A DNA stretch of 30,778 nucleotides from a virus: IMG/VR virus record IMGVR_UViG_3300010354_009325, positions 1 to 30,778 of that record, one strand, 5' to 3'. The notes under the pieces are model-generated. The model was not told where the DNA came from, did not search any database, and saw nothing but the letters and a program-made list of their open reading frames with translations. Position numbers and translations under genes: made by a program. This document shows positions 1-30,778 of this stretch, piece by piece (the stretch's first letter is position 1; every line of letters begins with the position of its first letter).

Positions 1-606
1 CAGAAAATAAAAGGACGAACGGCCACCACGTCCCATTTCTGGGCCTGCCTCACCTGTAATACTACTACGCAGTTCTGGGTTAATTAGACGGGCATAGTTA
101 CGGTGGGTTTTCATATCGAAACCCTTAGGGCGTAACCAGTCTGGGAGCATGCGTATAATATATTCCAGCTTCCAGAATATTGATTTCGGGTCATTTAGCT
201 TATCCAGCAAATCTGCCTTACGGGAGCCTATAGCACCTGCCCAGCCGGATACGGTTAACCAACGCCAGACATAATAAGCTGCGACTAGCCAGGTAACGCC
301 TACGTCACGCGATTTATCGACAACCCCGTTATCTGGCATTTCCTCTAATTTCTGTACCCATTGCAGAAACTCTGCCTGTTTAGGCCAGAGAATTAGTGGT
401 AAATCTTTTGGGGTGGTACCTTTGTTTCTGGGGTCGTAGGTCCAGACGAAATCAGTAACGAATAACTGCAACCCCGAAAATGGGTCTGCAATTGCGCGCT
501 TAGTGATAAGCCTAGACCTTTCACTGGTAAGCTTACCAGCAAGCTGAACCCGCCTTCTGATTTCGCTAGAAATTGAATCATTCCAGATTTTCTCATTCGT
601 ATTCAT
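1..606 (-). CDS. terL: Terminase large subunit, N-terminal part (runs off the left edge)
   Basis: This is the ATPase/nuclease motor that pumps DNA into the capsid. Only the first 202 residues lie in the window and the frame stays open to base 1. The Walker A-like segment is at residues 97-106 (DKSRDVGVTW), matching the KSRDMGVSW-type motif of one terminase family. It is preceded by the usual adenine-binding region with PKQAEFLQWV (75-84) and followed by GAIGSRKADLLDK. The C-terminal nuclease domain is outside the window. I chose the ATG at 604-606, which overlaps the end of the small terminase by 14 bases in another frame; no strong ribosome site is visible. A 67-codon frame starting at 596 is a shadow of this gene. 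Confidence 0.88.
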   Translation of the reverse strand, partial: MNTNEKIWNDSISSEIRRRVQLAGKLTSERSRLITKRAIADPFSGLQLFVTDFVWTYDPRNKGTTPKDLPLILWPKQAEFLQWVQKLEEMPDNGVVDKSRDVGVTWLVAAYYVWRWLTVSGWAGAIGSRKADLLDKLNDPKSIFWKLEYIIRMLPDWLRPKGFDMKTHRNYARLINPELRSSITGEAGPEMGRGGRSSFYFL

Positions 607-1252
607 CGGTATCCGGCATTTCTGCGATTTCAATATCGGTAGTGGTATCCTGAGTAGCAGGGGCAACGGACGATGTTAGACGCCTGTATTCTGCCACGAT
701 TTCTACGTCTGATAAGGTAGCTGCCTTATCGGCTAATTCGACGTATTCAGATTTACCACCATTCACCAGGGTAACTTGCTGCCGTTGCTCTGGGATATCG
801 GAATATTCCTCCCGTAGGTTTCTGGTAATCACGTCCAGTAGCCTAGCCATTTCACCAGCAGAGGATTTATCGAAATCGAAACGTTGTAGGGTTTCGCCTA
901 ACCTACGCTGGGCAGTAATGAGTACCGCTCTGCGTAACTTGCGTGCCTTAATGCGTTCGTCTGCCTCAGCCTGCCACGATAAGCGTTCACAATGCTGGTC
1001 AAATGCCTGTGCCCTTTCTTTCCAGTAATGCACGCTGGCTAATTGATAGAACCAGCTACCTGCCGAGCCTACATCGATACGATTCGTGTATCTGCGAAAG
1101 GCTACTAGAATATTACGCTCTACGGGGGCAAGGTCACGATAAACGCAGAAAGCTGCATATTGCTTTTCGGTTTCCCCGTCCAGGCGTTCCCATAAGTACG
1201 CGCCTTCCCTGAGTTTTCCAGGCTGCATAAGGTGTTCACTTCTTTTTGGCAT
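593..1252 (-). CDS. terS: Terminase small subunit-like protein
   Basis: Probable DNA-recognition subunit of the packaging motor, 219 residues. The N-terminal half has the pattern of phage-type small terminases: WERLDGETEKQYAAFCVYRD (21-40), then a region ending in YWKERAQAFDQH and a basic helix (residues about 100-117). The middle is helical (LGETLQRFDF, MARLLDVITRNLREEY) and the acidic tail (DTDEYE) overlaps the start of the large subunit. Position directly upstream of terL supports the call. A GAGG lies about 18 bases before this ATG, which is far; the in-frame ATG at residue 9 is an alternative start. The iteron array just upstream (1416-1569) is a candidate binding site for it, which is inference. 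Confidence 0.75.
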   Translation of the reverse strand: MPKRSEHLMQPGKLREGAYLWERLDGETEKQYAAFCVYRDLAPVERNILVAFRRYTNRIDVGSAGSWFYQLASVHYWKERAQAFDQHCERLSWQAEADERIKARKLRRAVLITAQRRLGETLQRFDFDKSSAGEMARLLDVITRNLREEYSDIPEQRQQVTLVNGGKSEYVELADKAATLSDVEIVAEYRRLTSSVAPATQDTTTDIEIAEMPDTDEYE

Positions 1253-1680
1253 AGGGTATTGCTTTTTGCCTCAAAATATGATAAGGGGGGAAACGTGATT
1301 CATTAGAAGGGGGGGAAGGGTTGTTTGGAAGGTAACGTTGGTTTTACCTTAGGGTAATGAATCACCAGGTGGTAAGGCGTAAGGGGAAGGGGTTTAGGTT
1401 AGTTACTGCTGAGGTCTTAGGTTACTTAGTACTAAGGCTTAGGTTACTTAGTACTTACTACTTAGGACTAGGTTACTTAGTGATAAGGTATTTACTACTT
1501 AGGACTAAGGTACTTAGGTTACTTAGTGATATAGTCACTTAGGTTACTTAGTCACTTAGGTTACTTAGTACCTTAAATAACTAAGATATAGAGAGGGGAT
1601 TTTCTGATACCGAGTAGCCTTAGTGCTATATGAAATAGAAAGCGCATTTTCTTACCCGTTAGTGGTATTTATGGATACAG
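1253..1680. other. Non-coding region with G-runs and CTTAGGTTACTTAGT iterons
   Basis: No credible gene lies here; the one plus-strand frame (1357-1542) is made of the repeats themselves. From 1284 to about 1345 the plus strand is purine-rich, with runs of six and seven G. From 1416 to 1569 there is an array of a 15-base unit (separate entry). The end, 1570-1680, is unremarkable AT-rich sequence. It lies upstream of the terminase genes and downstream of the Mom-like gene, so a packaging site, an origin or a regulatory array are all possible. Confidence 0.7.
1416..1569. repeat. Iteron array, unit CTTAGGTTACTTAGT
   Basis: Five perfect copies of the 15-mer start at 1416, 1438, 1513, 1538 and 1555, with a 14-base variant (CTAGGTTACTTAGT) at 1468. 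Linkers contain partial copies (ACTTAGGACTAAGG, GTACTTACTA). Spacing is irregular (22, 75, 25 and 17 between perfect copies), so it is neither a CRISPR array nor a simple tandem repeat. The core CTTAGG word returns in the 15200-15300 region, suggesting one protein binds both. Confidence 0.85.
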
Positions 1681-2496
1681 CTATTCAGCATCGATAGAAT
1701 CCGATTTTACCGATATTTCCCCTGTATTAAGTAAAGCGTCTGGATGGGCGTTGCACCCTCGCTCAGTAGGGGTACTACTGATAGCCTGCTTCAGACGCGT
1801 TTTACCTAAATACATACCCGCCCCTGCAGCGTCAATAATAGAGAATGGCAATACGGGTACGGTTAAACGATTTCGAGCCTCTGGATTTAGGAAGTAGATA
1901 TACCGTAACTGAAAGCCAGGTAATACCTTCGCGCCTATATCCAGAAACGGTATCATCGAAGCACTACCGCCGATTTTCGCGCCATATCGTTTAGCTAATT
2001 CAATTCGTCGCGGTCTTCGGGTATCCTCTAATACAATTCGTGATTCTCTCAATCCATCTGGGAATTCCACGATTTGCTTATTCTTACTGATACCTGTTAA
2101 TACAAATCCAGAGGCTCGATAAATAGTACCATCGCCGCACTGCGTACCATCGGCAAAACTGATAACCCATTCAATATGCGGGTAGTTTTTTCTGATTAAT
2201 CTGAAGGCGATTGCTAATGCTCTGGATTCACTGTTTCTAGGTAATTCTGGACCGCAGGCCATACGATTCAATTCGATAAATCCATTCCAGTCTGTATCTT
2301 TTACCAGGGGCTGAATTTTGCGCTTATCCAGAGAAGGCCCGAATTGCAAAGCCCCGTGCATAATGCCGTCGATAAATATCCCGAAATGCAAGGTCGAATT
2401 ATTTAGTACCTTACCGCTGTAATGATGTTTCTTTATGCAGGCTTCTGCTGCCGAGCGGGAAACAGGGGCAACCCTTATATCTTTTGCGCTAGCCAT
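1681..2496 (-). CDS. Mom-like DNA adenine hypermodification protein
   Basis: A 271-residue protein resembling phage Mu Mom, a GNAT-fold enzyme that converts adenine in phage DNA to a carbamoylmethyl form and so blocks restriction. Family-like features in order: KKHHYSG (22-28), GALQFG (48-53), FIELNRM (73-79), PRNSESRALA (86-95), the strand WVISFADG (110-117) and GTIYRASGF (123-131). The C-terminal 100 residues are less conserved and end in an acidic tail. Its start overlaps the stop of the ParB-like gene (TAATG), so the two are translationally coupled. Mu Mom depends on the translational activator Com; I see no Com-like zinc-finger gene here. The family assignment is fairly secure; the exact chemistry and target site are not. 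Confidence 0.75.
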   Translation of the reverse strand: MASAKDIRVAPVSRSAAEACIKKHHYSGKVLNNSTLHFGIFIDGIMHGALQFGPSLDKRKIQPLVKDTDWNGFIELNRMACGPELPRNSESRALAIAFRLIRKNYPHIEWVISFADGTQCGDGTIYRASGFVLTGISKNKQIVEFPDGLRESRIVLEDTRRPRRIELAKRYGAKIGGSASMIPFLDIGAKVLPGFQLRYIYFLNPEARNRLTVPVLPFSIIDAAGAGMYLGKTRLKQAISSTPTERGCNAHPDALLNTGEISVKSDSIDAE

Positions 2497-3104
2497 TATG
2501 CCTCACAATATGCAGAGCAAATACGCGCTAAGGCATTTCCATTACTGTTTTCGTTCGGTCCATCGAATTCCCCTTTTGCCTTAGCCTTAGCGAGTGCAGA
2601 CTGAATTATATCCACTTGGCTATCGTGTATCGTAAAGGTCATTTCCTGATAAGGGGGCTTATCTTCGGCAGATAAATCAGGGAAAGCCATTTCATCAATA
2701 CCAACCCCTAAAGCATCTATTTCTGCCTCATTAAATCCCAGTAACCCTAGATTGAAACCATCGATATTCAGTTCGGTTAGTTCCAGGGCTAACATCGATT
2801 CGTCCCAGCCGGAATTAAGGGCAATACGGTTATCGGCTAAGATATAGGCTCTACGCTGCGTTTCGGATAAATGGCTTAGCCTAATGCAGGGCACTTCTGA
2901 GTAAGCCAGAATCCTCGCTGCCATTACCCGACCATGCCCAGCAATAATGCCGTTCTGGTCATCGATAAGCACGGGGTTCGTAAACCCGAATTCTTTTATG
3001 CTCCCTGCTATCTGGGATATTTGTTCGTCGGAGTGCGTTCTGGCATTACGCGCATAGGGAATTAGCTTATCGATTCTCACCATTTCGATTTTAGGCGTGC
3101 TCAT
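2496..3104 (-). CDS. Free-standing ParB-like domain protein
   Basis: 202 residues with a ParB/Spo0J N-terminal domain: IDKLIPYARNARTHSDEQ (11-28), then PVLIDDQNGIIAGHGRVMAA (44-63) with the GHGR nucleotide-binding box at 56-59. The following helical part (AYILADNRIALNSGWDE, then LLGFNEAEIDAL) matches the module that in many phages and genomic islands is fused in front of a DNA methylase. Here no methylase follows. The next gene, overlapping by one base, is the Mom-like protein, so the ParB module appears to serve a different modification enzyme. ParB domains of this type bind nucleotides (CTPase or nuclease-like); the role here is inferred. The start follows GGTCTGGAA and a strong hairpin (3117-3155). 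Confidence 0.8.
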   Translation of the reverse strand: MSTPKIEMVRIDKLIPYARNARTHSDEQISQIAGSIKEFGFTNPVLIDDQNGIIAGHGRVMAARILAYSEVPCIRLSHLSETQRRAYILADNRIALNSGWDESMLALELTELNIDGFNLGLLGFNEAEIDALGVGIDEMAFPDLSAEDKPPYQEMTFTIHDSQVDIIQSALAKAKAKGEFDGPNENSNGNALARICSAYCEA

Positions 3105-3116
3105 TTCCAGACCTTT

Positions 3117-3155
3117 TAGCGGTATTCTTACGGTAATCTGCCCGTAATACCGCTA
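3117..3155 (-). promoter_or_regulatory. Bulged hairpin just 5' of the ParB-like gene
   Basis: TAGCGGTA (3117-3124) and TTACGG (3128-3133) pair with CCGTAA (3142-3147) and TACCGCTA (3148-3155). This gives a perfect 14-bp stem interrupted by one 3-base bulge, with an 8-base loop. On the minus-strand transcript it ends 12 bases before the ATG, so it sits next to the ribosome site. No U-run follows, so translational control or mRNA protection is more likely than termination. Confidence 0.6.
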
Positions 3156-3210
3156 ATCTACCGGAAAACAGACCCCTTGCAAGTGAAAATACAGAACGCC
3201 AAAACGCCAA

Positions 3211-3242
3211 ATGCCGCTAACGTATCACTACGCTAACGGCAT
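3211..3242 (-). promoter_or_regulatory. 12-bp leader hairpin with wobble pairs favouring the minus-strand RNA
   Basis: ATGCCGCTAACG (3211-3222) and CGCTAACGGCAT (3231-3242) form a 12-bp stem with an 8-base loop. The two non-Watson-Crick positions become G-U pairs only on the minus-strand RNA, so that strand is the one that folds. It lies in the gap between the RusA-like and ParB-like genes. A candidate -35 (TTGACA at 3308-3313, minus) with a poor -10 (TACCTT) lies upstream of it. The rest of 3105-3348 holds AACGCCAA direct repeats near 3195-3210 and no gene. Confidence 0.5.
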
Positions 3243-3348
3243 AAGGCAGGGCTAGTGGACGGACGAGGAACACCAGGCAAGGGCTAAGGTAACAGACCTT
3301 CTGCCCCTGTCAAGCGTAGAACGCTCAAAATTGCCCTTTCTGGCGCGC

Positions 3349-3876
3349 CTAGTCTATCCAGATGGTAAAGACTACGCACTCACCTATTGGAGAGAATGTA
3401 GCCGGATATACGCCTGATTCTAGCTTACTGCTATCTGGGTTCCATTCTGGGAGCCAAACGCTATCTGGACCCCGTAGGATGTTGGCATTATCACCTGGTA
3501 GAAAATCGTAGTACACCAGACAATCTGCCACTGCCTTAAAGTAGTTATCCCAGTCCCCTTTATTTGTAGGGACCGTACCTTTACCTGGGCCTGATTTACC
3601 TGGGTTTAGGAATACGGCTACGCCTAACCTAATCGGATACAGGTTGTGCAGAACATCCTTAACGGCAGCTGGGCTAAGATTATCCTTTTCTAGCTGGCTA
3701 CAAATGTAGTCATTCATGCGAGCCTGAGAATCGTGATATTTCTTAGCTGGCTTGCTGAAATCCCTGTAATTAGTTCTGACTGCGGGTTGAATACGCCAAG
3801 GTATAATCATGGTTAATACAGCCTGCCGACCGTTACCACTACCGCCACCATTATAGTTATCTGGCATTTTAGTCAT
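3349..3876 (-). CDS. rusA: RusA-like Holliday junction resolvase
   Basis: 175 residues. RusA family enzymes cut four-way junctions symmetrically during phage recombination and before packaging. The signature is in the middle: KGDWDNYFKAVADCL (106-120), with the metal-binding acidic residues D108, D110 and D118, followed by FLPGDN (125-130), as in the DxDN...K...D...DD pattern of RusA. The N-terminal 20 residues are Gly/Asn-rich and probably flexible. It lies two bases downstream of the adenine methyltransferase and belongs with the recombination genes at 10-13 kb. The C-terminal strand is unusual but short. Confidence 0.75.
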   Translation of the reverse strand: MTKMPDNYNGGGSGNGRQAVLTMIIPWRIQPAVRTNYRDFSKPAKKYHDSQARMNDYICSQLEKDNLSPAAVKDVLHNLYPIRLGVAVFLNPGKSGPGKGTVPTNKGDWDNYFKAVADCLVYYDFLPGDNANILRGPDSVWLPEWNPDSSKLESGVYPATFSPIGECVVFTIWID

Positions 3877-3878
3877 AT

Positions 3879-4733
3879 TTAATCGAATAATGAGGGTTGG
3901 TTACGTTGACAGTGAGGGGAACACCATAGGCGTTCTAATTTGTGGTTTTCGTTACCTTTGTCATACCTAGCACCATAACCACCTTTCTCAGACCGCTCTA
4001 TAATTTCCCAGCCTTTAGGCAATTCTCTACCATCGTCGTAGCCTGCTACCACGATACGCAAACTAGGATTATCACCATTTTCTATTGCCCATTCCCATAC
4101 CTCTTTAGCGACATTTCCGGTGTTATCATCATACGAAACGCCATTCCCTGTACCGTATGGTGGGTCCAGGAATATGCCTGCATTATTGAAATTAGTAGGT
4201 ATTCCGATTGTGGCTTTAGTTAAACACCGTTTCCAGTCTCCACATAATACCTCTATTCTGCATAACCGATTAGATACGTTATCAAACCATTCCCTTGTAA
4301 ACTCCCTGCCCTTTATTCCTCTAGGCTGTCCATTTCTCTGTAAACTGCTAGCGTCTGGGTTTATCGCTACACAAGCTACCCATAACCAAACCCCAGCTGC
4401 ATACGCATCATAAGCGTTCATATCACTAAAATCGTAGGGTACCCATTCTTTAAGCCATTTAGCACGCGCCTTTAGTTCTATTTCAGAGCAAGGGGCAGAA
4501 GCTAACTGCCATACCTTTTCTGGTTCATGCTGCAACGCTCGCCATAGGTTAGCTACATGGTGGTTAATATCGTTAATCAGTTCTGATTTAGCTGGGTAAG
4601 GGTTTCCCAGTAATACTGCCCCGCTACCGAAGAAAGGTTCGATATACCTATCTACTCTGCCCAGGCTTTCCCATACCTGTTCTGCCGCTCTACGCTTGCC
4701 CCCGAAATAAGGGAATATAGGTTCCAGCGTCAT
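3879..4733 (-). CDS. D12-class DNA N6-adenine methyltransferase (Dam-like)
   Basis: 284 residues. It transfers a methyl group from SAM to adenine N6 in DNA. Visible motifs: PYFGGKRR (8-15), IEPFFGSGAV (31-40, SAM site), ELINDINHHVANLW (51-64) and the catalytic DPPYGTG (190-196). This order is typical of the alpha-type Dam/DpnM family. I chose the ATG at 4731-4733, which follows GGGAGGTGG and overlaps the upstream stop as ATGA; a GTG at 4748 is less likely. The target site is not predictable from sequence. The window contains almost no GATC, so a GATC-specific enzyme would have almost nothing to methylate on this DNA. Confidence 0.85.
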   Translation of the reverse strand: MTLEPIFPYFGGKRRAAEQVWESLGRVDRYIEPFFGSGAVLLGNPYPAKSELINDINHHVANLWRALQHEPEKVWQLASAPCSEIELKARAKWLKEWVPYDFSDMNAYDAYAAGVWLWVACVAINPDASSLQRNGQPRGIKGREFTREWFDNVSNRLCRIEVLCGDWKRCLTKATIGIPTNFNNAGIFLDPPYGTGNGVSYDDNTGNVAKEVWEWAIENGDNPSLRIVVAGYDDGRELPKGWEIIERSEKGGYGARYDKGNENHKLERLWCSPHCQRNQPSLFD

Positions 4734-4972
4734 TCTACCACCTCCCACGGTGATTCACTGCCTACGCTCAAAAGGTAAATGTGGGCTTTCCAAAGCGAAT
4801 CACAAAGCTTCCCCGAATCGTTACCCCCTAACCCAAAAGGATAGGCGTAAACGGCTCCGGTATTTAGCATGATAACGTAAGCCAGTCTGCCGGACTCGCA
4901 CATACGTTTCCACCTAAAATCCCATGATGCATCTATGGTTATTTCCCAGCCGTCGCGTAGTTTAAATTTCAT
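4730..4972 (-). CDS. Small protein of unknown function (80 aa)
   Basis: Not recognised. It is rich in tryptophan (WEITIDASWDFRWKR near the N-terminus, SLWKAHIYLL and SPWEVVE at the end) and predicted soluble and mostly beta. Its stop overlaps the methyltransferase start (ATGA), so it is translated in the same operon. It could be a small accessory or anti-restriction protein, but nothing in the sequence shows that. Confidence 0.65.
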   Translation of the reverse strand: MKFKLRDGWEITIDASWDFRWKRMCESGRLAYVIMLNTGAVYAYPFGLGGNDSGKLCDSLWKAHIYLLSVGSESPWEVVE

Positions 4973-4993
4973 ACCTTACCACTATCTGTAGTC

Positions 4994-5830
4994 CTATGCT
5001 GCCACTGGATAAAAGCCCAGACTCGCTAGCACCTTTAGTGCTATTTCTCGTGTTACTACGAACGTACCAAATGGTACGCCTAATTCCTTTGCTGCAAATC
5101 GTGCCTGTATTACCGAAACCCCTGCGATTTCTGCGATAGATTGAATCGTGTAACCGATTTCGGCTTTCGGGTAATTGATTCTGGTGAATGGCAATAATAA
5201 CTCTGGCTTTTGGCCAGAACAATTATCGCTCTTTACTGGTTCTACAGGGATTAACGGTACAGGGGTTTCCACTGGCTTAGTAGCAGTAACCTTTTCAAGT
5301 TTCTTTTCAGGTTCCTCGTCTAGTGATATTTCGGATTTATCCGGCTTATTACGCTTTCGTTTCTCCAGTAATGCTGCCGCTACCTGTTCTGCGTCGCCAA
5401 ATGCAGGGCTGGGATTAAGGCACCACCATGATAAATCATATCCTGCCCCTCTCAGGATATACAATCGACCATGTACGATTTCTCTGGTGGTATTCCAGAG
5501 GATAGCCAAATCGTTATAAGGGTCTGCATTGCTGGCTACCGCTTTCATATCAGCTAGCCACTGTATGCGCCTCAGAACTACCTTATCGGTTATATTAGGG
5601 GATTTATATACCCTGCCAGTTACAACGTGGTTATGCTTAGCTTTTAGTTCCCAGGGGGTTAGGTCAAACCCAGCATCACGCAATTTCTTTAGCGTTCTGG
5701 AAATAGTGCTATAGCAAATGCTTAGGCGTTCGGAAACATCACGTCGCAATTGCCCAGGTTCACTGGTTTTAGCGATTTCGATAAATACATCGTAAATCTG
5801 CTGATTAGTCATGTTTGCTATCTGTACCAT
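4994..5830 (-). CDS. Protein with three helix-turn-helix segments, probable DNA-binding
   Basis: 278 residues. Two N-terminal segments look like duplicated winged-HTH units: residues about 28-61, ending RDAGFDLTPW, and about 103-137, ending RGAGYDLSWW. Both finish with the same R-x-AG-x-DL-xx-W signature. A charged, Pro/Glu/Lys-rich linker follows (about 158-205). A third HTH-like segment, QSIAEIAGVSVIQARFAAKE, is near the C-terminus. The ATG at 5830 is preceded by GGAGG and overlaps the end of the upstream small membrane gene by 13 bases. Likely a transcription or replication regulator; iterons at 1416-1569 or 15200-15300 are candidate targets. No family name is assigned. Confidence 0.7.
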   Translation of the reverse strand: MVQIANMTNQQIYDVFIEIAKTSEPGQLRRDVSERLSICYSTISRTLKKLRDAGFDLTPWELKAKHNHVVTGRVYKSPNITDKVVLRRIQWLADMKAVASNADPYNDLAILWNTTREIVHGRLYILRGAGYDLSWWCLNPSPAFGDAEQVAAALLEKRKRNKPDKSEISLDEEPEKKLEKVTATKPVETPVPLIPVEPVKSDNCSGQKPELLLPFTRINYPKAEIGYTIQSIAEIAGVSVIQARFAAKELGVPFGTFVVTREIALKVLASLGFYPVAA

Positions 5831-6024
5831 TTTCTACGCCTCCCTATTCCACCGTCTGTATATCCTGCGTCGTAACCATCGAAATAGCATTTATCGTTAG
5901 GTGGTGGATTTTGCCTGTATTCTTCCCTGATTACTCTGGAAGCCCAGATACAACCCAGCTGGATACCTATCGATAGGCAACCTATGCCTACAGCTATTAC
6001 ATAAGCTAAAATGCTATCGTTCAT
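5818..6024 (-). CDS. Small single-pass membrane protein (68 aa)
   Basis: The N-terminal segment (residues 5-29, ILAYVIAVGIGCLSIGIQLG onward) is a clear transmembrane helix. The remainder is a short polar tail with tyrosines and a basic end (GRRRKWYR). It overlaps the next gene by 13 bases. Function unknown; such proteins in early phage operons often modify the host membrane, but that is only a possibility. Confidence 0.65.
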   Translation of the reverse strand: MNDSILAYVIAVGIGCLSIGIQLGCIWASRVIREEYRQNPPPNDKCYFDGYDAGYTDGGIGRRRKWYR

Positions 6025-6032
6025 CGATACAC

Positions 6033-6287
6033 CTAAAAGGGGTAAAGGTCTGTATCACTCAGAGCGCATAACCCTACATCATCACGCCTGCATATATGGA
6101 TTTCTACAGGGGCTATATGGTTCCAGTAATGCGCTTGCACGATACGGTTAAACGGGCCTGCCCAGCTGGATAACTCGCTATGCATTACCCTGGCGAAACT
6201 ATGCAGCTTGTCATGTACCGTACATTTGACGGGTGATTTACTGCATAGGGTTTCTGCCAGTAATTGATACCTGTAATGAAAATCCAT
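6033..6287 (-). CDS. Small protein of unknown function (84 aa)
   Basis: Not recognised. I start it at the ATG at 6287, six bases after GAGG, rather than at the GTG at 6299. It is rich in His and Cys (HYWNHIAPVEIHIC, several Cys), so metal binding is possible. It lies directly downstream of the N6-methylase-like gene in the same operon. Confidence 0.6.
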   Translation of the reverse strand: MDFHYRYQLLAETLCSKSPVKCTVHDKLHSFARVMHSELSSWAGPFNRIVQAHYWNHIAPVEIHICRRDDVGLCALSDTDLYPF

Positions 6288-6298
6288 GTTACGCCTCA

Positions 6299-7096
6299 CT
6301 AGAAAAGTACTAATTGCCCTATTTCGGTCATGATGTTTTCGGTTACTTTCTCTGGTACTAAATCAGGTTCTGCTGATTGGGTTTCTGTATTTCTGCCTGG
6401 TCTATTCCATCGATATTCACCACGCTGGTAGGCAAAGGTTTCCACGATAACGCTGGTTACTTTCTGGGATAGGGAATCACCGTGGATGATACGCGCTGGA
6501 ATATCGGCAAGCGTAAAGGTTATATGCGACATATAAACCGATAATATATCGACGTCCCAGCACTCGGCTACCATCGTTCTACAGGGTATAAACCCTTCTG
6601 TAAGTAGTACATTAGCAGCTGCTAATACCATTCTGCCAGAACCTACGCATGGTTCCCCGATAGTAATAAAGGGCTTTTCTGCCAGCATTTCAGAAACACC
6701 CCTCATTTGCATTTGCGCGCATAGGTTAGATAAATCCATAGGGGTAAAGAATTGCCCTAGCCTTTCATTACCCATATCCAGGCTTTCCCATACAGAACCC
6801 AGAATATCGCTATGCTCTCCGTTTTGCCTAAAGGCTATTTCCATAGCCTCTACCAGCATAGCAGCGATTATCGAGAATTTCAGTTTCTCTTCTGCCTTGT
6901 ATTTATTGAGAGTGCGTAAATACCATTTCTCATTTTCTGCGTATTTATCGTTTTTCCCATTCATGGCATTTTGCAATGCCAGCGAATACAGTTCGCAGAA
7001 ATCAGAAAATACGTTCCTGATGCTGTAACTACCGCTAAACGTGCTAAACTCTTTAACGATAGTATCTGCCGTTATCGTGCCTGGTTTAGCTTTCAT
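6299..7096 (-). CDS. N6-methylase-fold protein lacking the NPPY catalytic motif
   Basis: 265 residues. It resembles the HsdM/N6_Mtase fold: GQFFTPMDLSNL (114-125), the SAM-binding motif I GEPCVGSGRMVLAA (147-160), AECWDVDILSVYMSHI (177-192) and GDSLS (206-210). In active enzymes an (N/D)PP(Y/F) motif follows within about 30-50 residues. Here the chain continues with RGEYRWNRPGRNTE and ends at 265 with none. So it probably binds SAM but may not methylate adenine. Short phage and plasmid proteins of this form exist in databases, in my recollection. The start overlaps the primase-helicase stop by 11 bases. Confidence 0.7.
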   Translation of the reverse strand: MKAKPGTITADTIVKEFSTFSGSYSIRNVFSDFCELYSLALQNAMNGKNDKYAENEKWYLRTLNKYKAEEKLKFSIIAAMLVEAMEIAFRQNGEHSDILGSVWESLDMGNERLGQFFTPMDLSNLCAQMQMRGVSEMLAEKPFITIGEPCVGSGRMVLAAANVLLTEGFIPCRTMVAECWDVDILSVYMSHITFTLADIPARIIHGDSLSQKVTSVIVETFAYQRGEYRWNRPGRNTETQSAEPDLVPEKVTENIMTEIGQLVLF

Positions 7097-9044
7097 CTTC
7101 GATTTCCATCCAGTGTTTAGCAGCGGGTTTCCGTTTCTGTTTCTTCGGTCCTATTTCCTCGGCATTATTCGTATTTTCTGGATTCATAGCTGCCTGGAAT
7201 AAAGCTACCATACTAGGGTCTGGCGGCTCGAATCTGGCAGCTTCGATAATAAACTTAAATGCCGTGCTACCCTCTACTGCAAAATCACTTCTGGCTTTCA
7301 GCATATAGACGTTAGCCACGCCTATACCGTTCGCCATAACCCCTGTACGGTCTGCCTTTCTGGGACGCCAGACGGACATAATATTATCGGCTAATTGCTT
7401 TAATCCAGAGGAACCTTTTAGGTCGCTCATCTGAATAATGCGATTATCCCTGTGCTTTTCGTCGCTACTACTATGCTGCCGAGGATGCGCTACCACTACA
7501 ATATGCGTTCTGGTATCGACTGCTATTTCAGCTAGCATTTTCATCATGCTATCCAAATCAGAACGCTCGGCTGGACCTTCCTCTACCATGAAATGGATAT
7601 GGTCCACTAATACGAATTTTACCCCTAATTTGCGTATCGCATAAATAAGGGTATTTCGCATAGGCTCGATACGAATCGAACCATAACGGGTAAGTACCCA
7701 GAGTGGTAATTTCTCTAATGCGTCCAGAGAATCGTCTAGCTTCTGTTCTGATAGGCTATCAGGTGCAGCCTGGGACCATTGCCTTACCCATTTATCCAGC
7801 TGCCTTTGCGCTCCCATTTCAAACGGGCATACTAAGGTACGCATACCTTGCTTCGCCATTTGTAAAGCCCACTGGCTAGCAAAGGTAGATTTACCGCTGG
7901 ACGTATCACCAGTAACTAAGGTTACTTCCCCGTCCCTAACACCGCCCATAATATTATCTAAATCGGTCCAGCCTGTAGTGATACCTCTGGGATTATTACC
8001 CCGTAGGCTTTTCTTATAGGCTTCCCGTAATTCGGCTATTCTAACTACTGAGTCACCACCACTGGGTTTTGCTGCGTCAATATGACTATTTACGTCAAAT
8101 GCCTTACCGTATTTCTGTAGTGCCTCATTTGCATCTTTTACGTCTTTAGGCCATTCCCCTATTCTTACCCGATGGTTTCCCAGTTTATCTGCCAGACTAA
8201 TAGCACCTTTTCTACCAGCATCATCGTTATCGTAAATAATAACGATATCCTCGCATGCCTCTAACTGAGGTGTCCAGGCATCCGACCATCCTGTTTCGCC
8301 TATCGTGGTACTAATAACGTTCTGAAACCCTGCAACGCATATTGCTAAGGCGTCGAATTCACCACCGACAATAAGTAAGGTTTTAGTAGTATCGATTCCA
8401 TTAGGGGCAAATAATACCGAATCACCACCTACTAATCTGCGAAACGTTTTATCCTGAGGGGGTACACTTCGCAGTTTAATACAAGCTGCCGAATCAGGGT
8501 CTGGTCTGCCATTTACCCAGCGCGTAAAGGCAGGGATAACAATCCAGCCAGGCTTATCCGTTGACGTTACGGGTTCTGGATTAGCCAGCAACCTACGCCT
8601 GCGTTCTACGTCGCTGGTACCGTCTGCATTGCTACACCAGCCTAAGCGGTAACGCTCTGCCACCTCTAACGGTATAGCACGCTCTATAAGCCACTTTCTA
8701 GCGCGCTCGGCAGCTGGGCTAAGGGTAAGGGCTAGGGTCCATCGCTCAACGTCACCAGAAGCCATTACAGCGCGCATTTCACGCGCCATACGTTCTACTA
8801 GTTCCGTTTCATGGTCTGTACCTGCCACGGTCCTAACGTCATACTGCAACCCCAGTGTGCGCTTTAGTGATATTTCGTTACCCTTAGCGTCACACCGTTT
8901 GCAGTGCCACTGAAACGTTTTCGTATTTATGTAACAGTGTTTCTCTTTACCGCACTCTGGGCAATCCATTACGATTTCGGTACCAAGCCTTTTATGCTCG
9001 ATATTATTACGCCTCAGGAATTCCTCTGCGGTATCACTCTGCAT
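7086..9044 (-). CDS. Bifunctional primase-helicase (T7 gp4 type)
   Basis: 652 residues: RNA primer synthesis and hexameric DNA unwinding at the phage fork. The N-terminal zinc ribbon has C28, C31, C48 and C51. The TOPRIM domain shows GGEFDA (227-232) and the metal-binding DNDDAG (272-277). After a linker comes the DnaB/RecA-like helicase with Walker A GDTSSGKS (379-386), FEMG (408-411), Walker B VLVDHIHF (478-485), VVAHPRQ (517-523) and the DNA-binding loop region DLKGSSGLKQLADN (541-554). The length is close to T7 gp4 relatives. It overlaps the MazG-like gene upstream and the methylase-like gene downstream, so replication genes form one operon. No DNA polymerase is in this window. Confidence 0.92.
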   Translation of the reverse strand: MQSDTAEEFLRRNNIEHKRLGTEIVMDCPECGKEKHCYINTKTFQWHCKRCDAKGNEISLKRTLGLQYDVRTVAGTDHETELVERMAREMRAVMASGDVERWTLALTLSPAAERARKWLIERAIPLEVAERYRLGWCSNADGTSDVERRRRLLANPEPVTSTDKPGWIVIPAFTRWVNGRPDPDSAACIKLRSVPPQDKTFRRLVGGDSVLFAPNGIDTTKTLLIVGGEFDALAICVAGFQNVISTTIGETGWSDAWTPQLEACEDIVIIYDNDDAGRKGAISLADKLGNHRVRIGEWPKDVKDANEALQKYGKAFDVNSHIDAAKPSGGDSVVRIAELREAYKKSLRGNNPRGITTGWTDLDNIMGGVRDGEVTLVTGDTSSGKSTFASQWALQMAKQGMRTLVCPFEMGAQRQLDKWVRQWSQAAPDSLSEQKLDDSLDALEKLPLWVLTRYGSIRIEPMRNTLIYAIRKLGVKFVLVDHIHFMVEEGPAERSDLDSMMKMLAEIAVDTRTHIVVVAHPRQHSSSDEKHRDNRIIQMSDLKGSSGLKQLADNIMSVWRPRKADRTGVMANGIGVANVYMLKARSDFAVEGSTAFKFIIEAARFEPPDPSMVALFQAAMNPENTNNAEEIGPKKQKRKPAAKHWMEIEDES

Positions 9045-9402
9045 TTGTATTCCCCCGCTTTACGAAACCCTCTGGATAACGGGCGCGCAATTTATTGATA
9101 TTTTCGACTGCTACCTGAGAAAGTGATAATCCGTTTGCGTGGGCTAATACCGTTAAATACCAGAGCACGTCGCCTAATTCTTCGCAGAGGTGTTTCTTAT
9201 CGAGTTCCCTACCGTGCCGTTCCACTTTCTTAATGATTTCTGCCACCTCGCCAGACTCACCTGTAAGACCTAAGGCAAGGTACCAGTTAGGCGGTATTTC
9301 CCCGTTCATTTGCGCGGTACGCATCGCATTTGTTTCGTACCAGGTTAATGCCGTTTTCGTCATTTCGACTAGCATTGTTTCGCCTAATTTCTGGACTGTC
9401 AT
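9034..9402 (-). CDS. MazG-like nucleotide pyrophosphohydrolase
   Basis: 122 residues. The all-alpha NTP pyrophosphatase signature is present: GLTGESGEVAEIIKK (45-59, E49/E52/E55) and EELGDVLWYL (74-83, E75/D78), which bind magnesium and hydrolyse NTPs or dNTPs to monophosphates. Phage MazG proteins are thought to adjust nucleotide pools or lower alarmone signals. The start overlaps the preceding gene as ATGA, and its end overlaps the primase-helicase start by 11 bases. Catalytic residues look intact. Confidence 0.85.
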   Translation of the reverse strand: MTVQKLGETMLVEMTKTALTWYETNAMRTAQMNGEIPPNWYLALGLTGESGEVAEIIKKVERHGRELDKKHLCEELGDVLWYLTVLAHANGLSLSQVAVENINKLRARYPEGFVKRGNTNAE

Positions 9403-9995
9403 AATTTACGCCTTCTAATGGTTTCTCGCGCTACGCGCTCAATTTCGTTAACGGGGGATTCTTTTACCACTGGCTTTTCTGATAACCAGCGTTCGATTCG
9501 TTCCTGTTTCCAGCAATGGCTAGTATCTGTATAGCCACCGTTAATATGGAATTCGGATTCCATCATTCTATCTACTGCTAATTTCAGCTGGGCAACGGTA
9601 TAACCTTCCCGTAACCGTGCTCTGGCTATTGCCGTTCTGGAAGCGGTATAATCTACCGCCTGAGTACGCCTGGTTTTCTTACGCCAGTAATTCAGGGCTT
9701 CCTGTACCTCAGATTCTTCTGGGATTTCTCGATTGATTACAGGGTCTGTAAATACAAATTCGTTACCGTCCCATTTAGGCCGTCCATCTTCTGGTAATGT
9801 CGCTAATACAGCCGACATACCACCAAAGGCTTCCATATGGTCCGGTAGGGCTAAATCTATTTCCAGCATGCGTGCCACGTCTGTACGCTTGAAACGTACC
9901 GTATTAGCCCCTTGCTTAAAACGCTCTTTAGCCGATAACCAGAGTATCCTAGCCCGTAATCTAGCTACATCTACGTCTAAAGGCTCGGCACTCAT
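9399..9995 (-). CDS. Replication-organiser-like protein (helicase loader candidate)
   Basis: 198 residues. The C-terminal third (residues about 102-173: LNYWRKKTRRTQ, ARARLREGYTVAQLKLAVDR, then HCWKQERIERWL) resembles the DnaD/phage replisome organiser C-terminal module, whose usual pattern is I..RL.EGYT.E.l..vId....TLF...FE.YL. The N-terminal part is helical and could carry a winged helix (KRTDVARMLEIDL). Position just upstream of MazG and primase-helicase supports a role in helicase loading or origin recognition. The similarity is by eye and the family name is uncertain. Confidence 0.5.
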   Translation of the reverse strand: MSAEPLDVDVARLRARILWLSAKERFKQGANTVRFKRTDVARMLEIDLALPDHMEAFGGMSAVLATLPEDGRPKWDGNEFVFTDPVINREIPEESEVQEALNYWRKKTRRTQAVDYTASRTAIARARLREGYTVAQLKLAVDRMMESEFHINGGYTDTSHCWKQERIERWLSEKPVVKESPVNEIERVARETIRRRKL

Positions 9996-10003
9996 TTATA
10001 CCT

Positions 10004-10519
10004 CTAAAATGGCAAATCCTCACCGATAGTATCTGTTTCGTCTGCCAGGGGCGGTAACATCGTTTCCCCGTATGCATCGACTAAGATAGCCTTTTCTGCC
10101 GCTGTAAGGGGACGGAAATTAGTAGCCTGAGTTTTCTGGGTAGTTTTCCCCTGATATTCTTCGCTACTGGTTTTCACCGTCATTCTTACAATACGGTCCA
10201 GTAGTGCCTTTTCGACCTCTTTAGGGTCCGTTGCATCGAACGGAAATAAATAACCTACCGCTCGCAGAAAACGGATAAAACGGGGCATAGCCTTATCACT
10301 AAGCCAGAAACGCTGGTATTTCAGGATTTTCCCCTTCTGAGGGGAGTTAGGCTCGTGAATCTGAAACGAAACCTCGATAAACGGGGTTCCTGCTACCTTG
10401 CTAAGGTCTGGAAATGCGTCCAGAACAAATACCGTATATTCACCATCTGGAATGGTATTACCACTGGTTACTTTAATTTTATCGTCCCAGCTTTTATCGC
10501 CTGCATTAATCTTAGTCAT
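10004..10519 (-). CDS. DUF669-like protein, probable ssDNA-binding protein
   Basis: 171 residues. Layout resembles DUF669 phage proteins found next to Sak4/AAA ATPases: IPDGEYTVFV (24-33), FIEVSFQIHEP, then KGKILKYQRFWLSDKAMPRFIRFLRAVG. The C-terminus is acidic and ends GEDLPF, like the DDDIPF tip with which bacterial SSB recruits partners. It follows the RecA-like ATPase and an AGGAG ribosome site. I infer that it coats single-stranded DNA during phage replication and recombination; the OB fold itself is not provable by eye. Confidence 0.6.
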   Translation of the reverse strand: MTKINAGDKSWDDKIKVTSGNTIPDGEYTVFVLDAFPDLSKVAGTPFIEVSFQIHEPNSPQKGKILKYQRFWLSDKAMPRFIRFLRAVGYLFPFDATDPKEVEKALLDRIVRMTVKTSSEEYQGKTTQKTQATNFRPLTAAEKAILVDAYGETMLPPLADETDTIGEDLPF

Positions 10520-10563
10520 ACGCTCCTAATTACTGATAAATAAGGTTAGTTACGGGAAATGAA

Positions 10564-11481
10564 TCAGGCGCGCCTACGACGTGCCGATTCGCTAGGGGTA
10601 GAGGGGCTTAGCAGAGGTTCGTCGGCTTGTGTAGCAGCTGGCTTAACGGCTACATATTCTGCCGAATCATAATCGTTATGCGCTACTGTCAAATCTGGGT
10701 AACTAAACAGTAGCAGAGAGCCTAAGGTTGTCTGCCCAGGTGTTCTGGTATTCAGGGTAGCAGCAGGCCAGCCAGGCGCGGGTTTCGTAAGGGCAGAAGC
10801 GGTAGCACTCTGCCAGCGTATGGCATGCTGCATAGTTCCATCACCATTCTTACGAACCATAGCCAAGCCTACAGCATTAAAGAATTGGCCCATAGAATAA
10901 GGCAATTTCTGCCCTGCCAGCATAGGAATAGTAGTTTTCACTTGCTGGTCATCGATTTTATCCTCTGCCAGAAATAGGAATACCGTATTGCAGGGCAATG
11001 CCCGTTGCTGCGTCCAGATAGATTCGCATCCTGAGGTTAATTGTCCCCATTTCTCGAAACCCATATTAATAGCACCAGAATCGAAATCCAGCCTATCCCT
11101 GATACCTGATTCTACGCCTGCCAGCTTATTAATTGCCAGACGCTGTAAATCAGTAAATGAATCCACAATTAGCGTCTGATAAATCAGAGTTTGTCCATCG
11201 ATATTAATTTCGCATGCGGGCTGCCCGTCAATATCGACCTGTTTAGCCATTTTACAGGCATCGAATACTTTTCGGAAATCTTCCCAGCTTTCGATAATTA
11301 CCACTAAGGCATCTGGATTTGCATTCGTGACACTTGCCAGACCCTGAGGCTCTGTAAGTAAAATAAGCGGCCTGGGAGACCTTGCTGCCCATTCTGTTTT
11401 ACCCGCTCCACTTGCGCCTAGAATGGCAACCTTAAGAAAAGGGCGACGTTGGAACGTCTCGCTAGCTTTACCGATACGCAT
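10564..11481 (-). CDS. Sak4-like RecA-fold ATPase (phage single-strand annealing/recombination)
   Basis: 305 residues. Walker A is GASGAGKT (22-29) in the AAA_24/Sak4 context (FLKVAILGASGAGKTEWAA), followed by LILLTEPQG (39-47) and a Walker B-like strand LIVDSFTDLQRL. Sak4 proteins are short RecA-core ATPases that work with phage SSBs, and the next gene is SSB-like. The C-terminal 60 residues are low complexity and end in SARRRRA, perhaps a DNA-binding tail. It has its own promoter at 11525-11553 with a small leader hairpin. It is the first gene of the replication operon that runs to about 3.3 kb. Confidence 0.72.
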   Translation of the reverse strand: MRIGKASETFQRRPFLKVAILGASGAGKTEWAARSPRPLILLTEPQGLASVTNANPDALVVIIESWEDFRKVFDACKMAKQVDIDGQPACEINIDGQTLIYQTLIVDSFTDLQRLAINKLAGVESGIRDRLDFDSGAINMGFEKWGQLTSGCESIWTQQRALPCNTVFLFLAEDKIDDQQVKTTIPMLAGQKLPYSMGQFFNAVGLAMVRKNGDGTMQHAIRWQSATASALTKPAPGWPAATLNTRTPGQTTLGSLLLFSYPDLTVAHNDYDSAEYVAVKPAATQADEPLLSPSTPSESARRRRA

Positions 11482-11503
11482 ACTTAATCCCTGTGAGGTG
11501 TTC

Positions 11504-11516
11504 CCCGTCTATCGGG
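11504..11516 (-). promoter_or_regulatory. Short leader hairpin (CCCG/CGGG)
   Basis: In the leader between the promoter at 11525 and the Sak4-like gene, CCCG and CGGG enclose a 5-base loop. It is weak alone, but all five promoters of this type are followed by a hairpin. Confidence 0.35.
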
Positions 11517-11524
11517 TGTTTTCA

Positions 11525-11553
11525 CTTGTAACGCTCTGTATTGCGCCTGTCAA
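11525..11553 (-). promoter_or_regulatory. Sigma70-type promoter for the Sak4-like operon
   Basis: -35 TTGACA (11548-11553), 17-bp spacer, -10 TACAAG (11525-11530). The -35 begins directly after the TAG stop of the upstream nuclease gene (11554-11556). The ATG of the driven gene is 44 bases beyond the -10. Confidence 0.7.
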
Positions 11554-12744
11554 CTATTTAGTGCGCTGAGGCAGATTTAATTCTGTATGGCCACCGTTAC
11601 CCGCTACGGTATATCCCTGGGTATCGTGCCTGCTATGGCTAGCGCAAATTGCTGCATAATCGCATAACCGATTATACTGCCAGCACATCGCAGATTGCCG
11701 AATAAACCCCTCTGCCTCTTTAGTACCCAGCATTTCTTCTGCCCATAAATCGGTATTTTCTGGATACTCTGTTTCTCTGATACCATGCCATTTGTCAGCT
11801 ATTTTCTTCCATTTACGCATTTCCAGAGCGGAGTGATAGATTTCCGTCTGGGTTCTGGTAATTTCCCCAGGCTCGAATAGTTCTACAAATCGACCGTACC
11901 AGAATTGCGAATTATCCCTATTCAGCAATTCCGAATAGGTTTCTGCGTACCAGTCTGTAGAAGTAAGGCTACCGCCTGTACTCGAAATAGCTTCCATAAA
12001 TGATTTAGCAGTAGTCCAGGGTAATCCTGCCGTTTTCGCTAATCTGCTACCATCCTTAAGGCGTGGTAATTCGTCTGCCGTTTTCGGTGGTTTACTCTGA
12101 ATTACGTCATAAATAACCCCGCTTACTGGGATATCATTTTGACGCAATAACCACGCATAGCTTCTAACCTGCGGATTTCTACGATTCTTTTCGTACCAGT
12201 CATTTACTGGTACTGCCGTGGTTTTATGCTCTACGATAAAGTAACGGTTATTATGGAATACCACCATATCGACCTTGCCAGCGAATTCGATACCGTTAAG
12301 CCTTTTACCGTCTGAGGTAATAGGCGCGGTATAGGTACCCTCTACCGATTCTACGCGCCATTTATCGACCTCTGCCCAGGCAGCATGGTACCCCTGTAGC
12401 AGACGCCTAGCGTTAGCCCAGTCTTCTGCCAGTCCATCTAGCACGATAGGGTCAACGTAGCCAGATACCCCTAAGCCCGTCAAATTTGCCGATTCTCGCG
12501 CCTGTAGTACCATTTCGGTATGGTACCTATCGATAGCAGCTAGACCGCGTTCTAGGGGCTGTTCTGTTCCCTGTGTAGCAGGGTCGAAGTAGGCTTCCAG
12601 TCCATAGTGAACCAGGCTACCTAAATCGAATACCCGAATCCTGCCAGCTGGACGCAATCCCAGACCGTAACGCAATAGCCACTTCTGAGGGCAGGCAGCG
12701 GTAGCACGTTCTGAATTAGTGATAATATGCTTCGATTTTCCCAT
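11554..12744 (-). CDS. PD-(D/E)XK nuclease, Cas4/RecB-like with Fe-S cysteines
   Basis: 396 residues. The nuclease core shows EFAGKVDM (153-160) and YFIVEHKTT (168-176), giving D159, E172 and K174 as catalytic residues, then QVRSYAWLL, the usual helix. An early cysteine, C18 in ACPQKW, and three late cysteines, C354, C361 and C367, match the Cas4/AddB-type 4Fe-4S arrangement. Likely a 5'-3' exonuclease that resects ends for the Sak4/SSB pair, a common phage recombination set. The gene follows the XRE gene by 26 bases and belongs to the operon from the promoter at 13622. Confidence 0.82.
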   Translation of the reverse strand: MGKSKHIITNSERATAACPQKWLLRYGLGLRPAGRIRVFDLGSLVHYGLEAYFDPATQGTEQPLERGLAAIDRYHTEMVLQARESANLTGLGVSGYVDPIVLDGLAEDWANARRLLQGYHAAWAEVDKWRVESVEGTYTAPITSDGKRLNGIEFAGKVDMVVFHNNRYFIVEHKTTAVPVNDWYEKNRRNPQVRSYAWLLRQNDIPVSGVIYDVIQSKPPKTADELPRLKDGSRLAKTAGLPWTTAKSFMEAISSTGGSLTSTDWYAETYSELLNRDNSQFWYGRFVELFEPGEITRTQTEIYHSALEMRKWKKIADKWHGIRETEYPENTDLWAEEMLGTKEAEGFIRQSAMCWQYNRLCDYAAICASHSRHDTQGYTVAGNGGHTELNLPQRTK

Positions 12745-12770
12745 AATTAACCTCGTCCGTTTACTAATAT

Positions 12771-13121
12771 TTACGCGATTTCCCGATACCTATTATCGAG
12801 TTCCCTAGCCAGTTCCTCTACAGTAATTACCGTACCACCATTAAACCCGTATTTCTGTAGGTTTTCCCTAACGTGTTCCAGATAGCCCTTAGGCGGTAGC
12901 GGGTAATCCACCACTAAGCCAGGGTCGGATTGCAATAGCAGTTCTACGGGGCAGTAAAGTAATACCGCTATTTTCGCCAAACTGCGAAACATAGCCTTTT
13001 CTGGGTTGGCAATAACGTTATGGATTTGCTGCCTGCTAATATCACTGGCAACGGCCATATCCTGTACTGTCAACCCGATTTGCGCCTTTCGGATATTGAT
13101 ATTATTTGTAACGTAAATCAT
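12771..13121 (-). CDS. XRE-family helix-turn-helix regulator
   Basis: 116 residues. The N-terminal five-helix HTH covers about residues 9-60: NIRKAQIGLTVQDMAVASD, then ISRQQIHNVIANPEKA (28-43, recognition helix) and LAKIAVLLYCPVELLL. The C-terminal 55 residues (EHVRENLQKYGFNGGT, EELARELDNRY) may be a dimerisation part. The start overlaps the preceding gene as ATGA. It probably represses phage promoters; palindromes such as 20013-20027 in the divergent region are candidate operators, which is untested inference. Confidence 0.8.
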   Translation of the reverse strand: MIYVTNNINIRKAQIGLTVQDMAVASDISRQQIHNVIANPEKAMFRSLAKIAVLLYCPVELLLQSDPGLVVDYPLPPKGYLEHVRENLQKYGFNGGTVITVEELARELDNRYREIA

Positions 13122-13579
13122 GCGTTTCCACCTCGGCTAATAACGATATTCGGGTCCATTTCAAATTGATTATTTTCGTACCAGTCTTTTGAGTCGCCAG
13201 GGTGTTCGTATTTATCACCTCCGACCCGATGGTGAACACTGAGAGCAATTAGGTAAACCAGCCGATTCATAAATTCAGGATTTAACGCGGTCTGTATCAT
13301 TTCGCTATCGAGTAGCAATTTATACGATTTCGTTACGTCCACTTTATCACCAGGCTTTTCTCTGCCTGTGATTTCGGTCTGGGCAACGTCGTAAACATGC
13401 ATAGCGAATTGCTGATATACATGGATAATACCAGTAATATGCCCAGCTATCCCTAACCAGCTTTCTGCCAGATTTTCGAGTTCTAGGATTTCCTGATAAA
13501 TATCAGTAGGGATATTCAAATCCCCATTAATATACCTACTAGGACGTTTCAGATTACCGGATTCGTCGAATAAACGCAT
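13118..13579 (-). CDS. Unknown phage protein (153 aa)
   Basis: Not recognised. It is mainly helical (YQEILELENLAESWLGIAGH, then VYLIALSVHH) with no clear motif, no signal peptide and no long hydrophobic segment. It is the first gene of the operon with XRE and nuclease, behind the strong promoter at 13622-13650. The ATG at 13579 follows GGGAGCGCGCATC. Being first in a regulator operon, it might modulate the repressor or sense the host, but no sequence shows this. Confidence 0.65.
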   Translation of the reverse strand: MRLFDESGNLKRPSRYINGDLNIPTDIYQEILELENLAESWLGIAGHITGIIHVYQQFAMHVYDVAQTEITGREKPGDKVDVTKSYKLLLDSEMIQTALNPEFMNRLVYLIALSVHHRVGGDKYEHPGDSKDWYENNQFEMDPNIVISRGGNA

Positions 13580-13598
13580 GATGCGCGCTCCCTGCTAT

Positions 13599-13612
13599 GG
13601 GCTTTATTGCCC
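13599..13612 (-). promoter_or_regulatory. Leader hairpin GGGC/GCCC
   Basis: A 4-bp GC stem with a 6-base loop sits in the leader between the promoter at 13622 and the ATG at 13579. It is short, but its position matches the hairpins after the other four promoters. Confidence 0.35.
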
Positions 13613-13621
13613 TGTGTGACT

Positions 13622-13650
13622 ATTGTAACCCCTCACATTTCACTTGTCAA
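13622..13650 (-). promoter_or_regulatory. Strong sigma70-type promoter for the XRE/nuclease operon
   Basis: -35 TTGACA (13645-13650), 17-bp spacer, -10 TACAAT (13622-13627), the best match of the set. The -35 lies just beyond the stop codon of the vWA gene (13654-13656). Confidence 0.8.
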
Positions 13651-13653
13651 GCG

Positions 13654-15039
13654 TTACCTTGCTGCCGTCGCATTAGATGCGAAATCTGTAACGCTACCTT
13701 CTGCCAGGCTGGAAGCCAGAAGGGTTCTGCCCTCAGATAGAGTACGCAGGGTATTATTCATACTACTGGAATCGCCTATTACCAGATAATGCAGAGCACG
13801 GTTACTAAATGCCGATTCTGCATCACTGGGTATAATATGCCCGTCGCCGTCGCTAATTAGTAATACGTCTGCCGATGATTCCAGCTTCTGTATACGGTTA
13901 ATGAGAGGGCAGAAATTAGTACCACCACTGCAACGGATACGCATAATATCCTGTAGCAGTTTTACCCGATTTTCTGGTGTTTCCAGATTATCGGCAATAT
14001 TCCTGCTCTCAGTAGTAAATACTGAAAATGAAACAGGGCGGTTATTGTCTGCTGCTGAAAAGGCAGCTGCTACCGCAAATGCCTTAGCCTCTACCTCTAC
14101 GATTTGCATCGATGCAGAAACGTCCAGGGCAACGTGCATAGGGCCTCTACCCTTGCTACCCATATCTGCCATTTGCCAGCCTAAAGCCTGCCCTGAGACC
14201 ACTCTAACGGTCTGCATAGCACGGGTAGCAGGATGCGCCAGCATAGCCAGTTCTGAGGGCACTAATCGCCTAAAATCACGCGTGGTAGAAATATCATACG
14301 GCATAACGTTACCCCTTACCCGCTGCCTTACTGGTGAGGTCTTAAGGGCGTCCATGAATCTGCCAATATGTTTCAGGAATTCGTTTAGTGCTCTGCTATT
14401 ACGCTTCTGATTTACCAGTTCTGCTACGGTTTCATCCTCAGTATCGATATTTTCGGTACCCTGCATACCGTAGCACATAGCCAGCATTTTATTCGTTTCT
14501 TCGGCTTCCTCTACCGCTTCTGCAATTTTACCAGAAATACCACCCTGAAAAAGAGCACCTGCTAAAGGGTCACTTTCCAGGCTATCGGCAAAAGCTGCTA
14601 ACTGTTCCTGAGTCAAGCCAGGCTTAGGCTTGCTACCCTTACCCGCTTTCTGGTCTGGCTTCTGGTCTGGCTTCTGGTCTGGGCTAGGGCTAGGCCATTC
14701 CAGCCCTGCCAGATACTCGGCTAGCACCTCAGTAGCCAGGCTAGCCGTAATGATGCTGCCTTGCCCCTGAGCCTGTAGTTCTGCCCAGTCTGGTAGCTGG
14801 GCTAGCTGAGTGGTAGCCCAGTCCAGTATCCTACGCATAGGCGTTCCATCCGTTTCAGCGTCAACGCCCGTATTCGGGGCATAAACTGCGCCGAACACGT
14901 CACGGCATACATCATGCCCGTTTTCCCCTAGACGCGATTCTAGGGCCATTTCTGCACGTTCTAGGGCCGTATAGTACTTCCTGCCACGTTCATACTTTGC
15001 CTTAGTCAAGCTATCTAGGTCGAGTCTTACGTTCTGCAT
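13654..15039 (-). CDS. vWA-domain (MIDAS) protein, partner of the MoxR ATPase
   Basis: 461 residues. The C-terminal von Willebrand A domain (about 300-460) has a complete metal site: DVSAS (306-310), T374 in SGGTNF and D397 in LISDGDG. The N-terminal half is helical. It contains a triple DQKP linker (121-131) coded by three copies of a 12-bp repeat (14648-14683), then a helical region before the vWA domain. This layout resembles CobT/ViaA-type partners of MoxR ATPases, and a RavA-like MoxR gene lies upstream. I start at the ATG at 15039, seven bases after AGGTG. The GTG at 15075 lies inside the promoter leader. No CobN/BchH-type chelatase gene is present, so metal chelation is unlikely. Confidence 0.85.
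   Translation of the reverse strand: MQNVRLDLDSLTKAKYERGRKYYTALERAEMALESRLGENGHDVCRDVFGAVYAPNTGVDAETDGTPMRRILDWATTQLAQLPDWAELQAQGQGSIITASLATEVLAEYLAGLEWPSPSPDQKPDQKPDQKAGKGSKPKPGLTQEQLAAFADSLESDPLAGALFQGGISGKIAEAVEEAEETNKMLAMCYGMQGTENIDTEDETVAELVNQKRNSRALNEFLKHIGRFMDALKTSPVRQRVRGNVMPYDISTTRDFRRLVPSELAMLAHPATRAMQTVRVVSGQALGWQMADMGSKGRGPMHVALDVSASMQIVEVEAKAFAVAAAFSAADNNRPVSFSVFTTESRNIADNLETPENRVKLLQDIMRIRCSGGTNFCPLINRIQKLESSADVLLISDGDGHIIPSDAESAFSNRALHYLVIGDSSSMNNTLRTLSEGRTLLASSLAEGSVTDFASNATAAR
14648..14683 (-). repeat. Triple 12-bp repeat inside the vWA gene
   Basis: TTCTGGTCTGGC occurs at 14648 and 14660, and once more at 14672 with one final change. It codes the flexible linker (DQKP repeated) between the N-terminal helical part and the vWA half. 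Copy number may vary between relatives. Confidence 0.75.
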
Positions 15040-15058
15040 TGCTACACCTGAGTTCTGG

Positions 15059-15073
15059 GTTCGTCCGTCGAAC
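15059..15073 (-). promoter_or_regulatory. Leader hairpin GTTCG/CGAAC with GGACGGACGA motif
   Basis: A 5-bp stem with loop ACGGA on the minus strand lies in the vWA leader. Its descending arm is part of GACGGACGA, the word found before several other genes of the module. It is followed by CAGAAC, which also follows the leader hairpins at 17521 and 19749. Confidence 0.45.
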
Positions 15074-15079
15074 ACCTGC

Positions 15080-15108
15080 TATCTACACCTATCCACTACA
15101 CCTGTCAA
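15080..15108 (-). promoter_or_regulatory. Promoter for the vWA gene
   Basis: -35 TTGACA in GGCTTGACA (15103-15108), 17-bp spacer, weaker -10 TAGATA (15080-15085). It sits at the edge of the iteron/AT-rich region. Confidence 0.6.
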
Positions 15109-15484
15109 GCCCTAGCTTGCTCTTTTCTGCCAGCGTAGTACCTTTTCGGCAATCGGCCCAGAAAATCGTGATTTTCCAACTTTTGCCGATATTTTCTTTT
15201 CTTAGGATAGGTAAGGGTAGAGTACCCTAGGGTCTTAGGTCTTAAGCCTTAGGTCTTACCAGGTACTGAGTCTTAGGTCTTAGGTCTGAGTCTGTAAACT
15301 AAGGTACCTAAGGGTACCAGGTGTAGCTTCGTGTATAGTATATTATATATATATACTCTATACCTTACCTTACCTACCTACCTACCTACCTTACCTATCT
15401 TAAGAAAAGAAACATGCGTTGAGACGGAAATTTGCACTTTTCTGCCGTGCTCTCTGTTTATCACTAATCCAGAATGGCATGGAT
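15109..15484. other. Putative replication origin: TCTTAGG iterons, AT tract, CTAC repeats
   Basis: No gene is credible here. From 15200 to 15300 the heptamer TCTTAGG occurs at 15200, 15233, 15271 and 15278, with near-copies at 15240 and 15248 and GGTACC-type palindromes just after. A tract of almost pure TA follows (15333-15361). Then come CTTACC and CTAC tandem repeats (15362-15398), a pyrimidine-rich strand. Iterons beside an easily melted AT block is the usual architecture of phage and plasmid origins. The CTTAGG core is shared with the array at 1416-1569. Function is inferred. Confidence 0.5.
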
Positions 15485-16744
15485 TTAGGACATTACGCCT
15501 TTAAGCCGTTTCATCATATCTGCCATTACCGATTTCCGAATTGTCTCGATAATATAGATATTCCCGGAAATGACGCTTGCATCCTCTGGTTCTGGTTCCA
15601 GCTGCATTAACTCAGTAGTCATATTCTTAAGCCAGATAACAAAGGGTTCCTGTACCGCTGCATGCATAATGTTACTCACCTCATCATTCATACAGGTTAG
15701 ACCCTTTGCTTCCCCTGTAGTCATATTTGCCAGCTTTTGCTTCTGGTAGGCAGAAAAGTACTGGGAAGCTTTAATTTTAGCTGCATTAGCTTCCTGTACC
15801 TCTACGCTACTAAGCTGGGCTATTGCGGCCCTGATTACCAGCTTCTGGTCTGGTGTAGTCCAGAGCGCATATTCTAACCACTTCAAATCTGTACGCTGTA
15901 CCGCATTTCTGCCAGCAAGCCAGGCGTGCGCTTGCAGAACCCTAATTGCCTTACGCCAGGTTCTGGTAGATACATGCACGTTAGTTTTCTGGTCTGCCAG
16001 AGAAATAGCGAGTTTTCGGATAGCATCCTTTACTGCCTCAGGAATAGAAATATCCCTAACCGTTTTCTGTAATTGCCTAATTTCCTCAGGGGTTACGGTA
16101 GCGGTAATTTTGACGTTACGGGAATCGGATACGTTATCGAAAATAACGCTATTCCAGTCGTCTGTACCTGCCTCTAAAGGTTGCACTTCCAGCTTGTGAA
16201 AGAATCGGTCGTAAAAGGCTAATAACGAATCCTCGAATGGCCCTAAATCGGCAGATTTACCGCCCTTCTGGCCGCGCAATTCAGGCGGTAATTCGTTGCT
16301 GGCAATAGCCCCGAAAATGGCAGGGATTTTAACCCCTTGAAATTCACGCTCTGAGAGCACGCGCAATAGAGCCTGCAACGTAGGGTTATTTGATTTGAAA
16401 CCCTCATCTAAAAGGAAGGTGGTAGCAGTAGGCAGGAACCCGTTAACGTTACGGGTATAGGTACCGTTCTGCAACGCTACCACGTCAACCCCTCCCAGAA
16501 TATCGTCTGGCGTACTGGATTTAGCCAGGCCGACGCTGAAATGTGTACCGCCTGTAATGTACTCTGCCAGTGCCTCTACGATAGCCGTTTTAGCTTCCCC
16601 TCGCGGTCCCAGAAGTAGGACCAATTCCCCTGCTATCATCGATGCTAACATGCACTCGATAACCTCAGACCGCTGGCGAAAACGGGAATTCAGTTCTGCC
16701 GAAATTGTCTGTACGCGCTGGATTAGTGTGTTCTGCATTTTCAT
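15485..16744 (-). CDS. RavA/MoxR-type AAA+ ATPase
   Basis: 419 residues. AAA+ motifs: Walker A LLGPRGEAKT (44-53), then STPDDILGGVD (77-87), the MoxR insertion with GTYTRNVNGFLP, Walker B TFLLDEGFKSNN (109-120), LLRVLSEREF, sensor 1 GAIASNELP (145-153) and an arginine finger region LLAFYDRF (174-181). The pattern is closest to RavA, which works with the vWA protein ViaA. The C-terminal 200 residues carry a helical lid and a predicted helical tail. I start at the ATG at 16744, which follows GGACGAAAACG; a longer frame from 16801 would lack a ribosome site. The MoxR-vWA pair typically remodels or activates a substrate complex; the substrate here is unknown. Confidence 0.88.
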   Translation of the reverse strand: MKMQNTLIQRVQTISAELNSRFRQRSEVIECMLASMIAGELVLLLGPRGEAKTAIVEALAEYITGGTHFSVGLAKSSTPDDILGGVDVVALQNGTYTRNVNGFLPTATTFLLDEGFKSNNPTLQALLRVLSEREFQGVKIPAIFGAIASNELPPELRGQKGGKSADLGPFEDSLLAFYDRFFHKLEVQPLEAGTDDWNSVIFDNVSDSRNVKITATVTPEEIRQLQKTVRDISIPEAVKDAIRKLAISLADQKTNVHVSTRTWRKAIRVLQAHAWLAGRNAVQRTDLKWLEYALWTTPDQKLVIRAAIAQLSSVEVQEANAAKIKASQYFSAYQKQKLANMTTGEAKGLTCMNDEVSNIMHAAVQEPFVIWLKNMTTELMQLEPEPEDASVISGNIYIIETIRKSVMADMMKRLKGVMS

Positions 16745-16784
16745 CGTTTTCGTCCGTCTGTAATAGCAATAAAGCCAGTGTCGA

Positions 16785-17117
16785 TTATTCTGCAATTTCA
16801 ACGGTATCTGTATTGCACATAAATAGATTCAGGTTTTCGTCCATAAATTCGATTTCGTAGTAATGCTTCAGAGCCTGATACATTCTCAGGCTTACTTTGT
16901 ATGCAGGGAAACCAGGCGGCCACAACCCAACAATGCTGAGAAAGCCACCATCGATAACGATAGTAATACTATGGTTATCGCAGTAAATTTCGTTTGCTTC
17001 TGCGTCGATTTTCCAGTCTCTTTTAAGCAATGGCGACTGGTTCATATCACTTGAATAGCTATCGTAAATACCGATAAATAATTCTGCAATTCTCTCAAAA
17101 CTAATGGTCATGGTCAT
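16785..17117 (-). CDS. Unknown protein of the MoxR operon (110 aa)
   Basis: Not recognised. Begins MTMTISFERIAELFIGIYDSYS; mixed alpha/beta, acidic end, with the strand-turn pattern YCDNHSITIVIDGGFLSIVG in the middle. I start at the ATG at 17117, which follows ACAGACGAGGA, a variant of the module's shared leader word. It lies between the tRNA-like minihelix and the MoxR gene, 40 bases before MoxR. A role tied to the MoxR complex is plausible by position only. Confidence 0.65.
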   Translation of the reverse strand: MTMTISFERIAELFIGIYDSYSSDMNQSPLLKRDWKIDAEANEIYCDNHSITIVIDGGFLSIVGLWPPGFPAYKVSLRMYQALKHYYEIEFMDENLNLFMCNTDTVEIAE

Positions 17118-17148
17118 TCCTCGTCTGTAAATGCCTGATATTAGGCAA

Positions 17149-17189
17149 ACCACTTCTGGGAATCGAACCCAGAGAAAACCGTTAGTGGT
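17149..17189 (-). other. tRNA-like minihelix (T-arm plus acceptor-like stem)
   Basis: On the minus strand ACCACT (17189-17184) pairs with AGTGGT (17154-17149). TCTGGG (17173-17168) pairs with CCCAGA (17160-17155) around the loop TTCGATT (17167-17161), an exact match to the tRNA T-loop consensus TTCRANY. The two 6-bp stems stack to 12 bp, as in a tRNA acceptor/T-arm, with a 10-base one-sided bulge where the rest of a tRNA would be. There is no CCA end, D-arm or anticodon arm. It begins two bases after the stop of the 102-aa gene. Confidence 0.45.
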
Positions 17190-17191
17190 GG

Positions 17192-17500
17192 TTAGCAGTA
17201 GCTAGGGAATCGCGCCTTAATCATAACGATAGCGAGCTTATAGTTATCCAGTAGGTTCTGCATAACCTGCTTATCCAGTTCAGTCGTAGCGACGTAGCGC
17301 AAGTTATGCCCTGCGTAGCTAGCGAGTGTTTCCAGCGCATCTACAGCCCAGCATGCACACACTGCATGCACCTTAAGGTGCGCTCCCTTCTGCCCAGGCT
17401 TGAATTCACGCCGTTCGTGGTTCGCATCGAACGCTCTGCCAACCATGTTATAGATATCGACTGGCAGGAAGATTGATTCTCTTTTAGGGCACATGGTCAT
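17192..17500 (-). CDS. Unknown protein (102 aa), first gene of the MoxR operon
   Basis: Not recognised. Helical, with HAVCACWAVDALETLASYAG near the middle and two close cysteines (CACW); no signal peptide. It is the first gene after the promoter at 17552-17580 and the 8-bp leader hairpin at 17521. Two ATGs (17500 and 17494, ATGACCATG) follow the module motif CAGACGGACGACACC. Confidence 0.65.
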   Translation of the reverse strand: MTMCPKRESIFLPVDIYNMVGRAFDANHERREFKPGQKGAHLKVHAVCACWAVDALETLASYAGHNLRYVATTELDKQVMQNLLDNYKLAIVMIKARFPSYC

Positions 17501-17520
17501 GGTGTCGTCCGTCTGTTCTG

Positions 17521-17540
17521 GGTTAGCACCTTTGCTAACC
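17521..17540 (-). promoter_or_regulatory. Conserved leader hairpin GGTTAGCA/TGCTAACC
   Basis: Perfect 8-bp stem with a 4-base loop between the promoter at 17552 and the ATG at 17500. A near-copy is at 19749-19769, and both are followed on the minus strand by CAGAAC-type sequence. With the promoters they form a repeated regulatory cassette. Confidence 0.65.
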
Positions 17541-17551
17541 TTGTGAGCCTA

Positions 17552-17580
17552 TCTATACTCCCCAGCTTTACAGGTGTCAA
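17552..17580 (-). promoter_or_regulatory. Promoter for the MoxR operon
   Basis: -35 TTGACA in AGCTTGACACC (17575-17580), 17-bp spacer, -10 TATAGA (17552-17557). The upstream sequence (AAAGTGAATCATGCAGC) is nearly the same as that upstream of the promoter at 19781, so the pair is duplicated beyond the core boxes. A second TTGACA at 17619-17624 overlaps the stop of the 501-aa gene but has no matching -10. Confidence 0.8.
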
Positions 17581-17621
17581 GCTGCATGATTCACTTTTCT
17601 TCTAGCCGTATCACTTTTTTG

Positions 17622-19127
17622 TCAAGCTACCTGCCGGATAGCCTCTACCAGTGCCTTTACCGTAGAGGCTGCCCCTTCTGCCAGCTGCCGCTTGTGGCCT
17701 TCTGCCTCTACCACGCGGTACAGGTAGCCCAGCGTAGGGTCCGCTTCCAGTATCAGGCTAAGCCCGTCAACCTGTACCTCACTAGCCCCTTGCATGGTAG
17801 CCTTAGCAGCCTCTCGAATCATCTTATCTGAGAGCAGGGCAATCGGTACCAGGCTAGGCTTAGGTGGTTCGTAGGCTCCCAGAATTTCAAACTTTCGGAA
17901 AGCCTGTACCCCGTCTGCCTTTCTGCCGTCAAACGTGTGTCCCATTACCGCGCCTCTATAGTGCCTCACGTCCAGCCGTTCTGCCCAGGCACCTTCAATT
18001 TCGATACGGTCCCCTATTTCGAGCGCATTAAGCATTTTATTGATACGGCTCTCATTTATGTTACCGCGTTTCTTTACCGTAGGAATATCGGTATTATTTT
18101 CAGATTCGTAGGCTGCAATTTGCGCATCGATAATGGTACGCACTTCCAGAATACGGTTATTGAGTTCGTCTGTAGTCAAGCCCAGCATTTCGGAATACAG
18201 CTGGGCTTGCTGAATAATATCCGTCAATTCCGAAATGCGCTTATCATGCTGCCCCTTACGAGTCATTTCGGTTATTTTCTGCAATGCTTCGGCAATATCA
18301 CTAATACGGGACATTAAACCATCTTCTACCACCGTAGCAGCCGTTTCAAGCGTGCGCTCATCTTTTGGCATGGTAAGTAGCAGGAAATGGTTTCCCTTAA
18401 TTGTCTCGAATGCGCGCATTACCTTCTGGACGTAATTCCAGGGGCAATTATCCAGTCCCGTTCTGGGAGCAAACCAGAAACCACCTCTGGCAGAGAGTGA
18501 ATAGCAACCTGCCTTTTCAAACTGGAATTTCAGTATTTCCCTAAGGCGTACCACGTCGTAATGAGGCGCGGTAACGTAGGTATCGACCTCTGCCAGAATA
18601 TTCTGGGCAAAGGCAGAAAAGAAATCGTATTCCTCTGCCGTAAATTCAGACTGCATAGCCAGGCAGCGGTCACGATAATCAGTTACCGATTCGCCAGCTT
18701 TTGCGCGGTCTGGCGTAAATCGCCAGTGATAGGTATCGTTACTGGTATTGTAGGTAATGGTACCGATTTGCACCATTCTATTCTTTTCGGTATCGTCTGA
18801 GAGGTTCGCAGAATAGCTGTAGCTGGATAACTCTTTATCCTGCCCAGTATGCTTTACCTGTGCAGCGACAAATTCACGCTTACCGTTAGGGCCACGCAAA
18901 TAGATACGTTCGTTGACGTACATCAATAATGTACGAAAACGTGCGAGCCCAGAAGTAGCATCTGGCAGGGTAGCGGTATCCAGGCCGACATCCTTAAAGG
19001 CATTATGCAAATCCATAAAGGGTACCGCATCATGCGTCAGGTACCAGTTAATCGAGGCTCCGATGGTTTGTTCGTCTGTGAGGGCAACATTAGCCAGCTG
19101 GGAAATACGGGTATTATGCGTTTTCAT
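17622..19127 (-). CDS. Large coiled-coil protein of the MoxR-vWA module (501 aa)
   Basis: Not confidently recognised; it is reminiscent of uncharacterised phage proteins (DUF6744-like) seen beside MoxR/vWA pairs, from memory and untested. Residues 1-250 form a mixed domain with ARGGFWFAPR (213-222) and WNYVQKVMRAFE. Residues about 268-345 are a long coiled coil (ISDIAEALQKITEM, ISELTDIIQQAQLY, RILEVRTIIDAQ). The C-terminal 125 residues include a beta-rich segment (ALEIGDRIEIEGAWAERLDV). The start is preceded by ACGGACGGACGAATACC, the module motif. A substrate or adaptor of the MoxR-vWA machine fits the position and size; that is inference. Confidence 0.7.
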   Translation of the reverse strand: MKTHNTRISQLANVALTDEQTIGASINWYLTHDAVPFMDLHNAFKDVGLDTATLPDATSGLARFRTLLMYVNERIYLRGPNGKREFVAAQVKHTGQDKELSSYSYSANLSDDTEKNRMVQIGTITYNTSNDTYHWRFTPDRAKAGESVTDYRDRCLAMQSEFTAEEYDFFSAFAQNILAEVDTYVTAPHYDVVRLREILKFQFEKAGCYSLSARGGFWFAPRTGLDNCPWNYVQKVMRAFETIKGNHFLLLTMPKDERTLETAATVVEDGLMSRISDIAEALQKITEMTRKGQHDKRISELTDIIQQAQLYSEMLGLTTDELNNRILEVRTIIDAQIAAYESENNTDIPTVKKRGNINESRINKMLNALEIGDRIEIEGAWAERLDVRHYRGAVMGHTFDGRKADGVQAFRKFEILGAYEPPKPSLVPIALLSDKMIREAAKATMQGASEVQVDGLSLILEADPTLGYLYRVVEAEGHKRQLAEGAASTVKALVEAIRQVA

Positions 19128-19180
19128 GGTATTCGTCCGTCCGTTAGGGGTTAGGGCAAGGGCAAGGGGTAGAGTAAGGG

Positions 19181-19417
19181 TTACTGCATTGCGTCTGAGA
19201 GAGCGTTACACACTTCGGTAAAATCGTTGCTGGGCAAGCGGTACAGACCTTCCAGCAATTCCCAGCTAATCCAGTGGTCGGGCTGGAACGTGCCTACAGG
19301 GTTTCCGATTTCACCAGTGTATTCTTTACAGTCGATATAAACGGTAGCGAAGGTTCTGGTTTCCCCTGTAAGGGTAATGGTAAGACCTGCCGCTTGAATG
19401 GTGGTATCGTTTCGCAT
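19181..19417 (-). CDS. Small unknown protein (78 aa)
   Basis: Not recognised. Beta-rich N-terminus (TIQAAGLTITLTGETRTFATVYIDCKEY), helical C-terminus. The ATG follows CTGAGAGTACAGA, which also precedes the 91-aa gene upstream. It lies between the 91-aa and 501-aa genes in the operon from the promoter at 19781. The 53-base gap after its stop is C-rich on the coding strand (CCCTTGCCCTAACCCC) and precedes the 501-aa gene. Confidence 0.6.
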   Translation of the reverse strand: MRNDTTIQAAGLTITLTGETRTFATVYIDCKEYTGEIGNPVGTFQPDHWISWELLEGLYRLPSNDFTEVCNALSDAMQ

Positions 19418-19429
19418 TCTGTACTCTCA

Positions 19430-19457
19430 GGTTAGGGGTTAGCGGTTAGGGGTTAGC
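19430..19457. repeat. 14-bp tandem repeat GGTTAGGGGTTAGC, two copies
   Basis: Two perfect copies (19430-19443, 19444-19457) and a partial third (GGTTACG). The array overlaps the TAA stop of the 91-aa gene and the leader of the 78-aa gene. Similar TTAGGGG words occur at 19143-19157. Confidence 0.8.
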
Positions 19458-19728
19458 GGTTACGCTCTGCAAGCCGTGCTTTCATTTTCAGGTGTCGGGT
19501 AGTGTTTGCCTGTTCCAGTGATTCACGCTTTGCGTGTGCATCACGAAGGGTATTCTTCACCATATGCAGGGTTCTAACGACGTTCATCATTTCCTGAGCT
19601 ATTTCGGTATCGTGATAGAACAGTTCGGTACATTCCCGTTCCATCTGCGTCGCCATTGCTACCAGGTCTGCGATCCGCTCGGCAGGGGTCTTATATGTTT
19701 CAGCAGGCAGGTTGTGATTGATAATCAT
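19453..19728 (-). CDS. Small helical unknown protein (91 aa)
   Basis: Not recognised. Starts MIINHNLPAETYKTPAERIADL; strongly helical, with likely coiled coil (EIAQEMMNVVRTLHMVKNTLRDAH) and a basic tail (MKARLAERNR). I start at the ATG at 19728 after GAGAGTACAGACC; a frame from 19809 would start inside the promoter. It is the first gene of the operon that ends with the 501-aa protein. Confidence 0.6.
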   Translation of the reverse strand: MIINHNLPAETYKTPAERIADLVAMATQMERECTELFYHDTEIAQEMMNVVRTLHMVKNTLRDAHAKRESLEQANTTRHLKMKARLAERNR

Positions 19729-19748
19729 GGTCTGTACTCTCAGGTTCT

Positions 19749-19769
19749 GGTTAGCACCGTTTGCCAACC
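19749..19769 (-). promoter_or_regulatory. Conserved leader hairpin GGTTGGCA/TGCTAACC
   Basis: Copy of the 17521 hairpin with one base change in one arm. On the minus-strand RNA the change turns an A-U pair into G-U, so the stem survives, which supports an RNA function on that strand. Confidence 0.6.
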
Positions 19770-19780
19770 TTGTGATGACA

Positions 19781-19809
19781 GTAGTAAAGCATACCGTTAC
19801 AGGTGTCAA
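19781..19809 (-). promoter_or_regulatory. Promoter for the coiled-coil protein operon
   Basis: -35 TTGACA in AGCTTGACACCTGTAA (19804-19809), 17-bp spacer, -10 TACTAC (19781-19786, weak). The -35 flank matches the promoter at 17552 over about 25 bases (AAAGTG, ATCATG, AGCTTGACACCTGTAA). Confidence 0.65.
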
Positions 19810-20054
19810 GCTTCATGATGCACTTTTTTTGCAGGTCATGTTCTTTTTTTGATTCGCTAGCAATATCACTACTTTAGCGACGTGGTAGCGAAGTGGTCAC
19901 ACCTTGTAAGCTATACATGCACGCGCGCGCGTGTAGGCTTGTGTCACGTCCAGAACAGAAAAGAGCAAGGCATAACTTGACAGACGGTGTAGGCTATGGC
20001 TAGCTGGGCACTGTCACCAGTGGTGACGTTCCCTAACCGTTCCCCTGGCACCGT
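19810..20054. promoter_or_regulatory. Divergent control region between the minus and plus blocks
   Basis: No gene. It holds the -35 flank of the minus-strand promoter, T-runs at 19824-19848, the alternating palindrome ACGCGCGCGCGT (19921-19932), a plus-strand TTGACA (19977-19982) without a good -10, and the inverted repeat GTCACCA-G-TGGTGAC (20013-20027). The last is a good operator candidate in front of the plus-strand block. Confidence 0.55.
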
Positions 20055-20543
20055 ATGTTATCGACCCTGCTACTAACCATGCGTCTAGCTGTAGCCCTAG
20101 CCCCTCACGATAGGGTAGCAGACGCACCTCTATTAGCTGCCGTCTGCGAACGGTACGCTACCCCGTTAGTTCCTGCCTCTATGCTCTGTGCCGTTGCCTA
20201 TGTAGAGAGCAAGGGTAACGCTAGGGCAGTCAACGCAGGCGGTCATTGCGGGGCATGGCAACAACATCCTAGATGGTCTGGCATGTTTGGCGATGATTGC
20301 TATCTGGACGATGGTAGCCGAGTATGCCGTCAACCTGGTGGCTTAGGGGTAACGTGCGAGGAATTAACCGACGTTACCCTGGCTGGCAGGGTAGCAGCTA
20401 GACACCTGCATTACTTAGCATCTAACCCCCGCAATCGGTCTGTACTCTGCCGTTATTCAGGCTCTACGGGAGCAAGGTGTCAAGCGTACACTAACGCAGT
20501 TCGCAGAATGGAAACCCGTCTAAATGGTGGTATTTATGATTAA
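20055..20543 (+). CDS. Exported lytic transglycosylase-like enzyme
   Basis: 162 residues. The segment AVAYVESKGNARAVNAGGHCGAWQ (46-69) matches the SLT/goose-lysozyme core: catalytic Glu (E51) in ES, then G-x-x-G-x-x-Q, so cleavage of peptidoglycan glycan strands is likely. The N-terminus (LLLTMRLAVALA) is a weak signal or signal-anchor. Eight cysteines (31, 45, 65, 82, 91, 101, 132, 142) suggest disulfides outside the cytoplasm. It could be a secreted endolysin or a virion-associated hydrolase; a separate endolysin candidate lies at 23058. No clear ribosome site precedes the ATG at 20055, and the ATG at 20079 is an alternative. It is the first gene of the plus-strand block. Confidence 0.72.
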   Translation: MLSTLLLTMRLAVALAPHDRVADAPLLAAVCERYATPLVPASMLCAVAYVESKGNARAVNAGGHCGAWQQHPRWSGMFGDDCYLDDGSRVCRQPGGLGVTCEELTDVTLAGRVAARHLHYLASNPRNRSVLCRYSGSTGARCQAYTNAVRRMETRLNGGIYD

Positions 20544-20838
20544 AGAATATAGCTGGATAAATCAATTACAGGACGTATGGCAGGTAAGAGCCAATAACTA
20601 CAGATTTGAAATTCGGGGAATTTACCACCAAAGTAATGACTGGAAAGAAAAAAACCACTTTATGGCTAAAATGAAAGGTGGCAGAGGTGGTAGAATAATG
20701 GCTAAGGCTACCGGTAAAACACCAGGTGAGGCAATCGATAATCTTCTGAAATGCAACGTAGGTGCTACGGATATTACCGTAGGCGATATTATGGGTATTA
20801 ATGAAAAACAGGGCGAATGGTGGCATTTAGGGTATTAA
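20536..20838 (+). CDS. Unknown protein A, first of two tandem paralogues (100 aa)
   Basis: Not recognised. Starts MIKEYSWINQ after GGTGG and a 5-base spacer; an ATG at 20524 is part of that leader. The C-terminal half carries the shared signature GEAIDNLLKCNVGATDITVGDIMGI, also present in the next gene. The start overlaps the end of the transglycosylase gene by eight bases. Basic, Gly-rich middle (KMKGGRGGRIMAKATGK). Confidence 0.65.
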   Translation: MIKEYSWINQLQDVWQVRANNYRFEIRGIYHQSNDWKEKNHFMAKMKGGRGGRIMAKATGKTPGEAIDNLLKCNVGATDITVGDIMGINEKQGEWWHLGY

Positions 20839-20866
20839 TGAAAAACAGGATAAATGGTGGTATTTA
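20793..20866 (+). repeat. 37-bp tandem duplication spanning a gene end and the next start
   Basis: Copies at 20793-20829 and 20830-20866 begin GGGTATTAATGAAAAACAGG and share AATGGTGG(C/T)ATTTA at their ends. Copy 1 is the coding end of paralogue A. Copy 2 supplies the ribosome site GGTGG and the first base of the ATG of paralogue B. Confidence 0.85.
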
Positions 20867-21159
20867 TGATTAAAGATTGGAGAATGATACTGGAAGATTA
20901 TGGATTTTCCAGAATCGATAATGTCCCTAATATGCACAATGTTACTGCTATGGGTTGCGGTAATATCCGAATCGATATGATTAGTTCTGTATTCTTTACT
21001 GCCAGAATAAAGGTGGGTCTTATCTGTAATGGCGATGTTCTGGCAGGCTCTCAAGGCACTACAGAAAATGAGGCATTTAGTAACCTTCTGAAATGCACCG
21101 TCTGTAATGGTGGTGCTACCATTGCCGATATTATCGGTATTAGAACAGAGAAACCGTAA
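20866..21159 (+). CDS. Unknown protein B, second tandem paralogue (97 aa)
   Basis: Not recognised. Starts MIKDWRMILE after the same leader (TAAATGGTGGTATTT) as its neighbour, exactly 330 bases further on. The C-terminal signature ENEAFSNLLKCTVCNGGATIADIIGI aligns with the same place in paralogue A, while the first halves have diverged strongly. A tandem gene duplication followed by rapid change of the N-terminal half is the simplest reading. Confidence 0.65.
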   Translation: MIKDWRMILEDYGFSRIDNVPNMHNVTAMGCGNIRIDMISSVFFTARIKVGLICNGDVLAGSQGTTENEAFSNLLKCTVCNGGATIADIIGIRTEKP

Positions 21160-21188
21160 CCCCGTAACTATTACTAATCAGGTGGATA

Positions 21189-21602
21189 ATGGATAAGCCA
21201 AACCCAGTAATCATGGAAATAGGTTGTGTTTCTTACGGTCGATACAACCTGCATTTGACGCAGATAGTAACCCCTGCATATCGACTGGATAAATACCTAC
21301 AGAAATCAAATCCTAACTGCCCTATTCTTATTCAGGGCACTACAGAGTTTTCATTATCTGGGAATTTTATCACTCCCGAAATATGGGAGTACAATAACGA
21401 TGTTATCGCGCATACTCAGTTATTGAGAAATGGCGGTCATTTCGAGGAAATCAGGCATATTCCGAGAAATACATGGTATAACCTGATTATCGATTATATC
21501 GAATTCCAGCCATATCACGATGATAATGTCGGAATCGTACCCGATTTAATTTCCGACCGTATCGCAATCCTGCATAAACTGTTCTCTCAATTAGGGGTAT
21601 AG
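21189..21602 (+). CDS. Unknown protein (137 aa)
   Basis: Not recognised. Beta-rich, with no signal peptide or motif I know; contains CPILIQGTTEFSLSG and YNLIIDYIEFQPY. Preceded by GGTGG three bases before the ATG, the same ribosome-site form as the two paralogues. It is followed after two bases by a 58-aa gene. Confidence 0.65.
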   Translation: MDKPNPVIMEIGCVSYGRYNLHLTQIVTPAYRLDKYLQKSNPNCPILIQGTTEFSLSGNFITPEIWEYNNDVIAHTQLLRNGGHFEEIRHIPRNTWYNLIIDYIEFQPYHDDNVGIVPDLISDRIAILHKLFSQLGV

Positions 21603-21604
21603 TC

Positions 21605-21781
21605 ATGGACGATAAAGAATTCTTCGAGAAATGCCAGGAAGCCGTAAATAGCAGAAACCCTGCTGTAGCTGCCGCTCTGGATTATATCGAAACCGTTATG
21701 CGAAATAGTGATAACTATCAGACGCCAGAAAAGCTTATCGAAGCTATCAATACCATCTACGATATTCTCAGCCGGAAATAG
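21605..21781 (+). CDS. Small acidic helical protein (58 aa)
   Basis: Short frame fitting exactly between its neighbours: ATG at 21605 after GGGG, TAG at 21779-21781. It reads MDDKEFFEKCQEAVNSRN, then a helix AALDYIETVMRN and IEAINTIYDILSRK. It is probably a two- or three-helix bundle; function unknown. Confidence 0.6.
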   Translation: MDDKEFFEKCQEAVNSRNPAVAAALDYIETVMRNSDNYQTPEKLIEAINTIYDILSRK

Positions 21782-21783
21782 CC

Positions 21784-22098
21784 GTGGAATTCCCAGATAT
21801 TCATAATCGATTACTGGAATTAGGGTTTACCCATACTGTAATAATGCACGGGCAGTATCGGTTTATCTATTACCGCCTGCCAGAGAAAAGCTGGTGTTTA
21901 GTCTGGCAGTATTCAGGCGGAAACGTCTGGAAGGCTCGCTATATCACTAACCAGCCTGATACCTACTGGTATCATACCGCTGCAAATGCGATTGATAAAT
22001 CCGATAGGCAACGGGAGCCTGTAGCAGAATGGCGACTGAAATTAGCTGCTAAAATACGAGTTTTCGAGGAACCTACAGAGCAGGGGTATTTATTATGA
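21784..22098 (+). CDS. Unknown protein with GTG start (104 aa)
   Basis: Not recognised. Starts at GTG 21784, two bases after the previous stop, and ends overlapping the next ATG (ATGA). It is rich in aromatic residues (YRFIYYRLPEKSWCLVWQYSG), beta-type N-terminal half, with a basic helix near the end (EWRLKLAAKIR). Function unknown. Confidence 0.6.
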   Translation: MEFPDIHNRLLELGFTHTVIMHGQYRFIYYRLPEKSWCLVWQYSGGNVWKARYITNQPDTYWYHTAANAIDKSDRQREPVAEWRLKLAAKIRVFEEPTEQGYLL

Positions 22099-22481
22099 TA
22101 TTCGCCTATAAGGTCATTCTGGAACAGGAATATCCGATTATGGCAGACCAGATAGTTAGCCTGATACAGAAGGCTATGCGTGATTTCGACTGCCTGAAAT
22201 CAGAAATTGCCATTATCCCTAATACGGGTAAATTCACGCTGGCTTATTCCCCGTGGTATTTCGACCCTACCAGCTATATTCTTTTCAAGCTGGTAAATGA
22301 TGATTTACCGCGTTCCTATTTAGCTGCTGATTTTGTGATTCCACAAATCAGCCTGCGTCAAGCTGGTTTAGCACTATCCAGGCTCGAAAAGCATAACGTG
22401 ATTTCTGTTACCAGGACATACTCAGAGGGTACCCTTATCTGGACCATTAACCAGATAAATAACTCCCCTGAATGGCGTTAA
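22095..22481 (+). CDS. Unknown protein, possibly winged-helix (128 aa)
   Basis: Last gene of the plus block. The C-terminal part (VIPQISLRQAGLALSRLEKHNVISVTRTYSEGTLIWTI) has the helix-helix-strand-strand pattern of a winged helix, so DNA binding is possible. The stop lies within the hairpin at 22477-22496 and overlaps the convergent minus gene by four bases. Confidence 0.6.
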   Translation: MIFAYKVILEQEYPIMADQIVSLIQKAMRDFDCLKSEIAIIPNTGKFTLAYSPWYFDPTSYILFKLVNDDLPRSYLAADFVIPQISLRQAGLALSRLEKHNVISVTRTYSEGTLIWTINQINNSPEWR

Positions 22482-22496
22482 CCGTGTTCGGTTAAC
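22477..22496. terminator. Convergent-gene hairpin GTTAACCG/CGGTTAAC
   Basis: Perfect 8-bp stem, 4-base loop (TGTT). It contains the stop codon of the plus-strand gene and the end of the minus-strand gene, so it can act in both directions. No strong T-run follows on either side. Confidence 0.5.
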
Positions 22497-22735
22497 CGAT
22501 TCAATAATTCGTCAATTCGAGATTCCAGGGATTTGATTTTCTCAGCGCATGCAGCATCTGATTTCGTAATCCTATCCTCACAAGCTGTGTGTGCTCTGCG
22601 TATCGTTTCCAGTTCTGCCGTAATGGCAGGAATACCAGCGCGAATCTCGAATATCTTAATTGCCGTAAAGGCAATAACACCCGCAATACCACCACCACCT
22701 AGCGGTCCTGCGATATTCAGCATTTCCATTTCCAT
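22478..22735 (-). CDS. Membrane-anchored coiled-coil protein (i-spanin or holin-like, 85 aa)
   Basis: N-terminal hydrophobic Gly-rich segment (residues 6-28, NIAGPLGGGGIAGVIAFTAI onward), then a long charged coiled coil with two Cys (TACEDR, AACAEK) to the end (ESRIDELLNRLTEHG). This is the topology of inner-membrane spanins and of some holins. It is the last gene of the lysis cassette, after two tiny membrane proteins and the endolysin candidate. Which lysis role it has cannot be settled from sequence. Confidence 0.6.
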   Translation of the reverse strand: MEMEMLNIAGPLGGGGIAGVIAFTAIKIFEIRAGIPAITAELETIRRAHTACEDRITKSDAACAEKIKSLESRIDELLNRLTEHG

Positions 22736-22748
22736 ATCACTACCTTGG

Positions 22749-22913
22749 CTAATATATCAGCATCAGGATAAAGGTGGTTACTGCTACTATGGCAGGAACG
22801 ATAACCGTAGTAGGCGGTACCTTATATTTACGACCATTACCAGATACAATAACCAGGCTAATCGTATTCGTATTTCTACGGGTACAGAAACGGGTTTCAA
22901 TTTCGGTGTTCAT
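22749..22913 (-). CDS. Tiny tail-anchored membrane protein (54 aa), holin candidate
   Basis: Reads MNTEIETRFCTRRNTNTISL and ends with a hydrophobic helix (VIVPAIVAVTTFILMLIY, 37-54). ATG at 22913 after GAGGCGTAAC. It overlaps the upstream 54-aa gene by 17 bases. A single C-terminal membrane helix plus the context suggests a holin, antiholin or other lysis helper. Confidence 0.55.
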   Translation of the reverse strand: MNTEIETRFCTRRNTNTISLVIVSGNGRKYKVPPTTVIVPAIVAVTTFILMLIY

Positions 22914-23061
22914 CGTTACGCCTCATTTGATTAACGTATCGCATTGCAGAAATCACGACGGGGATAAATTCGATAATATCGCGGCAGGTTTGTAGTACCT
23001 TTTCACGTCTGCGAATACGTCGCTCTTTTCGTTCCTGTTTTACTTCTGATTTATCGGTCAT
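22897..23061 (-). CDS. Tiny basic protein with hydrophobic segment (54 aa), lysis cassette
   Basis: Very basic N-terminus (KQERKERRIRRREK), then a moderately hydrophobic segment (DIIEFIPVVISAMRYV, 28-43). The ATG at 23061 overlaps the endolysin candidate's stop as ATGA. Possibly a cytoplasmic-faced membrane protein such as an antiholin; function inferred from position only. Confidence 0.5.
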   Translation of the reverse strand: MTDKSEVKQERKERRIRRREKVLQTCRDIIEFIPVVISAMRYVNQMRRNDEHRN

Positions 23062-23777
23062 AATACCCCAGGGCGTTTTACATTCTTTAGCAGTAAAGGG
23101 TCTAGCCAGTAACGCAGAACGTCTTTACGGTTTCGGTACCAGTCATTCTGCCTCCATAGCCTTACATTTCGTAAACCAGCTTGCGTTTGCAGAGGTGGAC
23201 CGATTCCAGGCTGTAACGTATCTGGTAAGGCAATTGAAACATGCGAGGGTGTCATAATTAACCCGATAGTATATTTATCGGTTAATTCCCTGCGTAACTC
23301 TAAATCACTGGTTACTGGACGCCAGCCGTAAAAGGTTGCCCATTCGAGAGACCATTTATGTAGCCCCTTAGCCCCGTGCTCTATTACGGTTTCCCCGTAT
23401 ATCGGTTTTACCTTTACGCCTTTTCGTAAGGCTAAAAGCGCATCCTGAGACCACCATACCCAGGCAGAAATGAGAGGCTGATTACAAGCCTGCTCTATAA
23501 AATCAGCTGCGTAATGGTCACAATAGGTAGCCTTAGTACCATCAGCACGGGTTCTGGGTTGCCAGCGTTGCATAGTGTCAACGGCTAGCCAGTCCACTAA
23601 TGACAGTAAATCACCACCTGCCCAGCGTTCCTGCATAGGCTGTAAGTAGTCACGTCTATCGGAGCGCATACCGTCGCCTTTAGAGCCGTCCAGAACGGGA
23701 ATGGGTATCTGTACCACGGGTATCACCTTGCAGCGCGTAGAAGGGGCAGTTTTGTGCGTTCTAGGATGCCTTAGCAT
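23058..23777 (-). CDS. Endolysin-like cysteine peptidase/amidase candidate (239 aa)
   Basis: Similar by eye to NlpC/P60/CHAP-like phage hydrolases: TYCDHYAADF (84-93) with the candidate nucleophile C86, the spacer FYGWRPVTS (149-157), SHVSIALP (178-185) with the candidate H179, and TQAGLRNV (198-205). That order (Cys, W-x-x-V, His, QAG) fits a cysteine amidase or endopeptidase cutting peptide cross-links. There is no signal peptide, so it would need a holin; tiny membrane genes follow directly. The family call is from pattern and context, not a search. Confidence 0.5.
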   Translation of the reverse strand: MLRHPRTHKTAPSTRCKVIPVVQIPIPVLDGSKGDGMRSDRRDYLQPMQERWAGGDLLSLVDWLAVDTMQRWQPRTRADGTKATYCDHYAADFIEQACNQPLISAWVWWSQDALLALRKGVKVKPIYGETVIEHGAKGLHKWSLEWATFYGWRPVTSDLELRRELTDKYTIGLIMTPSHVSIALPDTLQPGIGPPLQTQAGLRNVRLWRQNDWYRNRKDVLRYWLDPLLLKNVKRPGVL

Positions 23778-23787
23778 GGACGTAGGG

Positions 23788-24036
23788 CTATGGGTTAGCC
23801 CAGATTAGCGTAGCCTCTACCTGTGCAATAGCTGTAGCGATAATGCCAGCAATAGCCCTACGATGACTCTCTGCCAGCTGCCCAGGCCCAGTAAGGGTTT
23901 CGGTATCGGCATTATATGTTAGGTTATGCAGATTACCATTGTGGTCCGTTGCATTAACAGACCCATCAATATACTGAACGAATATCGACCGTAATTCCTC
24001 GCGGTATATGTATCGATAGGTGAAAAGGTGTTCCAT
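23788..24036 (-). CDS. Unknown protein (82 aa), between tail and lysis genes
   Basis: Not recognised. N-terminal half beta-like (FTYRYIYREELRSIFVQYI), C-terminal half a helix that is partly hydrophobic (AIAGIIATAIAQVEATLIWA). It could be a tail-fibre assembly helper or a small structural protein; it starts two bases after the receptor-binding candidate ends. Confidence 0.55.
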   Translation of the reverse strand: MEHLFTYRYIYREELRSIFVQYIDGSVNATDHNGNLHNLTYNADTETLTGPGQLAESHRRAIAGIIATAIAQVEATLIWANP

Positions 24037-24038
24037 AA

Positions 24039-25583
24039 TTAATCCCAGACAATTCGGAAATAGTTTTTAATCTGCAATCTACCCGTAACACCAGCTGTAC
24101 CACCTACAGCCTGTATGCCAGCCGTATAATTATCTGCGCTTGTCGCACTGTCATTATTGCGTCGATAGGTTGAATATACGGCACCATTTACGCGGGTTGT
24201 AATTAAATCCCCTGCGGTAATATCTGCGCCAGATTCTGCCATAAGTAACCAAGGGGTAGCGGCAATTCCAGGCCAAGTTGAACCACCACCTCTAGTGGTA
24301 GCTGCATTATTTGCTAATGCCCAGGCATTTCCAGTCTGATTCCACTGTAATTGAAATACATTAGTGGAAATAGCTGCGCCTGCCGCAAGCGTCCATTGCG
24401 TATTATTTTGCGCTGAAGATTGAAATAATCCAGCTGCCCCTTGTGAACTACTAACTGCCCCTCGAATCTGACAAATTACAGCAAATTTCTTCGCTCCCGT
24501 AATAACAGGGGAACTCAATAATGCGACACTATTACCCGAAATTACAGAAGGGGCATTAAGGTCAATATAACCACCAGAAGGGGAAACAGTGCCGGAATTA
24601 CTTTGTGTGACTACGAAACCTTGCGAGCCTAATGTTCCTGCCGTTTCTGTTCCTAGTGCAAAACTATCTAATTCCAGATTTGTACCCGCATAAGCCGCTG
24701 GCGGTATCCATGAAGCACGGGTTCCACCGCCTATCGCTGAGGCAATAGTAACTAATTTATACCTCACTACGATAGGACCACTAGAAGCGAGGAAAATGCC
24801 ATAATCACCCTCTTTAACGGCACCTACGCCTGAGGGGTCTGTTCCATCTAAAAGCTGAGTTTCTGTAAGCGTCCAGGCAAATCCAGACGTATTAGCAGCT
24901 AAACGAACCCAGTTACCCATTTTATACAAATAAGGTACCGCGTTCTGGTCATGACCACCACCTGATTTTACTAATGCAATTGCATCCGTTGCAACGTCAT
25001 TAGCCGTATCAAATGCGGTCATATCACTAACGGAATCGAATTTACCGTTTAGCAATTGCCAGCTGCTACCACCATGCTTCTGGGCAATACCGCTGGAATG
25101 GCTATATCCCAGCGTATTAACGTGGGCTTCATCATCATTTAATGAATTAGCCAGTGCCGATAATCCTGCCCAGTTTGCTACATTCTTCCAGATAAAATGC
25201 ACACCGTCTGGTGTCCTAAGCCACTGGCTACCATCGTAGTAGTAATAGGGGTCTGTTTCGATACCTGTACCGATAGCGATTAATGCCCCTGTTTCCACTA
25301 ATTGTGTAAATAGTGCTAAGTTAGCCAGACTGCTAAATACTCCCTGTACCAGCTTCCAGTTTGAACCATCATACTGGGCAAAACCAGAGGAACCTACGGT
25401 ACCCAGATTCGTTACTAGGCAACGGTCGCCAGAACGTAAATCACCCGCTGGTAGGCTCGATAAATCAGCCCAGAGGGTTTGATTAGGCCATACCGTAGCG
25501 TCGCCTAAAGGTGTGCTACTGCCGCCTAAAGAAACGCTACCAGCTGCCGCTAACCCTAATGCGTTACCCCATTTCGTTAGCAT
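24039..25583 (-). CDS. Repeat-containing tail fibre / receptor-binding protein (514 aa)
   Basis: The N-terminal 240 residues hold several copies of a short module with tryptophan and glycine: SGFAQYDGSNWKLVQGVF, SGIAQKHGGSSWQLLNGKF and related YYYYDGSQWLR and YLYKMGNWVRL. The C-terminal half is Gly/Ser/Thr-rich and beta-type (YIDLNAPSVISGNSVALLSS, RGGGSTWPGIAATPWLLMAE), ending in FRIVWD, like a lectin-type jelly roll. This is the common form of a host-recognition fibre. No catalytic motif is seen. It is last but one in the tail block. Confidence 0.6.
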   Translation of the reverse strand: MLTKWGNALGLAAAGSVSLGGSSTPLGDATVWPNQTLWADLSSLPAGDLRSGDRCLVTNLGTVGSSGFAQYDGSNWKLVQGVFSSLANLALFTQLVETGALIAIGTGIETDPYYYYDGSQWLRTPDGVHFIWKNVANWAGLSALANSLNDDEAHVNTLGYSHSSGIAQKHGGSSWQLLNGKFDSVSDMTAFDTANDVATDAIALVKSGGGHDQNAVPYLYKMGNWVRLAANTSGFAWTLTETQLLDGTDPSGVGAVKEGDYGIFLASSGPIVVRYKLVTIASAIGGGTRASWIPPAAYAGTNLELDSFALGTETAGTLGSQGFVVTQSNSGTVSPSGGYIDLNAPSVISGNSVALLSSPVITGAKKFAVICQIRGAVSSSQGAAGLFQSSAQNNTQWTLAAGAAISTNVFQLQWNQTGNAWALANNAATTRGGGSTWPGIAATPWLLMAESGADITAGDLITTRVNGAVYSTYRRNNDSATSADNYTAGIQAVGGTAGVTGRLQIKNYFRIVWD

Positions 25584-25585
25584 GA

Positions 25586-25966
25586 TTAATCCCCTGGCTC
25601 TGTAATAGGCAGAAATTGACAGACTGCCGTAATAGTACCATTTGCCACAAGCCGGATATTACCGCTTGCAATATCAGTATATCGTACAGGGAGTGACGTA
25701 AGGCCAAAGGCAATATTATTTGCCGTATCCTGTTTTGCCTTTACCAGAGCATTGTCTGGAATATCAGCCGTGGTACCAGTAAAGCCATTTACGCAGATTG
25801 CGATTTCCTCTGTATCAGCTGGCATTTGCACTAGCAGAATAGCAGTAGAACCCATTTCCAGAATCCAGCCGCCTGTAAGACTGCCAAAGTTAGCAGGGGC
25901 GGTAGTTAGTGAAAAGGTAAAAGGTTCCGTCTGATAATTGCTAAATCCAGGTACTTTTGCGCTCAT
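25586..25966 (-). CDS. Putative small tail protein (126 aa)
   Basis: Not recognised as a family. Beta-rich, no Cys except near the ends of strands; contains PADTEEIAICVNGFTG and YTDIASGNIRLVANG, similar in style to short phage structural proteins. It sits between the 164-aa and 514-aa tail genes and ends two bases before the latter. Confidence 0.55.
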   Translation of the reverse strand: MSAKVPGFSNYQTEPFTFSLTTAPANFGSLTGGWILEMGSTAILLVQMPADTEEIAICVNGFTGTTADIPDNALVKAKQDTANNIAFGLTSLPVRYTDIASGNIRLVANGTITAVCQFLPITEPGD

Positions 25967-26016
25967 TTCGTAATCCTTTGCAAGGGTCTATCCATTTCGA
26001 TAGCACGTCGATTGAA

Positions 26017-26511
26017 TCAGGTAAAGGTTCCCCAGCTTACCCATATTTCTCTAACCGTAGCAACGGAGCCTACGTCCGTTTCTACATCGATGGTATATAC
26101 CCTATCCCCTAAATTCAGAATGGCAGGGTTATTCGTCTGAGTAGCAATTGCTGGTCCTAAGTTAATCGTACTAATCGATAAACCATCTTCCCTAAGCCTT
26201 ACCCTAGCCCCTGTACCAGCTGCATAACTGCCCCTAACGATAAACCGTAGGCTTACTAAGCCCACTGGGTTATGCGCTCGCCAGCGAAATACCGTAGCCG
26301 TTAGGTTAGGGTTCAGGAGAACGTAATCAGGGCTGGTAAAGAATTCCCGTCTGGGAAAGGCGAAGATATAATTATTGCAATTTAGCCATGAACGGTTTTC
26401 TGCGTCTGCTACCCGTTGCAGGGCAGAGTTACCAGGCTGCCCAGAATCCAGAGGAATATCCTTCTGGAATTCGCTAGGGGACCACGTTGTATTTCCTAGA
26501 TTAATGGCCAT
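26017..26511 (-). CDS. Putative tail protein (164 aa)
   Basis: Beta-rich, no signal or catalytic motif; VFRWRAHNPVGLVSLRFIVRG and RVRLREDGLSIS are typical sandwich strands. The start overlaps the stop of the preceding 552-aa gene by one base (TAATG), so production is linked. Likely a baseplate or fibre-adaptor component, by position. Confidence 0.55.
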   Translation of the reverse strand: MAINLGNTTWSPSEFQKDIPLDSGQPGNSALQRVADAENRSWLNCNNYIFAFPRREFFTSPDYVLLNPNLTATVFRWRAHNPVGLVSLRFIVRGSYAAGTGARVRLREDGLSISTINLGPAIATQTNNPAILNLGDRVYTIDVETDVGSVATVREIWVSWGTFT

Positions 26512-28169
26512 TACTGCCCCGCTATGCGTACTGATAATTGCGATTGCGCTATATAGTAATAATTCGGATTAGATACCGATAGAGCCGGATATACGCTAAT
26601 AACTACAGGGTCTGTAGGTAGAGAGGCACGCGGTACACTAATCGTACCCCTTATTTCCTGCCACCGTCTGAAATCACCCCGTAACGTTAGCCCTTCCTGC
26701 CCGTAGTCACAATATGCGCCAGGGGAACGGGTATAAGCTAATGCCCAGCTAATGGTTCTAGCCAGATTGCAGTAACCCGTAACAGAACCCGAATCTAACG
26801 GAATAGGTATAATTTCCCAGCGCACTACATTCTGGATAATCGTACTACCTGTAACGAAGTTCGTAATTGTTGCCGTCATTAGGCAGTCAACGGTCTGGGC
26901 TGCTACAGACGATATAACGCAGATAGAAAGGCAGTATTCGAGAATAACCGTATCGTCGGGTATCTGGAACGGTGGTAGGCTATTGAGACTCAGAAGGGCA
27001 TATTGCGTAGTACCGTTAGCCGTATCGGATAGCTTCCAGCCGTAAGGCTTAGGGCTGCCTGCCAGAGGGTAAGGAATAGGCAATACGGGCCGAGTAACCT
27101 CACCCCCTATACTGACCATAGGGCAGACTGCTCTACGCGCTGATTCGGCTAAATTTGCGGCCTGCCGATACTGTAGCGCACTGGGCAATTGCCACCACCG
27201 TAACCCAGCCCCGTCATTATCTTCGATTTGCCAGACCTGTGAACCATCTACCGAAAACGAATCCAGATTAATTACGTCCAGATTCTGCCGAAATGCCGAA
27301 ATCGGATACGATTGCGGGTATAGTACTACAAATGAGGCTTCTACGTTTGTCTGTAATATCGGCCCTATTTGCTCTAACTCATTTCGGAATGGCTCCCAGA
27401 GAAAATACATACCATCGAAAATGGTAGGATTCTTAGCTGGGTTTTCCAGAACTAAAGGGCAGGTATAGGTTGCCGTATATCCGGCAATTCTGCCGCCTGG
27501 ATTTACTGATAAAATAAGGGCAAAGGGCGGTACAGATTGATTTGTTACATTTGCTGCCAGAATGGAAGGGTGACTAGAGGCAAACGGGGTATTCTGGCTC
27601 GTTAATTCTGCAATAAATGGTTGATAAGTAATATCTCCGATAACGGCAGATAAATCGGTTTGTGGACCATAAACCCCGCATTTCCAGCCTAACCAGATTT
27701 TATTCCAGCCTGGCATAACAGGTATTTCCAGCGTAACGGACCAGTCTGCCGTATTTATCGTTGCCCATTGCGTTCCTGCTCCCAGAATATCACTATCCAT
27801 TTCTGGCTCGGCAGGTGCCCTTAGCGATTCGTTTATCGCATAAACATAGCTGGACGTTAGCCCCGTTGCTCTACCCGTAAGTAATAGCCGTACAAAGGGC
27901 GTCTGCCTTGCCTGGTTTCTCTGCCCTACAGGGGCAGGGCAATAGTAATAAATAGGACCATGATAAGCCCAGTTAGCGGTAATGATAACTCTGGTACTTA
28001 CCGCTGCCCCTGAATTACTTACTAAACGTTCTGAGTAGCCTACATGACCGCACCGTTCATTCCAGATAGCCAGCGCATTACGAATAAGCCTACGTCCATG
28101 CTCTGCCGTTAATGCGCGGTCATTATCGAACGCTGTATCGTCTGTTTCGAGAAATACGGGTACTGTCAT
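26511..28169 (-). CDS. Large putative tail protein (552 aa)
   Basis: Mostly beta, rich in Pro, Trp and Tyr (PVMPGWNKIWLGWKCGVYGP, RWWQLPSALQYR), with no membrane segment or enzyme motif. The size and position between the 865-aa hub candidate and the fibre genes suggest a tail-tip or baseplate protein. Six bases separate it from the preceding gene, whose end contains the AAGG ribosome site. Confidence 0.55.
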   Translation of the reverse strand: MTVPVFLETDDTAFDNDRALTAEHGRRLIRNALAIWNERCGHVGYSERLVSNSGAAVSTRVIITANWAYHGPIYYYCPAPVGQRNQARQTPFVRLLLTGRATGLTSSYVYAINESLRAPAEPEMDSDILGAGTQWATINTADWSVTLEIPVMPGWNKIWLGWKCGVYGPQTDLSAVIGDITYQPFIAELTSQNTPFASSHPSILAANVTNQSVPPFALILSVNPGGRIAGYTATYTCPLVLENPAKNPTIFDGMYFLWEPFRNELEQIGPILQTNVEASFVVLYPQSYPISAFRQNLDVINLDSFSVDGSQVWQIEDNDGAGLRWWQLPSALQYRQAANLAESARRAVCPMVSIGGEVTRPVLPIPYPLAGSPKPYGWKLSDTANGTTQYALLSLNSLPPFQIPDDTVILEYCLSICVISSVAAQTVDCLMTATITNFVTGSTIIQNVVRWEIIPIPLDSGSVTGYCNLARTISWALAYTRSPGAYCDYGQEGLTLRGDFRRWQEIRGTISVPRASLPTDPVVISVYPALSVSNPNYYYIAQSQLSVRIAGQ

Positions 28170-28175
28170 AATGCC

Positions 28176-30773
28176 TTAAAGGTTAAATCGGTCTCTGCCC
28201 ATAAAGGCATAAAATTCGTCAACGTCACCTTCTCCTAATTCTGCCAGCAATACGAAATCACCTGCAACGGGTAAATATCCGGCTGAGTAATTCACCAGCA
28301 ACGTATTCGTGGATAAATCATAAGAATATACCTGCTCTGCATTTCCTACGCCTGGATTTCTATCTGCCAGCGTGGAATCATAAAACCGTACATATTCGTA
28401 ATCACCAGCGGTAGTGGCAAATGCCGAAAGGGTTTCACCATCTTCGGTAATATCACCAAAAGGGGAAGTATTGTACGGTACTGGTAACACCTCAAAATCA
28501 GGCTCTAAAACAATATCCATTGTTCCATCGCCATTATCCGTTGCACTTACCACTCTGCCAGCTGGGCAAATACGAATCAGATTACCTAAATCCAGAACGC
28601 GGATTTGCTGAGTAGCGCAATTATCCTGCCATAAATGCTCTAGGACCGCGCCTAATCTAGGCCCAGGTAATTTGCGTAACCCAGGTATGCTGGCAGAAAT
28701 AGTAACATAGGTTCCAGGCAAGGCATATCTGGACGGCATAGCAGGGGCTAACGTATTACCGTTAGGCTGGAATAATTGTTCCTCGTCTGGGAAACCAGAC
28801 GGAATACGAAACGTGTACTGAATTGCGCCTGCCCGTAAATAGGTACCGATTGCGCTAGTCATGGAACGCATAAACATTATCGGTACAATATCGAGCAACG
28901 AAATATTCTGTATTTCGTTATCTGGTGACATAGTACCCATAGCGTCAATTACGAACGTGGTATTTTCTGGGTCACCGTCTGCTACCTTATAGGCATCGAT
29001 AGATTGAATCGTTAATCTAGGCTCTTTACCTAGCCCTTGCCCTGTAATGGATTGCGTAACCCCTGCCTCTACCTCTACGATACGCTGAACCTGCCTACCA
29101 GGGGCTAATACAGAAACGTCGATAGAATTACTGGCAGAGGTACCATCGAAAACCTTAGGAATTCCCCACGGGCTAGAACGTAACATCGTAATAGGGGCAA
29201 CGGATAACCTGCCGTATTCGTCCGTTACGAACCCGCAACCTAAAGGCTGTAGGAAGGTCTTAGCTAGCCATTCCATAGCCTTTACGGGACCAGTAACACA
29301 AACGCCAGGCCATTCATTTACCACTAATTGCTCTGCATATTGCAGAATAGCTGCCTTAGCTACAGCCTGAGTATCCAGGCGTAATTGCCAGTGGTGAGGT
29401 AAATTACTCGATAATTGCCCTAAATGCGCTAGCATCAAATGCAAAGGATGCTGCAATATCCCAGCGCCGCCAGGTTTATCGGTACTGTAATAAGGATGCG
29501 ACGCTGCCGTTAAGGGGTATAATGCTTCGTTTCCAGACGTATCCAGTATGATTTGCAGAGGGTCTGAAATTAGTACCTCTTTTACCTTCTGCCCTGTTTC
29601 TCTGGAAATGAAACGGGCTAATTCTTCCGATAGGTTTTCGGATAATAATTCGACTGGCGTAAAGGGCTTTAGCCCTAAACTACGGGTAGTACGCAGAGCA
29701 CGGTAAAAGCTGGAACCATTTACGACTGCCGTAAATACAAATTCGGATGCGACAAATAAACCCGCTTCTGTACCGTTGCTGTAGCATACGGTACCTTCCT
29801 TCCAGATTCGACGGTCTAGGCTTCCAGGCGTATAATCGAAATCAATAAGGGCGACATTACCGCCTGAGGGACCGATATATAATTGCAGTCTGTCATTTAC
29901 GCCTAATGCGCCTAATTCTGCCTTTTCGTAACTGGCTACCAAGGAACTAGCATTAACAGTAAGCGTGGTACCGTCTGAGTTTATTGTGACGTCCCGAATC
30001 AGATACTGGCCGAATAATTGCTCTCGATAACCTTCCTGCCCCGATTGATTCAATCCCCACGAAACCCGCCGTAAATATACCCTTCTGCCCTTTACTCTGG
30101 GATTTGCCAGATAAACACGGGTATCTGGAAATGGTGGTAATTCATTAGGTTGCGGTACTTCGTGAATAGCAATTCTGCTACCAAATGCACCTATTACGCC
30201 TACTGCCCCTACTGCCGCTCTGGTACCTACATTTAGACTAATTCCACTAGGCCACGAAATATCTGGTCCATTAGCACTACTGCCGCCGATAATGGCTTGA
30301 TTTAATAATACCACTGTAGGGCTAATTACTAACCTTACTCTGAATACCTCTGCCCCGATATAGATAATATCCCCAGCCGTAAGGGCTGAGGTATCGGTCA
30401 TAGTAATTGTGCTATCAGTAGGGTCTATCTGCGAAGTAATATTCGCTACGGGTAACGGATTACTGAGGAAATACCGTTCAATTTCTGGACGTGCGTCTGG
30501 TAGCGCAATATCAAATGTAAGGGTTTGCGCGCCTGGTTTCTGGGCAAAGGGGCTATAACTCATTGCCGATAGCCTGACAGAATCAGGCTGGATTACCGAT
30601 TGCCATTCATCGCAAATTCGAGAGGTTGCAAACCCATTAGCAAAGGCTGAATTACCTGGCCACGTTTCGGTAGTTAATGCCATAGGCGTAATGCCGAATT
30701 GATTATTTGTCGCAATTCCGTCCCTGCCTAACCCCTCGATTTCAATTAGCCAAATCCATGAACCACGCATCAT
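28176..30773 (-). CDS. Large tail-tip / hub-like protein (865 aa)
   Basis: Complete or nearly so: an ATG lies at 30773, five bases from the window edge, with a second at 30770. Beta-rich throughout, with Ig-like or OB-like segments: ITMTDTSALTAGDIIYIGAE (124-143), a region around 400-600 that resembles phage tail hub proteins (LSEELARFISRETGQ, MEWLAKTFLQPLGCGFVTDE) and a domain ending DFVLLAELGEGDVDEFYAFM. Similar long proteins link the tail tube to fibres in siphoviruses. No tape-measure gene is visible, so tail type is not certain. Confidence 0.6.
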   Translation of the reverse strand: MMRGSWIWLIEIEGLGRDGIATNNQFGITPMALTTETWPGNSAFANGFATSRICDEWQSVIQPDSVRLSAMSYSPFAQKPGAQTLTFDIALPDARPEIERYFLSNPLPVANITSQIDPTDSTITMTDTSALTAGDIIYIGAEVFRVRLVISPTVVLLNQAIIGGSSANGPDISWPSGISLNVGTRAAVGAVGVIGAFGSRIAIHEVPQPNELPPFPDTRVYLANPRVKGRRVYLRRVSWGLNQSGQEGYREQLFGQYLIRDVTINSDGTTLTVNASSLVASYEKAELGALGVNDRLQLYIGPSGGNVALIDFDYTPGSLDRRIWKEGTVCYSNGTEAGLFVASEFVFTAVVNGSSFYRALRTTRSLGLKPFTPVELLSENLSEELARFISRETGQKVKEVLISDPLQIILDTSGNEALYPLTAASHPYYSTDKPGGAGILQHPLHLMLAHLGQLSSNLPHHWQLRLDTQAVAKAAILQYAEQLVVNEWPGVCVTGPVKAMEWLAKTFLQPLGCGFVTDEYGRLSVAPITMLRSSPWGIPKVFDGTSASNSIDVSVLAPGRQVQRIVEVEAGVTQSITGQGLGKEPRLTIQSIDAYKVADGDPENTTFVIDAMGTMSPDNEIQNISLLDIVPIMFMRSMTSAIGTYLRAGAIQYTFRIPSGFPDEEQLFQPNGNTLAPAMPSRYALPGTYVTISASIPGLRKLPGPRLGAVLEHLWQDNCATQQIRVLDLGNLIRICPAGRVVSATDNGDGTMDIVLEPDFEVLPVPYNTSPFGDITEDGETLSAFATTAGDYEYVRFYDSTLADRNPGVGNAEQVYSYDLSTNTLLVNYSAGYLPVAGDFVLLAELGEGDVDEFYAFMGRDRFNL

Positions 30774-30778
30774 AAATC

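Follow-up and report, generated by a model that had tools for sequence, protein, structure and literature searches.

A MoxR ATPase, a vWA protein and a DUF6744 protein form a conserved triad on phages and plasmids

The genes for a MoxR AAA+ ATPase, a vWA protein and a DUF6744 protein were found as a conserved triad on phages and plasmids and at prophage-like loci, and this observation is well supported. The window, meaning the whole stretch of DNA analysed here, comes from IMG/VR as a linear virus record 30,778 bases long; in it the three genes lie on the minus strand together with four small ORFs (Table 1). The three proteins very probably act as one functional unit. By analogy with characterised MoxR-vWA systems, the triad is likely to work by a remodelling mechanism, and the gene context suggests that its target may well, with a probability approaching even, lie in the DNA replication or recombination apparatus of the element. 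The complete reading, in which MoxR as motor, the vWA protein as co-chaperone and DUF6744 as adaptor would remodel the replication or recombination complex of the element, is evenly balanced between right and wrong. DUF6744, a family without known function, becomes a component of a defined machine of three genes, with a testable set of partners, that occurs on phages and on plasmids from at least three bacterial phyla. The third component differs from those of the known MoxR-vWA ternary systems, and DUF6744 itself is a named family.

The module and its proteins in the window

Genes from position 1 to approximately 19.8 kb are on the minus strand. Those preceding the module comprise terminase genes (1-1252), a RusA-like resolvase, a methyltransferase, the primase/helicase, and genes for a replication-initiator-like protein, an SSB, a Sak4-like annealing protein and a PD-(D/E)XK exonuclease. 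Likely tail genes, judged from position and sequence and not by profile scan, occupy 24-30 kb. Two further matches, both below curated cut-offs, were to a ParB-like protein (2496-3104) and to a Dam-like adenine methyltransferase (3879-4748), and no tRNA or Rfam match was obtained within the window. Translation starts at ATG 15039 for the vWA gene (rather than GTG 15075), at ATG 16744 or 16738 for MoxR (rather than TTG 16801) and at ATG 17117 for an ORF originally called at 122 residues were considered more likely.

Table 1. Features of the module and of the adjacent genes in the window
Feature	Position	Strand	Basis
vWA co-chaperone (putative), 461 aa from ATG 15039	13654-15039	-	Pfam VWA_2 below cut-off, MIDAS, relatives
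MoxR-clade AAA+ ATPase, about 419 aa	15485-16744	-	bpMoxR, AAA_lid_8, RavA AAA+ module in PDB
DUF6744 protein, 501 aa	17622-19127	-	Pfam PF20529, L001 homologue, structure models
Small ORF, 110 aa, same putative transcript as MoxR	16785-17117	-	No family; not kept with triad
Small ORF, 102 aa	17192-17500	-	No family; not kept with triad
Small ORF, 78 aa	19181-19417	-	No family; 26-residue match in L033 only
Small ORF, 91 aa from ATG 19728	19453-19728	-	No family; not kept with triad
Promoter-like TTGACA element and leader, before 91-aa ORF and DUF6744	19740-19811	-	
Promoter-like TTGACA element and leader, before small genes and MoxR	17500-17582	-	71% identical to 19809 copy
Promoter-like TTGACA element before vWA	15075-15110	-	Only -35 core in common
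Non-coding structured MoxR-vWA intergenic stretch with 24-nt inverted repeat	15185-15420	.	Repeat, folding z
Adjacent operon: two small genes (one HTH), PD-(D/E)XK exonuclease, Sak4-like, SSB, replication-initiator-like	9399-13579	-	
Primase/helicase, after adjacent operon	7086-9044	-	

An earlier note, made from the sequence alone, had proposed a RavA-type MoxR ATPase. The MoxR assignment was borne out by Pfam, with 105 bits for bpMoxR (PF20030) and 57 bits for AAA_lid_8. The best relative in the PDB was E. coli RavA (residues 5-303, E 2e-32), the match covering the AAA+ module and lid only, and the RavA equivalog model of NCBIfam was matched with 140 bits against a cut-off of 681, the match stopping at residue 317 of 438. 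The RavA C-terminal region was unmatched in the window MoxR with both the PDB and the NCBIfam profiles. The RavA-type description therefore holds for the AAA+ module and lid but not for the C-terminal part.

The vWA protein was matched weakly by Pfam and reached 24 bits, against 500, for the ViaA model of NCBIfam. The complete MIDAS site that had been claimed was present near the C-terminus, with D306-S308-S310, T374 and D397. This protein is 47% identical to its counterpart in locus L001 and 27% identical to that of a Moorella phage, with the MIDAS residues shared, and neither a fused effector domain nor a metallopeptidase domain was recognised in it. Sensor 1, sensor 2, the arginine finger, the Walker B glutamate, and the lysine and second glycine of Walker A never varied in the MoxR proteins of 64 triads, nor did D306, S308, S310 and D397 of the vWA protein. 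Slight variation was observed for the Walker B aspartate (kept in 61/64), the first Walker A glycine (62/64) and MIDAS T374 (60 T, 3 S, 1 M). Both features of a MoxR-vWA pair, a MoxR-clade AAA+ ATPase with intact catalytic motifs and an adjacent MIDAS vWA protein, are thus present.

The characterised pair nearest in sequence is RavA-ViaA, which acts on respiratory enzymes of the host (PMC3893208, PMC10585395), and the machine might instead remodel a host enzyme or complex in favour of the element. Such host takeover is distinctly unlikely, as a target common to hosts from Bacillota, Actinomycetota and Cyanobacteriota would need to be a very general one, and the missing RavA C-terminal match also argues against it.

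The third protein is, by sequence, a divergent DUF6744 member. Its residues 6-334 were aligned to profile positions 2-306 of 314 of Pfam PF20529 (DUF6744) at 26.9 bits against a cut-off of 27, and this was the sole family found by Pfam besides one chance-level match. The motif GG-[YW]-F is common to the protein and the family, 9 of the 10 members of the aligned set matched Pfam at E 0.1 or better, the L001 homologue is 50% identical to the 501-aa protein, and the Moorella phage member scored 206 bits. The AlphaFold2 single-chain model comprised an N-terminal alpha/beta domain of 240 residues (pLDDT 91.6), a three-helix coiled coil (256-349), a disordered linker and a small C-terminal domain (427-500); the linker and the extra C-terminal stretch were also found in L001 and L008. 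The protein had been described as coiled-coil, which fits the modelled helices but leaves out the DUF6744 alignment and the alpha/beta domain. Overall conservation among DUF6744 proteins is poor, yet a recognisable core is kept, and DUF6744 was a separate protein in every locus read.

For the 501-aa protein, Foldseek returned nothing from the PDB at E <= 0.001 with either the whole model or the N-domain. In VIA-align, the coiled coil matched helical bundles with Z of 8-11 and no match of the N-domain exceeded Z 6.3, and as these scores lie within the quoted background of the tool, no fold is claimed. No convincing solved relative was obtained in a sequence search with the DUF6744 profile. Among predicted viral structures, four protein matches were found at E <= 0.001 (three uncharacterised, one nameless; one from HVTV-1). 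With tblastn against described phage genomes, no match was obtained for the 501-aa protein and one phage for the Moorella form, and a viral-contig scan gave nothing with the 501-aa protein alone and L001 only with its small alignment. No paper naming DUF6744 or giving its function was found in the literature searched; RefSeq uses DUF6744 as a product name, including for homologues adjoining MoxR and vWA.

The four small genes, which the earlier note had counted as partners, could not be upheld as such. No family was found for them in Pfam, PHROG or NCBIfam, and no homologue was observed beside the triad in the compared loci, L033 with its 26-residue match being the sole exception. DUF6744, MoxR and vWA are retained without the four small genes in two close relatives, L001 and L008. 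Of the two genes downstream of vWA, at 13118 and 12771, both recur in L006 and the latter in L008 as well.

Three nearly identical promoters had also been claimed. The leaders at 19809 and 17580 were 71% identical up to the start codon, but the third, at 15108, showed 45-46% identity to these and had the -35 core alone in common, so the description applies to two at most. The -35 core GCTTGACANSTGTA was exact at all three module promoters, and a copy with a single mismatch precedes the replication operon, at 13650; the core was counted 4 times in the window against 0.06 expected, and a general promoter scan of the window gave matches not above chance. A second element, GACGGACGA, was seen on the minus strand at window 15061, 16750, 17505 and 19133, upstream of vWA, MoxR, the 102-aa ORF and DUF6744; allowing one mismatch, 8 copies were present in the window against 3.6 expected. 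The arms of the inverted repeat in the MoxR-vWA gap lie at 15193-15216 and 15389-15412, and the gap folds well below its shuffles (z -4.6). The matching gap of L001 (11219-11560) was structured as well (z -6.2), and in L006 three direct repeats of 20 nt lie close to its counterpart. A replication origin in the gap was considered and rejected, since the cumulative GC skew does not turn there; the turn is at about 19 kb, at the change of gene direction.

Co-occurrence of the three genes

Among viral loci seeded by MoxR alone, DUF6744 was found beside the pair in 32 of 50 distinct loci (24/39 and 8/11). For L006, a close relative without DUF6744, the contig end falls just upstream of MoxR. DUF6744 was present in 24 of 76 MoxR-seeded loci on genome contigs, and the genome loci lacking it were mostly chromosomal-type, from Sporosarcina, Bhargavaea, and deltaproteobacterial and Dadabacteria bins; many of the loci from these bins were also without a match to the vWA profile used here. 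A first genome-contig scan with a diverse MoxR alignment gave no matches. With DUF6744 as the seed, an adjacent AAA ATPase and vWA were carried by 9 of the 10 plasmid loci that were read (Bacillota, Actinomycetota, Cyanobacteriota), and 9 of 13 assessable genome loci carried the pair; three of the DUF6744-seeded genome loci lie in genomes already reached via MoxR loci.

In 62 of the 66 loci, the distance from DUF6744 to MoxR or vWA was no more than 1.6 kb. The gene orders DUF6744-MoxR-vWA (45 loci), MoxR-vWA-DUF6744 (17) and MoxR-DUF6744-vWA (3) were observed, and as the orders differ, the association outlives rearrangement. Part of the material for the profiles came from early loci, whose matches are therefore expected by design; loci from L029 onward (except the repeat L073) are outside the building set of the DUF6744 profile. 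The proposal of a conserved third component with the MoxR-vWA pair is strongly supported by these independent loci. In the earlier note, relatives keeping the pair but never the other genes were named as evidence against the module; the outcome is mixed, as the small genes were always missing, while a relative of the 501-aa protein was mostly kept in mobile elements.

Pairs without DUF6744 do occur among the chromosomal-type loci of Sporosarcina and Bhargavaea, which would suit a simpler explanation in which an ordinary MoxR-vWA pair has its neighbours by chance. For the module this explanation is hardly credible, given the recurrent adjacency in several gene orders and by independent kinds of seeding. 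That adjacency refutes DUF6744 as a chance neighbour; for the four small genes, the chance explanation stands.

Presence of DUF6744 clusters by lineage on a MoxR tree of 110 rows and needs 10 changes. A viral MoxR clade without DUF6744 was noted (L038, L045, L050, L051, L053, L056, L058-L062, L067). In both of its scanned members a reverse transcriptase is encoded downstream of vWA (L038:8957-9859, L053:9249-10079), and no TR/VR repeats of a diversity-generating retroelement came to light in a search of viral loci that lack DUF6744. One Sporosarcina genome (L155 / L188 and L089; G004) holds a complete triad and, separate from it, a chromosomal-type pair that lacks DUF6744.

DUF6744 without this type of MoxR-vWA pair was observed in some loci (L025, L181, L182, L185, L186). 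Gene 25 of the haloarchaeal tailed virus HVTV-1 (L159:9815-10966) matched a DUF6744 profile at E 1e-29, with vWA and AAA ATPase genes about 15 kb away. DUF6744 at L181 has, at a distance of a few kb, an AAA ATPase of a different type and a protein in which a HELYH motif was seen by eye; this arrangement recalls the jumbo-phage pair of MoxR and metallopeptidase-vWA. In Aphanizomenon phage CL131, an LPD29 protein (L003:758-1600) replaces DUF6744 beside MoxR and vWA, and a DNA polymerase III beta gene adjoins these three. As a candidate parallel third component, DUF3150 was looked for, and neither the window nor the literature searched contained it.

Genomic context and possible function

In the window, L006 and L008, the vWA gene adjoins an HTH gene, a PD-(D/E)XK exonuclease and Sak4. 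Among 94 ORFs neighbouring triads in virus loci, the commonest families were exonuclease (7), primase/helicase (4) and DnaB (3), with two each of DNA polymerase, ligase and Sak4; these counts are raw, and random early phage genes are also rich in replication genes. Several plasmid triads are near genes for DNA polymerase III beta (dnaN), SSB, a helicase or a primase; the Nocardia triad neighbours conjugation genes, and no annotated replication gene is near the Streptomyces triad. The neighbours point to DNA metabolism, and this evidence is suggestive.

MoxR rings spend ATP in remodelling a protein held by the MIDAS site of a vWA protein (PMC7159879, a review). On this established biology, the MoxR AAA+ ring of the triad would be the motor and the vWA co-chaperone would hold the target through its MIDAS metal site, ATP hydrolysis pulling on or freeing the held protein. 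DUF6744 is most simply seen as a dedicated adaptor or bound partner, which would link motor to target. From the context, the target might be a replication or recombination protein of the element itself, or a host protein acting on that apparatus, and the machine would be used before virion assembly.

A chaperone for virion assembly has been proposed for ATV p618/p892 and for jumbo-phage MoxR-vWA pairs, and such a role is assigned to viral pairs by PMC7824862, where the ATV work is cited. For the triad this is very improbable. It occurs on plasmids with a MOBP relaxase, among them a Nocardia plasmid of conjugative type, with a type IV coupling-protein gene and ParAB, for which no capsid, tail or terminase gene is annotated. 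The window triad lies beside replication genes and far from the likely tail genes. Its setting among replication and recombination genes makes virion assembly unlikely as the general role of the triad. The triad also speaks against virion assembly as the main task of MoxR-vWA chaperones in mobile elements.

The triad could also be a conflict module of mobile elements, countering host defence or excluding competing phages or plasmids in the manner of the MoxR-vWA ternary conflict systems of bacteria. This is unlikely but deserves some weight, because presence is patchy (12 of 398 Bacillota-phylum genomes were over the cut-off), the triad is spread over phages and plasmids of several phyla, the nearest Pfam family to the MoxR is bpMoxR, which belongs to the beta-propeller type of ternary conflict system (PMC7159879), and overall DUF6744 conservation is poor. 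However, an effector domain was recognised in none of the three proteins, PADLOC gave no convincing match, swapping of fused effectors was not seen, and DUF6744 retains its recognisable core instead of a variable effector region. Remodelling of the replication or recombination complex is the reading that we prefer.

Comparison with known MoxR-vWA systems

RavA-ViaA provides the best PDB and NCBIfam relative of the window MoxR module, and the vWA protein is weakly ViaA-like. Both window proteins are far below the equivalog cut-offs, and the C-terminal region of RavA was not matched. To our knowledge, RavA-ViaA has no DUF6744 partner. Cobaltochelatase CobS/CobT (phage porphyrin-biosynthesis PHROG 249) is alike in its AAA+ and vWA logic, but the match was weak (E 2e-4) and bpMoxR and RavA fit the window MoxR far better. 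No large chelatase subunit (CobN/ChlH) was found among the window proteins scanned, from a record that may be a fragment, which agrees with the earlier statement that the module does not serve cobalamin synthesis.

Virus-borne pairs of an AAA+ ATPase and a MIDAS vWA protein, as in the window, have been described in jumbo phages, with a metallopeptidase-vWA (PMC7824862), in Hardycor1 and HVTV-1 (PMC7911831) and in ATV, where p618/p892 is linked to tail development. These were reported as pairs, whereas the window has a third component and a vWA protein without a recognised metallopeptidase domain. A virion-assembly system of the ATV type is expected only on elements that make virions, in contrast to a triad that is also carried by a conjugative-type plasmid without an annotated virion gene.

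The bacterial MoxR-vWA ternary conflict systems (VMAP, iSTAND, FtsH and beta-propeller; PMC7159879) have the same composition of MoxR, MIDAS vWA and a conserved third protein, and the window MoxR matches their bpMoxR model. Their vWA or third components have fused effectors, and none was recognised in the window with Pfam, PADLOC or NCBIfam; a Pfam scan of the module found no propeller or FtsH domain. Unlike these systems of bacteria, the window triad is carried by phages and plasmids among replication genes. The triad thus resembles the MoxR-vWA ternary systems but differs from the four described types in its third component, DUF6744. We tentatively suggest, as a possibility short of probable, that it represents an unrecognised and widespread ternary AAA+ class of tailed phages, plasmids and, with the genes separated, haloarchaeal viruses, which has a third component of uncharacterised fold and would remodel replication or recombination complexes.
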